Shown: positions 1 to 64,000 of the stretch, piece after piece
Layout of the letters: the number at the start of each line of letters is the position of its first letter
Numbering within the stretch: position 1 is the first letter of the stretch
From: Dysgonomonas hofstadii
Lineage (GTDB): Bacteria > Bacteroidota > Bacteroidia > Bacteroidales > Dysgonomonadaceae
DNA length: 64,000 nucleotides
Direction of reading: 5' to 3'
NCBI RefSeq assembly: GCF_014196915.1
Contig: NZ_JACIEP010000002.1
Span: forward strand, 186,001 to 250,000
The notes under the pieces: generated by a model
Seen by the model: only the letters and a program-made list of their open reading frames with translations
Database searches by the model: none
Told to the model about the DNA's origin: nothing
Program-made: the position numbers and the translations under genes

Positions 1-1
1 T

Positions 2-901
2 CTGTTTGTACTAAAGGGAATGGGTATTAACGACGACTTGAATGGCGTGGAGCGGGCTGTGAATTTCCCTATAAAAGACATGGGAGACGAGCGTGCAGAA
101 ATTGTACACTCCCTGGCTAAGTGGAAGCGGTTGACTCTGGCTGATTATAAGATAAATGAGGGCTTTGGCATATACACAGATATGAATGCCATACGTGCCG
201 ACGAAGAACTGGGCAACCTGCATTCACTATATGTAGACCAATGGGACTGGGAAATGGTAATGTCTCCCAAAAACAGGGATATTGAATTCCTGAAAGAAAT
301 AGTAAGACGCATATATGCAGCGCTGGTACGCACCGAATATCTCGTTTATGAGATCTTCCCGGCTATTGCACCTATCCTGCCTTGCGAAATCACATTCATA
401 CATTCAGAAGAATTACTCAGGATGTATCCCGACCTGTCTGAGAAAGAACGGGAAAACAAAATCGCTCAAAAACACGGTGCTGTCTTTATTATCGGGATTG
501 GTGGTATGCTAAGTAACGGAAAACCTCACGACGGGCGCGCTCCTGACTATGACGACTGGACTACCCGTTCTGAAAACGGATATCATGGTCTGAACGGAGA
601 CCTGATTGTCTGGAATCCTGTATTAAGACAGGCCATGGAGCTCTCTTCAATGGGCATCCGTGTTAACAAGGAGGTTCTGCTTGAGCAACTTAGACTTACC
701 GGACTGGAATCACGGAAAGAGCTTTATTTTCACAGACGCCTGATCGATGGCGAGTTACCTCAGTCCATAGGAGGAGGAATCGGACAATCACGCCTTTGTA
801 TGTTCTACCTGAGGAAAGGGCACATTGGAGAAATTCAGGCAGGCATATGGCCAGCCAAAATGCGTAATGAGGCCGAAGCATTAGGTATGCCTTTGATATA
901 G
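2..901 (+). CDS. asnA: Aspartate--ammonia ligase, 5' truncated by window
   Basis: AsnA makes asparagine from aspartate, ammonia and ATP in the cytosol. The reading frame is already open at base 2, so the gene starts upstream of the window. The visible 299 residues align from about residue 40 of the E. coli enzyme to its end; the ATG at 20 is internal. Family motifs seen are HSLAKWKR, YVDQWDWE, RAPDYDDW and the C-terminal GGGIGQSR signature of class II aminoacyl-tRNA-synthetase-like folds. A strong hairpin terminator follows at 948-981. No anomaly apart from the window truncation. Confidence 0.96.
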   Translation: MFVLKGMGINDDLNGVERAVNFPIKDMGDERAEIVHSLAKWKRLTLADYKINEGFGIYTDMNAIRADEELGNLHSLYVDQWDWEMVMSPKNRDIEFLKEIVRRIYAALVRTEYLVYEIFPAIAPILPCEITFIHSEELLRMYPDLSEKERENKIAQKHGAVFIIGIGGMLSNGKPHDGRAPDYDDWTTRSENGYHGLNGDLIVWNPVLRQAMELSSMGIRVNKEVLLEQLRLTGLESRKELYFHRRLIDGELPQSIGGGIGQSRLCMFYLRKGHIGEIQAGIWPAKMRNEAEALGMPLI

Positions 902-947
902 GATCAACTCAGAAACAGGTAATTAGTTACCATATATATTTAATTCG

Positions 948-981
948 AACAAAAGAACTGCCATTGGGTAGTTCTTTTGTT
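948..981 (+). terminator. Rho-independent terminator after asnA
   Basis: A 15-bp stem (948-962 with 967-981, one G-T pair) encloses the loop ATTG. The right arm is T-rich and is followed by more T. It lies 47 bases after the asnA stop. Confidence 0.8.
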
Positions 982-1117
982 TTGAAACTGAATAATATAC
1001 CTTTTTTGAAAGAAATAGAAAAAAGGTGAAATTATGATAATAGGTGACATATATAATACAGAAAGAGGAAAAGTGAGTTTTTTTAATGAATAAATTTCCT
1101 TAACTTTATATCCGTAG

Positions 1118-1144
1118 AAGGATGCCCGGAAAGAAGGCATCCTT
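1118..1144 (+). terminator. Second hairpin between asnA and the uridine kinase
   Basis: A perfect 9-bp stem, AAGGATGCC with GGCATCCTT, has a 9-base loop and is followed by TATTTTTG. It ends 39 bases before the next start codon and lies well past the asnA terminator. It may be an attenuator in the leader of the next gene or the end of a small transcript. The stretch 982-1117 is otherwise featureless. Confidence 0.5.
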
Positions 1145-1183
1145 TATTTTTGATATGAAACTTGCTTAAAAATATAAAATGAC

Positions 1184-2863
1184 ATGAATATGGATAATAC
1201 AATTACCATTCACTGCACAAACACCAACACATACAAAGAATTTCCGGCAGGTACGGATCTGATTAATATCCTGAAAGAATTTAATATCAACTCCAGATTC
1301 AAAATTGTAAATGCAAAAGTAAACAACAAGACCGAGCCACTCACATACCAGGCATACCATAATAAAACTGTTACGTTTGTTGACATGACAGACAACTCAG
1401 GTATGAGAACTTATGTTCGTTCTTTATGTTTCCTTCTGGCCAAAGCCGTTGGCGAACTATATCCCGAAGCCCAACTATACCTCGAACACCCTATTTCTCT
1501 TGGATATTTTTGCAGGATCAGCAATGGCGACACGCACGTCATCAACGAAGAGGTGATAAATGCCATAAAAACCAAGATGCAGGAATACATAGAGGCCGAC
1601 CTACCTTTCGAAGGCGTGGAAGAAGAGACTGTAAAAGTTGTGGAAATGTTCCGTGACAGGGGATTCGACGATAAGGCTATCCTTCTGGAAACCTCCGGTG
1701 AGTTGTATTCTAAATATTACCGTATGGGCGATACCGTCGATTATTTTTACGGTTGCCTAGTCCCGTCATCAGGATATGTCAATTTGTTTGGTCTGGAAGA
1801 ATATAATGACGGCTTACTGCTTCGTGTCCCTAACCGTTCCAATCCTGTCGTGCTGGAACCGGTAATATCACAACCTCAAATGTATAATGTATATAAAGAG
1901 CATCTTACATTTTTGAATATTGTCGGTCTGGATAATGTAGGCGACATGAACAAGGCCAACCTGTTAGGAAGAATGCCCGATGTGATCAAAATATCGGAAG
2001 CTTATCAGGAAAAGACCATTGCAAATATAGCCGAAAAGATAGCTCACAAAACAAAAGACGGAGTTAAGATTGTTCTAATATCCGGTCCGTCCTCGTCAGG
2101 AAAGACCACGTTCCGATTGAGACTCGAAGTTCAGTTAATGGTAAATCTCGTAAAACCCGTGGGCTTATCTTTGGACGATTATTTTGTGGACAGGGAAATG
2201 ACTCCGCTGGATGAAAACGGAGGATATGATTTCGAATCTCTATATGCTCTGGATATCGACAAATTTAACGAAGATCTGGAAAACCTATTGAAAGGAGAAG
2301 AGATAAATTTGCCGACATTCAATTTCACAACGGGAAAAAGAGAGTATAAAGGAAATAAACTGAAACTGAAAGAAGATTCTGTTCTGGTAATAGAAGGAAT
2401 ACACGGATTGAATCCCGAGTTGACATCATCTATACCTGATTATCAGAAATTTAAAGTATATGTATCGGCATTGACTACCATCTCCCTTGACAACCACAAC
2501 TGGATACCGACAACAGACAACCGCCTGCTGCGCCGTCTGATCAGGGATTACCGTTACAGGGGTTATTCGGCCATAGACACTATTTCGCGCTGGCCGAGTG
2601 TACGCAAGGGTGAAGACAAGTGGATATTCCCCTATCAGGAAAATGCCGATGTGATGTTCAACTCTGCTATGATGTACGAATTTGCCGCCTTACGCCTTTA
2701 TGCCGAGCCTATCTTATCTCAGGTACCGAATAGTGCGCCTGAATATGCAGAGGCTCACAGGCTGCTGAAATTCCTCAAATATTTCAATTATATTAATGAC
2801 AGGGAATTACCTCCAACATCTTTGTTACGGGAATTCCTGGGAGGAAGTAGTTTTAAATATTAG
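1184..2863 (+). CDS. TGS-domain uridine kinase family protein
   Basis: A 559-residue cytosolic nucleoside kinase of the type common in Bacteroidetes and Clostridia. It has an N-terminal TGS-like domain (about 5-65), a middle segment resembling the threonyl-tRNA-synthetase accessory domain (about 75-200), then a uridine-kinase P-loop domain with Walker A GPSSSGKTT at 301-309. The kinase part should phosphorylate uridine or cytidine in pyrimidine salvage; the role of the synthetase-like half is not settled. The start was taken at the first ATG, which gives an intact TGS domain. A perfect 16-bp hairpin follows, so the gene is probably monocistronic. Confidence 0.85.
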   Translation: MNMDNTITIHCTNTNTYKEFPAGTDLINILKEFNINSRFKIVNAKVNNKTEPLTYQAYHNKTVTFVDMTDNSGMRTYVRSLCFLLAKAVGELYPEAQLYLEHPISLGYFCRISNGDTHVINEEVINAIKTKMQEYIEADLPFEGVEEETVKVVEMFRDRGFDDKAILLETSGELYSKYYRMGDTVDYFYGCLVPSSGYVNLFGLEEYNDGLLLRVPNRSNPVVLEPVISQPQMYNVYKEHLTFLNIVGLDNVGDMNKANLLGRMPDVIKISEAYQEKTIANIAEKIAHKTKDGVKIVLISGPSSSGKTTFRLRLEVQLMVNLVKPVGLSLDDYFVDREMTPLDENGGYDFESLYALDIDKFNEDLENLLKGEEINLPTFNFTTGKREYKGNKLKLKEDSVLVIEGIHGLNPELTSSIPDYQKFKVYVSALTTISLDNHNWIPTTDNRLLRRLIRDYRYRGYSAIDTISRWPSVRKGEDKWIFPYQENADVMFNSAMMYEFAALRLYAEPILSQVPNSAPEYAEAHRLLKFLKYFNYINDRELPPTSLLREFLGGSSFKY

Positions 2864-2911
2864 AATTTAGAAATTTATAAGCTGACTTATAAAAGAATTG
2901 AGTATATTTCG

Positions 2912-2948
2912 AAAAAGTATATCAAAATTAATTTTTGATATACTTTTT
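2912..2948 (+). terminator. Rho-independent terminator after the kinase
   Basis: A perfect 16-bp stem (2912-2927 with 2933-2948) with a 5-base loop and a T-run. It works in both directions on paper, but both flanking genes are on the plus strand. Confidence 0.85.
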
Positions 2949-2973
2949 TCTTTTTCAAGACTAAGACCAGATT

Positions 2974-3918
2974 ATGAAAACAACTCTGATTTCCACTTTT
3001 TTCCTTTTATTATTATACGGTTGCCAACCATCTTTACACCATATAGATACAGGTCACACTTTAGAATATAGGCTTGGAGATAAATCTTTATTTACATATA
3101 ATTATGCTACCGTATATCCTCCTGCAGGAGCTGATTCAGTCTATCAGCGCAGCGGTTTTTTCCACCCTGTTAATAGCATTAATGGCGAAACCCTTACGAA
3201 TCTGTCACCTCCCGACCATTATCACCATTACGGACTTTGGTATGCATGGACCAAAACCACTTTTGAAGGTAAGGAGATCGATTTCTGGAATGTGGGTAAG
3301 AGACAAGGAACAGTATCCTTCAGGAAATTTACCGATATATCTGATTCCGGATTCAGTGCTATTCTCGATCATATTGCATACCCTGATTCTCTTTCCACGC
3401 AAAAAGTAATGAAAGAAAATCTGAAAATAAAGATAGGGAAAACACCCATCTCCGGCTATTATATCGATTATACAACAACTCTGCAATGTGCGACTGATAG
3501 TCCGGTAACTTTGGAGCAATACAGATACGGGGGACTGGTAATTCGTACACGCGAAGACTGGACACCCGCCCGGGCTGATTTCCTGACATCCGAAGGCTTT
3601 ACACGAAAAGATGCTGATAATTCGGACGCACGCTGGGCCTACTTCCAAGGAAAAGCAGATAAGGATGATGCGTGCATTCTCATTTTGTCACATCCGTCTA
3701 ATCTGAATCATCCGGAACCATTACGGGTATGGGACGAAAATGCAAACGCCGGAACGGGAGATATGATGTGGAACTTCTCTCCTACCAAAAAGCAGTCATA
3801 TACTTTAACTCCTTCTGAAAAACTGATATTACATTACCGTATTTTCATCCTTGATCAATTAATAAGTCCCGATGATGCAGAGAAACTATGGCAGGTATTT
3901 TCGAAAGAACAACATTAA
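2974..3918 (+). CDS. DUF6807 (PmoA-like) family lipoprotein
   Basis: A 314-residue exported protein. The N-terminus is a lipoprotein signal with lipobox LLYGC, giving Cys17. The conserved block HHYGLWYAW and the following EIDFWN match DUF6807, a family often listed as 'methane oxygenase PmoA' although no enzymatic link to methane oxidation exists in such bacteria. Members often sit with sugar-related genes; the fold is probably a beta-sandwich, which is inference. It stands alone between a terminator and a repeat-bearing gap. The function is unknown. Confidence 0.75.
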   Translation: MKTTLISTFFLLLLYGCQPSLHHIDTGHTLEYRLGDKSLFTYNYATVYPPAGADSVYQRSGFFHPVNSINGETLTNLSPPDHYHHYGLWYAWTKTTFEGKEIDFWNVGKRQGTVSFRKFTDISDSGFSAILDHIAYPDSLSTQKVMKENLKIKIGKTPISGYYIDYTTTLQCATDSPVTLEQYRYGGLVIRTREDWTPARADFLTSEGFTRKDADNSDARWAYFQGKADKDDACILILSHPSNLNHPEPLRVWDENANAGTGDMMWNFSPTKKQSYTLTPSEKLILHYRIFILDQLISPDDAEKLWQVFSKEQH

Positions 3919-4360
3919 TAATTGAGATTGTTAAAACCTGACAAACCTGACACTTCGCTACGCTCCGTTCAATGTGCTGATTAGTAAATATGCCAATGTG
4001 CCAATGATGGTAATCAACAAAGAATTCCAGTTCTTTTTTTACTTTGTGTATCAAAAAAGTTACAATCAACAATCGCCGAAGCGAAGGCGAGGCAAACCTG
4101 ACAGATTGTTCAGTTAACAGTTAACAAAAAATACTTATAACTTCTCTCCCATCGGATTACAACCAACGGTCAACGGAGAGAAACGTAGTAAAATCCACAA
4201 AAACGAAAAACTTGTTTACTTGTATCTCGTTTACTTGTCAACTTTATCCATGTCAAAGATCGCTTCTGCCAACTACTGTCTACCGGCTACTCGTATTATA
4301 TTATACAGATAAATTTCTCCAAAAAAATACAACCTCAACGACTGATTGATATTAATAACA
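3919..4360. other. Intergenic stretch with dispersed repeats, no gene seen
   Basis: About 440 bases between convergent genes hold no credible coding sequence. Present are several copies of the word AACCTGACA, a 34-bp block also found at 25257-25290, and low-complexity AT-rich DNA. It looks like decayed intergenic repeat material. Confidence 0.6.
4070..4103. repeat. 34-bp dispersed repeat, copy 1
   Basis: Identical over 34 bases to 25257-25290. It contains the small palindrome TCGCC-8 bases-GGCGA and ends with AAACCTGACA, which occurs again just upstream of both copies. No coding potential is visible. Confidence 0.75.
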
Positions 4361-4396
4361 AAAAATGGCTACCCATGCAATTGGATAACCATTTTT
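4361..4396 (-). terminator. Terminator of the nlpE-like operon
   Basis: An imperfect 15-bp stem (4361-4375 with 4382-4396, wobble pairs only) lies 18 bases past the stop of the minus-strand gene. Read on the minus strand it ends in a T-run. Confidence 0.75.
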
Positions 4397-4414
4397 ATTT
4401 AATATCGCTATTTT

Positions 4415-4867
4415 TTACTTCCTCAAAATATACTTATCTGCTAACTCGCCGGTAATTTTATTACCTTCCATGTCAAGCATTATCAATGTATTTTCTCCAA
4501 CGAAATACTTACCCGATTCACCGTCCAATCCTTCAAGAGTAATGGTGTTTCCTGCATCATTCCAGGTATATTTTCCTTTATCCTCGAATGTTTTATCGCC
4601 TTTACCGATATACTTCATTGTTTTCACATAAGTACTGTCCGACAATGTTACAGATACAATTATGCCTGAAGCATCTGCCGCCGGAATCTCGCCTTTATAA
4701 GTACCTTTGTAATCAAGAGAGTTCTTTGCATTATGCTCATCCTTCACGTTCTTAGCGATTTCTGTGAATTCTTCTACAGAAGCTTGTTCTTCCTGATTTT
4801 TTTGAGTATTGCCGCCACAGCTTGCCAGAAGCCCTGCTACAGCAATCATCATTACAATTTTTTTCAT
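4415..4867 (-). CDS. NlpE-like copper-resistance/adhesion-sensor lipoprotein
   Basis: A 150-residue lipoprotein with signal MKKIVMMIAVAGLLASC and a charged linker. One NlpE N-terminal-like domain (about 50-150) begins with the motif YKGEIPAADASGI. In E. coli NlpE, an outer membrane lipoprotein that signals surface contact and copper stress, the same spot carries a CADC motif. Here both cysteines are replaced by Ala, so copper or redox sensing through that site is unlikely. It lies 6 bases after the HMA gene and shares its operon and terminator. The family call is good; the function is inferred. Confidence 0.75.
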   Translation of the reverse strand: MKKIVMMIAVAGLLASCGGNTQKNQEEQASVEEFTEIAKNVKDEHNAKNSLDYKGTYKGEIPAADASGIIVSVTLSDSTYVKTMKYIGKGDKTFEDKGKYTWNDAGNTITLEGLDGESGKYFVGENTLIMLDMEGNKITGELADKYILRK

Positions 4868-4873
4868 TTTTGT

Positions 4874-5194
4874 TTACTCTTTTTTCTGTTCACTATTATG
4901 TAATTTAACTTCGTAGCCCAATTTCTCAATTGCAGCCTGAAGTTTTTCGACTGTCGTCTGGCTCTTTTTGAATTCTATTTCAACTGTTTTTTTCGCAAGA
5001 TCAACTTTCATATTGGTAACCCCTTTTTCGAATGCGATATTGTTCTCAATCCGTTTCTGACAATTTTCACATGTCATCGACACATCGAAAACAACTTTTT
5101 CCTTATCATTCGCCGGTTTTTTATTTTGTCCGAAAAGCGTCATACTCGCTCCTAACGCTAATAATATCGTAATTACAAAAATCCTTACATTCAT
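4874..5194 (-). CDS. Exported heavy-metal-associated (HMA) domain protein
   Basis: A 106-residue protein with an N-terminal signal peptide (about 1-22, ending LFGQ), then one HMA ferredoxin-like domain (about 33-100) with the metal-binding motif MTCENC. HMA domains bind Cu(I) or similar ions through the CxxC pair. Most are cytosolic chaperones or P-type ATPase modules. The signal peptide places this one in the periplasm. Its operon partner is the NlpE-like lipoprotein, suggesting a small envelope metal-handling unit. Confidence 0.82.
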   Translation of the reverse strand: MNVRIFVITILLALGASMTLFGQNKKPANDKEKVVFDVSMTCENCQKRIENNIAFEKGVTNMKVDLAKKTVEIEFKKSQTTVEKLQAAIEKLGYEVKLHNSEQKKE

Positions 5195-5262
5195 AGTTTT
5201 AATACTGATTAGTGTTTATATAATAACGTTTTTAAAAGAATAAAGTTTACAAAAATACATTT

Positions 5263-8115
5263 TTAGCCCATATCACAAAGACATGTGATAAGATTTCGAT
5301 CGCCAAATGCATTATCTACACGGGCTACATTTATCCAGAATTTGTTCTGTTTTACGAACTCCAACGGATAAGCAGCTTTTGATCGTGGATAGGCATGATT
5401 CCATTCGTCGCCACACACTTCATATTCAGGATGGGGCGCATTTACCAGCACATTATCTTCCTTGGTGTATGTTCCGTTTTCCACTTCTTTTATCTCTTGC
5501 CATATCTGATTCATTGTATCCACAAAACGGTTAAGTTCTGCCAGACTTTCGCTTTCAGTCGGCTCTATCATTAATGTTCCATGTACAGGAAAAGAAAGTG
5601 TCGGCGCATGATAACCATAGTCCATCAGGCGTTTGGCAATATCCGATTCCGTAATACCGGAAAAATCTTTCACATTGCGGCATTCGAGGATAAGCTCGTG
5701 CCCTACCCTGCCGGTGATGCCTCTGTACACCACACCATAAGTATCTTTGAAGCATTCGGCCAGGTAATTGGCGTTCAATATGGCAATCTTGGTAGCATGT
5801 GTAAGACCTTCTGCTCCCATCATACGGATATAACCGTAAGTGATAGGCAATATCCCTGCACTACCATAAGGAGACGAAGCCACTGTATTCACTGTACTAC
5901 CGTCCAGTTCAGGATGGTGAGGAAGGAACGGGATCAGATGCTCAGCCACACAGATAGGGCCTTCTCCCGGTCCGCCACCACCGTGAGGAATAGCAAATGT
6001 TTTATGCAGGTTCAGGTGGCAAACATCAGCGCCTATAAAGCCCGGATTAGTCAGTCCTACCTGCGCGTTCATATTCGCGCCGTCCATATAAACCTGTCCT
6101 CCGTTGTCATGAACCACTTTGCACATTTCCTTGATCTCCCTTTCGAAAATACCATGTGTAGATGGATATGTGATCATACAACCTGCCAGATTATCTTTGT
6201 GCTCTGCTGCCTTTGCCTTTATATCTTCGAGAATCACATTTCCCTGATCATCACAGGCAACCGTTACTGTTTCATAACCGGCCTGTATGGCTGATGCAGG
6301 ATTTGTTCCGTGAGCAGAAGCAGGAATAAGGATGATATTACGATGTCCCTGCCCGATACTATCCTGATACTTCCGGATAGTCATCAGCCCGGCATATTCA
6401 CCTGCCGCGCCCGAATTAGGTTGAAAACTGACTCCCGCAAACCCTGTGATCTCCTTCAGGAATTCTCCCAATTGGGTTATCAGCTCGGTATATCCCTGAG
6501 TTTGGGATTCCGGCGCAAACGGATGGATATTCTGGAATCCGCCCAGTCCTAAAGGTAACAATTCCGATGCAGCATTCAGTTTCATAGTACACGACCCTAA
6601 CGAAATCATAGATTGTGCCAAGGAAATATCTTTACGATCGAGACGTTTGATATAACGCATCAATTCGGTTTCTGTATGATACATATTGAATACTTCATGC
6701 TGTAAATATTCGCTCTTACGCAGGAAGTTATCTTTGATAGCCATTTTTTCAGGCAGATCGTCTATCATATACACCTTCATACGCTCGACCGCAAGAGAGA
6801 ATACAGCTAACAACTCATGAGCCTTGTATTCGGTAATTGTTTCGTCAACACTGATACCCACCTCGCCACCTTCGAAATAGCGCAGGTTAATATCCCGCAT
6901 TTCGGCTTGTTCACGCAACGCATACTGAGAAAGTCCGCCAGGTAAAGCAATCTTCAATGTATCGAAGTATTGCTCATTCAGAACTATATAACCTAGCTCC
7001 TTCAACTCATCAGCGATCAGTGCTGTTGCCGAATGAATTCGCTTAGCGATATTCTTCAATCCTTTTGGCCCATGATATACGGCATAGAAACCGGACATAG
7101 TAGCCAACAGAGCCTGAGCCGTACATATATTGGACGTCGCTTTCTCGCGTTTGATATGTTGTTCGCGGGTTTGCAAAGCCATGCGATAAGCCGGTTTACC
7201 ATAGGCATCTTTAGAAAGTCCGATGATACGTCCCGGAATATTACGTTTGTAATCTTCCTTCGTAGCAAAGAATCCGGCCGACGGGCCACCGTAGAACATA
7301 GGAATACCAAACCGCTGGCTGCTTCCGAAGGCAATATCTGCGCCCCATTCTCCCGGAGGGACAAGCAATGTAAGCGCCATCAGGTCGGTAGCGACTGCTA
7401 CTTTACAGTCGACGGCATGCGCTTTTTCGGTAAATCCTTTATAGTCGACAACATTTCCATTCGAATCGGGATATTGGATAACTGCCCCGAAGAATCCGTC
7501 TTTCAGGTCTATTATTTTATAATCTCCGGCAACAACTTCGATTCCCTGTGGAGCCATACGTGTGTTGATAACAGCCAGTGTTTGAGGAAATATATTTTTA
7601 TCTACGAAAAGCTTGTTAGCGCCATTTTTTATCTGGTCGCGGCTACGCAGATTGAACATCATTGTGGCAGCCTCAGCTCCGGCAGTTGCTTCATCGAGCA
7701 ATGAGCAGTTAGAAAGAGGCAGGGCAGTCAGGTCGCTCACCATTGTCTGAAAGTTCATCAGAGCTTCGAGGCGGCCTTGCGATATTTCTGCCTGATAAGG
7801 CGTATATGATGTATACCACACGGGGTTTTCGAATACATTCCGGTAGATAGGTGCAGGACATACTGTATCGTACCAACCCATACCTATGTATGATGCGCAG
7901 ATACGGTTTTTTGATGCCATCAAAGCCATTTCCTCAGCATATTCGTGTTCGCTCAATGCTTCGGGAAGCCGCAGGCTTTGCTGTAATTTTATATTTTGAG
8001 GAATAGTCTGATCGATCAGTTCATCCAGAGAGCGAACTCCGATCTTTTCCAACATTACTTTTTCTTCTTCTGTACTGATGCCAATGTGGCGATGCTGAAA
8101 TCTTTCGCTTTTCAT
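5263..8115 (-). CDS. gcvP: Glycine dehydrogenase (decarboxylating), P-protein
   Basis: The P-protein of the glycine cleavage system decarboxylates glycine on pyridoxal phosphate and passes the aminomethyl group to lipoylated GcvH. The 950 residues match the full-length single-chain form. The N-terminal half starts with FQHRHIG. The C-terminal half carries the PLP lysine in NLHKTFAIPHGGGGPG. No gcvT or gcvH is nearby. The hydrolase gene 8140-8781 lies 24 bases upstream, so the two are probably co-transcribed. Confidence 0.97.
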   Translation of the reverse strand: MKSERFQHRHIGISTEEEKVMLEKIGVRSLDELIDQTIPQNIKLQQSLRLPEALSEHEYAEEMALMASKNRICASYIGMGWYDTVCPAPIYRNVFENPVWYTSYTPYQAEISQGRLEALMNFQTMVSDLTALPLSNCSLLDEATAGAEAATMMFNLRSRDQIKNGANKLFVDKNIFPQTLAVINTRMAPQGIEVVAGDYKIIDLKDGFFGAVIQYPDSNGNVVDYKGFTEKAHAVDCKVAVATDLMALTLLVPPGEWGADIAFGSSQRFGIPMFYGGPSAGFFATKEDYKRNIPGRIIGLSKDAYGKPAYRMALQTREQHIKREKATSNICTAQALLATMSGFYAVYHGPKGLKNIAKRIHSATALIADELKELGYIVLNEQYFDTLKIALPGGLSQYALREQAEMRDINLRYFEGGEVGISVDETITEYKAHELLAVFSLAVERMKVYMIDDLPEKMAIKDNFLRKSEYLQHEVFNMYHTETELMRYIKRLDRKDISLAQSMISLGSCTMKLNAASELLPLGLGGFQNIHPFAPESQTQGYTELITQLGEFLKEITGFAGVSFQPNSGAAGEYAGLMTIRKYQDSIGQGHRNIILIPASAHGTNPASAIQAGYETVTVACDDQGNVILEDIKAKAAEHKDNLAGCMITYPSTHGIFEREIKEMCKVVHDNGGQVYMDGANMNAQVGLTNPGFIGADVCHLNLHKTFAIPHGGGGPGEGPICVAEHLIPFLPHHPELDGSTVNTVASSPYGSAGILPITYGYIRMMGAEGLTHATKIAILNANYLAECFKDTYGVVYRGITGRVGHELILECRNVKDFSGITESDIAKRLMDYGYHAPTLSFPVHGTLMIEPTESESLAELNRFVDTMNQIWQEIKEVENGTYTKEDNVLVNAPHPEYEVCGDEWNHAYPRSKAAYPLEFVKQNKFWINVARVDNAFGDRNLITCLCDMG

Positions 8116-8139
8116 GTGTATCTACTCTGTATTAGGTTA

Positions 8140-8781
8140 TTACTGTAAATAAAAATTACTTTTAATTTCTTCTCTTATGGTGGTTAGTGGACCATGTCCG
8201 GAATAAACAATGGTATCGCCCGGCAAAGTCAACAGTTTCCCCTTAATGCCATCGATCAGTTGCTGATGGTTTCCTCCCTCAAGATCGGTACGACCTACAC
8301 TGCCCCTGAACAAAGCATCCCCGACAAAAACACAGCCGGCATCCTGATTGTAAAACACAATGCTACCCGGAGAATGCCCCGGCACTTCGAGTACGATCAA
8401 CCGTTGATTACCAAAAGTTACCACATCATTTTCATTAAGATATTTACCTATTTTAGGTATTTGGGAAGCTTCATCATTAAATCCGAACATTTTCAGCTGT
8501 TCAGGAAATTTCTCCAGAAGGAATTCATCTTTTATATTCGCTTCCGGTTCCAAGTGAAACCGTTCGTATATAAAATTATTACCAAATACATGATCGAAAT
8601 GCAAATGCGTATTCAACAGGTGCTTTACGATAAGATCATTATCAAGAATAAAGTCCAGCAACAACGCTTTCTCTTCCTGAAAAAAACAGCCCGGATCGAT
8701 AATCACACATTCTTTCGTGTCATCGTAGGCTACATATGTATTTTCCCTGATGGGATTGAACTCAAATATTTTTACTTTCAT
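8140..8781 (-). CDS. MBL-fold metallo-hydrolase (glyoxalase II-like)
   Basis: A 213-residue cytosolic hydrolase of the metallo-beta-lactamase fold. The metal motif THLHFDH is present, with later ligands in PGHSPGS and YSGHGPLTT. It is shorter than canonical glyoxalase II (about 250) and lacks its C-terminal substrate domain, as is common for the Bacteroidetes group named only 'MBL-fold hydrolase'. The substrate is unknown; a thioester such as S-lactoylglutathione is unlikely in an organism probably lacking glutathione. It appears to be the first gene of a unit with gcvP. Confidence 0.85.
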   Translation of the reverse strand: MKVKIFEFNPIRENTYVAYDDTKECVIIDPGCFFQEEKALLLDFILDNDLIVKHLLNTHLHFDHVFGNNFIYERFHLEPEANIKDEFLLEKFPEQLKMFGFNDEASQIPKIGKYLNENDVVTFGNQRLIVLEVPGHSPGSIVFYNQDAGCVFVGDALFRGSVGRTDLEGGNHQQLIDGIKGKLLTLPGDTIVYSGHGPLTTIREEIKSNFYLQ

Positions 8782-8886
8782 ATTTTGTTAATTTGACTAT
8801 CTGTAAAAAAACGGTTATAAAGATACTTCTTTTAGAATATAAAACTAATGATTTTTGCTTAGAACTTGTGTTATAAATATACAAAA

Positions 8887-8915
8887 AGGCAGCACCTTAA
8901 TGTAAGGTACTGCCT
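8887..8915 (-). terminator. Terminator of the oxidoreductase operon
   Basis: A 13-bp stem (8887-8899 with 8903-8915, one mismatch) with loop ATG. On the minus strand it is followed by TTTTTGT, so it ends transcripts from the gene that stops at 9029. Confidence 0.8.
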
Positions 8916-8940
8916 ATTGTATTAACTTATTAGAATTCTT

Positions 8941-9000
8941 TCAGTTTTCTGTTTTCACTTCTTCTTTTTCTGTTTTCACATCCTCTACTGCTTTGAATAA
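8941..9000 (-). pseudogene. Possible 3' scrap of a coding gene
   Basis: On the minus strand about 19 codons are open before a stop, ending in AVEDVKTEKEEVKTEN. The Lys/Glu repeat resembles the tail of a real protein, but the frame is closed by a stop just upstream. It sits at the left edge of the probable acquired block 9029-11480 and may be what an insertion left behind. Confidence 0.25.
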
Positions 9001-9028
9001 CTAATACTTAGGCTATAGACACCAATCG

Positions 9029-9640
9029 CTATTTTAATTCTGTAAACTTTTTCTCAATTTTCATTAACCATTTTTTACGCGTTTCCACTGAAACACTTTT
9101 AACCATATTAAGACTAATCCATTTACGATTAGGACATCCTATTTTCCAAAGCGTTCCTTTCAATAATGAATTTTTAATAGCATTTCCAAATATCAGCTTA
9201 TAAATAGTAGAAGGAGTATTCATGGTTGTAATGACTGTTACTCCCTTAAGTTTTTTTAGTCGAAAAATCATGCTTGTCGATTTTCCGTAATCGTAAGCGA
9301 TTCCAGGAAATATCACTTTGTCAACAAAGCCTTTAGTTAGTGCAGGCATTAATTCCCACCAAATAGGAAAAATAAACACAAGATGCTCCGCTTCTTCCAA
9401 CCTCTTTTTATACTCCGTAACTTGTGGATCAAGCATGGTATAAGCATCTTCGGCATTGTTTCTTGCTTTCGCAAAGGCAGCAAGATCCTTCCCTCTCATT
9501 ACAGGGTCAAAATTGTCCTTATCCAAATGAATTAAATCAATTTGGTGACTACCCTTTTCTAATCCTGATTGTACCGCTTCTAAAATAGCGTTGCAATAAC
9601 TCTTTTCATATGGATGATTAAATACGATTAAAGTTTTCAT
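9029..9640 (-). CDS. NAD(P)H oxidoreductase, flavodoxin-like fold (NQO1/KefF family)
   Basis: A 203-residue flavoprotein of the Flavodoxin_2 family: start MKTLIVFNHPYEKSYCNAI, the FMN/FAD-region motif FPIWWELMPALTKGF, and a usual length near 200. Such enzymes pass two electrons from NAD(P)H to quinones or other electrophiles in the cytosol. It is the last gene of an apparent operon with ferredoxin (10128-10349) and a DUF4405 membrane protein 15 bases upstream, which suggests a route from NAD(P)H to the membrane. The acceptor is unknown. Confidence 0.85.
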   Translation of the reverse strand: MKTLIVFNHPYEKSYCNAILEAVQSGLEKGSHQIDLIHLDKDNFDPVMRGKDLAAFAKARNNAEDAYTMLDPQVTEYKKRLEEAEHLVFIFPIWWELMPALTKGFVDKVIFPGIAYDYGKSTSMIFRLKKLKGVTVITTMNTPSTIYKLIFGNAIKNSLLKGTLWKIGCPNRKWISLNMVKSVSVETRKKWLMKIEKKFTELK

Positions 9641-9655
9641 ATATTTTGAATTTAA

Positions 9656-10123
9656 CTATTTCTTTTTTCTATTCCATCCCAATCCTTTCATCATCAATGA
9701 GAATCGGGTAATGATATGAATCAATACAAATACTATCATAACAAGACCAAGCCTGTAGTGCCATATCCCGGCAGAGGAATTTCCACCCTCAATAAAGAAA
9801 ACAAGAATAACTCCTGTAATTATCTCTATCAGAAACAATACAGATAGGATTGTTGTGATTTTACTTTTTTTACCGATACCATTTTTTATCAAACTCTTAT
9901 ACCATCCCCAATGTGCTTTTACATGAAGTCCACCAAATAAAAGTGATAAAATGGCTGTGATAACATGAAAATGTGTCCAATGCGTCCATGTATCATGTCC
10001 GCTAATGTGTCCTGCTACATGCAATTTTAACCCGCTGTATATTACGAGCGCAAACACAGGTATCAGGATTAAATCTACTATGAATATAGGCTTCCCTTTT
10101 ATGAGTGAAATTTTCCTCTTCAT
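9656..10123 (-). CDS. DUF4405 cytochrome-b-like membrane protein
   Basis: 155 residues from the ATG at 10123; a longer frame reaches 10246 but would overlap the ferredoxin, so the shorter start is preferred (4-base gap). Four hydrophobic helices are visible, with histidines placed as in heme-binding cytochrome b-type proteins (HWTHFHV, GGLHVKAHW, GIWHYRLG, LIHIITR). DUF4405 proteins are thought to bind heme and carry electrons in the inner membrane. Flanking ferredoxin and flavoprotein genes support an electron-transfer role. Biochemistry is inferred from fold and context. Confidence 0.72.
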   Translation of the reverse strand: MKRKISLIKGKPIFIVDLILIPVFALVIYSGLKLHVAGHISGHDTWTHWTHFHVITAILSLLFGGLHVKAHWGWYKSLIKNGIGKKSKITTILSVLFLIEIITGVILVFFIEGGNSSAGIWHYRLGLVMIVFVLIHIITRFSLMMKGLGWNRKKK

Positions 10124-10127
10124 ACTT

Positions 10128-10349
10128 TTATGTGTTAATTTTGGCAATTTTACGAATTGCATCACATTGGCATACTTTGACACATTTGTTGCAACCTGAA
10201 CAACTTTCAGTTTTTTTGAGTACAATATGTTTATGCCACAAAACAACCATTTTACTTAGAATTTGACTTGTGCAAACATCTATGCATTTCCAGCATGCAA
10301 TACACTTGCTGGTATCTAATTTTATGAATTTGGTTGATTTTGTTCTCAT
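10128..10349 (-). CDS. Small 2[4Fe-4S] ferredoxin
   Basis: A 73-residue protein with two complete cluster motifs, CIACWKCIDVC and CSGCNKCVKVC. Each is CxxCxxCxxxC; the proline usual after the last Cys is missing in both. It should shuttle low-potential electrons. It is followed after 4 bases by the DUF4405 gene and preceded after 79 bases by the AraC regulator, all on the minus strand. Confidence 0.85.
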   Translation of the reverse strand: MRTKSTKFIKLDTSKCIACWKCIDVCTSQILSKMVVLWHKHIVLKKTESCSGCNKCVKVCQCDAIRKIAKINT

Positions 10350-10428
10350 TCCGCATCTGTTTTATGTTAATGCAAAGGAATGAAATTGGCAGAAAAGCGG
10401 AAATAGACAAACAGAGGGGATGCTTGGA

Positions 10429-11274
10429 CTATTTAAGGTATTTTGCCCTAAACTGTGTCGGCGATAATAACGATGCTTTGGAAAACATACGGGTAAAGTA
10501 AGCCCAGTCTTCATACCCAAGTTCAAGAGCGATTTCTTTGACGCTCATGGTTGTATGAAACAACAAGCGTTTAGCCCGAACAATAATTTCGTTACGAATA
10601 CATTCTCTGACGGTTAGTCCTGTTGTTGTCTTAACCGCTTCATTTAGATATATGGGGGAAATATTTAACTTAGCCGCATACTGCGATGGACTTTTCAATG
10701 ACTGATAATTAGCAGATAACAGCGTCTTGAATTGAAAAGTAATAATAGTTGTGCGTTTATTAGCCTGAATGGGAAGACCTTTTTGATATACTTCCGCAAT
10801 TATCCCTATATAAGACGATAGCAAATCATGTAACACACCCAGACTAACCGATTGATTTTCAACAGAAAACCTTCGTTCCAAAATAGAAATACAATCCTGC
10901 AAGTCATCTATTGTGGATTCGTTCGGTTCTATTTGGCTTTTGGAAAGAGAGCTTCTCTCAAATATCTCCTTATACTTGTCTTTTACATGCGAACGGTCTA
11001 CAATTAATACCCATGCACTGGTATCTATGCTATGGTCTACTAAAAGATGTACTTGTCCAGGTAAGATATAATAGACTGTATTTTCTCTTAGTTCGTATTC
11101 TTTAAAATCTATCAGCAGTTTAGCATTGCCTTTTTCAATGAAAAAGAAAATGTAATAGTCATCTCGATGGGCATAGTCTATATTTAGATTATGCCCATCT
11201 TTTGACATATGCTTTAGTTTGGCTATTGCTCCATCAAATTTTTCCGATATTTTATGTATTGGAATTTTATTCAT
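10429..11274 (-). CDS. AraC family transcriptional regulator
   Basis: 281 residues: an N-terminal cupin-like sensor (about 20-130, with YYILPGQVH) and a C-terminal double helix-turn-helix (about 185-280) ending in the AraC signature GYEDWAYFTRMFSKASLLSPTQFR, split here by residue choice into GYEDWAYFTRMF and SPTQFR. It probably controls the ferredoxin/DUF4405/oxidoreductase genes that follow on the same strand. A TATCTTTG promoter element lies 21-28 bases upstream of its start. Confidence 0.88.
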   Translation of the reverse strand: MNKIPIHKISEKFDGAIAKLKHMSKDGHNLNIDYAHRDDYYIFFFIEKGNAKLLIDFKEYELRENTVYYILPGQVHLLVDHSIDTSAWVLIVDRSHVKDKYKEIFERSSLSKSQIEPNESTIDDLQDCISILERRFSVENQSVSLGVLHDLLSSYIGIIAEVYQKGLPIQANKRTTIITFQFKTLLSANYQSLKSPSQYAAKLNISPIYLNEAVKTTTGLTVRECIRNEIIVRAKRLLFHTTMSVKEIALELGYEDWAYFTRMFSKASLLSPTQFRAKYLK

Positions 11275-11294
11275 AAAACATATAAGATACAGTG

Positions 11295-11302
11295 CAAAGA
11301 TA
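11295..11302 (-). promoter_or_regulatory. Bacteroidetes -7 element for the AraC gene
   Basis: Minus-strand TATCTTTG matches TAnnTTTG. It lies 21 bases before the ATG at 11274. No clear -33 TTG was found at the expected spacing. Confidence 0.45.
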
Positions 11303-11341
11303 ACTTCATATTAATGAAGTTACTCTATTTTTTAGGATAAG

Positions 11342-11490
11342 TTATATTCTGTCGGTTATCTGCTTTTCCAAACTTTCCAATTTATGCGATAGTATTTCCA
11401 TGTCTTGGCTGATCTTTTCTTTTGTTATCTTAGCATAAATTGGGGTGATTTTAGTATTGGTATTCCCCATTATTGGGCTAACACAGTCGG
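11342..11490 (-). pseudogene. 3' remnant of a tyrosine recombinase gene
   Basis: Translation of the minus strand gives a frame ending at a stop at 11342 and containing PIMGNTNTKITPIYAKI followed by a charged helical tail. This matches the LGHTNIKTTQIYAKI box of Bacteroidetes integrases, with the catalytic His changed to Asn and the Tyr retained. Only about 45 codons match and no upstream domain remains. It suggests that the block 9029-11490 came in on a mobile element. The rest of the 336-base gap (11275-11610) holds a promoter and a terminator. Confidence 0.7.
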
Positions 11491-11562
11491 TTGTCCTCGT
11501 TTGTCCGCTTCTTGCTTTTTGTTCAGACTTTTATTTTAGAGAATAGTTAGTGCGCAAAAAAA

Positions 11563-11583
11563 GCATCCCACAAAATGGAATGC
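11563..11583 (-). terminator. Terminator of the SDR gene
   Basis: An 8-bp stem with one wobble pair (11563-11570 with 11576-11583), loop of 5, and a run of seven T on the minus strand (11556-11562). It begins 28 bases past the stop at 11611. Confidence 0.8.
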
Positions 11584-11610
11584 TCTATATGTTAATCATT
11601 TAACTACAAA

Positions 11611-12261
11611 TCAATAAGCTGCAGTAAAACGCTTACGTGAGAACTTATGATTTTCTATTTCGTCTATCACGGCAACGGCAAGGTCTTCGACCGACAAGGT
11701 CGATTCTCCGTCTTTACCAAATACCGGCTCGTCTGTTCCCAGCCTGTATTTGCCTGTCCTTCCGGTTTTTATACCCTGATGCATATTGATGGCCGGAGAG
11801 AACATAGTCCAATCCAATTCCGTCTCTTTCTTTAACACATCAAGGTAATCTCTTGCGGCAGTAGCTCCGGGTTTTATACTTTCGGGAAAATCGTCTCCAT
11901 CGACAATTTGTTTGCCATCAATATACAGGCTCCCGGCTCCCCCAATGACGACATAACGCTTAACGCCGGCTTCTTTTACCGCTTCCTGAATGATTTCCGA
12001 TCCTTTCATAAAATCATTATAAATATCAGGATTTGCCCAGCCTGCATTAAACGCGCTTAATACAACATCGTTACCTTTCAATACATTTGTTAACGCTTTG
12101 GCATCAGTCACATCTACGGCTACTGTTTTGGGATTTCCATCCTTCACTGGTATTCTTGCCGTATTACGCGCTATCGCCGTTACTTCATAATTCCTATGCA
12201 ATAATTCTTGTAATAGAGCCGAACCTACAAATCCTGTGGCTCCAATTAATGCTACTTTCAT
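11611..12261 (-). CDS. NAD(P)-dependent epimerase/NmrA-like SDR
   Basis: About 216 residues from the internal ATG at 12261, where the protein begins MKVALIGATGFVGSALL as in relatives; an upstream ATG at 12288 would add nine polar residues. The glycine-rich GATGFVG loop binds the dinucleotide. The sequence IGGAGSLYIDGKQ is typical of the 'NAD(P)H-binding protein' group related to BVR-B/NmrA. The substrate is unknown and no active-site YxxxK is evident. It stands alone with its own terminator. Confidence 0.8.
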   Translation of the reverse strand: MKVALIGATGFVGSALLQELLHRNYEVTAIARNTARIPVKDGNPKTVAVDVTDAKALTNVLKGNDVVLSAFNAGWANPDIYNDFMKGSEIIQEAVKEAGVKRYVVIGGAGSLYIDGKQIVDGDDFPESIKPGATAARDYLDVLKKETELDWTMFSPAINMHQGIKTGRTGKYRLGTDEPVFGKDGESTLSVEDLAVAVIDEIENHKFSRKRFTAAY

Positions 12262-12334
12262 ATTTTTTCTTTTTTGATGATTATTCATTCATAGTATATA
12301 TAACAACCAACAATAAGAAAAAGTTAAAAAACAA

Positions 12335-12961
12335 CTAAATCATCACATATACGATTTTCTTTGTCTTGAAATATTCCTCCTCAAAGAACATGGAAAGGTC
12401 ATCCGCCTCTGCTAATTTTTTGAAAGGCTTCATCTCACCCTCAAGGTTTCCTCCTTTCAGACAGATTACACCATTTGGCAGGGCATTGTGTTGTTCCGGA
12501 GAAATATTTTTGCGGACTATTTTTACCAGGTCGGGTAATGCCATTACGGCACGGCTGACTACAAAGTCGAACTTCTCCTTTATTTCTTCGGCGCGGCTAT
12601 GCTTGAATTGTATATTTTTTAGTCCTATTGCATCAGACACTTCCGTAGCAACCCTTACCTTTTTACCAATACTGTCAACTAACAGAAACTCACACTTCGG
12701 AAACATGATTGCCAATGGAACACCGGGAAAACCTCCTCCTGTACCCACGTCCATGATCTTAGTACCATCGGTGAATTTTATAAGCTTGACAATAGCCAGA
12801 GAATGCAATACATGATGGGTATACAGATTTTCAATATCCTTGCGGGATATGACATTTATTTTGGAATTCCAGTCGGCATACAAATCGTACAATGCACTGA
12901 ATTGTTCTTTCTGAGTATCGGATATATCCGGGAAATATTTAAGGATAACGTCTATATTCAT
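12335..12961 (-). CDS. rsmG: 16S rRNA (guanine527-N7)-methyltransferase
   Basis: RsmG (GidB) methylates G527 of 16S rRNA with S-adenosylmethionine. The 208 residues match the usual length. The SAM-binding motif DVGTGGGFPGVPLAI is present, along with the family segment FDFVVSRAVMALPDL. It starts 2 bases after the stop of the DUF3298 lipoprotein gene, so the two are probably transcribed together. Confidence 0.95.
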   Translation of the reverse strand: MNIDVILKYFPDISDTQKEQFSALYDLYADWNSKINVISRKDIENLYTHHVLHSLAIVKLIKFTDGTKIMDVGTGGGFPGVPLAIMFPKCEFLLVDSIGKKVRVATEVSDAIGLKNIQFKHSRAEEIKEKFDFVVSRAVMALPDLVKIVRKNISPEQHNALPNGVICLKGGNLEGEMKPFKKLAEADDLSMFFEEEYFKTKKIVYVMI

Positions 12962-12963
12962 TA

Positions 12964-13809
12964 TTATTTACCTGAAAGATGAGAAATCGGAGAATTGGCT
13001 TTCAATACAGATATCACTTCTTCGTAAGGTATAAATACACGTATCTCGCCCAACGTGAATGCAGCACATTCGCCCGGATTGAAAATATAGGTAATACCTT
13101 TCTTGTCTACATAAAAATTATCATTGGATGTAATATCTTCAATACCCCAATAGCCAAACTCCAGAAGATCATCAGCCTTCTTAACATTATTCTGAGCGAC
13201 TATCTTATCCACAATAGTAGAGTTAAGAACTTTCTTATAGTCTGCCACAAAAATATCCGGCTCACCAAGCCTGTTTCCGGTCTGAAGGTCAATCACGACA
13301 TTGCGATAAGCAGTGGAAGAATTAGCCCCTCCTTTATAGTCCATGGATGATATCTGATAGGACAGAATGCCCGACATGTCATATATTATTTTTGTATCCA
13401 GAGTCTTGTAATACGAGAAATAGTCTTCTGTATCTCCGGAATCTTCCCAATTAGGAAACTGTTCCTTTGCATCACGCTTATAATTCTCGATATAATCTGT
13501 CACATATTTCTGGACAGCTTCTGTTGGTGTCAGTTTCTCATATGCTTCGTCTTCCATCAAGGCAAAATTGAGCTCCCCCTGCATTTTGGCCAAGACTTCC
13601 GGAGCCTTATACTCCACCGGATAAATATATTTTATTTTCAGGGAACAGGATGGCTTTGTGGAATCATTATCAAGATGATATATCCTGGCCTCCGAAATCG
13701 AATCATATACAATTCCATTAGGTGTATCTACCTGTTTATCTGTCTTACAGGAAAAAAAAACCATAAAGACCAAAATAAAAAAACTGTGGGTAATAAATCT
13801 GACTTTCAT
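12964..13809 (-). CDS. DUF3298/RsiV-like lipoprotein
   Basis: 281 residues from the ATG at 13809, chosen because it gives a lipoprotein signal (lipobox FFSC, Cys21) and lies just downstream of a good -7 element. A frame extending to 13941 would put 44 implausible residues before the signal and start upstream of that promoter. A middle PdaC/DUF4163-like part and a C-terminal DUF3298 part (about 180-275, with FNPGECAAFTLGE) are recognisable. These domains occur in RsiV-type lysozyme-binding anti-sigma factors and many secreted proteins. The ligand here is unknown. Confidence 0.78.
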   Translation of the reverse strand: MKVRFITHSFFILVFMVFFSCKTDKQVDTPNGIVYDSISEARIYHLDNDSTKPSCSLKIKYIYPVEYKAPEVLAKMQGELNFALMEDEAYEKLTPTEAVQKYVTDYIENYKRDAKEQFPNWEDSGDTEDYFSYYKTLDTKIIYDMSGILSYQISSMDYKGGANSSTAYRNVVIDLQTGNRLGEPDIFVADYKKVLNSTIVDKIVAQNNVKKADDLLEFGYWGIEDITSNDNFYVDKKGITYIFNPGECAAFTLGEIRVFIPYEEVISVLKANSPISHLSGK

Positions 13810-13835
13810 ACAAATTGCCATTATCTTTATTGGTA

Positions 13836-13843
13836 CAAATATA
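13836..13843 (-). promoter_or_regulatory. -7 element for the DUF3298/rsmG unit
   Basis: Minus-strand TATATTTG matches TAnnTTTG, 26 bases before the ATG at 13809. It supports that start over the upstream one. Confidence 0.45.
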
Positions 13844-13927
13844 CGATAAAAAGAAAATATGCTATTTTTTCCTCTGAAATTTCTATAAAGAAAAACAGAT
13901 TTGAATTTCTGCTTACTATTTAAACAA

Positions 13928-13960
13928 CAGCTATCTCTCATAGTTCATGAAAGATAGCTG
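13928..13960 (-). terminator. Hairpin after the VWA gene
   Basis: A perfect 9-bp stem (13928-13936 with 13952-13960), lengthened inside by four more pairs. It lies between the VWA stop and the next minus-strand gene. The T-run is weak. Confidence 0.6.
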
Positions 13961-14098
13961 CAAATTTAAACAAAACGTATTTATAGATATTTTTTATTAA
14001 TATCAATCAGCAGTCAAAGAATTAAGAAAGATGAATGCTATTATCTGCTCAATTACCACTAAGTGGCTTAGATACTGACAACTACTCGATTATTTTAA

Positions 14099-15247
14099 CT
14101 ACTGATTCGAATTATTAGTATATCCTTTTTGATTTGCTAGTGCCAGAATCGATTCATTAATGGCTTTACCTAAGTCATCCGCAGAGGTGTCACCGCCCTC
14201 CTTCATCTTCTGTTCATCGATATACTCCTGGCGTTTCCTGGCCAGGTCATTGATCTCTTTCTGGATGGTAGCACGTTCGGCTTCTTTTTCTTTTACAAGC
14301 TTTTCGATTTCAGCCGTCGATTTATCCTGATACTCTCCCGGTAGTTCCGATTTTTTGATCCGGCTAAATACTGTCTTATCTTTCTTCGCCATGTCTACCA
14401 AATCCCACGAACTGTTATCATAGGCAGCCGCAGATTTGCTTACGGCACGTTCCGCCATATTAGATTTCGACATTTTCAGAGCATTAGCATCCTGTGCCAC
14501 CTGATTGGATTGAAAATAATACCTGTCACTACCATAGCCCACATAAGTAGAATTCAATCTTTCATTGCAACGGCTTATCCTGTCATCGTAAGGCGTATCA
14601 TAATAGCGGATTTTTGCATTATGATCTATATTGAAAAACCGCCCCTTCCCCCTGATTGCTCCGTCGCGCCACATTCCTCTGATGCCGGATTCACGATCAC
14701 CGCAATGAATGGTATGCACATATATATCTTTATCCAATGCACGGTCTATGGCCGACTTATACGAAACTCTCCCTTGTGTGAAAGGTTCATTGCCGGCAAT
14801 ATATATAAGTTTCATATCTGCGCTGTGATTTCCCCATTCCAGCTTGCTCACAGCCTGATCTATCACAGCCCCGCAATATTCCAGCCCTCCATAAGTAGTC
14901 AAAGAGAATAATTTTTCAGAGATCAAATCCAGATTGGTGGTCAGCGGTGCGACTTGCCGTATATAGCTGTCCCGCTCCTTCAATCTGTCGTTACCATATT
15001 CATATAAAGCGATCTCTATCTGAGGAATTTCTCCTTTATACCTCAATGTGGTGAGAGTATTCACTATATTCCACAGGCGCGACTTTGCCTGCTCTATCAA
15101 TCCGTCCATACTACTCGACGTATCCAGAAGTATGGCGACCTGAATTCTTGTACCCTTGTGTTGCTGATCATCTGTTTTGTTTGTATTTGCAAAAGCCATT
15201 GTTGCTAAAACAAATAACAATGAAGTTAATAGTGTAAGCTTTTTCAT
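14099..15247 (-). CDS. Exported von Willebrand factor A domain protein
   Basis: 382 residues with a signal peptide (about 1-20, ending AFAN). The VWA domain (about 34-230) has the metal-ion-dependent adhesion motif DTSSSMD near its start. The C-terminal 100 residues are a charged, probably coiled-coil stretch (KEKEAERATIQKE). VWA domains bind protein partners through a Mg2+ site. The protein should be periplasmic or outer-membrane associated; its partner is unknown. It is transcribed away from the two-component genes that follow. Confidence 0.82.
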   Translation of the reverse strand: MKKLTLLTSLLFVLATMAFANTNKTDDQQHKGTRIQVAILLDTSSSMDGLIEQAKSRLWNIVNTLTTLRYKGEIPQIEIALYEYGNDRLKERDSYIRQVAPLTTNLDLISEKLFSLTTYGGLEYCGAVIDQAVSKLEWGNHSADMKLIYIAGNEPFTQGRVSYKSAIDRALDKDIYVHTIHCGDRESGIRGMWRDGAIRGKGRFFNIDHNAKIRYYDTPYDDRISRCNERLNSTYVGYGSDRYYFQSNQVAQDANALKMSKSNMAERAVSKSAAAYDNSSWDLVDMAKKDKTVFSRIKKSELPGEYQDKSTAEIEKLVKEKEAERATIQKEINDLARKRQEYIDEQKMKEGGDTSADDLGKAINESILALANQKGYTNNSNQ

Positions 15248-15277
15248 AATTTATTGTATTTTTATTGGTTGCTAATT

Positions 15278-15285
15278 CAAATGTA
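15278..15285 (-). promoter_or_regulatory. -7 element for the VWA gene
   Basis: Minus-strand TACATTTG matches TAnnTTTG, 30 bases before the ATG at 15247. A CAAA (TTTG on the minus strand) lies at 15311-15314, slightly farther than the usual -33 spacing. Confidence 0.4.
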
Positions 15286-15405
15286 GAATGTTAAAAAACA
15301 ATATTCAGGGCAAAGTGGGTGAACTGCCATTTTGAATTGGTGAAATATGAAGGATAAATATTTTAAAAGTATTTACTTTACAAACTGAATGATAGGAAAC
15401 AATAT

Positions 15406-17220
15406 ATGCGCATAAAATATCTGTTTATATACTTAATAATTTTCGTTTCTCCGGTATGTCTGGCACAATCGGAAAACGATAGGAAAAAGGTAAGCAAACA
15501 GGAAACTGTAAAGGAAAGTCTGTTGCAAGTATCTGAATCTATCGAAAAAGGAGAATCGGATGAAACGATAGCCGCCAATTATGAAAAACTGGCCAAAGAC
15601 TTATCGGCACAGGGAGACTATGCCAGAGCCGAAGATTATCTGAACAGGGCAAAAAAACTATATGAAAAACTAAAGAATAAAGAAAAGATAGCCGAAATTG
15701 ACCGTGAACTGGGCAAAGTCCAGGAGGCTCAAAAGAAGTTTGAAGTTGCAGCGGTAAGTTTTCAAAGAGCAGCTTCGAATGCAGTAAGCCCGACGATGCA
15801 AAAAGCCAATTACGGCGATGCAAAAAGAGTTAGACTCCATGACAATCCGCAATCTCAAAAGCTTTATTTGGGCCAAAATGCAGACTTGTTCGCAAAAGCA
15901 AATAAAAAGGATGAGCTGGCTTTCAATTTCCAACAGCAGGCTGAAGTGAGCCGTAGCCTTAATGATCCGGATGCTGCTCTTGGTTTTTTGGATATGGCAT
16001 TAAAAGAAGTAAAAGATCAACCCGCCACATCATGGACAATAAAACAGGAAATTGCCGACACCTACCTAGCCAGCAATCAGCCGGGTAAAGCGATAGAAAT
16101 AAATAAAGACCTGTTGGCCGAAGCCCGCAAAGTTAATAATCCTGTTGCTGAAGTTAAGCAACTTCAAAACCTTTCGGCAACCTATCTGGAAGCAAATCAG
16201 CAAAAGGAAGCACTCAAAGTATTGCAGGAGGCCTATAATGTCGCCGTAGATAACGGACAGACCCTGAATGCTAAAAACAGCCTGGAATCTCTGGTAGAAC
16301 AATACACGAAAACGAAACAGCCACAGAAGGCACTGGAAGCTTATGCTGATTTTATGAACCGGCTCGAAAGTCTTGTGAAAGGAGACAGTACATTGATCGA
16401 CGACAAGTTCTTCCATGTACAGGAAGAGAAAATTGTACAACTGGAAAAAGAAAGAGCTTTAAAAGATGAATTGATTCTGAAACAGAATAAATTCAACTAT
16501 GTACTGATCGGTGTTATCATCCTTATCCTTATATTTCTCCTGTTTATAGGAAAAACGCTTTATTCGATAAAGAAAAAGAATAAGCGGATAGCCCTGCAAT
16601 CGCTGCGCCGTGAGATGAATCCGCATTTTATCTTCAATAGCCTGAACAGTGTGAATCAGTTTATTGCACAGAACAACGAACTGGAAGCAAATAAGTACCT
16701 GTCATCATATTCCAAGTTAATGCGTAATATTATGGAGAATTCCAATAAAGATTTTATTCCGTTATCTGTAGAAATAGATCAGATGAAGGAATACCTCGAT
16801 CTGGAGTATATGCGTTTCCATGATAAGTTTACCTACCAAATCGATGTAGACGGCTCTCTGGATGCCGATTCTATACTTATTCCCAATATGATTATACAGC
16901 CTCAACTGGAAAACGCTATCTGGCACGGGCTTCGTTATAAGGAAGAAATGGGATTGCTTACACTTACTTTCAGACCGGAAGACAATAAGCTATCTGTTAT
17001 AATAGAAGATGATGGTATAGGTATAAAAAAGAGTCAGGAGTTAAAAACACAACATCAAAGAAACCATAATTCGCGAGGGCTGAATAATACGCACGAGCGT
17101 ATCGATCTGCTCAATAGCCTCTACAATACCGAAATATCCATAGATATTAGAGAAAAGGAAGCTCCGCATTCGGGAGTGATTGTTACACTGCAACTTCCAT
17201 TAATAGTGAAAAACAAATGA
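15406..17220 (+). CDS. TPR-containing LytS-type sensor histidine kinase
   Basis: 604 residues. After a signal peptide (1-20) comes a periplasmic array of TPR-like repeats (about 40-330), a coiled coil, one membrane helix (about 365-388) and a His_kinase module with phospho-acceptor His407 in NPHFIFNSLN. A HATPase domain follows (LENAIWHGL, then the GxG box DDGIGI). It overlaps the response regulator by 4 bases (ATGA), so translation is coupled. The signal is unknown; TPR sensor domains in Bacteroidetes usually take protein or peptide ligands, which is inference. Confidence 0.9.
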   Translation: MRIKYLFIYLIIFVSPVCLAQSENDRKKVSKQETVKESLLQVSESIEKGESDETIAANYEKLAKDLSAQGDYARAEDYLNRAKKLYEKLKNKEKIAEIDRELGKVQEAQKKFEVAAVSFQRAASNAVSPTMQKANYGDAKRVRLHDNPQSQKLYLGQNADLFAKANKKDELAFNFQQQAEVSRSLNDPDAALGFLDMALKEVKDQPATSWTIKQEIADTYLASNQPGKAIEINKDLLAEARKVNNPVAEVKQLQNLSATYLEANQQKEALKVLQEAYNVAVDNGQTLNAKNSLESLVEQYTKTKQPQKALEAYADFMNRLESLVKGDSTLIDDKFFHVQEEKIVQLEKERALKDELILKQNKFNYVLIGVIILILIFLLFIGKTLYSIKKKNKRIALQSLRREMNPHFIFNSLNSVNQFIAQNNELEANKYLSSYSKLMRNIMENSNKDFIPLSVEIDQMKEYLDLEYMRFHDKFTYQIDVDGSLDADSILIPNMIIQPQLENAIWHGLRYKEEMGLLTLTFRPEDNKLSVIIEDDGIGIKKSQELKTQHQRNHNSRGLNNTHERIDLLNSLYNTEISIDIREKEAPHSGVIVTLQLPLIVKNK

Positions 17221-17975
17221 ATACCTTACAAAGAATAAAAAGCGTAATTGTAGAAGACGAATCGGCTGCCCGTGAAGCTCTGAAAAACTACCTTGCCAAA
17301 TACTGTCCGCAAATTGAATTGGTCGGCGAAGCCCACAATTGCAAAGAAGCGATTCCTCTTTTGCACGATCTGGAGCCTCAATTGGTATTCCTGGACGTGG
17401 AAATGCCGTTCGGTAATGCCTTTGATGTGCTCGAAGGATGCAAAGACCTGTATTTCGAAACAATCTTTGTAACAGCTTTTTCAGAATATTCCCTGCGCGC
17501 TCTCAATCAAAGCGCTGCATATTATTTGCTGAAACCTATCAGTATCGAAGAACTGATCCTGGCTGTCAATAAGGTACAACAGCACATTATCAACAAAGAA
17601 ATATTCAACAGGAACAAAATACTGGTAGAGAATTTCAGAGAACCCACCACTGAAAAACAACAGGTCATACTCCCTACTCTCGAAGGCTTTGAGGTAGTAA
17701 AGATGGAAGATATAATCCGCCTGCAAGGAAACGGCAACTTCACCGATATATACCTCCGTGATAAAAGTAAAAAAATGGTCTGCCGATTTTTGAAACACTT
17801 CAGCGAGATACTCCCCTATCCCTTCATCAGGGTACATAAATCGCATATTATAAATACCAACTACGTAAAATCATACCATAAAAATTCAGGAGGATACCTC
17901 ACTCTGGAAGACGGAACCGAAATAGAAATATCGCTGAGCTACAAGGAAGAATTTCTTCGCATATTCAAAGGATAG
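17217..17975 (+). CDS. LytTR family response regulator
   Basis: 252 residues: a receiver domain (about 8-120) with phospho-acceptor Asp60 in LVFLDVEMP, and a C-terminal LytTR DNA-binding domain (about 150-250) with FIRVHKSHIINTNYV. It is the partner of the overlapping histidine kinase. Such pairs often control envelope or secretion genes; the nearest downstream gene, an ABC exporter, lies 246 bases away beyond a terminator. Confidence 0.93.
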   Translation: MNTLQRIKSVIVEDESAAREALKNYLAKYCPQIELVGEAHNCKEAIPLLHDLEPQLVFLDVEMPFGNAFDVLEGCKDLYFETIFVTAFSEYSLRALNQSAAYYLLKPISIEELILAVNKVQQHIINKEIFNRNKILVENFREPTTEKQQVILPTLEGFEVVKMEDIIRLQGNGNFTDIYLRDKSKKMVCRFLKHFSEILPYPFIRVHKSHIINTNYVKSYHKNSGGYLTLEDGTEIEISLSYKEEFLRIFKG

Positions 17976-18082
17976 ATATCTGTATACTTATTAAAAATCA
18001 AGAAAATATCCTTAACAACTTCATTAAATAAAGAAAGGTATTTATAAAAAGAAGAATTATGGCTAACTTGCAGCCGTTTTTG

Positions 18083-18106
18083 GCATAACTCCCGCAAGAG
18101 CTATGC
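18083..18106 (+). terminator. Terminator of the two-component operon
   Basis: A 9-bp stem with one mismatch (18083-18091 with 18098-18106), loop CCGCAA, followed by TTTT. A smaller stem GGTC-GCA-GACC follows at 18113-18122. Confidence 0.6.
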
Positions 18107-18221
18107 TTTTAAGGTCGCAGACCTATTTATTGTCCATCCACGTATAACATCTATTTATTTGTTATAACTGAAAAATGCGACATTAAATCAAATCTTTTAC
18201 TCATTTACTAAATACTCTTAG

Positions 18222-20060
18222 ATGAAGGACTTTATTATACTAATAAAACGGTTTATCCCCCCATACAAAAAGCAGGTAGGATTAAATATCTTTTTCAATA
18301 TACTGAGTGCATTCCTCAATGTATTCTCTTTTATGTTCATCATCCCTATTCTGCAAATATTATTCAAAATAGAGATAAACAATTACGAATATATACCTTT
18401 CGACACCAGCAGCATTGGTTCCATGTTCAATTTCGGTGTCATCAAAAATAATTTCTATTGGTATATAACCGATCTTATGGATAAATATTCGGCCAGTACT
18501 GCACTTCTCGTACTTGGACTGTTCTTCGTTACGATGACACTATTTAAAACTCTAACCGTCTACCTGAGTGGTCATTTCATAGTTTCTGTCCGCACAGGGG
18601 TTGTAAGAGATATACGTAAACAAATAAACGACAAGATACTCTCCCTACCATTAGGCTTTTTCTCTAACGAACGGAAAGGTGACATCATGGCCCGTATGAC
18701 AGGAGATGTAGCCGAAGTGGAAAACTCCGTCATGAGTTCCCTTGACATGGTGAGCAAAAACCCTATCCTTATAGCTATATATCTGGGAACAATGCTTTTT
18801 ACCAGTTGGCAACTCACAGTCTTTGTTTTCATACTCCTTCCCTTGGCTGGTTATATAATGGGAAAAGTAGGTAAAAGCCTCAAACGAAAATCGGTAGAAG
18901 CACAAAACCAATGGGGCGGATTGATGTCTCAAATAGAAGAGACACTTAGTGGACTTAGGATCATTAAAGCATTTAATGCCGAAGAGAAAATGACCGGCCG
19001 TTTCGATAAGTCCAGTAATATATTCAGGGATATGTCGAACCGTATAGCCCGTCGCCAGATGATGGCTCACCCCATGAGTGAATTGTTGGGAACTATTACG
19101 ATTGTTGTTATTCTATGGTATGGAGGCTCCCTTATTTTGGGAAATGATAGCATGATAGAGGCATCCAGTTTCATATTTTACCTCACGGTTTTTTATCTTA
19201 TCATACAGCCTGCCAAAGACCTTTCCAAATCGGTATATGCTATCCAGAAAGGGATGGCATCAGTAGAACGTATCGATAAAATACTAAAGGCTGAGAACCC
19301 GATTAAAGATCCGGCAAACCCTAAACAACTTGCATTCAACAAAGAAATCTCTTACAGAAACGTTGAATTCAGATATGAAATCAATTGGGTAATAAAAGAT
19401 GTAAGTCTTACTATTCCAAAAGGGAAGACCATCGCACTTGTCGGTCAGTCCGGATCGGGCAAATCTACCATGGCAGACCTCCTTCCCCGCTTTTACGATG
19501 TGAACAATGGGGGTATCTATATCGATGATGTGAATATTAAAGATGCCAGAGTACATGATGTACGAGCCTTGATGGGAAACGTTAATCAGGAAGCCATCCT
19601 GTTTAACGATACATTCTTCAACAATATAGCCTTTGGTGTGGAAAACGCGACAATGGAACAGGTAGTAGAAGCCGCAAAGGTTGCCAATGCACATGATTTT
19701 ATTATTGCCACAGACAACGGGTATAATACTAATATAGGAGACCGCGGAGGCAAGCTTTCGGGTGGACAGCGTCAACGTATCAGCATAGCCCGTGCTATCT
19801 TGAAAAACCCACAGATCCTTATTTTAGACGAAGCAACTTCGGCACTAGATACCGAATCGGAACGACTGGTACAGGACGCATTGGAGAGACTGATGAAAAA
19901 CCGTACCACGCTTGTAATAGCGCACCGGCTTTCTACTATTAAAAATGCCGACGAAATATGCGTAATGCACGAAGGTAAAATAGTGGAAAGGGGTCAACAT
20001 AATGAGCTATATAATCTGGACGGATATTATCGCAAGTTGTGCGATATGCAGCAATTTTAA
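18222..20060 (+). CDS. MsbA-like ABC exporter, fused permease and ATPase
   Basis: 612 residues: six membrane helices (about 15-330) and an ATPase domain (about 365-610). Walker A GQSGSGKST, signature LSGGQRQRI and Walker B ILILDEATSALD are all intact. The layout fits the lipid A/phospholipid flippase group (MsbA) of the inner membrane. The gene is 9 bases from trmB, so the two are probably co-transcribed. The substrate is inferred from family only. Confidence 0.87.
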   Translation: MKDFIILIKRFIPPYKKQVGLNIFFNILSAFLNVFSFMFIIPILQILFKIEINNYEYIPFDTSSIGSMFNFGVIKNNFYWYITDLMDKYSASTALLVLGLFFVTMTLFKTLTVYLSGHFIVSVRTGVVRDIRKQINDKILSLPLGFFSNERKGDIMARMTGDVAEVENSVMSSLDMVSKNPILIAIYLGTMLFTSWQLTVFVFILLPLAGYIMGKVGKSLKRKSVEAQNQWGGLMSQIEETLSGLRIIKAFNAEEKMTGRFDKSSNIFRDMSNRIARRQMMAHPMSELLGTITIVVILWYGGSLILGNDSMIEASSFIFYLTVFYLIIQPAKDLSKSVYAIQKGMASVERIDKILKAENPIKDPANPKQLAFNKEISYRNVEFRYEINWVIKDVSLTIPKGKTIALVGQSGSGKSTMADLLPRFYDVNNGGIYIDDVNIKDARVHDVRALMGNVNQEAILFNDTFFNNIAFGVENATMEQVVEAAKVANAHDFIIATDNGYNTNIGDRGGKLSGGQRQRISIARAILKNPQILILDEATSALDTESERLVQDALERLMKNRTTLVIAHRLSTIKNADEICVMHEGKIVERGQHNELYNLDGYYRKLCDMQQF

Positions 20061-20069
20061 TCTGGAGCA

Positions 20070-20831
20070 ATGGGAAAGAACAAGCTAGCTAAATTTGCCA
20101 ATATGGAGGAATACCCGCATGTATTCCAATATCCTTTTTCGATATTGCAGGAAAAGGGTTTTGAGATGAAGGGCAAATGGAACGAACTGTTTTTCAAGAA
20201 CAATAATCCAATTGTACTGGAACTGGGCTGTGGTAAAGGAGAATACACTGTAGGACTGGCAAAACTTTTCCCGGAGAAGAACTTTATCGGTGTAGACATA
20301 AAGGGAGCCCGTATGTGGACTGGTGCAAAACAGGCACTTGAAGAAAACCTTCCGAATGTTGCTTTCCTGCGTACCCATATCGAACTGATAACTCATTTCT
20401 TCGCACAGGGAGAAATAGCTGAAATATGGATCACTTTCCCCGATCCGCAAATGAATAAGGTGAATAAGCGGATGACTTCTACCCGCTTTATGAAGTTATA
20501 CAGGCAGATCATTTCCGATAATGGAATCATCCACCTGAAGACTGACAGCCACTTCATGTACACATATACCAGAGCAATGGTAAAGGAGAATTCGTTACCT
20601 GTGCTTTTCGATACCGATGACCTGTATCACTCCGGTTTAGCCGACGATATTCTTAAAATACAAACCTTTTATGAACAACAATGGCTGGCACGGGGTTTAA
20701 ACATAAAATATATCAAATTCGAGTGCTCTGAGCGCGACAACTGGATTGAGCCCGATATAGAAATCGAAAAAGACGACTATCGCAGTTTCGGGCGCAGCAA
20801 CATACTAAATCAATCAACTGAAAATGGCTAA
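20070..20831 (+). CDS. trmB: tRNA (guanine46-N7)-methyltransferase
   Basis: TrmB makes m7G46 in the tRNA variable loop with SAM. The 253 residues carry the SAM motif [15 protein letters not shown] and the family motif [16 protein letters not shown]. The stop overlaps the start of the Mrp gene by 8 bases, implying translational coupling. Confidence 0.95.
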
Positions 20832-21936
20832 TATATATCCAAAACTGATTCTCGACGCACTGCGTAACGTGCGTTATCCCGGTACAGGGAAAGATATTGT
20901 GGAAATGGGTATGGTTTCTGATGATATCCATATCAATGGTATGAAAGTAAGCTTGTCTTTACTTTTCGAGAAGCCGAATGACCCGTTTATCAAATCAATA
21001 GTGAAAGCTGCTGAAACGGCTATCCTCACTTATGCCGATCCCGACATTGAAATAAAGGGAAACATCGAAGTAAAAACACCACAGGCAGAATCTGCGAAGC
21101 CTGCAAAACTTTTACCTACGGTAAAAAATATAATCGCCATATCATCCGGAAAAGGAGGTGTTGGCAAAAGTACAGTTTCGGTCAATCTGGCTGTATCTTT
21201 AGCTAACAAAGGCTATAAAGTAGGCTTGCTCGATGCCGATATCTTCGGCCCGTCACTTCCGAAAATGTTTGATGAGGAAGAAGCCCGTCCCTATCTCGAA
21301 CCTATCGATGGAAAGGAATATATCGTTCCTGTGGAAAAGTATGGGGTGAAAATGCTGTCTATTGGTTTCTTTGTCAATAAAGACGATGCCGTGGTATGGC
21401 GTGGAGCAATGGCAGGAAACGCCTTGAAACAACTGATAGCCGATGCCAACTGGGGAGACCTTGATTATTTCCTCATCGACTTTCCGCCGGGAACAAGCGA
21501 TATACATCTTACCCTTGTGCAAACACTGGCCATTACCGGAGCAGTCGTAGTAAGCACACCGCAACAAGTGGCACTAGCCGATGCACGTAAAGGAATCAAT
21601 ATGTTTATGAACGATAAAGTGAATGTCCCCATTCTCGGACTGGTTGAAAATATGGCATGGTTCACGCCTGCCGAACTGCCTGAAAACAAGTATTACATCT
21701 TCGGAAAAGACGGAGGTAAAGATTTGGCGGAGGAAATGAATGTTCCTTTACTCGGCCAGATACCAATCGTACAAAGCATCTGTGAAGGAGGAGATAAAGG
21801 TGTTCCCGTTGCCCTGAATGAGAATACAATCACAGGCATGGCTTTCTCCCATCTGGCAGACAATTTCATTAAGTCGGTGGAAAAACGGAATAGTGAACTA
21901 GCGCCTACTCAGAAAGTGGAGGTGCATAATAAATAA
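20824..21936 (+). CDS. Mrp/ApbC iron-sulfur carrier P-loop ATPase
   Basis: 370 residues: an N-terminal MIP18/DUF59 domain (about 5-85) and a Mrp ATPase domain with deviant Walker [11 protein letters not shown]. The FeS-binding CxxC of many Mrp proteins is not obvious in the C-terminal part, so the cluster may be bound differently or this is a CxxC-less member. These proteins load 4Fe-4S clusters on client enzymes in the cytosol. A hairpin terminator follows. Confidence 0.88.
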
Positions 21937-21947
21937 CATAAAAGATA

Positions 21948-21976
21948 AAAGGACAACGACAGAACGCTTGTCCTTT
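21948..21976 (+). terminator. Terminator of the exporter-trmB-mrp unit
   Basis: A perfect 9-bp stem, AAAGGACAA with TTGTCCTTT, with an 11-base loop, 11 bases past the stop. Confidence 0.8.
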
Positions 21977-21985
21977 TTAATTTAG

Positions 21986-21993
21986 TATCTTTG
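21986..21993 (+). promoter_or_regulatory. -7 element for folD
   Basis: TATCTTTG matches TAnnTTTG, 43 bases before the folD start. The nearest TTG upstream (21968-21970) is only 15 bases away, so the -33 box is uncertain. Confidence 0.45.
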
Positions 21994-22036
21994 TATGTAA
22001 CAAACACTGATTCATATACCTAAATAATCTATCTGT

Positions 22037-22918
22037 ATGCAACTGATCGACGGCAAAGCCATCTCGGCACAAATGAAGAAAGAAATAGCAGAAGAAGTCG
22101 CACAAATCAAAGCCGCAGGAGGAAAAACGCCTCACCTTGCAGCCGTGCTTGTCGGCCATGACGGAGGCAGTGAAACCTATGTAGCCAGTAAGGTGAAAAC
22201 CTGTGAAGAAGTCGGCTTCAAATCTTCTCTTATCCGCTTCGAAGAGAGTGTGAGCGAAGAAGAGCTATTGGCTTGTGTCAACAAACTGAATAACGATGCC
22301 GATGTGGATGGATTCATCGTGCAATTACCATTACCGAAGCATATATCGGAGCAAAAAGTCATTGAAGCAATCGATCACCGCAAGGATGTGGATGGATTCC
22401 ACCCTATCAATGTAGGCCGCATGTCAATCGGGCTTCCTTGTTTCGTTTCAGCCACTCCGGCAGGAATACTCGAACTGTTGAAACGCTACGAAATACCAAC
22501 ACAGGGTAAACATTGCGTGGTACTCGGGCGCAGCAACATTGTAGGAAAACCCGTTGCCAACCTGATGATGCAGAAAGGTTATCCGGGTGACGCAACTGTA
22601 ACCGTTTGCCATAGCCGGACTCCCAATATCAAGGAAATATGCCTTAGCGCCGATATTATCATTGCTGCGCTTGGTGTTCCCGAATTCCTGAAAGGCGACA
22701 TGGTGAAAGATGGCGCAGTTGTTATCGATGTAGGCACGACCCGTGTACCCTCCACAGAGACCAAATCAGGATTCAGATTGAAAGGGGACGTGGCTTTTGA
22801 AGAAGTATCGCCCAAAGCATCCTACATAACCCCAGTTCCGGGGGGTGTAGGCCCGATGACTATTATCTCGCTGATGAGAAATACTCTACTGGCCGGAAAG
22901 AAAGAGATATATAAATAG
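22037..22918 (+). CDS. folD: Methylenetetrahydrofolate dehydrogenase/cyclohydrolase
   Basis: FolD interconverts 5,10-methylene-, methenyl- and 10-formyl-tetrahydrofolate with NADP. The 293 residues match the family. Visible signatures are [13 protein letters not shown] with the catalytic Lys, the substrate motif GFIVQLPLP, and the nucleotide-binding segment [14 protein letters not shown]. It has its own promoter-like element and is followed by a nested terminator. Confidence 0.97.
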
Positions 22919-22937
22919 CATACCAGTACTATAAGCG

Positions 22938-23095
22938 AAAAGGGGCTGTCCCAAAAGTAATTTTTGATTTCTTTCTGTCATCCTGAACGGAGTGAAGGAT
23001 CTTCTTTTGAGAGTTGAGATTCTTCGTTACACTCAGAATAACAAAAGAAAGTAACACTTTGACAGTGTAATCTTACTTTTGGGACAGCCTCTTTT
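22938..23095. terminator. Bidirectional terminator with an inserted REP-like palindrome
   Basis: Two 23-base arms (22938-22960 and 23073-23095) pair with a single G-T wobble and carry A/T runs outside, as in a terminator shared by convergent folD and susB. The loop is not short: it holds a 112-base segment containing an imperfect palindrome (about 22972-23048) with the words TCATCCTGAACGGAGTGAAG and a diverged reverse copy. Confidence 0.65.
22972..23048. repeat. REP-like imperfect palindrome, copy A
   Basis: The left half contains TCATCCTGAACGGAGTGAAG; the right half read in reverse is a diverged version of it. A relative lies at 25174-25237. Such palindromes are scattered between genes in many Bacteroidetes genomes. 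Confidence 0.6.
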
Positions 23096-23105
23096 TATCT
23101 ACTGT

Positions 23106-25088
23106 CTATATCTTCTCTATAATAATAGCAGTTCCCCCACCCTCTGCCAGATTCAGTTCAATCAGAGAATCGGATGTGACTTCTATTTCCTGAATATCCA
23201 CAGGATAAGGATTATTCTGATAATTAGTATCTTTATCATCCCTGAATATTCTGGCCATATATCTTGCTCCCTTATCCAGAAAATCCAGTTTCAGGGACAA
23301 TTCTCTTTTTTCCGCGTTTGTAATACTGCCTATATACCAGTTTTCGCTATCCCTGCCTTTTCTTGCAATGGTAATATATTCTCCTATTTTAGCATGAGGT
23401 ATAACTGTCTTCGACCAATTCGTCGGACAGTTCGTTATAAACTCAAACGGAGCAGGATTACTCTCATAATTTTCAATCATATCGGCAGCCATCTGCAAAG
23501 GGCTGTACAATACCACAAACAAAGCCAACTGCTTAGCCAGTGTTGTACGGACTCTGGTCTGAGGCAAAACGGGATTGTCAAAATTAAAGATCACGGGCGT
23601 GAAATCCATCGGCCCTGCCAATCCACGGGTGAAAGGAATAACAGTGGTATGTTCCGGCGGATTACCTCCATCGGTAGACCATGCGTTCCATTCCTGTCCC
23701 CTTACCCCTTCCTGTGTCATCAGGTTTGGCCATGTACGTTGCAATCCGGTAGGCATCACAGGCTCATGGTTGTCTATCATAATGTGATGTTTGGCCGCTG
23801 TTTCTATCACCTTCCGGTAATGACGCACCCCATACTGGCTGCTATGCATCTCTTTGCCGTCGAGTTTTCCACCTACATAGCCTGTTTTCACAGCATTCAC
23901 CCCATACTTTTGGTAATAAGCAAAGGCGCTATCCATCTGCGATTCGTAGTTTTTTGTCTGTCCTCCCGTTTCATGATGTCCTATCAGTTTCACGTTTTTG
24001 GCAGCCGCATAATCGGTTATCTTTGCTATATCGAAATCAGGGTATGGAGTAGTGAATTCAAATGATTTCCAATCTTCCCAACCTTTATTCCATCCTTCGA
24101 CCAATACTCCCTGAAAGTTATGCTTAGCGGCAAAATCAATATATTTCAATGTGTTCCCGGTTGTAGCTCCATGCTTCGGTCCTTGTTCCCATGTGTATTT
24201 TTTCATGTGCATGCCCCACCAAATACCAATATAGCGTCCCGGCTGAATCCACGAAGTGTCTTCTATCTTAGACGGCTCATTCAGGTTCAGCATCAGACGG
24301 GAAAGCATGAGATCGCCCGCATTATCAGCAATGATCATCGTACGCCAAGGCGTAGCGTGCGGAGTTTTCATAAACACCTTTTCGCCTGTAGACCACGGGG
24401 TAAGATAAGTCCGCAAAGTAGTAGAACTACTATCCGGATATAAATTCATTGCGGCATAATCGGTCAGATTTGCTTCATGAATAGCCAGAAACATACCGTC
24501 TGCTGTTTCCATTGTAAGAGGTGTGCAAACAGTATCTAATTGATTCATCTCCGATGATGTATATAATCCTTCATAGAACTCGGTATTATAAGGAATAGAC
24601 CATGCTTTGTGATTTGCGGCCAAAGCAAATTCAGTCAATTCATCCATAATCACAAAGTCTTTCAGATTCTCCTGTTCCGGGAACTCATAGCGAAAACCAA
24701 AGCCATCATTGAAAATTCGGAAGACAACCGAGAATTTTCTTTTCAATCCGTCTTTTTCCTCAATGTTTAGTTTCAGCTCATTATAAGTATTATCGACGGT
24801 TACTTCTTCGCCCCAGGGCTGATCCCATTGTTCACTGAACGATCTTTCTTCGGTAGTGGTTATCCGGAAATTATCTTTCAGCGAACTGTCTTTCAAGACA
24901 AATCCGAGATACGACTTATCCAGAATAACCTTATTGTCTTTTTTCAGGGTATAGTATAACCGTCCGTCATCCAATCCCGTATTCAGCTGTATAGAGCCAT
25001 CCGGCGACTGAACCGAGTTATTGCCCTGATGCGAACAGGACAATAACAGGATTACTGAAAGAAACGGTATCAAAAATCTTAATTTCAT
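23106..25088 (-). CDS. susB: GH97 alpha-glucosidase, SusB type
   Basis: 660 residues with a lipoprotein-type signal ending LLSC (Cys18). The GH97 N-terminal beta-sandwich is followed by a (beta/alpha)8 barrel (about 280-560) containing MIDNHEPVMPTGLQRTWPN and EGVRGQEWNAW. Glutamates in these blocks are those of inverting GH97 enzymes such as B. thetaiotaomicron SusB, which releases glucose from malto-oligosaccharides in the periplasm. No acidic run follows the lipid Cys, consistent with periplasmic retention. It lies 292 bases after susG, across a repeat-bearing gap, so it may have its own promoter. Confidence 0.92.
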   Translation of the reverse strand: MKLRFLIPFLSVILLLSCSHQGNNSVQSPDGSIQLNTGLDDGRLYYTLKKDNKVILDKSYLGFVLKDSSLKDNFRITTTEERSFSEQWDQPWGEEVTVDNTYNELKLNIEEKDGLKRKFSVVFRIFNDGFGFRYEFPEQENLKDFVIMDELTEFALAANHKAWSIPYNTEFYEGLYTSSEMNQLDTVCTPLTMETADGMFLAIHEANLTDYAAMNLYPDSSSTTLRTYLTPWSTGEKVFMKTPHATPWRTMIIADNAGDLMLSRLMLNLNEPSKIEDTSWIQPGRYIGIWWGMHMKKYTWEQGPKHGATTGNTLKYIDFAAKHNFQGVLVEGWNKGWEDWKSFEFTTPYPDFDIAKITDYAAAKNVKLIGHHETGGQTKNYESQMDSAFAYYQKYGVNAVKTGYVGGKLDGKEMHSSQYGVRHYRKVIETAAKHHIMIDNHEPVMPTGLQRTWPNLMTQEGVRGQEWNAWSTDGGNPPEHTTVIPFTRGLAGPMDFTPVIFNFDNPVLPQTRVRTTLAKQLALFVVLYSPLQMAADMIENYESNPAPFEFITNCPTNWSKTVIPHAKIGEYITIARKGRDSENWYIGSITNAEKRELSLKLDFLDKGARYMARIFRDDKDTNYQNNPYPVDIQEIEVTSDSLIELNLAEGGGTAIIIEKI

Positions 25089-25173
25089 TTATTATTGCAT
25101 TTAATATTTCATATCAATCGATAGCCAGATAAAAGTTGACAAAGTTGACAGATATTTTAATTTTTTATTTTTT

Positions 25174-25237
25174 CCTGTCATCCTGAGGAACGAAGGATCT
25201 AAATGCAGATACTTCGGTTCGCTCCAGCATGACAAGT
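25174..25237. repeat. REP-like imperfect palindrome, copy B
   Basis: Arms GTCATCCTGAGGAACGAAGG and, in reverse, GTCATGCTGGAGCGAACCGA flank a short centre. It resembles the palindrome inside the folD/susB terminator. It lies in the susG-susB gap. Confidence 0.6.
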
Positions 25238-25256
25238 AACAAAACCTGACAATTAG

Positions 25257-25290
25257 CAATCGCCGAAGCGAAGGCGAGGCAAACCTGACA
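25257..25290. repeat. 34-bp dispersed repeat, copy 2
   Basis: Identical to 4070-4103 over 34 bases. AACCTGACA occurs just before it, as it does near the first copy. Confidence 0.75.
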
Positions 25291-25380
25291 CTTTTGGCTC
25301 TTTCCATTCTTCATTTTTAATTCTTCATTTAAACATTGGCATATTAAATTTATCCTATAGATAAACTTCTCTAATTCCGA

Positions 25381-26745
25381 TTATTTTACAAAAACTTCGT
25401 ACCCATTCTCCAGCAGGGTAATGCCTTCTTCTGCGGAAAATTCCTTATAAGTATTATTCAGATAATCTTTGAATCTGCCGGAAGGGACATCTTCGGTAAA
25501 CTTAAACCGCACAGCCACTTTACCCAGATTGAGTATTACAAGCACTTCATTATCTCCTTTTGTACGCGAATAGACGAATACCTTTTCGTTATTGGTAGGA
25601 TATATTTTCAATGCTCCACGATTGGCTCCATCTTCTAATGCAGGTTGGGTACGCTTCAGTTGTGTCAGTTTTTTGAACAGGTTCAGATATATACTGTTTG
25701 CCGGATCCCATTGTACAGGCGACAGTTCGAACAAGCTCATCGCCTTATTCATTCCTATTTCCTGCCCGTTGTATATTAACGGCATATCATAAATAGTAAA
25801 TGAAAGAACGGTTAATGGCAATACACTATTCCCGTAACGGGTAAACTCCGTACCATCGTGTGCATTCAGGTCGTGGTTGGTCAGGTAAACCATACGCCCT
25901 TTGTTTTTGTACGCGGAATTATTGAATAGCTTTTCGCATTCGCTTACTAGTTCCGGCACATTATTATTACTTCCAAAATTATTCATTGCGGTATTAAAAC
26001 CCCAGGCATAATCATAATCAAATGCTTCCATATAATCGGGATTGTCCCCTTCGCAAAGCCATGTGATTTTTTTCACGGCATCTACCTGTGTACGGGCTTC
26101 TTTCCAGAATGACAGCGGAACAAAAGTAGCCGCATCACAACGGTAGCCATCTATATCAAACTCAGATACCCAGTATTTCATTGCGTCTATCATAGCTGCG
26201 CACATATTAGCGTTGTTATAATCAAGTTGTACAACATCCGCCCAGTCGTTCGGTGAATACGGGCGTTGTCCATCTTTTTCAGCATAATAATCGAGATGCT
26301 CCGTTACCCAGCTATGATCCCATGCTGTATGATTCGCCACCCAGTCCATCCATATCTCCATACCGGCCGCGTGGGCTGCGTTGATCAACGATTTGAAATC
26401 TTCGGAAGTCCCGTAATTAGGGTCGATTGCTTTATAATCCTTAACCGAGTAAGGGCTACCGAGCAATCCTTCGCGGTTTTCCACACCTATCGGATGAACA
26501 GGCATCAGCCATAGGATATCCACTCCCAGTTCTTTGAGCCAGGGCAGATCTTTCTCAAGACCTTTGAAATTCCCCTCCGGTGAATAGTTGCGAACATTCA
26601 CTTCGTATATAACCTTATTGTGAGCGGTTATCGGTTTTACTTCGGCGTTGGGTATATCCACCCACATATCCTCATCGTCATCGCTGCAACTGCTGAATGT
26701 AAGAAATGATATCAGCGTCAGCATCAGTATTTTTATTGTGTCCAT
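25381..26745 (-). CDS. susG: GH13 alpha-amylase lipoprotein, SusG-like
   Basis: 454 residues. The lipobox FSSC (Cys20) is followed by SDDDED, the acidic pattern that sends Bacteroidetes lipoproteins to the cell surface. The catalytic GH13 residues are Asp204 (GYRCDAA), Glu232 (WLCEGDN) and Asp292 (LTNHDLN). It should cut starch at the surface for import by SusCD. B. thetaiotaomicron SusG is about 690 residues because a CBM58 is inserted in its catalytic domain; that insert is absent here. It is 20 bases after the SusE/F-like gene. Confidence 0.9.
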   Translation of the reverse strand: MDTIKILMLTLISFLTFSSCSDDDEDMWVDIPNAEVKPITAHNKVIYEVNVRNYSPEGNFKGLEKDLPWLKELGVDILWLMPVHPIGVENREGLLGSPYSVKDYKAIDPNYGTSEDFKSLINAAHAAGMEIWMDWVANHTAWDHSWVTEHLDYYAEKDGQRPYSPNDWADVVQLDYNNANMCAAMIDAMKYWVSEFDIDGYRCDAATFVPLSFWKEARTQVDAVKKITWLCEGDNPDYMEAFDYDYAWGFNTAMNNFGSNNNVPELVSECEKLFNNSAYKNKGRMVYLTNHDLNAHDGTEFTRYGNSVLPLTVLSFTIYDMPLIYNGQEIGMNKAMSLFELSPVQWDPANSIYLNLFKKLTQLKRTQPALEDGANRGALKIYPTNNEKVFVYSRTKGDNEVLVILNLGKVAVRFKFTEDVPSGRFKDYLNNTYKEFSAEEGITLLENGYEVFVK

Positions 26746-26765
26746 TATATTCTCTTTTAGATATA

Positions 26766-27872
26766 TTATCCTGCTTGTTTCTTGATTACGTAATGACCTG
26801 TGATGTCATTGAAATATATACGGTATGTACCCGCAGGAGCTGTTGCACCGGGACCGTCGAATATACCCTGCCCAAACGGAATGTCGGCAGGTTGGGCACC
26901 CCAGTTCTTACCCCAGTCACGGTCTCCTCTGAATTTAACCGTAGTAGAATTATCGAAAGTGAATACTCCGTTCCACTGGTGGGAGTCATAGGACGAGGCG
27001 TCCATAAGCGGCTCATTATCCCATGCGCAGAAGTCACCGATAGGGCCCATCATCGAATATGTTTTTATTTCAGATGCATCATATGGTTCTATTTTCCATG
27101 TCATATTAATAATATCAATAGTAACTGTGGCATATCCTTCTATATAGAACGCGCCTTTGTCTCCGAAATCCAATACTCCGTCCGTACCTGCACAATACAT
27201 ATTATCGTAACTACCCAGATATTCTTCTCCGCAGAATTTAAAATAAGATCCTGCGCCGAAATTTCCTGTATAGGTATACACCCCACTCTCCGGATTATTA
27301 TCGTTCCGGTACATAATATATCCGGTATTATTCGGATCCCATCCGTTCATATCGCCGATGATGTATACATAAGGCGGCTCTTTTAACGGTACAAATGGAG
27401 AAACTACCAGAAGAGCCGCTTCTGAATAAACAACTATATCATTACCTGTTGCCTTGATCCTGAAACTGATAGTCTGAGCTTCTTCGTTTTCTTCTCCGGC
27501 CAGCTCATTGAATAATGAGCGTAAAGTTTCAGTATATATATCTGTGTAGAGCCCTGTTGTAGTTGCCACGGTCACCGGATCGGAGAAGTTACGATCTACC
27601 AGATCGGCTTCTACTTCATAAGTGATCGGATCAACAAAAATGGGCGTTCCTGCTTCTGAGAAGAATTTTGTCTTTGTCCAGTTCATCCTGAACAGATAAG
27701 GATTTTCCCCCTCTTTCGGTTCGGGCAGCGAATAGTTTGTAGTTTCGAAGCTGCTGATCACCGATACGGTCGCAGGAAGCTCGATTGTATTTGTATTGTT
27801 GTCATCGTCGCTGCATGCCGGCAAAAAAGCCAGCATACAGAACAAAGCAAATATATATTGTATCTTTTTCAT
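26766..27872 (-). CDS. SusE/SusF-like starch-binding lipoprotein
   Basis: 368 residues with lipobox LPAC (Cys20) followed by SDDDNN, a surface-export pattern. An N-terminal immunoglobulin-like SusE domain (about 25-160) is followed by two tandem starch-binding domains; the motif IIGDMNGWDPNNT opens the first. The length matches SusE (two binding domains) rather than SusF (about 485, three). It sits where susF lies in B. thetaiotaomicron. It should hold starch at the surface for SusG and SusCD. Confidence 0.85.
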   Translation of the reverse strand: MKKIQYIFALFCMLAFLPACSDDDNNTNTIELPATVSVISSFETTNYSLPEPKEGENPYLFRMNWTKTKFFSEAGTPIFVDPITYEVEADLVDRNFSDPVTVATTTGLYTDIYTETLRSLFNELAGEENEEAQTISFRIKATGNDIVVYSEAALLVVSPFVPLKEPPYVYIIGDMNGWDPNNTGYIMYRNDNNPESGVYTYTGNFGAGSYFKFCGEEYLGSYDNMYCAGTDGVLDFGDKGAFYIEGYATVTIDIINMTWKIEPYDASEIKTYSMMGPIGDFCAWDNEPLMDASSYDSHQWNGVFTFDNSTTVKFRGDRDWGKNWGAQPADIPFGQGIFDGPGATAPAGTYRIYFNDITGHYVIKKQAG

Positions 27873-27892
27873 GTTTCTATAAGATTTTTCTA

Positions 27893-29044
27893 TTATTTCT
27901 TAATGATCACATAATGTCCTGTCAGGTCGTTCAGTATCGCGTAATACTCGCCTGTTTCGGCCAATGAGATATTATTATCGTGGGCAGTCGGGTTAAAGTC
28001 GGCCTTACCAAACGGACTGTCATCCGGATTAAACGGACACCAGCGGTTGTCCCAGCTATGGTTCGCACGGAATTTCACACCATATTCGATAATATCGAGA
28101 TTGATATTTATCTTCCAGATATGAGGATCGTATGCCATCGGCGTCATAGCGGGTTCTGGATTAGGACTTCCCGATCCCCAGCCACAGAATGCGCCGACAA
28201 AATTGACCATTGTAAATTGTGTGGCTCCGGTCATATCATAATCTACAATGCTATATGTCATATCCTTCAGATTGATCGTAATGGTCTTATAACCTTCTGT
28301 CTCATTATAGAAAGAACCGACTTCGCTTTCTTCATAAACCATTGTAGTTTCATCTTTGCGGCAATATGCTTTGTATGAACCTAAAGACTCTTCAGGAATA
28401 AACTTAAAGTAGCATCCGGCCTGTATACGTCCCGTATAGGTGTATATACGTTCTTTCGGATTGCTGTTATCCTTGAACATCATAAAATCGGTATTCCTGT
28501 TATCCCATCCATTCATATCACCCAATAAGTATATGAACTGAAGATCTTCGGTCGGATAATATGGAGTCACAGTCAATGCGATCTTATTATCAGAGATTGA
28601 TTCCCCTGCCAGGTTCTGCCCGTAATTCACTAAAAGGCGGAGTTCAATATCTATCGGTTCATCCGGTGTTGCCTCTAATCCTTTTAGTAAAAGCTGATTA
28701 AAATCTTTGATGTAGATATTAGCTGCCAGAGAAGTAGTCACAGTTACGGTTTGTGCTGCGGCAAAATTATTACCTGCTTTGTCAACCTGTAAGGTATAAT
28801 TGACCGGAGCAGCCGGAACAGGATTTGTACTGCCATCGAGATGAAACAATGTTTCAGTCCATGTTACTGTAAACAATAATGGGTTTCCGTCTTCCGGTTC
28901 AGTAAGGGTATATTCACTTGTAGGAAAATCGTCCAGTATGCTGGGGATAACTTTTGTCAGAACCGGAGATGTATCATCATCGCTGCAAGCCATAAAACCA
29001 AGCATACAAAGAAGGCCAATTATATATATCTTATATGTTTTCAT
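27893..29044 (-). CDS. susE: SusE-like starch-binding lipoprotein
   Basis: 383 residues, lipobox FMAC (Cys20) followed by SDDDTS. An N-terminal SusE domain (about 25-165) is followed by two binding modules, the first with LLGDMNGWDNRNT and the second ending LTGHYVIIKK. The downstream gene ends with nearly the same LTGHYVI, so the two are paralogues. It is 12 bases from susD in the sus operon. Confidence 0.87.
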   Translation of the reverse strand: MKTYKIYIIGLLCMLGFMACSDDDTSPVLTKVIPSILDDFPTSEYTLTEPEDGNPLLFTVTWTETLFHLDGSTNPVPAAPVNYTLQVDKAGNNFAAAQTVTVTTSLAANIYIKDFNQLLLKGLEATPDEPIDIELRLLVNYGQNLAGESISDNKIALTVTPYYPTEDLQFIYLLGDMNGWDNRNTDFMMFKDNSNPKERIYTYTGRIQAGCYFKFIPEESLGSYKAYCRKDETTMVYEESEVGSFYNETEGYKTITINLKDMTYSIVDYDMTGATQFTMVNFVGAFCGWGSGSPNPEPAMTPMAYDPHIWKININLDIIEYGVKFRANHSWDNRWCPFNPDDSPFGKADFNPTAHDNNISLAETGEYYAILNDLTGHYVIIKK

Positions 29045-29056
29045 ATATTTATCTTT

Positions 29057-30631
29057 TTAGTAACCTGTATTTTGTTTCAGATTCGTGTTAGCTGTCAGTT
29101 CGGTAGCCGGAAGCGGGTAAAGGTTGTACTTATCGTCGATGTTAGGCACACCGTTATAGATTCCGTTTTTCCATGGCCAGTTATAATTTTTTGTAAACTT
29201 ATTGAAGCGGATCAGGTCGGTACGGCGATGACCTTCCCAATACAATTCGCGGGAACGCTCGTCCAGAATAAAATCCAATGTCAGTTCCGAGTCGCTTATG
29301 GCAGGAATTCCCGCCCTTTCGCGCAATTCTTTGATGAATTCGAGCGCCTTTGCTTTTGTACCACCCTGTCCTCCACGAAGCACGGCTTCAGCATACATCA
29401 GGTAGGCATCTGCGAGACGGTAGACGGGAAAATCCGTATCGGCAAACATTCCGTTCGAACCCGCTGTCCCGTCACTCTTTTTATTGGTGAACTTGATAAC
29501 CGACCATCCCATATTGAAATCGTACCATTGTGTGGTTTCCTGTGTCCGGTTTTCTTTCCAGAACAAAGCCCGTTTATCATCGCCACTAAACAGAGAGGAG
29601 AATGACTCTTTAGCCCTGATACCCGACCATGCCTGAGTGAACCCGAAATTATCGCCGGGCATCATATCCGATTTGTAGGATGCTGCAAGCAGGAATGTGG
29701 TTCCCCCGTATGTGGTTGCTTTCTGGCCATCATAAACCAAAGGAAAGATTATTTCAGGCGATTTTTCATTATCAGCCCCGAACATATTCTTATATACAGG
29801 ATCGATCGTGAATCCTGCATCCAGTACCTTATTCAGATAAGTAAGACATTCATCGTATTTTTTCTCTCCGATATATACTTCCGCATTCAGATACATTTTT
29901 GCCAGAACCATCCATGCAGTAGGATCGTTTACCATTCCGTAATGGGCCTTATCGGCAGCCGGAAGCTTACCTTCCACGTCCTGTAATTCCGATTCTATCC
30001 ATGAAAAGAAAAATGCACGGTCTTTCTGCTCTACAATACTGTTGGCTCCTACCGGCACATTTTCATCTATAAACGGGATATTGGCATACAGATCCATGAG
30101 GAAGTAGTAACTCATCGCACGCAAGACTCTGGCTTCGGCCCTGAATCCAGCTATCTTAGATTTTAATTCGCTATTCACATTACGACTGTCAAGTTTAGCA
30201 TCAGTGGTTTCACGTAAATATTCATTTGCATAAGCTATATTCAGATAGATACGTGTATAATTGAGCGCAATGAAATTGTTGCTGGAAGTCCACTGAATAA
30301 ATTGTAATCCGCGCATAGTTTCATTATCCCAGGCCCCGATTACTTCATCGGTACCAAGCTGTTGCAGATTCCAGTAAGAACGCAGGAAAGTAGCTTCGCC
30401 CTGGTCATCCGCATTCATATCGGGTAGTCCCGAAGGCCCTTCATTTCCCGACAAGGTCATACCCGCATATATTTTTGCCAGAAACTGTTCGTAAGCCGCC
30501 GGGTCTTCCCATGCTTTCTCGGGAAGCAGTGTGTTATCAGTCAGAGGCTCTGTATCGAGGTCTCCAAGACAAGAGGAGAAGGCCAACGGCAGGCATGTAA
30601 ATATCAATAACAGTCTATATATTTTTTTCAT
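29057..30631 (-). CDS. susD: SusD-like starch-binding outer membrane lipoprotein
   Basis: 524 residues, lipobox FSSC (Cys21) followed by LGDLD. SusD forms the lid of the SusC channel. TPR-rich helices and the C-terminal family segment (RRTDLIRFNKF, then NLYPLPATEL) are present. The gap to susC is 12 bases. Placement in a full sus locus makes starch or maltodextrin the likely ligand. Confidence 0.94.
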   Translation of the reverse strand: MKKIYRLLLIFTCLPLAFSSCLGDLDTEPLTDNTLLPEKAWEDPAAYEQFLAKIYAGMTLSGNEGPSGLPDMNADDQGEATFLRSYWNLQQLGTDEVIGAWDNETMRGLQFIQWTSSNNFIALNYTRIYLNIAYANEYLRETTDAKLDSRNVNSELKSKIAGFRAEARVLRAMSYYFLMDLYANIPFIDENVPVGANSIVEQKDRAFFFSWIESELQDVEGKLPAADKAHYGMVNDPTAWMVLAKMYLNAEVYIGEKKYDECLTYLNKVLDAGFTIDPVYKNMFGADNEKSPEIIFPLVYDGQKATTYGGTTFLLAASYKSDMMPGDNFGFTQAWSGIRAKESFSSLFSGDDKRALFWKENRTQETTQWYDFNMGWSVIKFTNKKSDGTAGSNGMFADTDFPVYRLADAYLMYAEAVLRGGQGGTKAKALEFIKELRERAGIPAISDSELTLDFILDERSRELYWEGHRRTDLIRFNKFTKNYNWPWKNGIYNGVPNIDDKYNLYPLPATELTANTNLKQNTGY

Positions 30632-30643
30632 GATCTCAGAGAT

Positions 30644-33631
30644 TTAAAAATTAAGATTTACACCTAACATAATTGTTACAGGACGTGGATAAACATTTCC
30701 GTCATACCCTCCAAACACTTCCGGATCGAGCCCTTTATATTTTGTAAATACGAACGGATTCTGCACCGTGCCATAAATACGGCCATTGAGAGGAAATTGT
30801 TTCGACTGTTTGAACGACCAGCCCAACACGATATTATCTATGCGGAAAAATGATGCATTCTGTACATAATAATCGGATAATGACTGCCCGGTCTGGAAAT
30901 TGGTATCGAAAGCGCTGCTCACACGGTTCGACAAGAACTCATTTGTATAAACAGATGTAGCACTTATACCTGCATTATTCGCTGCCACGGCATTGTAGTT
31001 ATAGTTTCCAAGGCTTCCGTGTCCGGCAATGGATAAATCCCAAGCTTTCCATGTCAGTTTTGTATTCAGCCCGAAGGTCCAGTCGGGAGTCGGATTTTTA
31101 TAAGCACGCAGATCCTGTTCGTTTATTTGTCCGTCATTGTTCTGGTCTTTATAAAATCCTTCGACCGGTTTCCCCTCTTCGTTGTAGATTTGCTCATACA
31201 CATAATACATATTGGCAGCCTGTCCTACCATGTGTACATTCATGCCCACACGGCGCTTTGTATCTTTATCATCGCCCGCACTCAGTTTGGTGATCTTATT
31301 TTTATTGTAGGCGAAGTTTGTACCTACTTCCCACGTAAGGTCTTTTGTTACAACAGGGCTTGCGTTGATCGCGAATTCAAATCCTGTGTTTTCGAGGTTT
31401 CCTATGTTGGAAGCCACATATTCACGGAAATTCGTTCCTGCCGTAGTTTTGGTTTCCGCATTGATCAGGTCTTTTGTCTTGCGATGGTAAATATCTATCG
31501 AACCTTCTATCCTGTTTCTCAGGAATCCATAGTCGATGCCTGCATTATAAGTAGTGGTTGTTTCCCATTTCAGGTCGGGATTGAATGCTTCGGGGCGCAA
31601 CAGAGATACCCAGACTGGCACTCCGTTATTGTATCCACGAAGATAATTAGCCTGATCGCCCACTGTATTCTGGTAAGTCGGCATATACGGATAATCCCCC
31701 TGATTGATATCCTGCTGGCCGGTCATCCCCCACCCGAGACGAAGTTTCATATTGCTGATCGCATCCACATCTTTCAGGAAACTTTCTTCCGACATTCTCC
31801 ACGCCAAAGCCACAGATGGGAATAGCGACCAACGATTGTCTTTATGGAAACGGGACGAACCGTCGTTACGAAGTGTAAATGTCAGCAGATATTTATCCAG
31901 TATGCTATAATTGAGACGTCCGAAGAATGAAATAATATAATGTTCTGTTTCGTAATTGCTTTCACTTACCAATTCCGGATCTCCGTACGCATCATACCGT
32001 GTGATACGATGCCCTATATTACTACCCTCGCGCCAGTAGTGTTGCCACGAATATCCGCCCATCACATCGAAACGGCTGCCAAGGAAATTGAGATCTTTGG
32101 CATACTGTGCATAAAAATCTAAAGTAGAATTGCGTCTTTTCTGATCCCATGACGAATCGTATCCTCCATACATATAATCGGACGGTGAGAATTCGGAGAT
32201 CCATTTTGTACCGTCACTTTTGGAATAATCCATCCCTAGATTGAGATTCAACCGCAGTTCTGGCAGAAAATGTAATTTATAATCGAACTGGGCATTTCCT
32301 ATGAAATTGTATACATCCGATTTATCTTTTGTCATTTCCAGCATCGACACAGGGTTCTTTGTCGCCACCTGAATGATATTATCGTCTTTACCCGTCCATG
32401 TATAGAAACCGCCAAACGGACTATTATCGTCATATACAGGTTGTGATGGATCCATCACTAAAGCTGCTCCGATAGCTCCCTGATCGGCAAATCGATTGTT
32501 TACATACATTCCTCGTCCGTTCAGGCTTATTTTCAGATGATCGTCGAAAAGAGTAGGTGTAAGTGAGAAACTTCCTGTATAGCGTTCCATTTTGGAAGTC
32601 TTCAAAATACCGTTCAAATTGGTATACCCAAACGATACCCGGTATGGAAGCACCTCATTGGCTGTACCATATACACTGATATTATGCTCTGTATTTACAG
32701 TGGTGCGCAATATTTCGTCCTGCCAGTCAGTATTGGCTTTACCCAGTTTTTCCTGCATTTCCCCATAGGTAGATAAGCCAGAATAAGAATTGTCGATAAA
32801 GGCACGAAACTCATCGCCGCTTAATACATCTATTTTCTTCTTAGGTGTGCTTACCGATACGTTTCCGTCGTATGTTATCCTGATCTTGCCTGCTGTTCCA
32901 CGCTTGGTGGTGATAAGGATAACCCCATTGGATGCACGGGAACCATATATAGCGGTGGCCGATGCATCTTTCAGTACGGTAAACGATTCTATATCGGTAG
33001 GATTGATGGTACTCAATATATTTCCAACACCACCTAATCCCTGGTTATCGATAAATACTCCATCGATCACTATCAGTGGATCGTTACTGGCTGTTAGGGA
33101 CGAACCTCCACGAATACGGATTGAAGCACCTCCACTGGGTGATCCTCCTTCGGAGGTGATGGTTACCCCTGCTACTTTTCCCACCAGCATATCCTGCGCA
33201 TTCGGAGCGAATCCTCTTGTCGATGCATCGGCTTTTATACTGGTCAATGCACCTGTAGCATCCCCTTTACGCACTTGTCCGTAACCGATAACCACAACCT
33301 CATCCAACAGTTTGTTATCCTCAACTAATGTGATCAGCAATTCAGGTTGCCCCTGATAGACGATCTCCTGAGTTACATAGCTGATATAAGAAAAAACAAT
33401 AGTTGCTCCATTATTTACATTGAACAAGGAGAATTTCCCGTCAATGTCTGTCATTACACCATTGGTAGTGCCTTTAACCGACACGCTTACCCCGATCACA
33501 GGCTCCCCGGTCTCATCTTTGACTATCCCTTTCACTGCACCCTGCTGCGCAAAAATATGTTGCGAGAAGAATACGAGAAGAATAAATACAAAAAAATGAG
33601 TGATTTTTTTAGTTCTTAATTTCTTTTTCAT
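30644..33631 (-). CDS. susC: SusC-like TonB-dependent starch transporter
   Basis: 995 residues. A signal peptide (1-29) precedes a CarboxypepD_reg-like domain (about 33-110), a TonB box near DEVVVIGYG, a plug domain (about 120-240) and a 22-strand barrel. It imports maltodextrins across the outer membrane with SusD, driven by TonB. It is the first gene of the operon. The 320-base gap to susR upstream holds a -7 element and a palindrome. Confidence 0.95.
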   Translation of the reverse strand: MKKKLRTKKITHFFVFILLVFFSQHIFAQQGAVKGIVKDETGEPVIGVSVSVKGTTNGVMTDIDGKFSLFNVNNGATIVFSYISYVTQEIVYQGQPELLITLVEDNKLLDEVVVIGYGQVRKGDATGALTSIKADASTRGFAPNAQDMLVGKVAGVTITSEGGSPSGGASIRIRGGSSLTASNDPLIVIDGVFIDNQGLGGVGNILSTINPTDIESFTVLKDASATAIYGSRASNGVILITTKRGTAGKIRITYDGNVSVSTPKKKIDVLSGDEFRAFIDNSYSGLSTYGEMQEKLGKANTDWQDEILRTTVNTEHNISVYGTANEVLPYRVSFGYTNLNGILKTSKMERYTGSFSLTPTLFDDHLKISLNGRGMYVNNRFADQGAIGAALVMDPSQPVYDDNSPFGGFYTWTGKDDNIIQVATKNPVSMLEMTKDKSDVYNFIGNAQFDYKLHFLPELRLNLNLGMDYSKSDGTKWISEFSPSDYMYGGYDSSWDQKRRNSTLDFYAQYAKDLNFLGSRFDVMGGYSWQHYWREGSNIGHRITRYDAYGDPELVSESNYETEHYIISFFGRLNYSILDKYLLTFTLRNDGSSRFHKDNRWSLFPSVALAWRMSEESFLKDVDAISNMKLRLGWGMTGQQDINQGDYPYMPTYQNTVGDQANYLRGYNNGVPVWVSLLRPEAFNPDLKWETTTTYNAGIDYGFLRNRIEGSIDIYHRKTKDLINAETKTTAGTNFREYVASNIGNLENTGFEFAINASPVVTKDLTWEVGTNFAYNKNKITKLSAGDDKDTKRRVGMNVHMVGQAANMYYVYEQIYNEEGKPVEGFYKDQNNDGQINEQDLRAYKNPTPDWTFGLNTKLTWKAWDLSIAGHGSLGNYNYNAVAANNAGISATSVYTNEFLSNRVSSAFDTNFQTGQSLSDYYVQNASFFRIDNIVLGWSFKQSKQFPLNGRIYGTVQNPFVFTKYKGLDPEVFGGYDGNVYPRPVTIMLGVNLNF

Positions 33632-33770
33632 GTGTATTAGTAATTCTAATATAAAGGATATTATATCCTACTAAGATTTATAACTAGTTTGATTTTGTGC
33701 ATTTAGATCAATGCAATACTCATGCTTTCATGTTCCTTTTTCATTTATATTGTTTTCGATGGTACAGAAA

Positions 33771-33778
33771 CAAAATTA
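33771..33778 (-). promoter_or_regulatory. Candidate -7 element of the sus operon
   Basis: Minus-strand TAATTTTG matches TAnnTTTG. TTTAC motifs lie 23 or more bases upstream; no perfect -33 TTTG was found. Confidence 0.4.
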
Positions 33779-33785
33779 AACGGAC

Positions 33786-33799
33786 ATATTTATAAATAT
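33786..33799. promoter_or_regulatory. Palindrome ATATTTATAAATAT upstream of susC
   Basis: A perfect 14-bp palindrome directly upstream of the candidate -7 element. It could be an operator for SusR, but AT-rich palindromes also occur by chance. Confidence 0.3.
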
Positions 33800-33950
33800 A
33801 TGTAAAAGTAAACGTGAAGTAAAAATTAACACATAAAAAACACACATAACTAATTAATTATAAAAAAGTTAAAAGAAATATCATTTCAATAAAATGTAAA
33901 AACTGAATTTAGAAAAAGGATGAATATTGTGGTAATCTGACAGGAATCTA

Positions 33951-35624
33951 TTAAAAATTATTCAGACAAATATGTTTTACTTTCTCCTCAAAATCTTCTT
34001 CCGGATTTAAGGCCTTCGATTTTACCTTGCTGCGGTAATTATAAACCGTCCGGGGTGTATAGTGTAAAAATGTCGCTATCTTATTCGTGTCTTTTATACC
34101 CAGTTTTATAAGTGCAAATACACGTAATTCCTGATTGAGGGATTTATCCTGACTTACGGCATATCGTTCTTCTGTCCGTAAAAGGTTATTAAATTCTTCA
34201 ATAAAAGCAGGATATATATTAAGGAATGCTTTATCAAAATTGGTATATAATTCTTTTAGTTCCTGAGCGGAATTCTCTGTCTTGGATGTCAGTTTCAACA
34301 GGTCAGCAGTTTGTCCCGATTTTATTTTCCTGTTGACCGTTATTTTAAAGGCTTCCAGTTTTTCTATATATTCCGTGCAGATATCCAGAAAGTTACTTAT
34401 AAACTGTTCTTTGATATGATTGGCTTCTGCCAGCGAAATATTTGTTTGCTTTTGCTTCTTATTTGCATCCTGCAAAACTACATTCAGCTCGTTCAGACGA
34501 GAATTTATTTCTTCTATATGCTGCTTGGCTTTCGAGAGTTTTCTCATTTGCAGTACAACAAATATAATGGCAACCAATAAAATAACCGATAATATACTTA
34601 CCGCAATAAGCAATACCCGCAGCTTCTGTTGCTGTGCTTCCCTATCCAGTTGATAAGCCTTATCTATGATAGGTAATAATTTAGATGTCTGTATATTACG
34701 TAGACGAGCATTATAAAAATTCGCATCGTCGAGACTTTTCTTTATATAGCGGTTAGCCCGCCAGATATCACCATCCTCGAACAATAATACAGCTAATGTC
34801 CGCAAAGACAGATTCTCTTTTACAGGTACTTTTATATCTGTAATGGCAGAGAGAGCCAGATATTCCATTTCTTTCTCCCTGTCCCCTTTTTGTTGGTAAT
34901 AATATGCCAGAATAGATGTTATAAGCGCGTATTCTTTTGTGTCGGTCTTTACTTTCGGAAAGTATGCGAATAATACCCTTTCGGCATTCTTAAAGTCTTT
35001 TATTTCTATATATCGCGTACCATAGTTGATGGCATGCTCGAAAGAATTGGTTTCCACCACTTGCAGAAGTGAGTCCTGATAAGTCTCTCTTTTTCTGACG
35101 AGTTCTCCTATATCATAATGATCCTGGTATTCGAGCCAATAGATATAAGCATCTGAATATGTGCGGTAATAATCTACGAGTTGATATTTTTTCAGTTCAC
35201 CTCGCCTGATAGTGTTGAGGATTTCGATAGACTTGGTAAACATGCCAGCCCGGGCTTCACTCCTGGCCCATTGTATCTTGCTATCGTTTATCCAGTTCAT
35301 GTTTTCCGTATCTTCTGCTATAGATGCCGCCTTCTTTGAATATATAATGGCCGAATCACAGATGAATGTTTCATACTCTTTGGCAATATTTAAACAAATA
35401 AAGTATTGATCCTCTTTGCGAATATTTTGATTATGGAACTGTTCTTTTAATTTTTCCAAATAGTCTTCCTTTTGTCGGGAGTATTCTTTTTCATTCTCTA
35501 ATACCTTATCCAATTCTACTAACAAAGAATCGAGATTCGATCTGTTGGCAGATACAGATGTCGCCATAAACAGGATAAATATAATAGGAATAAAATATCT
35601 CATCAAAATATGGAGGTTTTTCAA
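33951..35624 (-). CDS. susR: SusR-type membrane transcription regulator (DUF6377)
   Basis: 557 residues. A signal peptide (1-26) is followed by a TPR-like periplasmic sensor (about 30-325), one membrane helix (about 333-357), a coiled coil, and a C-terminal helix-turn-helix (NKIATFLHYTPRTVYNYRSKVK). The build matches B. thetaiotaomicron SusR, which senses maltose/maltodextrin and activates the sus genes. It lies directly upstream of susC in the same orientation, as expected. Confidence 0.85.
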   Translation of the reverse strand: MKNLHILMRYFIPIIFILFMATSVSANRSNLDSLLVELDKVLENEKEYSRQKEDYLEKLKEQFHNQNIRKEDQYFICLNIAKEYETFICDSAIIYSKKAASIAEDTENMNWINDSKIQWARSEARAGMFTKSIEILNTIRRGELKKYQLVDYYRTYSDAYIYWLEYQDHYDIGELVRKRETYQDSLLQVVETNSFEHAINYGTRYIEIKDFKNAERVLFAYFPKVKTDTKEYALITSILAYYYQQKGDREKEMEYLALSAITDIKVPVKENLSLRTLAVLLFEDGDIWRANRYIKKSLDDANFYNARLRNIQTSKLLPIIDKAYQLDREAQQQKLRVLLIAVSILSVILLVAIIFVVLQMRKLSKAKQHIEEINSRLNELNVVLQDANKKQKQTNISLAEANHIKEQFISNFLDICTEYIEKLEAFKITVNRKIKSGQTADLLKLTSKTENSAQELKELYTNFDKAFLNIYPAFIEEFNNLLRTEERYAVSQDKSLNQELRVFALIKLGIKDTNKIATFLHYTPRTVYNYRSKVKSKALNPEEDFEEKVKHICLNNF

Positions 35625-35791
35625 TAAATACTACCTATACAACAAAGATAGGAATATTTTTGAATAGCATTAGCATCACAAGAAAGGTGTATATTTTGTA
35701 GAACAACTAAACCTTTACTAAAAAGTGTCTATTTATAACACTATATATATCAATTAAATATAATTTTATTAAAATATTTTTCTAAATATCA

Positions 35792-35822
35792 TTTGCAGTA
35801 TTCAAAAATTTACATACCTTTG
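35792..35822 (+). promoter_or_regulatory. Canonical Bacteroidetes promoter for tRNA-Val
   Basis: TTTG at 35792-35795 and TACCTTTG at 35815-35822 are separated by 19 bases, matching the TTTG-N19-TAnnTTTG consensus. The tRNA begins 33 bases later. Confidence 0.75.
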
Positions 35823-35855
35823 CCACGCATTTGAGAGAAAATGCAACCTTAATAA

Positions 35856-35930
35856 GGGCGTTTAGCTCAGCTGGTTCAGAGCATCTGCCTTACAAGCAGA
35901 GGGTCGGCGGTTCGAATCCGTCAACGCCCA
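35856..35930 (+). tRNA. tRNA-Val (anticodon TAC)
   Basis: A 75-base cloverleaf. The acceptor stem GGGCGTT pairs with AACGCCC, the anticodon stem TCTGC pairs with GCAGA around the loop CTTACAA (TAC at 35891-35893), and the T arm has GTTCGAATC. The discriminator is A and CCA is not encoded in full. An integrase lies 300 bases downstream in the same direction, so the 3' end may serve as an attachment site. Confidence 0.95.
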
Positions 35931-35979
35931 CCGAAAGGTGGAAATGTCGAAAGACAAGCAAAGCCAACAAAAGACAAAG

Positions 35980-36007
35980 AGTCTGATTATCAGTAGATAG
36001 TCAGACT
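35980..36007 (+). terminator. Terminator of tRNA-Val
   Basis: An 11-bp stem with one wobble (35980-35990 with 35997-36007), loop CAGTAG, then seven T. Confidence 0.85.
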
Positions 36008-36066
36008 TTTTTTATTTCCACGATTGACAAAACAAGACAAAAATTGACATGTTGAGACAACCTATC

Positions 36067-36115
36067 CGTGTACAAATCGTGTACAAAACAGACCTCAAAA
36101 TTCTGTACACGATTT
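36067..36115. promoter_or_regulatory. Repeat cluster, probable recombinase-binding sites
   Basis: CGTGTACAAA occurs twice in tandem (36067-36076, 36078-36087). The second copy lies in one arm of a perfect 12-bp inverted repeat, AAATCGTGTACA (36074-36085) with TGTACACGATTT (36104-36115), spaced by 18 bases. Its position between the tRNA and the integrase start suits attachment-region or integrase operator sites. Confidence 0.55.
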
Positions 36116-36228
36116 ACGGGGTAACTTAATGATTTACATTGTCTTAATATGACATCTTTTGACCACTTTCAGGGTTCTTAATCTCTTGGTTTCGAGTAAT
36201 AAATTTGTCGAATTAAAAGAGAAAAGAA

Positions 36229-37440
36229 ATGAAAACAACTTTCCGTGTTTTATTTTTAGTTAGAAAAACCAGACTTAATAAAGATGGTTCAGCTACTATT
36301 ATGGCTCGCGTCACAGTAGGTGGAGACTTTGTTGAATTTAACTCAAAGGTTACTGTTGATCCTACTTTATGGAATCCTATCGGGCGAGTAATAGGAAGAA
36401 GCAAAGATGCTAAAGATGCAAATGATATGCTAGACAAGGTCCGTGCAAACTTAAAGATGCACTACGATAATCTATATGACCGTGATGGTTATGTAACTCC
36501 TGAAAAACTACGGGATTCCTATCTTGGTATCGAAATACAACAATACACATTAATTATGTTGTACGACAAGAAAGTGGAACAGAAACGAAATCTTGTCGGA
36601 AAAGTTATCCGTGATACTACCCTATCCAAATATACAGCAACAAAGAAGCGTATAGAAGATTATCTGGAATATCAATATAAGAAGAAAGATATACCAGTCA
36701 GGGATGTAAACTTTCAGTTTGCACTTGACTATGAAACATATCTTCGTTCCAAATGTGATTGCGGACATAATTCTACAGTAAAACATCTGCGATACCTGAA
36801 ACAGATACTATCAGAGGCTTTCAAGAATAGATACATCACAACTGATCCATTTGTAGATTACAGACTCGGATACAAATCTGTCGATAAAGAATATCTCCTG
36901 GAGTCAGAAATAAAGAAGCTCATGAGTCAAAAATTTGGGGCAAAAAGACTGGAAGAAGTGCGTGATGTTTTTCTCTTCCAGTGCTTCACCGGAGTCGCAT
37001 ACATAGATGCTGCTAATCTTACAGAAGATAATATTCAGGAGGATGAATTCGGGCAGAAATGGATTCGTCTCTATCGACAAAAATCATCTATCCAGGCCAA
37101 TATCCCATTGCTGGAAGTACCTGAAATGATTCTTGATAAGTATAAGCATCTGGATGGGAAACTTTTGCCGATTCATACCAATCAAAAGATGAATGAATAT
37201 CTCAAGGAAATAGCAAATCTGTGTGGAATAAAAAAACGGCTCAGCACGCATATGGCAAGACATTCTTTCGCCACGATAATGCTTACCAAAGGTGTATCGA
37301 TAGAAAGTGTATCCAAAATGCTCGGTCATACGAACATTACAACTACTCAAATTTATGCTAAGATATTGAATCAAAAAATTAGAACTGAGGTGAATAAAGT
37401 TAGAGATGAATTTGATGATATGAAAGAGTTTTATCAATAA
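36229..37440 (+). CDS. Site-specific tyrosine recombinase (island integrase)
   Basis: 403 residues: a small N-terminal arm domain (about 5-95), a SAM-like core-binding domain (about 105-205) and a catalytic domain (about 215-400). Catalytic residues seen are His341 and Arg344 in HMARHSF, His367 in LGHTN and nucleophile Tyr376 in QIYAKI. The first arginine usual in this family is replaced in TGVAYID, as in the CTnDOT integrase group. It should insert or excise the element beside tRNA-Val. Its last 120 bases recur in decayed form at 47620-47748. Confidence 0.93.
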   Translation: MKTTFRVLFLVRKTRLNKDGSATIMARVTVGGDFVEFNSKVTVDPTLWNPIGRVIGRSKDAKDANDMLDKVRANLKMHYDNLYDRDGYVTPEKLRDSYLGIEIQQYTLIMLYDKKVEQKRNLVGKVIRDTTLSKYTATKKRIEDYLEYQYKKKDIPVRDVNFQFALDYETYLRSKCDCGHNSTVKHLRYLKQILSEAFKNRYITTDPFVDYRLGYKSVDKEYLLESEIKKLMSQKFGAKRLEEVRDVFLFQCFTGVAYIDAANLTEDNIQEDEFGQKWIRLYRQKSSIQANIPLLEVPEMILDKYKHLDGKLLPIHTNQKMNEYLKEIANLCGIKKRLSTHMARHSFATIMLTKGVSIESVSKMLGHTNITTTQIYAKILNQKIRTEVNKVRDEFDDMKEFYQ

Positions 37441-37613
37441 AATCTCCGTTTTTCTGTATAAATAACTCATTTTATAGGAAAAGGAAGTAATCCTGAAGAC
37501 AGAGCTTTCATAGGACCTAAACCTTCAGCCTGATATAATCAAGTATTAGAAAAATGGTCAATGAAAGCTCTAATCTTAAAAGACACAACCTTCATGGGGC
37601 AATATAAAAGCTA
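37441..37613. other. Gap after the integrase with an inverted repeat
   Basis: No gene is visible. AGAGCTTTCAT (37501-37511) and its exact reverse complement (37561-37571) flank 49 bases. An integrase relic follows directly. Confidence 0.45.
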
Positions 37614-37742
37614 AACTTGGAGATAGAAAGATATACAGATTCAAAGTTAGGGTATAAAAAGCTTAAAACAACTCAAATCTATGCTCGCATTTTGGATGAG
37701 AAGAAACAAGAGGTGACAAATAAGATACCTGATATAGAATAA
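37614..37742 (+). pseudogene. 3' remnant of a second tyrosine recombinase
   Basis: 42 codons to a stop, containing SKLGYKKLKTTQIYARI and a charged tail. This is the last catalytic box of a Bacteroidetes integrase with His changed to Tyr and one residue missing. The sequence differs clearly from the intact integrase just upstream, so it records an older element at the same tRNA. Confidence 0.75.
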
Positions 37743-37759
37743 TGTAGAAAAGATTCTTT

Positions 37760-37767
37760 TATCTTTG
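37760..37767 (+). promoter_or_regulatory. -7 element for the TPR/HTH regulator
   Basis: TATCTTTG, followed by C as in strong Bacteroides promoters, 23 bases before the start codon at 37791. Confidence 0.5.
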
Positions 37768-37790
37768 CAATGAACTCTTAATACTTCAAT

Positions 37791-39470
37791 ATGTTTAATT
37801 TTAGAATGCATTTATGTTATTTTGTATCTGCGTGTATAATTCTAAATATTGTTTCATGCAAAAAAAATAATTCAATTGGAATGCTACAATTGACTAAAGT
37901 TGAGCAGATTGTAGAGTTGAACCCAGATAGTGCATTATTAATATTAGATTCAATAACTATTCCCCATGATTTAAGCAAAGAAGAATACAACAAATTTTTA
38001 TTGTTACTTATTCAAGCTAAGGATAAAAGCTACAAAGATATATCTTCCGACACTCTGCTTTTTCAAGTAAAAGATTATTATCTCAAGAATAAAGATATAG
38101 ACAACGCTGCATTAGCCTCATTTTATTGTGGACGGATTCTACAGGAACAAAAAAAGAACAACGAAGCTGTGGCATATTATTTGGATGCAGAAAAGTATGC
38201 AACACAAATAAATAACCAGAATTTAATTGGTTTAAGCAATAGCTCTATCGGTGGGCTATTGTCTATCCAATTTACACAGGATGAAGCTATTTTAAAGTTT
38301 AAAGATGCAATTCAAGCCTTTAGGAAGGCAAGCAATCAGAAAAATGAGATTATTAGCTATATAAATATAGGGAATTGTTTTCTTATTAAATCGATAAACG
38401 ATAGCGCATTATATTACTATGGCGAAGCTTTAAAATATACAGACCTCTATCAACTCAAAAAAGAACAAATGAGTGTGAGGAATAACTTAAGTATTGCTTT
38501 TCAGGAAATAGGAAATTATGATAAATCATTGTATTATTTAAGAGAAGCTCTCACTTTTACATCTGATGATCTTGAAAGAACAAAGATATATTTAAATTTA
38601 GCAAAGACTTTTAAAGACAAGGATTCCATTTCGTATTATATTCAAAAGTCATTAGACTTTCAACAAGAAGAAAAAGATCCTTATTTGTCATCCAGCGCTT
38701 ACAATGTATTATCAAGTCTGGAAGAAAAAAACATGAATTATAAGAAAGCTTTGGAATACCACAAAGCTTATACTAGTTATTTGGCGACTATACTGAATCA
38801 GAACGAAGACAATAGGGTGTCTGAAATCCAGAAAAAATATAATTTTGAATTGATCCAAAATAGATATAATAAATTAACTCTACAAAGGCTAAAGATCATT
38901 GTTGTGCTTTCGATATGCCTTTTCGTGCTAGCTCTTGTTGCTCTGTTTTATTACCGAAAATCTTACAAAAATAAGAAAGCCATGCTAATCGCAGAAAACG
39001 CTGCGATAGAATCCGAAAACAGGGCTCTTTGGCTAATCGATATGTCTAAATCATTTAATGATAAAGAAGCGTCTTTCAGAAATATACTCTTACATCATTT
39101 TGATATCTTAAAAAAGGCCGCTTTATTGGAAAGCCACTTGAAAAAAGGGGATGAGAATCAATATTTCATAAAAAAGATAAATGATATTGTTTATGGACAG
39201 GAAGCTTTAGACTGGAATGTCCTTTATCGAACAATAAATAATCTTCATAATGGTTTTTTTGATAAACTGCGTGAAAAGTATCCACAATTGGATGAAACAG
39301 AATTTAGAATTTGCTGCCTAATTTATACGCAGTTTAGTAGTTCCGAGATAGCAGTTATTACTCAGCTAAGCATAAATACCGTCCACATGAAAAGAACATC
39401 AATTCGTAAAAAAATAGGAATTGAGCATTCCGGAAACATATCGGACTATCTTCGTAGTAATATTATTTAA
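37791..39470 (+). CDS. TPR sensor with membrane helix and C-terminal HTH
   Basis: 559 residues. A signal or lipoprotein-like N-terminus (VSCKK near residue 22) precedes TPR repeats (about 50-350), a membrane helix near 367-385, a coiled coil and a C-terminal helix-turn-helix with LuxR-like form (SSSEIAVITQLSINTVHMKR). The build resembles SusR-type one-protein regulators. It opens the cargo of the island and is a good candidate to sense a peptide or envelope signal and control the maturase cluster. That role is inferred from position. Confidence 0.75.
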   Translation: MFNFRMHLCYFVSACIILNIVSCKKNNSIGMLQLTKVEQIVELNPDSALLILDSITIPHDLSKEEYNKFLLLLIQAKDKSYKDISSDTLLFQVKDYYLKNKDIDNAALASFYCGRILQEQKKNNEAVAYYLDAEKYATQINNQNLIGLSNSSIGGLLSIQFTQDEAILKFKDAIQAFRKASNQKNEIISYINIGNCFLIKSINDSALYYYGEALKYTDLYQLKKEQMSVRNNLSIAFQEIGNYDKSLYYLREALTFTSDDLERTKIYLNLAKTFKDKDSISYYIQKSLDFQQEEKDPYLSSSAYNVLSSLEEKNMNYKKALEYHKAYTSYLATILNQNEDNRVSEIQKKYNFELIQNRYNKLTLQRLKIIVVLSICLFVLALVALFYYRKSYKNKKAMLIAENAAIESENRALWLIDMSKSFNDKEASFRNILLHHFDILKKAALLESHLKKGDENQYFIKKINDIVYGQEALDWNVLYRTINNLHNGFFDKLREKYPQLDETEFRICCLIYTQFSSSEIAVITQLSINTVHMKRTSIRKKIGIEHSGNISDYLRSNII

Positions 39471-39677
39471 ACAATCATCTTTGTAATTCTTTAGTTCTAC
39501 TTTATTAAAATTCATATTGGACTTATATGTTAAAATAATAAAGCGTTCACATACAGAGACTTCAAATTTGCTTCTTAGAAAAAAACTCATATCTGACTTA
39601 TTACCTATTTTCTCAAAATCAGGAATATCATAGATTTGATTCTAATTTATTAGAGTTCAACTAAACAAATTTCTGAC

Positions 39678-40067
39678 ATGAAACAAATAATATTGCTTGC
39701 TAGTTTAATTGCTTGCATAGGTTTATCTGCCAATCTAAAAAGCCTGCACATCCAAGAAACTGATACTGAAAAAGAAATTGACCTAATCGGATCATTGATA
39801 TCTCCCCAAACAAGAATGCTGATTAAGCCTATAATCTTGTTTCAGCAAATGGACTGCCTACGTGTAAACTGTAGCAGTTCGTTGGGATATATAAGTGTTC
39901 TTATCTATAACAATACTGGTGATCTAAAATATCAAAAATGCATAAATACGTCTGTAGAAAGTCTCTTATATATTAGTACTCTCGGGCTAGAAGCTGGAAA
40001 CTACACTGTAAAATTTGTCGATTCTAAAGATCAAAGTTTAATCGGGAATTTTATAGTTCAAGAATAA
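39678..40067 (+). CDS. Small secreted DUF3244-like protein
   Basis: 129 residues with a signal peptide (about 1-18). The rest is a single small beta domain with the DUF3244 pattern: a short EIDLIGSL start, a segment with ISVLIYNNTGDLKYQ and a closing GNYTVKFVDSKDQSLIGNF. The mature part has two Cys. Such proteins are frequent and uncharacterised in Bacteroidetes. It lies between the regulator and the LytTR gene of the island; a role in immunity or sensing is possible but unproven. Confidence 0.6.
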   Translation: MKQIILLASLIACIGLSANLKSLHIQETDTEKEIDLIGSLISPQTRMLIKPIILFQQMDCLRVNCSSSLGYISVLIYNNTGDLKYQKCINTSVESLLYISTLGLEAGNYTVKFVDSKDQSLIGNFIVQE

Positions 40068-40151
40068 TTTTTTTGAAAAGTTAGACTTCTGATAGGAATC
40101 GCTATTAAAATTATTCAAAATACTATTAATACTGAACTTTTCATCCGATAA

Positions 40152-40433
40152 ATGGAAAAAGAGATTGTTATTGAAATTACTTCATGTATGTACATCATAG
40201 GAGGGAAAAATGAATGTTTTGCTTTTCCCAATGATAGTGTAGTAAAGATATGTAAGATTTCAATAGATGATATTTCTATACTAATATGTAATGGAACAGA
40301 CTTTGTTCGCATAAATATACATGTAATCATAAATACAAAATATTTCATAAAATTAAATGAGAGAAGGAAAATAGTGATGAAAGACGGAACAATATTTAAA
40401 GTATCACGCCGTAATATTTCATTATTTAAATAA
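40152..40433 (+). CDS. Stand-alone LytTR-like DNA-binding protein
   Basis: 93 residues with no receiver domain. The C-terminal half, FVRINIHVIINTKYF followed by KIVMKDGTIFKVSRRN, matches the LytTR DNA-binding domain (FxRxHxSyiVNxxyI, then lkDGtxixvSRr), and the N-terminal half fits its first beta strands. The conserved HRS is changed to NIH. It lies 80 bases before the precursor peptide gene, with a palindrome between them, so it is a likely local regulator of that gene. Confidence 0.6.
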   Translation: MEKEIVIEITSCMYIIGGKNECFAFPNDSVVKICKISIDDISILICNGTDFVRINIHVIINTKYFIKLNERRKIVMKDGTIFKVSRRNISLFK

Positions 40434-40440
40434 TAGAAGT

Positions 40441-40452
40441 ATATGTACATAT
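40441..40452. promoter_or_regulatory. Perfect palindrome ATATGTACATAT upstream of the precursor
   Basis: A 12-bp palindrome 62 bases before the precursor ATG; a second palindrome, AAGTA-A-TACTT, lies at 40489-40499. Both are candidate operator sites for the adjacent LytTR-like protein. Confidence 0.35.
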
Positions 40453-40513
40453 GAATGACGGTGATGAGTATCCACCATTAGCTACTCGAAGTAATACTTA
40501 AATTATATATCTT

Positions 40514-40672
40514 ATGAAATTTGAATTATTAGTTGCCCCTGAAGATGTTTTGACAACTGAAATGGATAATATCCGTGGTGGAAAGAGCGACAAGGATCAA
40601 ATTGTCGTTTGTAGTGGTGACGGTATCGTTAAGAGCCAGGTTGCAGCAGATGATACGTTGAGCGTATTCTGA
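40514..40672 (+). CDS. RiPP precursor peptide with double-glycine leader
   Basis: A 52-residue peptide. The leader, residues 1-23, ends EMDNIRGG, the double-glycine cleavage site cut by C39-peptidase ABC exporters and the hallmark of the Bacteroidales 'GG' natural-product precursors. The 29-residue core starts KSDKDQIVVCSGDG and has one Cys (residue 33), four Asp and no aromatic residue except the terminal Phe. The radical SAM/SPASM maturase follows 92 bases later and the C39 exporter lies in the same operon. The peptide is probably modified, cleaved after Gly-Gly and exported. The modification and activity are unknown. Confidence 0.82.
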   Translation: MKFELLVAPEDVLTTEMDNIRGGKSDKDQIVVCSGDGIVKSQVAADDTLSVF

Positions 40673-40693
40673 TTCTGAACTTATTAGGTTAGG

Positions 40694-40735
40694 ACGAGGG
40701 TGTTATTGCTAATAGCTATAGTGAGCCATCCTCGT
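40694..40735 (+). terminator. Attenuator hairpin between precursor and maturase
   Basis: A 9-bp stem with one wobble (ACGAGGGTG with CATCCTCGT) and a 24-base loop, without a strong T-run. Leaky hairpins after a precursor gene commonly keep precursor mRNA in excess over enzyme mRNA. Confidence 0.5.
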
Positions 40736-40764
40736 TCATTTATATACAGCAAATATGATTTTTT

Positions 40765-42081
40765 ATGGAATGGTCTAAATTCAATATATTATGTAAATCG
40801 CCGGAAGGCAGAAACTATTTGTATAATTCCCGTATGAATCTTTTGCTAAAATTACCGGAAGATACATATGCTTCACTTTGGAAAAACCAACAAAATTTTT
40901 CATTGGATAAATTAAAAGGAGATTTAGATGAAGAAAGTTTGGATTTCTTTATCAAAAACAAAGTTATTGTGGATTCAGGCGAAGATGATAATTTTCTATT
41001 GCAAAAGAAACTATTAAGGTATAAAAGAAGTCTGGATGAGAAAAATGTTGGATTTGTAATAGTCCCGACATATGGTTGTAATTTTAAATGTCCATATTGT
41101 TATGAGTCGAATCTACCAATGGATATAATGTCAGAAAGAGTGGAAGACCAATTAGTTAGATTTATTAAATCATTTGGAATAAACGAGTTCCCAATTTCAT
41201 GGCATGGAGGGGAACCCCTTTTAGCTTTCCGTCGAATAAAAAGTATTCTATATAAATTAAGAGACGAAAACATTAAACTTTCAGATCATAAATTAGTAAC
41301 TAATGGCTTTTTACTTGATGATGAAAAATGTGCTTTTTTTAATGATTTCAATCTGCAATCCATCCAAATAACAATTGATGGATTGGAAGGCACTCATAAT
41401 ATGAGTCGAATTCATAAATCAGAGATACCAACATATGATATTATAATACAAAATATAGAAAGAGTATTCAGATTGATGCCTAACTGTCGTGTAATAGTGA
41501 GGGTAAATGTTCACAAAGGAAACGAAGAAGAGTTTCCTGTGCTACACAAGCAATTAAGAAAAAGGTGGGAGGGACAAAACTTTGAGATTTCGATGAAATA
41601 TGTTAACGACCACAACAATGGATGCAAGATTGCTTGTTTAAAAGATCAAGATAAAATTCGATATATTGAGAAATTAGTAAAGAAAGATAATTTTTCATCA
41701 CTTTCATTGTATCCAAAACCAAAACTTAGCGGCTGTACTGCAACTTTCCTCAATTCTTATGTAATCGGAACAGGGGGAGAGTTATATAAGTGCTGGGTAG
41801 ATGTCGGAAAATTGGAACGGGCAATAGGAAACATCTTTGATAACAATAGAAATATCTCTCTAATATCAGAGTATATTTTGGGGACTGATATGTTCTCGGA
41901 TAAAAAATGTCTATCATGTTCTTTTTCCCCAATATGCGACGGGGGATGTAATCTCCGTAGGTTAAATTTCAAGCAAAATAATATCAAATATGATGTATGT
42001 CCTATTAGAGAAGAAGATTTTGGTACAATATTAGATCTATATTATAACCAAAAGTTCCCAGCACAAAGTATATCTCAATAG
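40765..42081 (+). CDS. Radical SAM/SPASM peptide maturase
   Basis: 438 residues. The radical SAM motif CNFKCPYCYE gives cluster cysteines 105, 109 and 112. The C-terminal SPASM domain has the textbook spacing: Cys324, GxxxxCys343, then Cys382-x2-Cys385-x5-Cys391-x3-Cys395 and Cys412, enough for two auxiliary 4Fe-4S clusters. The first 90 residues look like a small peptide-recognition region. Such enzymes install thioether, carbon-carbon or epimerised residues on peptides. The precursor lies just upstream; with one core Cys, at most a single thioether is possible. Confidence 0.88.
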   Translation: MEWSKFNILCKSPEGRNYLYNSRMNLLLKLPEDTYASLWKNQQNFSLDKLKGDLDEESLDFFIKNKVIVDSGEDDNFLLQKKLLRYKRSLDEKNVGFVIVPTYGCNFKCPYCYESNLPMDIMSERVEDQLVRFIKSFGINEFPISWHGGEPLLAFRRIKSILYKLRDENIKLSDHKLVTNGFLLDDEKCAFFNDFNLQSIQITIDGLEGTHNMSRIHKSEIPTYDIIIQNIERVFRLMPNCRVIVRVNVHKGNEEEFPVLHKQLRKRWEGQNFEISMKYVNDHNNGCKIACLKDQDKIRYIEKLVKKDNFSSLSLYPKPKLSGCTATFLNSYVIGTGGELYKCWVDVGKLERAIGNIFDNNRNISLISEYILGTDMFSDKKCLSCSFSPICDGGCNLRRLNFKQNNIKYDVCPIREEDFGTILDLYYNQKFPAQSISQ

Positions 42082-42157
42082 TCTATTGTAACATTGTCAT
42101 CTTTTCTTTCGTCCTTTTTAATATAGAATCTATTTAGAACACATTAATATTACCAAA

Positions 42158-44530
42158 ATGAAACTCTTTTCCTATTATATTGTATTTCTTTCTTTATTAT
42201 TGAGTCCAATTCAGTTATCTTTTAGCCAGACAATGCTTAAAGGTAGAGTTGTAGATAATAAAAATGAAAGTGTCGATTATTATCTGGTAAAGATATTATC
42301 TGATCCGGATTCTACAGTCATACTTACGGGTTCATTCATTACAGAAAATTTTGAACTTGAAATTGCAGGAAAAGGAAAGTATATCTTGGATGTTTCATCG
42401 ATGGGATATAGCAAACAACTATATCCTTTTTCTGTCACAGAAAAAGATAGTATTGTAAACTTACCGGTTATTTCATTAAACAATTCTTCTTACAACCTGA
42501 ATGAAGTTGTAGTAACAGGAAGAATGCCATTGGTTACATACAACAACAATAAGTCAATAGTAAATATAGAAAATAGCGTATTGAGCGATGCCGGTTCTAT
42601 TACTGATATGTTGAGCAGGACACCGGGACTTATTTCAGATGTCGGAGGACAAATATCTGTTATGGGGAAAGGTAGTCCTATTATTTATATTGACAATAAG
42701 GAAGTTGTCAACAAAGACGAATTAAACACGCTCCAATCAAATGATATAAGTAAAGTTGAAATTATGAGGAATCCTTCATCCAGATATAATGCTTCCGGCC
42801 GACCGGTCATTATTATAAGGACAAAGAGATCAAGAAAAGATAATACGATGATTCAACTCTATAATAATTTGACTATCGCAAGAAAAGTGAGTGACAGGGG
42901 CGGTTTACAGATAACTCAGAATACAGGCAGATATTCAGGTCTTTACAGTTACTCATATGGCGTATATAATCAGAAGCAATATGCTGATTATTTCCAAACA
43001 ATATATAATAAGGATTATACAATGGATAATATTTCAAATGCCATTCAATCTTATTCCAACAAAAATCACAATCTTTTTGCCGGTATAGACTATCAAATCC
43101 GTAATAATGATTATTTAGGACTAAAATTTGCGGGAAGTTTCACTGATGATACCAGAGATGAATATAGAAACCAAAAGATTACTAAAAGTAATATATCCGA
43201 GAACATAATAAGAGATCTTAATTCTGTCAAAAATAAAAACGACGATTATTATACTATTGACTTCAACTATACAATGAACAGAGATTCTGTTAATACACTG
43301 AATCTTAATGCAAGTTATGCACATAAGAAATATTCGGAAAAAACGAATATGGACGAGATTGATATAATTAGTACAGACTATGCGCGGTCTTTAATTAATT
43401 CACAAAACAAATATGATGTATATTATCTGTCGGCAGATTATCAATTTGAAGTTATGGGGATAACTTCACAACTTGGAGGTAAATATTCAAAAATAAAAAA
43501 CAATGGATATAGTGAAAACCACAATCTGAATACGACTAAATTAAACTCTTATGACAGTAATATTACTAACGAAGAAGTTTCAGCAGCCTATCTTAATTTT
43601 AGTAAGAATATTAGAGGATTAACAATTGAAGCGGGTATCCGCTATGAATATACAGACTCAAAAATTAAAACTTCAGAGAGCTTGGAGCATAACAGGCTGA
43701 CCTCGAGTAAATTTTTCCCAAATCTAGGGCTAAACTATGTTATTTCTCCTAAAGCTGAATTAAATATCAATTATAATAAATCCATCAGCAGGCAGCTTTT
43801 TTCACAAATCAATCCGAATGTGATTTATCTTGATTCGTTATCCTATATTATAGGAAATCCGTATTTAAAACCTTCATATTCCGATAATTTCGAAATTGGT
43901 TTAATTCTCTGGAAGAAACTGAACTTCACAGCGAGTGTTGAAACAGAAAAAAATCCTATCATATTTGTCGGCATTAACGATGATAATAATACTGATATTA
44001 CACGATTTACTTATATGAATCTGAATAAAGCAAAATTTTATAATACAGGATTATCATATTCAATAACAAAAGGCAATTATACTTTAGCATTAAACTCTAA
44101 TCTAATGTTTCCTGATATGACAATAAATTATATGAATAGAGAGAAGAAGATAAGAAAGATGATGTCCTCTTTTACATTCAACAATAGTTACAATATTCCA
44201 AATATCGATATTACTGTTTTTCTTAACTTTAATTATAGGGGACCGGGTGATTATGAGATCAGACGGTTTACAGAGCAACATAGCCTAATCGCAGGTGTTC
44301 GCAAAAATTTCTTAAAAGACAGGCTGAAAGCAACTATAACTATGTATGATATTTTACATAAGAATAGTGGAGGTAATTACGATACAGAATATGGAAATAT
44401 TTCAGAGGGCATGAGAATAAATCAGGACACAAGATTCTTGAGAATCAGTTTGAGTTATACCTTTAATAATATAAAAACAAGAGTTAAGAGCAATTCTGCC
44501 AACCAGAAAGAATTAAATAGGCTTTACTGA
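42158..44530 (+). CDS. TonB-dependent receptor-like outer membrane barrel
   Basis: 790 residues. A signal peptide (about 1-24), a carboxypeptidase-regulatory-like domain (25-105), a plug-like domain (about 118-220, with SIVNIENSVLSD and SRTPGLISDVGG) and a long beta barrel. It belongs to the 'outer membrane beta-barrel' group, not the SusC group, and has no SusD partner. It stands between maturase and exporter with an 8-base gap to the exporter. It may carry the mature peptide over the outer membrane, take it back up, or act as immunity or receptor. Confidence 0.8.
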   Translation: MKLFSYYIVFLSLLLSPIQLSFSQTMLKGRVVDNKNESVDYYLVKILSDPDSTVILTGSFITENFELEIAGKGKYILDVSSMGYSKQLYPFSVTEKDSIVNLPVISLNNSSYNLNEVVVTGRMPLVTYNNNKSIVNIENSVLSDAGSITDMLSRTPGLISDVGGQISVMGKGSPIIYIDNKEVVNKDELNTLQSNDISKVEIMRNPSSRYNASGRPVIIIRTKRSRKDNTMIQLYNNLTIARKVSDRGGLQITQNTGRYSGLYSYSYGVYNQKQYADYFQTIYNKDYTMDNISNAIQSYSNKNHNLFAGIDYQIRNNDYLGLKFAGSFTDDTRDEYRNQKITKSNISENIIRDLNSVKNKNDDYYTIDFNYTMNRDSVNTLNLNASYAHKKYSEKTNMDEIDIISTDYARSLINSQNKYDVYYLSADYQFEVMGITSQLGGKYSKIKNNGYSENHNLNTTKLNSYDSNITNEEVSAAYLNFSKNIRGLTIEAGIRYEYTDSKIKTSESLEHNRLTSSKFFPNLGLNYVISPKAELNINYNKSISRQLFSQINPNVIYLDSLSYIIGNPYLKPSYSDNFEIGLILWKKLNFTASVETEKNPIIFVGINDDNNTDITRFTYMNLNKAKFYNTGLSYSITKGNYTLALNSNLMFPDMTINYMNREKKIRKMMSSFTFNNSYNIPNIDITVFLNFNYRGPGDYEIRRFTEQHSLIAGVRKNFLKDRLKATITMYDILHKNSGGNYDTEYGNISEGMRINQDTRFLRISLSYTFNNIKTRVKSNSANQKELNRLY

Positions 44531-44538
44531 ATCAGTAT

Positions 44539-46749
44539 ATGAGGAAATTTCCATTTATACAACAACATGATTCGATGGACTGTGGCCCGGCTTGTCTTAA
44601 AATGATTTCTTCATTTTATAGTCAAGAGTATTCTATAGAAATTCTTAGGGATTTATGTTGTATAGCCAAAGATGGTGTTTCATTAAAAGGGATTAGTCTG
44701 GCTGCCGAAATAATTGGCTTTAAAACTATAGGTGGGCGTCTTACTATCGACAAACTCATGGAAAAAGCCCTGTTACCTTCCATTCTTCATTGGAATCAGG
44801 AACACTTTGTGGTCTTATACAGGATTAAGAAAAAGAAAAAAGACATCATTTTTTATATTGCCGATCCCGGCAAAGGACTTTTACAATACAATAAAAAAGA
44901 TTTTTTAGAACATTGGATCAGTACCAAAACAAATGGAGAAGAAAAAGGTGTAGTCTTACTCTTAGAGCCGACGGAACAGTTTTATAAGCAAGAAGTGGAA
45001 AAGCCTGTTAAAGCAAGCGGAAAACTGAAATTCCTTTCCTCCTACTTCAAACGTTATAAGAAATTCTTCGGACAACTCATTATCGGGCTTCTGGTTGGTA
45101 GCATATTGCAACTTATATTCCCATTTCTTACCCAAGCCGTCGTCGATATTGGCATCGGTAACAAGGACATCAGTTTTATTTGGCTTATTCTTTTGGCTCA
45201 ACTAATGTTAATTATTGGGCGGACAAGCATTGACTTTATTCGCCGCAGGATTTTACTTCATATCAGTACTCGCATCAATATTTCCTTGATATCCGATTTT
45301 TTTATCAAGTTGATGAAACTTCCGATGAAGTTTTTTGATACAAAATTATTGGGGGATTTGTTACAGCGCATAGAAGACCATAGCCGGATAGAACGCTTTT
45401 TGACAGCCCAATCCTTAAACCTTTTATTCTCATTATTTAGTTTTATTGTTTTCGGTATTGTACTTTTTATTTATAACCTGAAAATTTTCTTAGTATTCCT
45501 TTTCGGCAGTATCCTATACGGAGTGTGGATACTATTCTTTCTGAAAAAAAGAAAAATACTGGATTATAAGACTTTTGAACAACAAGCCATCAACCGTAGT
45601 AAAACCTACCAGTTAATTAATGGTATGCAGGAAATAAAATTACAGGGATGCGAACAACGCAAGCGTTGGGAATGGGAAGACACACAAGCCGACTTGTTCG
45701 ACGTGAATACACAGTCTCTGTCCTTACAACAGACACAGGAAGCAGGGAGTGTTTGTATCAATGAAGTGAAAAACCTATTGATTACCATATTGGCTGCTAC
45801 TGCTGTTATACAGGGTGAATTGACGCTGGGTATGATGCTTTCGGTTCAGTATATTATCGGACAGCTTAATTCTCCGGTGGAGCAAATCATGAACTTTATT
45901 TACCAATGGCAGGATGTAAGTATCAGCCTCGAAAGGATGAGTGAAATCCACAATAAAGACGATGAAGAAAACAAAGACAAGAATATAAAAAGCCTACAGC
46001 CTGATATCTCAAAAGATATAGAGATAAAAGAGCTTGTTTTCCAATACGAAGGGCCATATTCGAAGAAAGTCTTGAATGACATCAACCTAACGATCCCGGA
46101 AGGGAAAGTTACTGCTATTGTCGGGGCTAGCGGAAGTGGTAAAACCACATTGATAAAGCTTCTGCTGGGCAATTATTCTCCTGTTGAAGGTACAGTAGAT
46201 GTTGGGAATGAACCATTAAGTCAATTCAACTTAACATGGTGGCGTACACAATGCGGAGCTGTGATGCAGGATGGTTATATTTTTTCTGAATCAATTGCTA
46301 GAAACATTGCTGTTTCAGAAGATGAAATAGACATTAAAAGATTAAGGGATGCCGCTCAGATAGCAAACATAGATGATTTTGTATCCGGCCTGCCATTAGG
46401 CTATAATACGGTTGTTGGACAAGAAGGACAAGGTATCAGCCAAGGACAAAGGCAGCGTATTTTAATAGCAAGAGCCGTGTATAAGAATCCTCAGTTTATA
46501 TTTTTGGATGAAGCTACCAATGCGCTGGATGCTAATAACGAAAAAGTTATACTTGATAACCTGAATGAGTTTTACAAAGGAAAAACAGTAGTGGTTGTAG
46601 CCCACCGACTAAGTACGGTAAAGAATGCAGATCAGATTGTCGTTCTGGATAATGGTGAAATTGTGGAAAGGGGAACTCATGAAGAACTGACTAATTTGAG
46701 AGGAAAGTATTATCATTTGGTAAAGAACCAGTTGGAACTGGGGAATTAA
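44539..46749 (+). CDS. C39-peptidase ABC exporter (PCAT)
   Basis: 736 residues. The N-terminal C39 peptidase has Gln9, catalytic Cys15 in MDCGPAC, His89 in NQEHFVV and Asp109 in IADPG. Six membrane helices follow (about 170-460), then an ATPase domain with GASGSGKTT, the signature SQGQRQRI and FIFLDEATNALD. It should cut the precursor after Gly-Gly and pump the core across the inner membrane. The gap to the HlyD-like gene is 3 bases. Confidence 0.94.
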   Translation: MRKFPFIQQHDSMDCGPACLKMISSFYSQEYSIEILRDLCCIAKDGVSLKGISLAAEIIGFKTIGGRLTIDKLMEKALLPSILHWNQEHFVVLYRIKKKKKDIIFYIADPGKGLLQYNKKDFLEHWISTKTNGEEKGVVLLLEPTEQFYKQEVEKPVKASGKLKFLSSYFKRYKKFFGQLIIGLLVGSILQLIFPFLTQAVVDIGIGNKDISFIWLILLAQLMLIIGRTSIDFIRRRILLHISTRINISLISDFFIKLMKLPMKFFDTKLLGDLLQRIEDHSRIERFLTAQSLNLLFSLFSFIVFGIVLFIYNLKIFLVFLFGSILYGVWILFFLKKRKILDYKTFEQQAINRSKTYQLINGMQEIKLQGCEQRKRWEWEDTQADLFDVNTQSLSLQQTQEAGSVCINEVKNLLITILAATAVIQGELTLGMMLSVQYIIGQLNSPVEQIMNFIYQWQDVSISLERMSEIHNKDDEENKDKNIKSLQPDISKDIEIKELVFQYEGPYSKKVLNDINLTIPEGKVTAIVGASGSGKTTLIKLLLGNYSPVEGTVDVGNEPLSQFNLTWWRTQCGAVMQDGYIFSESIARNIAVSEDEIDIKRLRDAAQIANIDDFVSGLPLGYNTVVGQEGQGISQGQRQRILIARAVYKNPQFIFLDEATNALDANNEKVILDNLNEFYKGKTVVVVAHRLSTVKNADQIVVLDNGEIVERGTHEELTNLRGKYYHLVKNQLELGN

Positions 46750-46752
46750 ATT

Positions 46753-47487
46753 ATGACGGAGAATAGTAAAGGCATAGACAAAGCGAAAAACAGAAACAAG
46801 GATATCGAATTGCGCAGTGAGAAAGTTCGTAATATCATTGGAAAGATACCTCCTCGTATATTAAGAGTTGGTATTTCTGTTGTATCCTTAACAATAATTG
46901 GTGTATTAATACTTGCTTATCTAATTCCATATCCTCAATATAGTATAATATCTGTTCAATTTTATAGTAACCCTTTAGTTCAAACTGTTGAGGCTTTAAA
47001 TTCAGGTATTTTTTATTCTGATATTGAACGATTAACCATATATAAAGACGAAGAAGTTGGATTAATTAAAAATATAAATGACTCTGTTTTTAAATTATAT
47101 TCAAAAGTATCAGGGGAGATATTTTTGAATTCGAAGAATGGGGATTATATAGAGAAGAACAAAATATTATTTACAATTATACCAGATACTATACAGTCTG
47201 CTTATGCTATAGGATTTGTTATGCCTGAAGAGATAAAAGATATAACTGTAGGACAATTTGTCTATATATCATTAAGTGAAAAATCTATTTCCGGGAAAAT
47301 TGTGGAAATTTATCCAATTCAAGAAATGAATACTAACAGTGGAAGTAAGGGATTTAAGATAAAAATAGGTTTCTCCACAGATATAGTATATCAAGATAAG
47401 AACCTTTTATTTCCAAACACAACATACACAGGTAAGATATTGACTTCAAAAAAGCCCATATTACAAAAGATATTCAATCCCAAATGA
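46753..47487 (+). CDS. Short HlyD-like periplasmic adaptor
   Basis: 244 residues. A cytosolic head, one membrane helix (about 36-58) and a periplasmic lipoyl/beta-barrel-like part with SGEIFLNSKNGDYIEKNKILF. Typical HlyD proteins are about 400 residues with a long alpha-helical hairpin reaching TolC; here the hairpin is essentially absent. No TolC-like gene is in the island. It is the partner of the C39 exporter by position. Confidence 0.78.
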   Translation: MTENSKGIDKAKNRNKDIELRSEKVRNIIGKIPPRILRVGISVVSLTIIGVLILAYLIPYPQYSIISVQFYSNPLVQTVEALNSGIFYSDIERLTIYKDEEVGLIKNINDSVFKLYSKVSGEIFLNSKNGDYIEKNKILFTIIPDTIQSAYAIGFVMPEEIKDITVGQFVYISLSEKSISGKIVEIYPIQEMNTNSGSKGFKIKIGFSTDIVYQDKNLLFPNTTYTGKILTSKKPILQKIFNPK

Positions 47488-47526
47488 CTTCTTTTCTGCC
47501 TTTCATACAAAACATATTTGTCATAT

Positions 47527-47748
47527 GTGGAATAAAAAATGGCTCAGCACGCATTTTGAGGACATACATTTGCTACCCTTATACTCGCAAATTAAGTATC
47601 GATAGAGAATATTGCTAAAATGCTCGGCCATACGAACATTACTACTACTCAAATTTATGCTAAGATATTGAATCAAAAAATTAGAGCCGAGGTAAATAAA
47701 GTTAGAAATGAATTTGATGATATGAAAGAGTTTTATGTACAGGAGTAA
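47527..47748 (+). pseudogene. Decayed duplicate of the island integrase 3' end
   Basis: From about 47620 to 47737 the sequence matches 37318-37434 with about six differences in 117 bases and encodes the same KMLGHTNITTTQIYAKILNQ block. The part before that is shifted and scrambled (it aligns with 37222-37317 only with gaps). The tail ends VQE instead of Q. It marks the far end of the peptide cluster. Confidence 0.85.
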
Positions 47749-47790
47749 TATTGTGAAACTACAAAATAAAGATGCAATTTAAATAAAAGA

Positions 47791-47835
47791 ACAACAGTTA
47801 GGATTGAGATGCTATACTTCAATTCTAACTGTTGT
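47791..47835. terminator. Bidirectional terminator at the island end
   Basis: An 11-bp perfect stem (47791-47801 with 47825-47835), with further inner pairing, flanked by T-rich DNA on both strands. It separates the island from the convergent peptidase gene. Confidence 0.7.
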
Positions 47836-47976
47836 AATATATTATTTTACATCACCATTGTATATTCCATATCCGCCTTTTGGCTGTTTCCGTTCTAAAT
47901 ATTATCTCTGGATAAGTTACATTCCAACTTTTGATGAAATTTTAACTGGCTCTTAATCTTTTGTTTATTCTTGTTT

Positions 47977-49338
47977 TTACTCGCCCTTGGCAAATACGGC
48001 AAGACTTTCGTGTCCTTCTGAATCAATACTTTGTACAGCGAAGAAATAATTATCCTTGCTGTAAGGCAAATGTGCTTCTGTTCCATTTATACGTATTTTC
48101 ATTTGCCATTGCGATTGGTCGGTTTCACGAATCAAGATGTAATAGCCTGCCGGTTTCTTTCCTTGTTTAGGAGCCTCCCAATGGAGAGTGGAATAGTTGG
48201 TAAGTTCAGAGACCTCCTGCCTCACATTCACGGGAGCTGAAGGGGCCAAAGCCAGATTCGCCACAGTAGACAGGTTTACACCCGTATTTTTTCGGAGGTA
48301 TTCAAAGTCGATTCCTTCTATTTCATCCCCATATTTCACTCCGTTTTCGTTCCGGACATATTGATGGGTTCGGTTATAATTCTCGTGCATTTCGCAGATG
48401 CGAACGGCGGCATATCCTTTCCGGCTGAAGGGCGTATGGTCGCCACCCCGGCCGAAGCGGTCATTGCGGTAGATCAGCTTTACAGTTATATTATCCACAT
48501 AACGCTCTCCGGTTTCTTTGATATAGCGTGCCAATTGTCGCGAAGGACTATCGTTCTCGGCAGAGTTATACACTCGTTCGCGCTTCATTTCGTCGGTTTC
48601 GGCAAAGGGGATATTTTCAGAGAAGACACGGAGCAAGGTGTTGTTGTGCGTATCCGTTTCGCTGGCCGTTCCGTTTCCTATCATATCGTTATTGACTACG
48701 GCTATCAGGTTCCAGTTTTCACGGCGGGCCATTTCTGCCATGTGTTGTGCCCCGTAAAGTCCGTGTTCTTCGCCGGAGAGAAACATGATCTTCAATGTAA
48801 CAGGCAGATCGACCTGCGAAAGCAGACGGGTGATCTCCATCAGGCAAGCCACGCCGCTACCGTTATCATTGGCTCCGGGAGCATACCCGATGGAGTCATT
48901 TCCGTTCCCATTCCTATTGTCGAAGTGAGCGAGGAGGGCAATTACTCTGTCGTCGTCCGGATTACTTCCCTGTACGGTGGCTACCACGTTACACAAGGTC
49001 ACTTCTCGTTTGAGGCGGGTTTCCGCTCCTCCAAACGTATAGAACACCTTTTCCACACTGAGCCGTCCACCCGAAGCAGGGATGTATGCATTTACTCGCC
49101 GGTACAGGTATTCAGTAGCGGCACCTATTCCCTGTGTGGGATGCGTCATGCTACTGAGGTTATTCCGGTTGTGAAATCCAACCATATCTTGTATCAATGC
49201 CTTCATTGTATCAACGGAGATACTATTCACTGCCGCTTCGATAATGGCATCTCTATTTTTAATGGTCGTTTGAGCATAGAGACCGTTCACATACAGGAAC
49301 AGCCCCATGAGGAAGTATAAATAGCGTGGCGTTTTCAT
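47977..49338 (-). CDS. Exported M28 family zinc peptidase with Fn3-like tail
   Basis: 453 residues. A signal peptide (1-22, ending LYAQ) precedes an M28 catalytic domain (about 40-360). The dizinc ligands are visible in LLAHFDN, GANDNGSG, SGEEHGLYG and NNDMIGNG, with a late His in GGDHTPFS. The last 90 residues look like a fibronectin type III domain (APSAPVNVRQ). It should be an aminopeptidase or carboxypeptidase of the envelope. The base composition is more GC-rich than that of the adjacent island. Confidence 0.88.
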   Translation of the reverse strand: MKTPRYLYFLMGLFLYVNGLYAQTTIKNRDAIIEAAVNSISVDTMKALIQDMVGFHNRNNLSSMTHPTQGIGAATEYLYRRVNAYIPASGGRLSVEKVFYTFGGAETRLKREVTLCNVVATVQGSNPDDDRVIALLAHFDNRNGNGNDSIGYAPGANDNGSGVACLMEITRLLSQVDLPVTLKIMFLSGEEHGLYGAQHMAEMARRENWNLIAVVNNDMIGNGTASETDTHNNTLLRVFSENIPFAETDEMKRERVYNSAENDSPSRQLARYIKETGERYVDNITVKLIYRNDRFGRGGDHTPFSRKGYAAVRICEMHENYNRTHQYVRNENGVKYGDEIEGIDFEYLRKNTGVNLSTVANLALAPSAPVNVRQEVSELTNYSTLHWEAPKQGKKPAGYYILIRETDQSQWQMKIRINGTEAHLPYSKDNYFFAVQSIDSEGHESLAVFAKGE

Positions 49339-49370
49339 ATGATAAGTAGTTACGTTATAATGAACTGCAA

Positions 49371-49378
49371 CAAAAATA
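49371..49378 (-). promoter_or_regulatory. -7 element for the M28 peptidase gene
   Basis: Minus-strand TATTTTTG matches TAnnTTTG, 32 bases before the start at 49338. Confidence 0.4.
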
Positions 49379-49469
49379 CATTTATTTCCGTATTATTTAG
49401 TGCTTTCGCGCTCCTTAATGCATATCGGATATTTCTACACCGGGCATGCCTGTATCTTTTATTAGATGA

Positions 49470-49568
49470 TTAAAAACCGAATAACAAGAAAGGCATATTC
49501 GGAACGAGTGAAACGATCTGTTCCCGTTTCTTTTTAAAAGAATCTTTTTCTATTACGATAATATCCAT
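49470..49568 (-). pseudogene. Short, probably broken gene start
   Basis: A 32-codon frame begins MDIIVIEKDSFKKKREQIV and stops; coding-like sequence goes on in another frame (NHLIKDTGMPGVEISDMH), suggesting a frameshift. A minus-strand TATATTTG at 49588-49595 lies 19 bases before the start. The beginning resembles small helix-turn-helix proteins of mobile elements, but the match is weak. Nothing else was seen in 49379-49709. Confidence 0.35.
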
Positions 49569-49709
49569 ATTTATTAGGTTTTGCCGACAAATATAGATGA
49601 ATAAGTAAACGTTTTTTTGAAATCGGCAGCAATAACTTTATCAGGAAGTTATAGACTTTATTTTCAAGTCCAATTTCGATAAAAAGTATAATATGATTAA
49701 TTTTACATC

Positions 49710-50519
49710 ATGTTGAAAGAATATTCCATATCTGATATATTAGCCTTACCCTCGCAACATGTCTCACATTATACAGGAACATTTGAGGGGACAGAAGACC
49801 CTGAAATCGAGTGGGCACACCGTCATTCTTTCTTTTCGTTAGTTTGGTTTACGGAAGGAGCGGGTTTTTATGTGATAGATTTTGAAGAATATGAGATTAA
49901 ACGGAATAGAGTATTTTTTGTAAGCCCAAAGCAAATCCATAATTGGGATTATTCGGAAAACTGTAAAGGTTATATTATCGCTGTTGACAGTACACTTGGC
50001 GAAGAATTGAATCTGAATTATACATTTCCATACATTGACATAAGCGGTAAGACCAAAGATTTACTATCAATAATATTTCCTGATTTAATAGAGAATTTTG
50101 ATAAACAACAGGATGTAAACATCGACATTCGATATGTTTACCAACTTTGCGAGAGGTTTGCAGAGCAGAATAACGTGCAACACTATGCGAGCAATCCTTA
50201 TATTGTCAGCTTTAAAAAACTTATTTCAGAAAACCATGTGCAACCGCATGTCATAGATTGGTATGCTGATAAGCTGCATTTACCCGTAGAAGAATTGAAC
50301 TCCCTCTGTAAAGAATATACAGGAACTACTGCAAAACAATATCTGTTGGATATTCAATTGACCGAAGCGAAACGTCTTTTGTTATACAGCGATCTCAATA
50401 TAAATGAAATCGCATTTCAGTTGGGCATTGAGGATAGTTCCTATTTCTCCCGTATCTTCAAAAAGAAAACTTCGTATACTCCATCCGACTTTCTGAAAAA
50501 GTACCGAAAACAAGAATGA
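49710..50519 (+). CDS. AraC family transcriptional regulator
   Basis: 269 residues: a cupin-like sensor domain (about 25-130, with HRHSFFSLVWF) and a C-terminal AraC helix-turn-helix pair (about 175-268) with ISEN, NEIAFQLGIEDSSYFSRIFK and TPSDF. It lies 54 bases before the decarboxylase-like gene on the same strand and probably controls it. Confidence 0.9.
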   Translation: MLKEYSISDILALPSQHVSHYTGTFEGTEDPEIEWAHRHSFFSLVWFTEGAGFYVIDFEEYEIKRNRVFFVSPKQIHNWDYSENCKGYIIAVDSTLGEELNLNYTFPYIDISGKTKDLLSIIFPDLIENFDKQQDVNIDIRYVYQLCERFAEQNNVQHYASNPYIVSFKKLISENHVQPHVIDWYADKLHLPVEELNSLCKEYTGTTAKQYLLDIQLTEAKRLLLYSDLNINEIAFQLGIEDSSYFSRIFKKKTSYTPSDFLKKYRKQE

Positions 50520-50573
50520 AAGTCCTGCAATGTTGCTCATTTTTTATTCTTCTTTTGTACAAAAGATAGAAAA

Positions 50574-51434
50574 ATGAAGCAATTATTATTAATCATGTCG
50601 GCCGTATTGTCGATGTTAAATATGCATGCACAAATGGAAAAGTCTGAGCGTTATACTCGCGGATGGAGTAAATTACAGGAAATAGATGGAGAGGCAGGAG
50701 AAAATGTGGTAAATAATTTAGGAATCATTTCTCCTGATTTAGCTCGTTTCATTATTGAATATTCCTTCGGAGATGTTTATAGTCTTAATTTTCTGAATAA
50801 TAAATCCAAAGAAATCGCAGCTGTATCATCCCTTATCGCACAAGGTGCTACCCCTCAACTGAAAGTCCACCTGAACGGGGCATTGAATTCCGGATGTTTG
50901 ATAACCGAAGTAAAAGAAATAATCCTGCAAATGTCTGTTTATACAGGATTTCCGGGAAGCATTAATGCCATGAATACTTTCCAAGAAGTATTAAACGAAC
51001 GGAAGAACAAAGGAATCAATGATTTGGCAGGAAGCATTACGAATCAGGAAACGGATTCATTAAGCCGTTACTCGAAAGGGGCAGAAGCTCTTTCGCTTCT
51101 TGATAGTTTACAAGTGCAACACATGGAAAAAGCTTATCGTGATTTTTCTCCCGAATTAGTACAATTCACTTTGGAGTATGCTTTCGCCGATATTCATTCC
51201 CGAAAAGGATTGGAAAAGAAGTACCGACAAATTGCAACAGTAGCAGCGCTTGCTACATTGGGAAATGCACCGTCTCAATTAAAATTCCATATAAGCGGAG
51301 CATTGAATGTCGGAGTGACCGGGGATGAAATAAAAGAAGTCATGTTGCTAATGACTGTGTATGCAGGATTTCCGGCTGCGATAAACGGAACAAATATTCT
51401 GCGAGAGGTAATGGATGAACGCTCTGATAAATAG
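50574..51434 (+). CDS. Exported protein with two carboxymuconolactone decarboxylase domains
   Basis: 286 residues with a signal peptide (1-20). Two homologous CMD domains (about 40-135 and 175-283) each hold the helix pattern LKxHxxGALNxG, EVKEIILQMSVYTGFP and EIKEVMLLMTVYAGFP. The catalytic CxxC of the AhpD branch is absent, so it fits the alpha-helical decarboxylase branch of unknown substrate. A secreted double-CMD protein next to AraC is common in Bacteroidetes. Confidence 0.85.
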   Translation: MKQLLLIMSAVLSMLNMHAQMEKSERYTRGWSKLQEIDGEAGENVVNNLGIISPDLARFIIEYSFGDVYSLNFLNNKSKEIAAVSSLIAQGATPQLKVHLNGALNSGCLITEVKEIILQMSVYTGFPGSINAMNTFQEVLNERKNKGINDLAGSITNQETDSLSRYSKGAEALSLLDSLQVQHMEKAYRDFSPELVQFTLEYAFADIHSRKGLEKKYRQIATVAALATLGNAPSQLKFHISGALNVGVTGDEIKEVMLLMTVYAGFPAAINGTNILREVMDERSDK

Positions 51435-51489
51435 ATCGCAAGTCTATGGATTGTAATTGGAGCAATCTTATGTAGAGAGAATACTATAA

Positions 51490-51858
51490 TTAGCCTAAAA
51501 TCTTCTTGCGATGCTTCAATCCCCATTCACGTAGCATTTCGATAATGTTGGTTAAAGATTTGGCGTGGTCAGTCAGAAAGTACTCAACTTTAGGAGGAAA
51601 CGTTTCATAAACAATACGCTCAATAAGTTGATCTTCTGCCATTTCTTTTAGCTCTTTGGATAGCGTTTTGTCCGTTAGTCCGGGAACAGCCCTTACGATT
51701 TCTTTAAACCGCTTATTGTTGTGCGACAATGCTATAATGATAGGGATTTTCCATTTACCTGATAATACGGCTAATGCATCAAGAACCGGGAGCATTCTGC
51801 GCTTACACTCAGTCATATCCCTTGATTGTTCATTCTCCATAGTTGTATTATTATCCAT
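51490..51858 (-). CDS. HxlR family transcriptional regulator
   Basis: 122 residues with the winged helix-turn-helix of HxlR proteins: CKRRMLPVLDALAVLSGKW at the start and LTDKTLSKELKEM for the recognition helix. One Cys near residue 17 matches the redox-sensing Cys of YodB/HypR-type members. It is divergent from the flavoprotein gene and a perfect palindrome lies between them, so it probably represses that gene or itself in response to electrophiles or oxidants. Confidence 0.9.
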   Translation of the reverse strand: MDNNTTMENEQSRDMTECKRRMLPVLDALAVLSGKWKIPIIIALSHNNKRFKEIVRAVPGLTDKTLSKELKEMAEDQLIERIVYETFPPKVEYFLTDHAKSLTNIIEMLREWGLKHRKKILG

Positions 51859-51898
51859 AATGCGAGTATATTATTGAATACTTTCTTTTTTGATAGTG

Positions 51899-51914
51899 CT
51901 TTCCAAATGGAAAG
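51899..51914. promoter_or_regulatory. Palindromic operator between hxlR and flavoprotein gene
   Basis: CTTTCCAAATGGAAAG is a near-perfect palindrome (7-base arms, AA centre). It lies 28 bases upstream of the flavoprotein -7 element and 41 bases from the HxlR start, the usual place for an autoregulatory site. Confidence 0.55.
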
Positions 51915-51941
51915 TAATATCAATTGGATAGTAAATATAGG

Positions 51942-51949
51942 TAATTTTG
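51942..51949 (+). promoter_or_regulatory. -7 element for the flavoprotein gene
   Basis: TAATTTTG matches TAnnTTTG, 21 bases before the ATG at 51971. Confidence 0.45.
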
Positions 51950-51970
51950 CAAGATGATCAATTATAAGTT

Positions 51971-52636
51971 ATGGATATGAAAAAAGTAATAGCAATAAAT
52001 GGCAGCCCTCGTAAGTCAGGGAACACGACAACCTTGCTGCAAAAAGCATTAGAAGGGGCATGTTCAAATGAAGCCCAAATTGAAATTATTCATTTATATG
52101 ACCTCAGCTACAAGGGGTGTGTAAGTTGTTTTTCATGCAAACAAAAAAACAGCAAACATTTAGGAATATGTACGATGAAAGACGAATTAACCCCCATTCT
52201 GTATAAAATAATGAATTGTAATACTTTAATTTTAGGCTCTCCGATTTATTTTAGTGATGTTACGGGAGAAATGCGTTCTTTCTTAGAAAGACTTCTTTTC
52301 ATGAATCTATCATACGAAAAACTAAGTTCTGATGGTCGTGGAGGTTCTAACTTCAAAGGTCGGATTAATACAGGATTTATATTTACGATGAATGTGAATC
52401 AAGAACAGGCAACATTTTTAAGATATAACAGGATTTTTGAGGGATTACAATCTCTACAACGTCTTCTTAACGGAAAATGGGAGTACATGATGTCTTATGA
52501 TACTTATCAATTTAAAGATTACTCCAAGTATGCCGTCGAAATTTTTGATGAAGCCAAAAAGAGAAAAGTGCGCGAAGAACAATTTCCTGTTGATGCTCAA
52601 AAGGCTTTTGAGATGGGGAAACGGCTAAGTAAATAA
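51971..52636 (+). CDS. NADPH-dependent FMN reductase/iron-sulfur flavoprotein
   Basis: 221 residues. The flavodoxin-like FMN loop INGSPRKSGNT opens the protein, followed by CVSCFSC and a later Cys in GICTMKD, the compact cysteine motif of the Isf-like iron-sulfur flavoproteins, and by GSPIYFSDVTGEM. It moves electrons from NAD(P)H or ferredoxin to an unknown acceptor. Divergence from hxlR suggests induction by reactive compounds. Confidence 0.85.
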   Translation: MDMKKVIAINGSPRKSGNTTTLLQKALEGACSNEAQIEIIHLYDLSYKGCVSCFSCKQKNSKHLGICTMKDELTPILYKIMNCNTLILGSPIYFSDVTGEMRSFLERLLFMNLSYEKLSSDGRGGSNFKGRINTGFIFTMNVNQEQATFLRYNRIFEGLQSLQRLLNGKWEYMMSYDTYQFKDYSKYAVEIFDEAKKRKVREEQFPVDAQKAFEMGKRLSK

Positions 52637-53071
52637 AATACTAATGAAGGTTTACATATACAAAATCCATTTATACCATAATCATGCGAGCAAAATACCA
52701 TATATGCGGTATTTTGCATTTTATTAAATGTATGTTAATTTGTATCGAAATCACTATGATAATATAAGTACGGCAAAAATGAAATCATTTTCTAAACAAT
52801 CGACCCTTTCTTTTCAGGAGAGCACTAATTCCGGCACATTCTTTTGCCCAGCCCTTTCCGGCTTCGAAAACTTTTCTTCTTTCCGAATGCGAATGTGTTG
52901 CTGTTAATGGCAACATAAAATCTGAACTTATCAATTAAACTGTTCGGTCTTATATGGTTGGCAGCTTGTCTGTCAGCTATATGAAATAGAATATCCGTAT
53001 AAAAAAACGAACACTTCCTTGTCCGACGGCAAATGGCTTTGGAAGTGCTCTTGATAAACATTCATTTATCC
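52637..53071. other. Gap before the second susC with two hairpins
   Basis: This 435-base gap holds the terminator at 52690-52717 and an imperfect 10-bp inverted repeat (53009-53018 with 53041-53050) close to the next start. No credible gene was found; a minus-strand frame at 52825-53061 lacks recognisable features. Confidence 0.5.
52690..52717 (+). terminator. Terminator of the flavoprotein gene
   Basis: A perfect 10-bp stem, GCAAAATACC with GGTATTTTGC, loop of 8, followed by a T-rich stretch. Confidence 0.8.
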
Positions 53072-56000
53072 ATGGTAAAGATAACTAATTTCTTTAAAGG
53101 AAGTTATACTTCTTCCTTTTCTGTCAAAAAATGCACCTGCATTTTCCTGGTACTATTCGTCTGTTCACTGGTCATCCATGCCCAGACAACACTAACAGGA
53201 TATGTCCTTGATGAAAAAACAAAAGAGCCGGTAACCGGAGCGACTATCGTTGAACAGGCTACAACCAACGGAAGCAGTACGGATGCCGACGGCCGATTTG
53301 ACCTGAAAGTATCCGGCAGGTTTCCACTTAAACTGTCAATCCGTTTAATCGGATATAAAGACCGGGAGGTCATTGTAAAGAATGCAACAGACCCTGTTAA
53401 CATATATCTTACTGAAGATATAAATGCTCTCAACGAGGTTGTCGTTGTCGGTTATGGAACACAGCGAAGAAAAGAACTAACCGGAGCTGTAGCATCCGTA
53501 TCCAAAGCGACTCTGGAACAACCGGCTACTTCGGTAAACGAACTTCTGGGAGGGAGTATAGCAGGGCTGAATGTTTCCCAGAATTCAGGGCAGCCCGGAA
53601 CAGGGTCGGCCATTCGTATCCGTGGCGGGAATTCGATTTATGCAAGCAATGAGCCGTTATATGTGATAGATGGCTTTATATTCTTTAGCGAAAAAAATGC
53701 AACTCAGGCAGGCGTAGGTAATATTGATGGAAGTCTCGATCCTTTGGCGGCGATTAATCCTTCGGACATAGAATCGATAGAAGTCTTAAAAGACGTATCG
53801 GCAAAAGCTATCTATGGTTCCCGCGGCGCAAACGGAGTAATCCTTGTGACTACAAAAAAAGGTAAACGGGGAGGAAATACCATTCGCTATCAATATACTA
53901 TAGGCGTAGATAAATCAGCTAAAAAGCTCGATCTGTTAACAGCTAAACAATGGCTCTCAATCCAGAAAGAATATTTCAACGATAAGCCCAGCCTGTATTA
54001 TAGCCAAGAAGAGCTTGCCCGGTTTGATAAAGGAACAGACTGGCAAAACGCAGTATTGCAGACCGGAATTTCACAAACCCATGAATTATCGGTCAGTGGA
54101 GGGGATGAGAAAACCCGTTATCTCATATCAGGAAATTATACAGATCAAAAGGGGATTATCCTTAATTCAGGCTTCAAACGGTTTAGCGGGCGGTTGAATT
54201 TAGATAAAGAATTGTATCAGAATCTGAAAGTAGGACTTACCGCCACGGTAAACAGAAGCACACAGGATGCGCTCACTACTTTTGAAGGAGCAAACTATAA
54301 CGATTCACCTTATTCTCACGGGATAGCCAACTCTCTTACTTATGCCTTATACATGCCTCCGGTATTGTCCATCTACAATGCCGACGGAAGCTACAATTAT
54401 AAGAATCCGTTCGAATATAGCTATCTGAGTTATTACGGACAGGCTGCAAACCCCGTCTCGGACTTAAAGAATAGTATTGGGCAAACCATAAGCACATCGT
54501 TGTTGGGTAATTTCTTTGTCGAATACAATATCCTTAAAGAACTGAAGGCAAAGGTCAATGCTGGAGCAAATACAGATTATATTACACAAAACTATTTTGC
54601 CCCACCCTATACGGCATTGGGCCTAAATCAGGATATCCGGGGGATGGGAGCCATTGGAAACAGGCGTACTGATGTTACTCAATATGAGTTTTTACTCTCA
54701 TTTACAAAACAGCTCAACCCGGTTCACTTTATTGACTTATTAGCCGGATATACTTATCAGAATACGAAAACGGACTTTTCTGTAAGCAAGGCCAATCATC
54801 TCGAATCTTTCGATAATCTGGGTACAGGGAATGAACTTCCTCCTATTTCGCGTAAGCAAAAAGCTTCATTCAACTCATTTCTGGGCAGAGCAAATTATAC
54901 ATTGCTGGAGCGGTATAACCTGACCGCAACATACCGTGCAGATAAATCTTCACGTTTCTCGAAAGGCCATGAATGGGGTTATTTCCCTTCTATAGGATTC
55001 TCATGGAATGTAAACGAAGAAGAATTCGCAAAGCCTCTTTTCCCGGCATTAAGCACATTAAAACTTCGTTTGACTTATGGAAAAGCTGGCAATCAGGAAA
55101 TAGACTTCGACGAGTACGAACAATATTTCAATACCGGAAGGTATAATGGTGCTCCGGCTTACGACATGAAAAATCTGGGTAATTCTGATCTTAAATGGGA
55201 GACAACGACGGAATACAATGCCGGAATAGATGCCGGATTTTTAAATGACAGATTTACCCTGACAGCTGATGTTTATTATAAAAAGACGCATGATCTACTA
55301 CTCCGTATACCTGCTCCTTTAGGTTCGGGAACAAGCGAAAAGCAGATTGCCAATATTGGAAATGTTATTAATAAAGGATTTGAGTTCACCTTGAATGCGA
55401 AATTAGTAGAGCGAAAAAACTTTTCATGGTCTGCTTCGGCTAATATTGCCCGTAATATAAACCGGATTACAAGCCTGGGCGAATATGATGGATTGACCGA
55501 AGGAAATGACCAGGAACAAATCTTACGTGTAGGAGAATCGGTTGGATCTTTCTATGGCTACCGCTTTTTAGGAGTGGTACAATCTGATGAGGATATTTCA
55601 AAACTGCCTACAATAGGAGGCCGGACTCCGCAACCCGGAGATGCTAAGTTTGCCGACATAAGTAGTTCTGATGGAAACCCTGATGGCAGGGTAACACCTG
55701 AATCTGACCGCGTAGTTTTAGGCAATATTCAACCTGATTTTACCTATGGTTTTTCCTCTTCGGCTTCTTATGGCAACTTCGACTTTTATATTATGTTGCA
55801 GGGTTCACAGGGAAATCAGGTTTACAATCTGCTAAGGCGTTACCTTGAACGTCCGAATGATTCCTATAACATGTCGGCGGCATTACTAAATAGCTGGACG
55901 GAGGCCAATCCTTCCAATACAATTCCTTACCTCGGTAGCACGCGTGCGACAGAACTGGATAGCCGGTATGTAGAAGATGCTTCATTCCTGAAATTAAGAA

Positions 56001-56194
56001 ATGTGACGCTCGGCTATACAATCCCAATCAAAGTAAATTCCTCTTCAGCGAAAGTGCGTGTTTTCGCTTCTGCACGAAACCTCCTTACGATTACTAAATA
56101 TAAAGGCTACGACCCGGAAGTTGCCAGTGGTGTAGACCTCGGAATTTACCCTTCTTCCAAAAGTTTTATGGCTGGAGTAAGCCTTACTTTCTGA
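53072..56194 (+). CDS. SusC/RagA family TonB-linked outer membrane protein
   Basis: 1040 residues from the ATG at 53072 (an in-frame ATG at 53033 would add 13 residues before the signal). A signal peptide ending VIHAQ, a CarboxypepD_reg-like domain (about 38-115), the TonB-box region NEVVVVGYG, a plug domain (about 125-245) and a barrel ending in an aromatic strand. It pairs with the SusD-like gene 41 bases later to import an unknown nutrient. The starch-type SusC of this window is only distantly alike, so the substrate differs. Confidence 0.93.
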   Translation: MVKITNFFKGSYTSSFSVKKCTCIFLVLFVCSLVIHAQTTLTGYVLDEKTKEPVTGATIVEQATTNGSSTDADGRFDLKVSGRFPLKLSIRLIGYKDREVIVKNATDPVNIYLTEDINALNEVVVVGYGTQRRKELTGAVASVSKATLEQPATSVNELLGGSIAGLNVSQNSGQPGTGSAIRIRGGNSIYASNEPLYVIDGFIFFSEKNATQAGVGNIDGSLDPLAAINPSDIESIEVLKDVSAKAIYGSRGANGVILVTTKKGKRGGNTIRYQYTIGVDKSAKKLDLLTAKQWLSIQKEYFNDKPSLYYSQEELARFDKGTDWQNAVLQTGISQTHELSVSGGDEKTRYLISGNYTDQKGIILNSGFKRFSGRLNLDKELYQNLKVGLTATVNRSTQDALTTFEGANYNDSPYSHGIANSLTYALYMPPVLSIYNADGSYNYKNPFEYSYLSYYGQAANPVSDLKNSIGQTISTSLLGNFFVEYNILKELKAKVNAGANTDYITQNYFAPPYTALGLNQDIRGMGAIGNRRTDVTQYEFLLSFTKQLNPVHFIDLLAGYTYQNTKTDFSVSKANHLESFDNLGTGNELPPISRKQKASFNSFLGRANYTLLERYNLTATYRADKSSRFSKGHEWGYFPSIGFSWNVNEEEFAKPLFPALSTLKLRLTYGKAGNQEIDFDEYEQYFNTGRYNGAPAYDMKNLGNSDLKWETTTEYNAGIDAGFLNDRFTLTADVYYKKTHDLLLRIPAPLGSGTSEKQIANIGNVINKGFEFTLNAKLVERKNFSWSASANIARNINRITSLGEYDGLTEGNDQEQILRVGESVGSFYGYRFLGVVQSDEDISKLPTIGGRTPQPGDAKFADISSSDGNPDGRVTPESDRVVLGNIQPDFTYGFSSSASYGNFDFYIMLQGSQGNQVYNLLRRYLERPNDSYNMSAALLNSWTEANPSNTIPYLGSTRATELDSRYVEDASFLKLRNVTLGYTIPIKVNSSSAKVRVFASARNLLTITKYKGYDPEVASGVDLGIYPSSKSFMAGVSLTF

Positions 56195-56235
56195 ATAGAA
56201 AATCTTGTTATTATAAATCCAAATTGATTGCTAAA

Positions 56236-57885
56236 ATGAAAAAGAATCTGTTTTTTTCAATAGTGCTGTTTGCACTCTTTTCCACTGCATCGTTTTCTTG
56301 CAGTGATAATAATGATCCTGACGATGGAGGAGAGAATTCTTCTTCAGTGAAAACCAAAGCAGAAGCCGAGGCTCTTGCCAATGCGGTATATGGCCCGCTA
56401 CAAACATTATCTTCGTCTTATTCATTCCTGTTGGAATCGGCTACAGAAACTACTATCTCGTTTGAAGAGGTAGACGATTCCAAAGATGGGCCTCAGGTGA
56501 GTGTATTTGAAACAACACCGAGCAATTGGTACCCAATCAAGGTGTTTAACCGTTTGTATAAGAGTATAGGTGCGGCAAATCTGGCAATAGAGGAAATTGG
56601 CACGGCAAATACCAGCTCGAATCTGACAGAAGCAGATAAAACCCTGTTGGTAGCGCGTTCCAAATTTATCCGTGGTTATAACTATTTCCAGTTGGTACAA
56701 CTTTTCGGAGAAGTACCCCTGGTACTGACATCTAGCAGTACGGAAAGGACACGAGCATCTATTGATGTAGTGTATGACCAGATTGTTAAAGACCTGACAG
56801 ATGCTTTACCCAATCTGCCTGAATTCGACAGTAATAAATCCAATCCTTCACAAGGAGCTGCAAACACAATTCTGGCAAAGGTGTATTTAACATGGGGGCA
56901 AAAGCCTCTTTCGCAATCTGAGGTTTCTGCGATTTCGGGTACGACCGATCCCACAAAACCGGCCCCCGATACAGAAAAGCTGCAAAAGGCTGTGGAATAT
57001 GCAAATAAAGTGATAAACAGCGGTAAGTATCAATTATTGGATAGTTATAATGGCATATGGGGTGTGGCTAACGAAAATAATGCTGAAGTCATCTTTTCTA
57101 TCCATCATGATGGAGATGGAATCGATGCACAAGGCAACCATCAGACACATTGCGGATTCACATGGCCTAAAAGCGCAAGAACCGACCCGCATATAAGCTA
57201 TGCCGATATTACACTCGAAAACCGTATCCCTGACGCTAATGATACCCGCAAGCTCTTCTCTTATGCAACACGTATAGAGTATACCGATGCCGTAGTGGAT
57301 ACATTGACCTGGCCGGTAAGTATTGTCCGTCCGGGCAAATGGATACATCGGACAACTGACGGAACTAAGGCTCTGGATGAACAGCCGAATAATATCGACC
57401 ATATCGACTTCCGTTATGCAGAGGTACTACTTATAAAAGCAGAGGCACTGTTTTTCTCGAATAAAGCATCTGAAGCTTTACCTGTTGTAAATGAAATCAG
57501 GAGAAGAGCTTTTGGCGGTCATTATGAGCATGGAGGAAAATTATCGACACTCACAAAAGAAGACCTGTACAACGAATGGGACTATGAATTTGCCTTCGAG
57601 CAAAAACATTGGGTAAATCTGGTGCGTTGGAGAACGTTGCTATCTCAGGTGAAGAACACCGTACCTAATTATGAATATTATAAACCTGAATATCAGTCGG
57701 CTACAACTATCAAGGCTGCATTTCCAGAAATAGCAAATAAGATAAATGCCGCATTCTATGCCCGTGTACATAGCCACCTGCACGCTAAAGTAGATAACTT
57801 GCATGGGAAATTCTATCGCTTTCCTATACCACTGAGTGAGGATTATACCAGCTTAGGTATCACTCCTCAGAATCCGGGCTACTAA
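56236..57885 (+). CDS. SusD/RagB family nutrient-binding lipoprotein
   Basis: 549 residues from the ATG at 56236. Lipobox FSC (Cys22) followed by SDNNDPDD, an acidic surface-export pattern. TPR-like helices with RSKFIRGYNYFQLVQLFGEVPL, and the C-terminal WVNLVRWRTL and YRFPIPLSE segments, are family hallmarks. It is the lid of the upstream SusC-like channel. A strong terminator follows. Confidence 0.93.
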   Translation: MKKNLFFSIVLFALFSTASFSCSDNNDPDDGGENSSSVKTKAEAEALANAVYGPLQTLSSSYSFLLESATETTISFEEVDDSKDGPQVSVFETTPSNWYPIKVFNRLYKSIGAANLAIEEIGTANTSSNLTEADKTLLVARSKFIRGYNYFQLVQLFGEVPLVLTSSSTERTRASIDVVYDQIVKDLTDALPNLPEFDSNKSNPSQGAANTILAKVYLTWGQKPLSQSEVSAISGTTDPTKPAPDTEKLQKAVEYANKVINSGKYQLLDSYNGIWGVANENNAEVIFSIHHDGDGIDAQGNHQTHCGFTWPKSARTDPHISYADITLENRIPDANDTRKLFSYATRIEYTDAVVDTLTWPVSIVRPGKWIHRTTDGTKALDEQPNNIDHIDFRYAEVLLIKAEALFFSNKASEALPVVNEIRRRAFGGHYEHGGKLSTLTKEDLYNEWDYEFAFEQKHWVNLVRWRTLLSQVKNTVPNYEYYKPEYQSATTIKAAFPEIANKINAAFYARVHSHLHAKVDNLHGKFYRFPIPLSEDYTSLGITPQNPGY

Positions 57886-57901
57886 AAATATTTCTAAAAA
57901 C

Positions 57902-57936
57902 AAACCTGTGTTATTGTCTGCTGATAGCACAGGTTT
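57902..57936 (+). terminator. Terminator between susD-like and symporter genes
   Basis: A perfect 9-bp stem, AAACCTGTG with CACAGGTTT, with more inner pairing, then AATTCTTTT. It ends 14 bases before the symporter start. Confidence 0.75.
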
Positions 57937-57949
57937 AATTCTTTTATAA

Positions 57950-59149
57950 ATGAAAACTATAATTCTGAAAATAATATCGAATACAACTTTCAGACTGCTT
58001 TTGTCGGTCGTTATCGGTATGCTGATCGGCATGTTTGCTAATGAAACCGTAATAAGCGTTATACTCCCCATAAAACATGTATTGGGACAGATCATATTTT
58101 TTCTGATACCCCTGCTTATTTTTGGCTTTATCACACCATCAATAACCAGGCTGAAAAGAAATGCATCGAAACTATTAAGTGTTTCCCTGATACTAGCCTA
58201 TGCCTCGTGTATCGGAAGCGCAACGCTGGCTGCTGTTGTCGGCTATAAGTTGATTCCACTTTTTGACATTGTACCTGCGACAGAGTCTTTGAAAGAGATC
58301 CCTGAAATGATATTCCGGCTGGATATACCTCCTCTTATGTCTGTCCTTTCGGCCTTGGTGTTATCGTTCATGTTAGGACTGTCCATAATATGGACAAAGT
58401 CGGATAAGATAGAAAGTGCATTGTATGAGTTCCAGAATCTGGTATTTATAATGGTGAAGAGGTTTCTTCTACCGATATTGCCATTGTTTATTGCTGCCAA
58501 TTTTAGTGTACTGGCATATGAAGGGGCTTTGGCTTCAAGATTGCCTGTCTTTTTTGCAATCCTGATTGTTACCGTTCTTTGCCATATCACATGGATGACT
58601 ATACTCTATAGTTCGGCAGGCATATATTCACGCAAAAATCCGTGGCATGTGTTGAAGTATTATGGGCCGGTGGTTCTTACAGCTTTAGGAACGCAGTCTT
58701 CTGCAGCAAGTCTGGGTGTAGCCATAGAGCAAACAAAAAAGAGTCCTGTACTACGGAATGATATCAGGAATTTTGCAATTCCGTTATTTGGGAATATCCA
58801 TTTTGTAGGATCAATCCTGGACGTTGTGTTTTTGTCCCTTGCCGTATCTCAATTATTGTACGGAACAATGCCGGGATTGGAGAAGATGCTTGTTTTTATT
58901 CCCTTGTTGGGGATATTCGCTATTGCCGCACCGGGATTGCCGGGAGGAACCCTCATAACATCACTGGGACTAATTCATGCTGTTTTAGGTATTGATGAAG
59001 CAGGAACGGCATTAATGATCAGTATCTTTGCTCTCCTTGATAGTTTTGGAACGACTCATAATATAACCAGTGACGGCGCTCTGACATTGATTCTTAGTTC
59101 GTATGCTGATAGGCATGAACAGAGTTTAAATATTGAAGGACAGGAATAA
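57950..59149 (+). CDS. Dicarboxylate/amino acid:cation symporter (DAACS)
   Basis: 399 residues with about eight membrane helices and two re-entrant loops. The serine-rich hairpin reads TALGTQSSAASLG and the second substrate motif PGLPGGTL, as in GltP/GltT/SstT-type carriers for glutamate, aspartate, serine or C4-dicarboxylates driven by Na+ or H+. It follows a SusCD pair, which hints that the pair may bring in peptides or amino-acid-rich material; this is inference. Confidence 0.88.
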   Translation: MKTIILKIISNTTFRLLLSVVIGMLIGMFANETVISVILPIKHVLGQIIFFLIPLLIFGFITPSITRLKRNASKLLSVSLILAYASCIGSATLAAVVGYKLIPLFDIVPATESLKEIPEMIFRLDIPPLMSVLSALVLSFMLGLSIIWTKSDKIESALYEFQNLVFIMVKRFLLPILPLFIAANFSVLAYEGALASRLPVFFAILIVTVLCHITWMTILYSSAGIYSRKNPWHVLKYYGPVVLTALGTQSSAASLGVAIEQTKKSPVLRNDIRNFAIPLFGNIHFVGSILDVVFLSLAVSQLLYGTMPGLEKMLVFIPLLGIFAIAAPGLPGGTLITSLGLIHAVLGIDEAGTALMISIFALLDSFGTTHNITSDGALTLILSSYADRHEQSLNIEGQE

Positions 59150-59176
59150 CAACTTCAAATCAGAAAGGACAGTAAA

Positions 59177-60295
59177 TCACTCTAAAACTTCCCTTGTCTT
59201 TTTATAACTATTGAAACTTTTAAAACCGACCAGGTATATCAGTTCTTCTTCACTCAGGTCGGCATAAGAGGCGGATTTTTTAATCTTTTCCAACTCTTCC
59301 AGTCTGCATTTATTTATATACATGCTAAAACTCAGTTGGTAATTATCATTAATAAACCGGGAGAGATATGTCCTGTTCGTGCCTAGCGACAATGCCAGGT
59401 CTGTGATCTTCAGGTTGTAGTCCAGGAATGGCTTTTGCTTTTTTATAAACGACTCAAACTCTTTCTTATTCAGTGACCCGTAATTGCCTGTTTCAGCATC
59501 CTTTTCCTGAGTGACTATATCCTCCGCTGTCAGCACATAGTTGTTTGTGAAAATGTTATAGCAGAGGATTATATCGAAAATAAATGCAAAACAGTTAAAA
59601 GATATCTTTGTCAGGTACTCGATATTGCTTCCCGGGGCAGATAGGAGGAACAGTACCGGAATCGGGACATAGGTCACCAGGTAAATAAGCAATACCTCGT
59701 ATATCCAGCGCAGGGAGGAAGCCTCCATATTAGCCGAGTAATGGATAATGCTTTTCCTGTATGTGAGAACCCTCCTGACTGACAAAACAAAATATACTAT
59801 GATGAATATGCTTCTTATAAGAATCCGTAAATAGTGAAATCCGCAGAACCACTCATAACCGTCCGCTATATATATTTCTTTGGTGGGTAAGCCTACCCTG
59901 ACTTCGTCCGGGACGAACAGGCTCCATGTCGTATAGGTCAGATATAGTATTACAGGAAAAACATAGTGTTTATACGGGAAAGCCTCGTCTTTGTGAAGTC
60001 TTGTAATTAAAAAGATGATGTGGTAAAAGCCTACTGAAGCCAGCAAAACCACCAGATAGAACAATGAGGATATGTTCAGGAATATTCCTATCGCATAGTT
60101 TAAGAAGAACGTACATACGTGATACAGTACAAGGATCAGGTAAAAATAGATGGTGTAAATTTGCGTTTTCCTGCTGAGCCCGTTTTCCCCGGACGAATAG
60201 ATTTGCTTGGCCGATAATAATATGGCACAAAATATTGCAGCGAAAATTGAAATGGAAAAGGCTGCCAAAAGTATTATCTGATCGGGTGTTGTCAT
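59177..60295 (-). CDS. Membrane-anchored AraC-type regulator, second of a pair
   Basis: 372 residues. About seven hydrophobic helices fill residues 1-245; the C-terminus (about 265-370) is an AraC-like DNA-binding domain with NLKITDLALSLGTNRTYLSR in part (LALSLGTNRTYLSRFIN). Its start overlaps the stop of the upstream paralogue by 4 bases. A regulator with a 7-helix membrane sensor should bind DNA from the inner membrane. It may control the neighbouring SusCD/symporter genes or the surface proteins at 61677 onward. Confidence 0.82.
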   Translation of the reverse strand: MTTPDQIILLAAFSISIFAAIFCAILLSAKQIYSSGENGLSRKTQIYTIYFYLILVLYHVCTFFLNYAIGIFLNISSLFYLVVLLASVGFYHIIFLITRLHKDEAFPYKHYVFPVILYLTYTTWSLFVPDEVRVGLPTKEIYIADGYEWFCGFHYLRILIRSIFIIVYFVLSVRRVLTYRKSIIHYSANMEASSLRWIYEVLLIYLVTYVPIPVLFLLSAPGSNIEYLTKISFNCFAFIFDIILCYNIFTNNYVLTAEDIVTQEKDAETGNYGSLNKKEFESFIKKQKPFLDYNLKITDLALSLGTNRTYLSRFINDNYQLSFSMYINKCRLEELEKIKKSASYADLSEEELIYLVGFKSFNSYKKTREVLE

Positions 60296-61446
60296 ATATC
60301 GCTTGTTCCCTTGTCTTTCTTACATCTCCAATAACTTCTTACACTTCCGAATCCTGCCTGTTTGCATAATGACTCGATATTTTTCCCCTGGTTTTCGTCC
60401 ATTTGCAGGAGTTTTTCCATTTCAGCCATGCGCCAGGAGTTTACATATTGCCTGAAATTCATTCCATAAACTTCATTGATAAAGCGGGATAGGTAGCTTT
60501 TATTAGTCTTGAATATATCCAGAAGACCGGTAATCTTCAGTTCTGTATCAAGATAGGGCCTGTGGGTAGCAAAATACTGCTCGAATTCTTTCTGATCTAT
60601 CAGGCTATTGTCCGTTGGCGAATCTTCCTTGTCCCCTGCCTTTAAATCATTCAGGATATCCGTGCGGATATTCATTATATTTCCTCCGCGGGTCATTACG
60701 CTGTTGCTGATATCCTGATATACAAATACATAATCCCTCAGTAATGTATGGTATGTCAATAAGGTACATATCAGAGGATGGACAATAACGTATAATACCA
60801 GAGAGGTTATGGTTACATTCAGCGCATAAAGCACCATGCATCCGATATATATAAACCTGAAAATGATAAGCCAGTACATCCAATTTATATGTATCTTGCT
60901 TTTATCGCCGGAGAATTTCCTGCTCAGCATTTCATGGTACGACCTAACTTTCCGCCAGCTCAGGATTGCATAGAAAAGAACATACAAACTACAGGTAATA
61001 TGGAAATAGTTTTCCAGATAATGGCCTATATCTCTCAGGGAACCCAGATGCGAGAACTCCCTGTAATAAAACAAGGACTGTACGAGTAACAGCAATATGG
61101 GCACATAATAATGGTATACGGATATCGCTTGTTTTTTCCTCTCGCTGGCAGTCATCTCTGATATAAAATGATAAAATAATACCTGCATCAACTGTATTCC
61201 CATAGATGATAATGGCAGGATATACCTGAGAATACCTTCCATTATATTGAACATGCCAGAGAAAAACAAAATAGTGAGTGACAAAAGGAAATAAAAAAGC
61301 AAAATTATCCTTATACGGTTTTCTTTAGGGGGTAGTTTCTGCCGTAAAGAATAAAAAATCAGACAAAATGATGCCAGGGCCGTTGTAGCCGGAATAAATG
61401 ATAATACACCATTTATATCACTGAAGTATATACGGACTAATTCCAT
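60292..61446 (-). CDS. Membrane-anchored AraC-type regulator, first of a pair
   Basis: 384 residues, the same build as its neighbour: seven hydrophobic helices (about 15-235) and a C-terminal AraC-like domain with DTELKITGLL and TNKSYLSRFINEVYGMNF. The two proteins share FINxxYxxxF and the preceding FExxxxxxxPxLDxxLKIT pattern, so they arose by duplication. It overlaps the next gene by 4 bases and is divergent from the secreted-protein genes. Confidence 0.82.
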   Translation of the reverse strand: MELVRIYFSDINGVLSFIPATTALASFCLIFYSLRQKLPPKENRIRIILLFYFLLSLTILFFSGMFNIMEGILRYILPLSSMGIQLMQVLFYHFISEMTASERKKQAISVYHYYVPILLLLVQSLFYYREFSHLGSLRDIGHYLENYFHITCSLYVLFYAILSWRKVRSYHEMLSRKFSGDKSKIHINWMYWLIIFRFIYIGCMVLYALNVTITSLVLYVIVHPLICTLLTYHTLLRDYVFVYQDISNSVMTRGGNIMNIRTDILNDLKAGDKEDSPTDNSLIDQKEFEQYFATHRPYLDTELKITGLLDIFKTNKSYLSRFINEVYGMNFRQYVNSWRMAEMEKLLQMDENQGKNIESLCKQAGFGSVRSYWRCKKDKGTSDI

Positions 61447-61574
61447 GACATCGTTGATGTGCCAAATTGTATATTATGAGAAATAAAACCGGAGTAAAAT
61501 TACATATAAAATTCAATATAAGAATAGTTTATAACTATTTTACGTTTTGTCACATCAAATATTTTACGCAAATA

Positions 61575-61582
61575 CAAATTTA
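61575..61582 (-). promoter_or_regulatory. -7 element for the twin regulators
   Basis: Minus-strand TAAATTTG matches TAnnTTTG, 129 bases before the start at 61446, giving a long leader. The divergent gap 61447-61676 is otherwise AT-rich and featureless. Confidence 0.3.
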
Positions 61583-61676
61583 GTTTTACTATTTACAACA
61601 ATTTTGCATCGAATTTTAAAACCAGTTGAAGATAATCACTTTTGAAGCCGTTTTTAGGCCTTAACTATTATATAAT

Positions 61677-62882
61677 ATGATAATTAAAAATAAAAAAATC
61701 CTTTTTCATTTAATCTTTTTATTCTTTTCTATCAGTCTCGCAAATTTACAGGCTCAGGTAACGATAGGTTCCGGTGCTGAACCTCAGAATGGAGCCCTCC
61801 TTCAACTAAAGGAAACGGAAAACGAGAATGATAACTCTGTCAGGGGATTACTCTATCCCCGCGTATCACTTTTTAAAGCAAATGAACTATTCCCGATGTA
61901 CGGTATGCCCGGTAATGAAAACGCAACCTACACAACAGATAAAGCGACAGTGAATAAATCTCATATCGGTTTGGTCGTATTCAATACAACAGACAATCCA
62001 ACTCAAACACAAGAAAGAGACGTTTTCACTCCGGGCCTGTATATCTGGGATGGCAGTTTATGGAAGAGGATGGACACCAGATTAGTTGTCACCCCGGAAA
62101 TCCAGGAACTAAAGTGCGCCAGTGCCACTTTATCCCCAGCGCAGTATCAGGCGGGTACGCCTTATTCCGGAACACTGATAATACCATATATTGGAGGTAA
62201 TGGCGGAGAATACAGTTCGCATACGATTTCTACAACGAACGGCCTGACCGCAACATTGCAACCCGGAAATTTAGCTGTAGGTAACGGCTCTCTGTATTAT
62301 AGCGTTGAAGGTACGCCTATAGAATCATCACCTGTAACAACCGAATTTGTAATAGCTGATTTCCTGGAACAAAATTGTTCCGCTATAGTTGGGGATGTAA
62401 AAAATATTAAAGTAATGGAATATGCAAGATCCGTTGTTGCTCTTCCGGGAACTCTAAGCATGGGTCAAGATTTCTATGCAACTCCCATTACAATGGGAAA
62501 CCTGAATATCCGGTATGTAGGCTGGAACTATTTATTAGGAGGAAGTGGAGAAGGTTTTCAACTATCGACGAATGTCGATACACATTTAAGTTACTATTAT
62601 GACAAAGCCGGATCAGGAGGGCATTACAGCCTCTGGGGTAAGAAATCGCTGAGGACGGGCACATGGATGGCTCTGGATAGAGGGGACAATGTTTACCAGA
62701 GTAGCAGCACTGCTTATACAATAAGTTCGATCAACAGGGATTTCGCCGTATTATTAGTATCTCTTCACAATACGCAGGAAGTTTACAGGGTAACATTTAA
62801 TATAAACGGAGAGATAGCGGCCTCAAATGGCATTCCGGGAATTCCTGCTACACTGACTACCTTTATTGAAAGGCTGGAATAA
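61677..62882 (+). CDS. Secreted protein with 'QVTIGSG...ALLxLKE' N-terminal module
   Basis: 401 residues with a signal peptide (about 1-26, ending LQAQ). The mature start, QVTIGSGAEPQNGALLQLKE, split as QVTIGSG and GALLQLKE, followed by RGLLYPRVSL and a GLYIWDGSLWKR segment, recurs in the gene at 63159. The rest looks like beta-rich repeats without a recognised enzyme domain. Similar modules occur in Bacteroidales cell-surface proteins of unknown function. No sorting tail was recognised. Confidence 0.65.
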   Translation: MIIKNKKILFHLIFLFFSISLANLQAQVTIGSGAEPQNGALLQLKETENENDNSVRGLLYPRVSLFKANELFPMYGMPGNENATYTTDKATVNKSHIGLVVFNTTDNPTQTQERDVFTPGLYIWDGSLWKRMDTRLVVTPEIQELKCASATLSPAQYQAGTPYSGTLIIPYIGGNGGEYSSHTISTTNGLTATLQPGNLAVGNGSLYYSVEGTPIESSPVTTEFVIADFLEQNCSAIVGDVKNIKVMEYARSVVALPGTLSMGQDFYATPITMGNLNIRYVGWNYLLGGSGEGFQLSTNVDTHLSYYYDKAGSGGHYSLWGKKSLRTGTWMALDRGDNVYQSSSTAYTISSINRDFAVLLVSLHNTQEVYRVTFNINGEIAASNGIPGIPATLTTFIERLE

Positions 62883-63158
62883 ACCGGTTTCCGGGATATC
62901 TTATTTCTTTACCTCTGATAACGCCAATCTGTAATTTTTAAGTTTGTCTTGCATGAAACATCAGTACCCGTCAGGGAGATATTGCTTATAATTTTTAATA
63001 TTTGTTTGTCTTCTATTTGTCTCATACTTACTTATTCCTGTCCGCCACTTGTGAAAGCAGCCGGCACGGGACTTGGAGGGTATTGATGTTTTTAGATGGA
63101 ATAATGCAATGACTTATAACAATCTTTTAAATATATAAACTAAACAGAATTAAACGAC
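62883..63158. other. 276-base gap, nothing recognised
   Basis: No gene, strong hairpin or promoter consensus was found between the two secreted-protein genes. Confidence 0.5.
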
Positions 63159-63827
63159 ATGAAACTAGCAAACTTTAAACAAAAGCACTGTATATGGACA
63201 ATATTCAGAATGTTGCTGTTACTGGGTATATTTTCCTTTCCACAGACTATACTCGCCCAAGTAACAATCGGATCGGGAGAGCCTCCTCACGAAAAAGCAC
63301 TCCTTGACTTGAAAGAACATGCGGACGGAACGGCTTCCAAAGGGTTGATATTGCCCCGTGTATCACTTCTTTCAGCCAGTGATTATTTTGGAATAACGGA
63401 TCATACGAAAGGAACAATCGTGTATAATACCAATACTTCTGATTCATCGGTCTCTATTGAAAACAGGGTGTCAGCAGGCTTTTATTATAATAACGGGTCC
63501 CGATGGGAAAAACTATACTTAGGATATACCAACTGGTTTTATATGCCTTCCATCGTTTTCGACACATCATCCACCGGACTCCAGTCGGCAAAGAACCTCT
63601 ATCAGTTTTACATAAACCAGTTTAAAACGCCGAAGTTTGTAAGTCCGGGGGCTCCACCCTCTATACCGTACCTGCCTCTTGCAACCGACCTGTACTACTA
63701 TATAACCGATTATGATGAAGATGTTTTTGAGATCGTATCTTTAACCGACGAGGGTATATTAACCTATAAAGTGAAACAGGCAGCCTCGGATTACTCGCTG
63801 ATCGATATTGTTTTTGTTTTAAAATAA
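63159..63827 (+). CDS. Secreted protein sharing the QVTIGSG module
   Basis: 222 residues, signal peptide to about residue 33 (TILAQ). The N-terminal module QVTIGSGEPPHEKALLDLKE, seen as QVTIGSG and ALLDLKE, then KGLILPRVSLLSA, matches the 61677 gene; the GFYYNNGSRWEKL segment parallels GLYIWDGSLWKR there. The remaining C-terminal part differs. The function is unknown; the two are probably modular surface proteins. The next gene starts 8 bases later. Confidence 0.65.
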   Translation: MKLANFKQKHCIWTIFRMLLLLGIFSFPQTILAQVTIGSGEPPHEKALLDLKEHADGTASKGLILPRVSLLSASDYFGITDHTKGTIVYNTNTSDSSVSIENRVSAGFYYNNGSRWEKLYLGYTNWFYMPSIVFDTSSTGLQSAKNLYQFYINQFKTPKFVSPGAPPSIPYLPLATDLYYYITDYDEDVFEIVSLTDEGILTYKVKQAASDYSLIDIVFVLK

Positions 63828-63834
63828 GTGTCTT

Positions 63835-64000
63835 ATGAAAAACAAATCTGTAATTATATGGATGGTCTTGATATTGGTATCTTTAGGCCTGTCACAGGCA
63901 AAAGCACAATCGATATACGGCGATTTTCCTTATTACCAGAGTTTTCGTACTTCAGGTCAACCCGGCGAAATAGAAAAAGCGACACCACAGGGAGGAAAAG
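63835..64000 (+). CDS. Secreted protein, 3' truncated by window end
   Basis: 55 codons are visible. The signal peptide MKNKSVIIWMVLILVSLG continues to QAKAQ, and the mature start reads SIYGDFPYYQSFRTSG. It is 8 bases after the preceding gene and probably in the same operon. The function cannot be told from this part. Confidence 0.6.
   Translation, partial: MKNKSVIIWMVLILVSLGLSQAKAQSIYGDFPYYQSFRTSGQPGEIEKATPQGGK

Follow-up and report, generated by a model that had tools for sequence, protein, structure and literature searches.

A run of genes in Dysgonomonas hofstadii, read within a 64,000-nucleotide stretch that we call the window, raises the question of which peptide it encodes, how that peptide would be modified and by what route it would leave the cell. 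Our analysis indicates that the operon very probably produces a small peptide that is chemically stapled and then secreted; the likely reading, in our view, is that of a radical SAM RiPP operon on a tRNA-Val-associated island, working in the order of events proposed below. The features are listed here, with Pfam gathering scores as the cutoffs for domain calls in the ten window proteins scanned.

35856..35932, + strand: tRNA-Val (tac), from ARAGORN
35917-35932, + strand: probable attachment core, the last 16 nt of tRNA-Val; the same 16 nt open the sister integrase copies L143 and L144
36229..37440, + strand: tyrosine recombinase (integrase) of a tRNA-Val-associated family; Phage_integrase, Phage_int_SAM_5 and Arm-DNA-bind_5 above cutoff
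37791..39470, + strand: TPR / transmembrane / LuxR-type HTH regulator; TPR_12 37.9 bits, GerE 17.0 (below its cutoff of 23.5), TM 369-387
39678..40067, + strand: small DUF3244 protein with a hydrophobic signal-like N-terminal stretch; Pfam DUF3244 36.4 bits (cutoff 25)
40152..40433, + strand: single-domain LytTR-like DNA-binding protein without receiver, 93 aa; LytTR 18.0 bits (below its cutoff of 22.6)
40514..40672, + strand: precursor peptide with GG leader, 52 aa; open reading frame, related frames beside related maturases, shuffle test
40692..40737, + strand: predicted hairpin between precursor and maturase genes, 11-bp outer stem; z -4.18, 0/300 shuffles
40765..42081, + strand: radical SAM/SPASM peptide maturase, 438 aa; Radical_SAM 58.9 bits, ten cluster Cys
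42158..44530, + strand: TonB-dependent-transporter-type outer membrane protein (OMP), 790 aa; OMP_b-brl_3 200 bits, TonB_dep_Rec_b-barrel above cutoff, Plug 21.6 (below 23.9)
44539..46749, + strand: C39 peptidase-ABC exporter (PCAT), 736 aa; Peptidase_C39 105.5 and ABC_tran 108.6 bits, ABC_membrane
46753..47487, + strand: short HlyD-like adaptor, 244 aa; HlyD_3 26.2 bits
47526..47736, + strand: decayed 3' end of a second related integrase, on the far side of the cargo; aligned to integrase positions 37222-37434

As a preliminary description of this DNA had it, six genes from the LytTR-like to the HlyD-like one run in one direction and are intact; all six lie on the plus strand, separated by gaps of 80, 92, 76, 8 and 3 nt in the list of open reading frames. 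That gene set stands, whereas the extent given for the operon was too short, as two more genes, for the TPR/LuxR-type regulator and the DUF3244 protein, lie upstream and are seen again upstream of some related operons. Radical_SAM, OMP_b-brl_3, Peptidase_C39, ABC_tran and HlyD_3 exceed their gathering scores; LytTR and the Plug domain of the OMP fall below theirs. No immunity gene was recognised by Pfam and NCBIfam among the operon genes scanned, and a search for Bacteroidales-type promoters near the operon gave no claimable site.

The operon probably sits on a mobile DNA island, in agreement with the earlier reading. Five of the eight near relatives of the integrase that were fetched adjoin tRNA-Val(tac), the two sister copies start with the 16-bp tRNA-Val end, GC content is low, and the far-side remnant matches the integrase at 85% over 176 nt. 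The left edge and attachment core of a tRNA-targeting island are supported; the right edge was not located. Within the 64-kb window no second copy of the core was found, a 22-base pattern of the tRNA end has a single genomic occurrence when up to two mismatches are allowed, and the M28 peptidase on the right flank has an E 1e-80 match in one of 25 genomes of the genus, its own, which offers no empty-site comparison.

Gene order was counted over 34 Bacteroidales loci, made up of 23 and a further 11 with short flanks added later, using profiles built partly from the same loci. The 23-locus count leaves out L025, L031, L038 and all non-Bacteroidales loci, and the following were counted once each: L004/L015/L111, L005/L108, L006/L109, L089/L104, L091/L110, L092/L105, L093/L106, L094/L107, L095/L113 and L096/L112.

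Precursors and their core motif

The precursor consists of a leader (residues 1-23) that ends in GG and a core (residues 24-52, positions 40583-40669) with a single cysteine, Cys33, within C-S-G-D-G and LSVF at its C-terminus. When the 331-nt gap was dinucleotide-shuffled 3,000 times, a GG-leader-like frame arose only 6 times, and this rarity, together with related frames beside related maturases, rules out a chance open reading frame. We assembled 14 GG-leader precursors at 10 maturase genes, namely that of the window and those of nine relatives at 40-52% identity, leaving L013_713 out of the count as the tail of a maturase frame. The preliminary description had let its peptide reading hinge on conservation of the precursor frame beside related maturases, and such conservation was found, with a leader shared across this set.

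The cores carry a recurrent motif, in which Gly stands at +3 or +4 of 24 of the 27 core Cys (none in leaders), an arrangement reached in 0 of 20,000 shuffles; with one precursor per maturase gene, 17 of 19 Cys fit, again with 0/20,000, although these shuffle results overstate independence because the C-x2-3-G pattern was picked from these very precursors, which are related by descent. Every precursor (14/14) has at least one fitting Cys, and three of the 27 core Cys are off-motif. By comparison, among 20 precursors belonging to maturases further removed, Gly occupies +3 or +4 for 9 of 92 Cys, which makes the motif particular to the near set; these maturases come from operons of the same type yet their cores lack the motif, so the chemistry may vary within the family.

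Residue +3 is Gly for 20 of the 27 core Cys and Asp in four C-x2-D-G motifs. The window core is of the latter kind, with Asp rather than Gly at +3 of Cys33 and Gly at +2 and +4, so that either Asp36 or Gly37 could be the acceptor. Maturases whose precursors carry C-x2-D-G, four in number, group in one clade with support 99/98 (Fisher p 0.005 over 10 genes, in a test devised after the pattern was noticed), and all ten C-x2-(D)-G maturases together do not make up a single clean clade in the tree. Judged by sequence, the locus thus has the hallmarks of a RiPP system, in that a leader-core precursor is encoded beside a modifying enzyme, the two are conserved jointly, and motif and maturase clade co-segregate. 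The window precursor matched no precursor model in the NCBIfam scan, TIGR04149 included; three of eight relatives scanned match that model at 19.9, 13.5 and 8.7 bits, all below its cutoff of 25 bits.

A hairpin was also predicted in all 12 precursor-maturase gaps folded, the window included (among those left out are L020, L021, L108, L112 and L113). Over wider stretches the window hairpin is less distinct, at z -1.97 for the gap (8/200 shuffles as good) and z -0.79 for a longer stretch. Such a recurrent hairpin after the precursor gene may allow more precursor than maturase to be made.

Maturase and ring chemistry

The window maturase has the CX3CX2C motif (C105/C109/C112) and SPASM cysteines C324, C343, C382, C385, C391, C395 and C412, and none of these ten Cys varies among the 19 maturases aligned. 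Among the best 25 of 63 matching NCBIfam models, only the general SPASM domain is above cutoff (TIGR04085, 51.3 bits, cutoff 27). No named maturase equivalog was passed, the best being Clo7bot (188.6 against 600), with PapB at 107.3 against 340 and SCIFF at 79.8 against 425; with scores this far below the listed cutoffs, the chemistry is not readable from a family. CteB (PDB 5wgg/5why, an entry so named in the available text of PMC10352776) is a peptide thioether synthase and represents both the nearest solved sequence and the first fold match. We class the maturase as a ten-Cys radical SAM/SPASM enzyme with CteB as its nearest relative of known structure, outside every listed family cutoff.

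Grouping with enzymes that do not act on peptides, the other point on which the preliminary description had let its reading depend, was not found, as peptide-maturase models match 19/19 aligned maturases and the CteB fold comes first, with the window below the cutoffs. A sulfatase maturase was rejected, since that model scored 80.8 against 349, well below the best peptide-maturase models, and no sulfatase is among the ten proteins scanned. Strict membership of Clo7bot, PapB, SCIFF or TIGR04149 was likewise rejected on missed cutoffs.

In our proposal, the leader would hold the 52-residue precursor on the maturase, which would join the Cys33 sulfur to Asp36, three residues on, closing a four-residue thioether ring at Calpha or Cbeta; the motif is observed, and the bond is what we infer from it. 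The product is most likely a 29-residue peptide with this one Cys33-Asp36 ring, of predicted monoisotopic mass 3021.50 Da (linear, 3023.51 Da).

Ranthipeptide chemistry in the same operon, with Cys33 joined to the Cbeta of Asp36 as in PapB and not to Calpha, is a serious possibility, though short of probable. PapB and SCIFF (CteB-type) models match 19/19 aligned maturases at E 1e-10, CteB is the nearest solved structure, PapB takes Cys-Xn-Asp with n 0-6 (PMC9413430, in the part available), and C-x2-D occurs at 4/4 maturase genes of the window clade. However, just 9 of the 27 core Cys have Asp at +2 or +3, as against the far commoner Gly at +3/+4, a residue without Cbeta, and the window's PapB score is below cutoff.

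A different radical modification, for example epimerisation or a carbon-carbon link via the conserved C-terminal aromatic residue, with the Cys free, in a disulfide or in a metal site, appears quite improbable. It would account for the hydrophobic-[SAV]-[AVI]-[FW] C-terminus of 10 of the 14 precursors and for the off-motif Cys, and cyclophane models do match the aligned maturases at lower scores (AmcB 18/19, YhhB 19/19); yet four precursors lack that C-terminus (three from L092 and one from L010), whereas a fitting Cys is present in all, and both the top-scoring models and the CteB fold indicate Cys chemistry.

The thioether reading is concrete in that it places a four-residue ring at a given residue and predicts a given mass. 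As the relatives suggest where the staple lies, a test by mass spectrometry is possible, and because near relatives of the maturase act beside precursors with either Asp or Gly as the ring residue, the choice between Calpha and Cbeta is addressable by experiment.

Export, outer membrane passage and regulation

With C39, transmembrane and ATPase domains predicted in one chain, the exporter is a PCAT, and it matches the ABC-type bacteriocin transporter 4ry2 over residues 2-729. By analogy with this family, the C39 domain would cleave after Gly22-Gly23 and the ABC part would carry the 29-residue peptide out of the cytoplasm. The adaptor has an LRSEKVR motif (20-26), one transmembrane segment (40-58) and a small periplasmic part without room for a coiled-coil hairpin. 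LRSEK.R is invariant in 9/9 aligned adaptors, all of them short and, judged by length and sequence, without hairpin room, and five are without most of the periplasmic sandwich. A normal TolC-docking adaptor was rejected as the protein is too short; PDB searches with it returned nothing useful.

The outer-membrane gene of the operon is of the TonB-dependent-transporter type, and a TolC-like factor is absent from the operon. Its product has an N-terminal beta domain, a plug and a large barrel, the latter two being the defining parts of such transporters, with the Plug score just under cutoff. All 50 fold matches listed for its structure model (pLDDT 83.6, pTM 0.66) are TonB-dependent transporters or SusC-type proteins, from which we take fold class alone because the rmsd to the matches is about 24 A. 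The OMP profile matches the plug region of Cir (E 4e-6); the protein alone gave no match in a PDB sequence search. Of the 34 Bacteroidales loci, 26 have an OMP-profile match next after the maturase and eight have none there. Mirror-distance correlations over 10 chosen loci were r 0.54 for rSAM-OMP, 0.56 for rSAM-C39 and 0.48 for OMP-C39, values so alike that the test does not single out the OMP.

In our proposal the peptide would pass or meet the TonB-type OMP and act outside the cell, where it might either kill competitors or serve as a signal. That this barrel is the exit duct, receiving the peptide from the exporter, we regard as unlikely. The OMP gene does separate the maturase gene from the exporter gene, with 8 nt between it and the latter, in an operon with no TolC-like gene and with an adaptor whose shortness recurs in the relatives, the succession after the maturase is frequent, and TonB-related proteins of Bacteroidetes graspetide loci are predicted to export in the available part of PMC8939145. 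Against this, the listed fold matches are uptake receptors, and L007, L099 and L102 have the exporter after the maturase with no OMP match between. The frequent pairing of TonB-type barrel and short adaptor makes the question of outer-membrane crossing testable by simple deletions.

Domains and position suggest that the membrane-spanning TPR/LuxR-type regulator and the single-domain LytTR protein would control transcription. The latter had been described as a LytTR-like regulator; a single-domain gene does lie where it was placed, but its LytTR score falls short of the cutoff. Single-domain LytTR genes at the equivalent place score above it (L106 30.9, L105 35.6 bits), and L108 has a 65% identical gene. 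The TPR regulator has Cys23 in a lipobox-like position and scores 142.6 bits over nearly its full length against the BT3442 family NF053779 (cutoff 940), below the level for membership. A DUF3244 gene is also found upstream of the maturase in L106, L012 and L108.

These features admit a signal circuit rather than a weapon, in which the peptide re-enters through the TonB-type protein, a lipid-anchored periplasmic TPR domain senses it and the operon is switched on; we hold this to be rather unlikely. The single transmembrane segment and lipobox-like Cys of the regulator, the matches of its profile to Rap pheromone receptors (Rap3T E 4e-11) and to the VraR HTH in the PDB, the uptake-receptor fold of the OMP and the lack of a recognised immunity gene among the operon genes scanned are consistent with it. 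However, designed and eukaryotic TPRs match the profile better than Raps do, TPR/DUF3244 pairs also occur alone in this genome, the regulator profile matches in only 8 of 23 loci, some of the contigs being truncated, with the HTH not recognised in all, the OMP match is missing after the maturase in the eight loci above, and a different protein, DUF6377 (function unknown), stands beside a SusC/D pair in the window. The full closed loop, in which the stapled peptide leaves by the C39 transporter, returns via its own TonB-type receptor, is read by the lipid-anchored TPR-LuxR regulator and is spread by the tRNA-Val island, is distinctly unlikely. If true, its regulator would correspond to the cytoplasmic RRNPP pheromone receptors, but in a Gram-negative and membrane-spanning form, and such a peptide-signalling loop is not described in the literature searched.

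Relation to known systems

The peptide had been called an undescribed Bacteroidales product, which holds for this subfamily in the literature searched and fails for the general architecture, already in print (available parts of PMC10352776 and PMC4573289). According to the former, BGC2 of Phocaeicola vulgatus likewise has an rSAM as its only modifying enzyme, a PCAT, an MFP, an OMP and a TPR gene, and GG precursors are the rule in the Bacteroidales RiPP clusters covered; as far as that text extends, and comparing by description alone, the window's core motif, LytTR and DUF3244 genes, hairpin and mobile setting are not described. The TIGR04149/TIGR04148/TIGR04150 GG-Bacteroidales cassettes likewise place a Bacteroidetes GG-leader peptide beside a SPASM maturase, in one case with an exporter and a hemolysin-secretion-type protein (PMC4573289, same restriction); in contrast, the window has no TIGR04149 match and no second, pseudo-rSAM gene among the genes scanned.

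In the accessible text of PMC8172795, the characterised type 2 sactipeptide streptosactin (GggA/GggB) has Calpha thioethers Cys31-Gly34 and Cys25-Ser28 (Cys15 is printed once), that is, C-x2-acceptor rings. The spacing is shared, as 24 of the 27 core Cys here have Gly (20) or Asp (4) three residues on. Streptosactin comes, however, from a different phylum, with Gly or Ser as acceptor where the window clade would have Asp, and the comparison made here is one of spacing. The ranthipeptide maturases CteB and PapB provide the nearest fold and matching models, with the window far below their cutoffs, and the PapB substrate has six Cys-X3-Asp motifs (PMC9413430, as available) against one Cys-X2-Asp in the window precursor. 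Class II microcin-type export (C39-ABC, HlyD, TolC) shares the GG leader, C39-ABC exporter and HlyD-like protein, but here the adaptor is too short for a coiled-coil hairpin and a TonB-type barrel takes TolC's place in the operon. The general architecture is known in Bacteroidales; what is new is this subfamily.

Gene content and genomic setting

All six genes that the preliminary description had grouped into one system were found intact and in the same direction, and two further genes lie upstream of them, again in that direction. The eight genes are as follows.

37791–39470, + strand: TPR-repeat protein with a LuxR-type C-terminus, 559 residues (GerE 17.0 bits against a cutoff of 23.5)
39678–40067, + strand: DUF3244 protein, 129 residues, with a hydrophobic stretch at the N-terminus
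40152–40433, + strand: LytTR-like regulator
40514–40672, + strand: GG-leader precursor
40765–42081, + strand: radical SAM/SPASM maturase
42158–44530, + strand: TonB-dependent-transporter-type outer membrane protein (OMP)
44539–46749, + strand: C39 peptidase-ABC exporter
46753–47487, + strand: HlyD-like adaptor

The block adjoins a tRNA-Val gene and an integrase, and its GC content is ~31–37%, compared with ~35–46% in the rest of the window. On the other side of the tRNA gene, a DUF6377 protein (33951–35624) adjoins a SusC/SusD pair (29057–33631). Five of eight near integrase relatives, sampled from a long list, are also located beside tRNA-Val(tac), and the two nearest (L143, in the host genome, and L144) start with the final 16 nt of tRNA-Val. 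Alignment of L143 with the window stops at the integrase stop codon; the two therefore share a head and carry different cargo. In the window, the remnant of a related integrase, a decayed 3′ end (47526–47736), closes the cargo, and no second copy of the 16-nt core was found within the 64 kb. The L143 integrase (G000:C2:344000-363000, positions 3065–4591) is a second copy ~125 kb away, 92% identical at the protein level, that starts with the 16-nt tRNA-Val end; no tRNA gene was found in the stretch around it. Just behind the intact window integrase, a short frame (37617–37742) resembles an integrase C-terminus (TTQIYARILDEKKQEVTNKI), which suggests that insertions have occurred repeatedly at this site.

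Distribution of the maturase is patchy, with matches at E 1e-50 in 6 of 101 genomes of the family and 14 of 393 drawn order-wide (host genome included in both), and in 2 of 395 drawn class-wide, the host and one other from the same order; across the three draws, such matches were seen in Bacteroidales only. The host genome contains no other close maturase, two further matches being partial (33% and 30% identity), and among its seven exporter matches at E 1e-40 the C39 part is covered by the window copy only.

Precursors, maturase and the predicted ring

In the 52-residue window precursor, I-R-G-G at residues 20–23 ends the leader and the first cysteine occurs only in the core; when the gap that holds it was shuffled 3,000 times, a leader-like GG open reading frame (ORF) arose by chance 6 times. 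The frame recurs beside related maturases: nine loci with ten maturase genes (that of the window and nine relatives at 40–52% identity) gave 14 precursors, which share a common leader pattern (for example PEDVLTTEMDNIRGG, PSDILTIELNDIMGG and PIDILTKELKNIRGG). Glycine is found at +3/+4 of 24 of their 27 core cysteines, compared with a shuffle mean of 4.8 and no shuffle in 20,000 reaching 24, a contrast whose independence the shuffles overstate because the pattern was chosen by eye on the same, related peptides. Positions +1/+2 and +5/+6 showed no enrichment. The exact +3 residue is glycine in 20 cases and aspartate in the four C-x2-D-G motifs, and a C-terminal hydrophobic-[SAV]-[AVI]-[FW] pattern is present in 10 of the 14 peptides. 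In a contrast set of 20 precursors from more distant maturases, glycine occupies +3/+4 of 9 of 92 core cysteines; the L018 precursor of this set has the motif at one of six cysteines despite the same leader type.

L013 (6227–9807, a Marinifilaceae MAG) has tandem maturase genes, each with its own precursors, namely two near-identical peptides and then a different one, and L105 (7194–7775) has a row of three different precursors, each with two C-x2-G motifs, ahead of one maturase. A cysteine-free GG-type small peptide ending in IVIIDG[KE]EVRIYV, which looks like a second, different peptide, is conserved upstream of the maturase region at three Marinifilaceae loci (L013 5575–5706, L019 9403–9564 and L020 9368–9526).

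A hairpin is present in all 12 precursor–maturase gaps folded, with a different sequence each time. For the 11 relatives, z ranged from −3.4 to −9.1, and none of 200 shuffles per gap did as well; the window gap gave −1.97 as a whole (8 of 200 shuffles) and −4.18 for the hairpin stretch alone, and four other gaps in the window operon −1.1 to +1.3. Such hairpins are usually read as partial terminators or stability elements by which the precursor is kept in excess.

All 19 aligned maturases have the CX3CX2C motif and the seven SPASM cysteines without change. Models for Clo7bot, TIGR04463, CefB, geopeptide, PapB and SCIFF maturases each match all 19 at E 1e-10, and the window enzyme scores far under the cutoff of each while passing that of the general SPASM domain model. 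Among solved structures it is nearest to CteB, both by sequence (5wgg, E 1e-17) and by predicted structure (pLDDT 82.8; 5why, TM 0.66). One related maturase frame, in L099 (G456:C177:321-1598), is broken by a single TGA. On the tree, the window, L104, L011 and L012 form one clade (99/98), all four with a C-x2-D-G precursor and a C-terminal phenylalanine (Fisher p 0.005, in a test made after the pattern was seen), a co-segregation that we read as a joint change of enzyme and substrate. The ten C-x2-(D)-G maturases form no single clean clade, and two changes are needed because L018 sits among them on an unsure branch.

Streptosactin has Cys31–Gly34 and Cys25–Ser28 joined, a ring spacing that matches our near-set precursors (PMC8172795), and PapB links cysteine to aspartate at Cys-Xn-Asp, with n from 0 to 6 (PMC9413430). 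Together with the motif, C-S-G-D-G in the window core, these precedents therefore lead us to predict a ring between Cys33 and Asp36, through either the Cα or the Cβ of the aspartate; Gly37 is another candidate acceptor. The core with such a ring would have a mass of 3021.50 Da ([M+3H]3+ about 1008.17), and the linear form with free cysteine 3023.51 Da. A cysteine thioether in the product is probable, and for a four-residue ring to Asp36 the chances are evenly balanced.

Export and regulatory genes

The exporter aligns with the bacteriocin transporter 4ry2 over residues 2–729, and the OMP is of the TonB-dependent transporter type by Pfam, profile and fold. Long flanks were available for 23 Bacteroidales loci; at 22 of these an OMP-profile match comes after the maturase, and in L021 its place is taken by a 697-residue TonB-like ORF. 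Once 11 short-flank loci are included, the count is 26 of 34. The short-flank loci divide as follows.

L090, L097, L098, L103: OMP match
L007, L102: exporter straight after the maturase
L099: exporter ~0.5 kb after the maturase
L008, L009, L100, L101: neither OMP nor exporter match within ~1.5 kb of the maturase

At each of the eight loci where no OMP match follows, the maturase is at most 33% identical to that of the window. The exporter is present at 17 of the 23 long-flank loci; it was not found in L010, L019 and L020 though the sequence runs on, and the contig or locus of L012, L014 and L104 stops before one is reached. At ten chosen loci, mean pairwise identities are 23% (OMP), 37% (maturase) and 56% (exporter), which makes the OMP the most rapidly changing of these three.

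An adaptor-like gene occurs at 13 of 23 loci, in some on weak scores. An LRSEK.R motif ahead of the transmembrane helix is invariant in nine aligned adaptors; the part beyond is short, with the sandwich region mostly absent in L106, L107, L016, L017 and L112. The classical C39–HlyD–TolC bridge is therefore not what is encoded, the window operon having a TonB-type barrel and a short adaptor instead. The barrel may let the peptide out or take it back in. That it is the exit duct is unlikely, and the fuller count of 26 of 34, in place of 22 of 23, slightly lowers the likelihood of this reading.

The same count also makes slightly less likely a closed signalling loop, in which the stapled peptide would be exported, retaken through the TonB-type OMP and sensed by a periplasmic TPR domain joined to the LuxR-type helix-turn-helix (HTH). 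The TPR protein has an invariant lipobox-position cysteine in eight aligned sequences and, in 9 of 9 checked, including the window, a single transmembrane helix within residues 353–396. Its profile matches designed and eukaryotic TPRs first and Rap pheromone receptors (Rap3T at E 4e-11) after them, as well as the VraR HTH. Matches near the maturase occur at 8 of 23 loci (window, L011, L012, L017, L104, L106, L108 and L109), that of L012 lying on the opposite strand with no HTH by Pfam and that of L017 having a winged HTH and a position ~5 kb upstream; a SpoIIE-type TPR protein in L105 is outside this count, and L097 has one further, partial match upstream. Neighbouring TPR/LuxR-type and DUF3244 genes also occur elsewhere in the host genome (L126 8473–10857 and L128 9175–11388), in 19-kb stretches with no maturase or exporter match, which counts against a special role in the peptide operon; these two genes form a module by themselves. 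We consider the closed loop quite unlikely. In L104 (~3660–3890), ahead of the G116 precursor, a stretch resembling DUF3244 seems to be spread over more than one frame and may have decayed.

A single-domain LytTR gene lies in the same place at 4 of 23 loci (window, L105, L106 and L108), by a profile built from these four themselves. Between the window and L108, the LytTR proteins are 65% identical and the maturases 34%.

Comparison with known systems

Interpretation of the locus as a RiPP system is well supported, and its product is very probably an exported radical SAM RiPP. Its role may equally well be antagonism as not, signalling is a more tentative proposal, and some other role is unlikely. 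The peptide had been called undescribed, which holds for the subfamily: for it, the ring motif, the hairpin and the short adaptor, no description was found in the accessible text of the open-licence PMC literature. The general kind is already known: radical SAM clusters with GG precursors and C39 peptidase-ABC exporters are described from 1,136 surveyed Bacteroidales genomes, and one of them, BGC2 of P. vulgatus, combines such an exporter with an MFP, an OMP and a TPR gene (PMC10352776); paired radical SAM genes beside TIGR04149 precursors, and radical SAM/HlyD/C39 clusters, appear in an older survey (PMC4573289); and at Bacteroidetes graspetide loci, TonB-related OMPs are predicted to act in export (PMC8939145).
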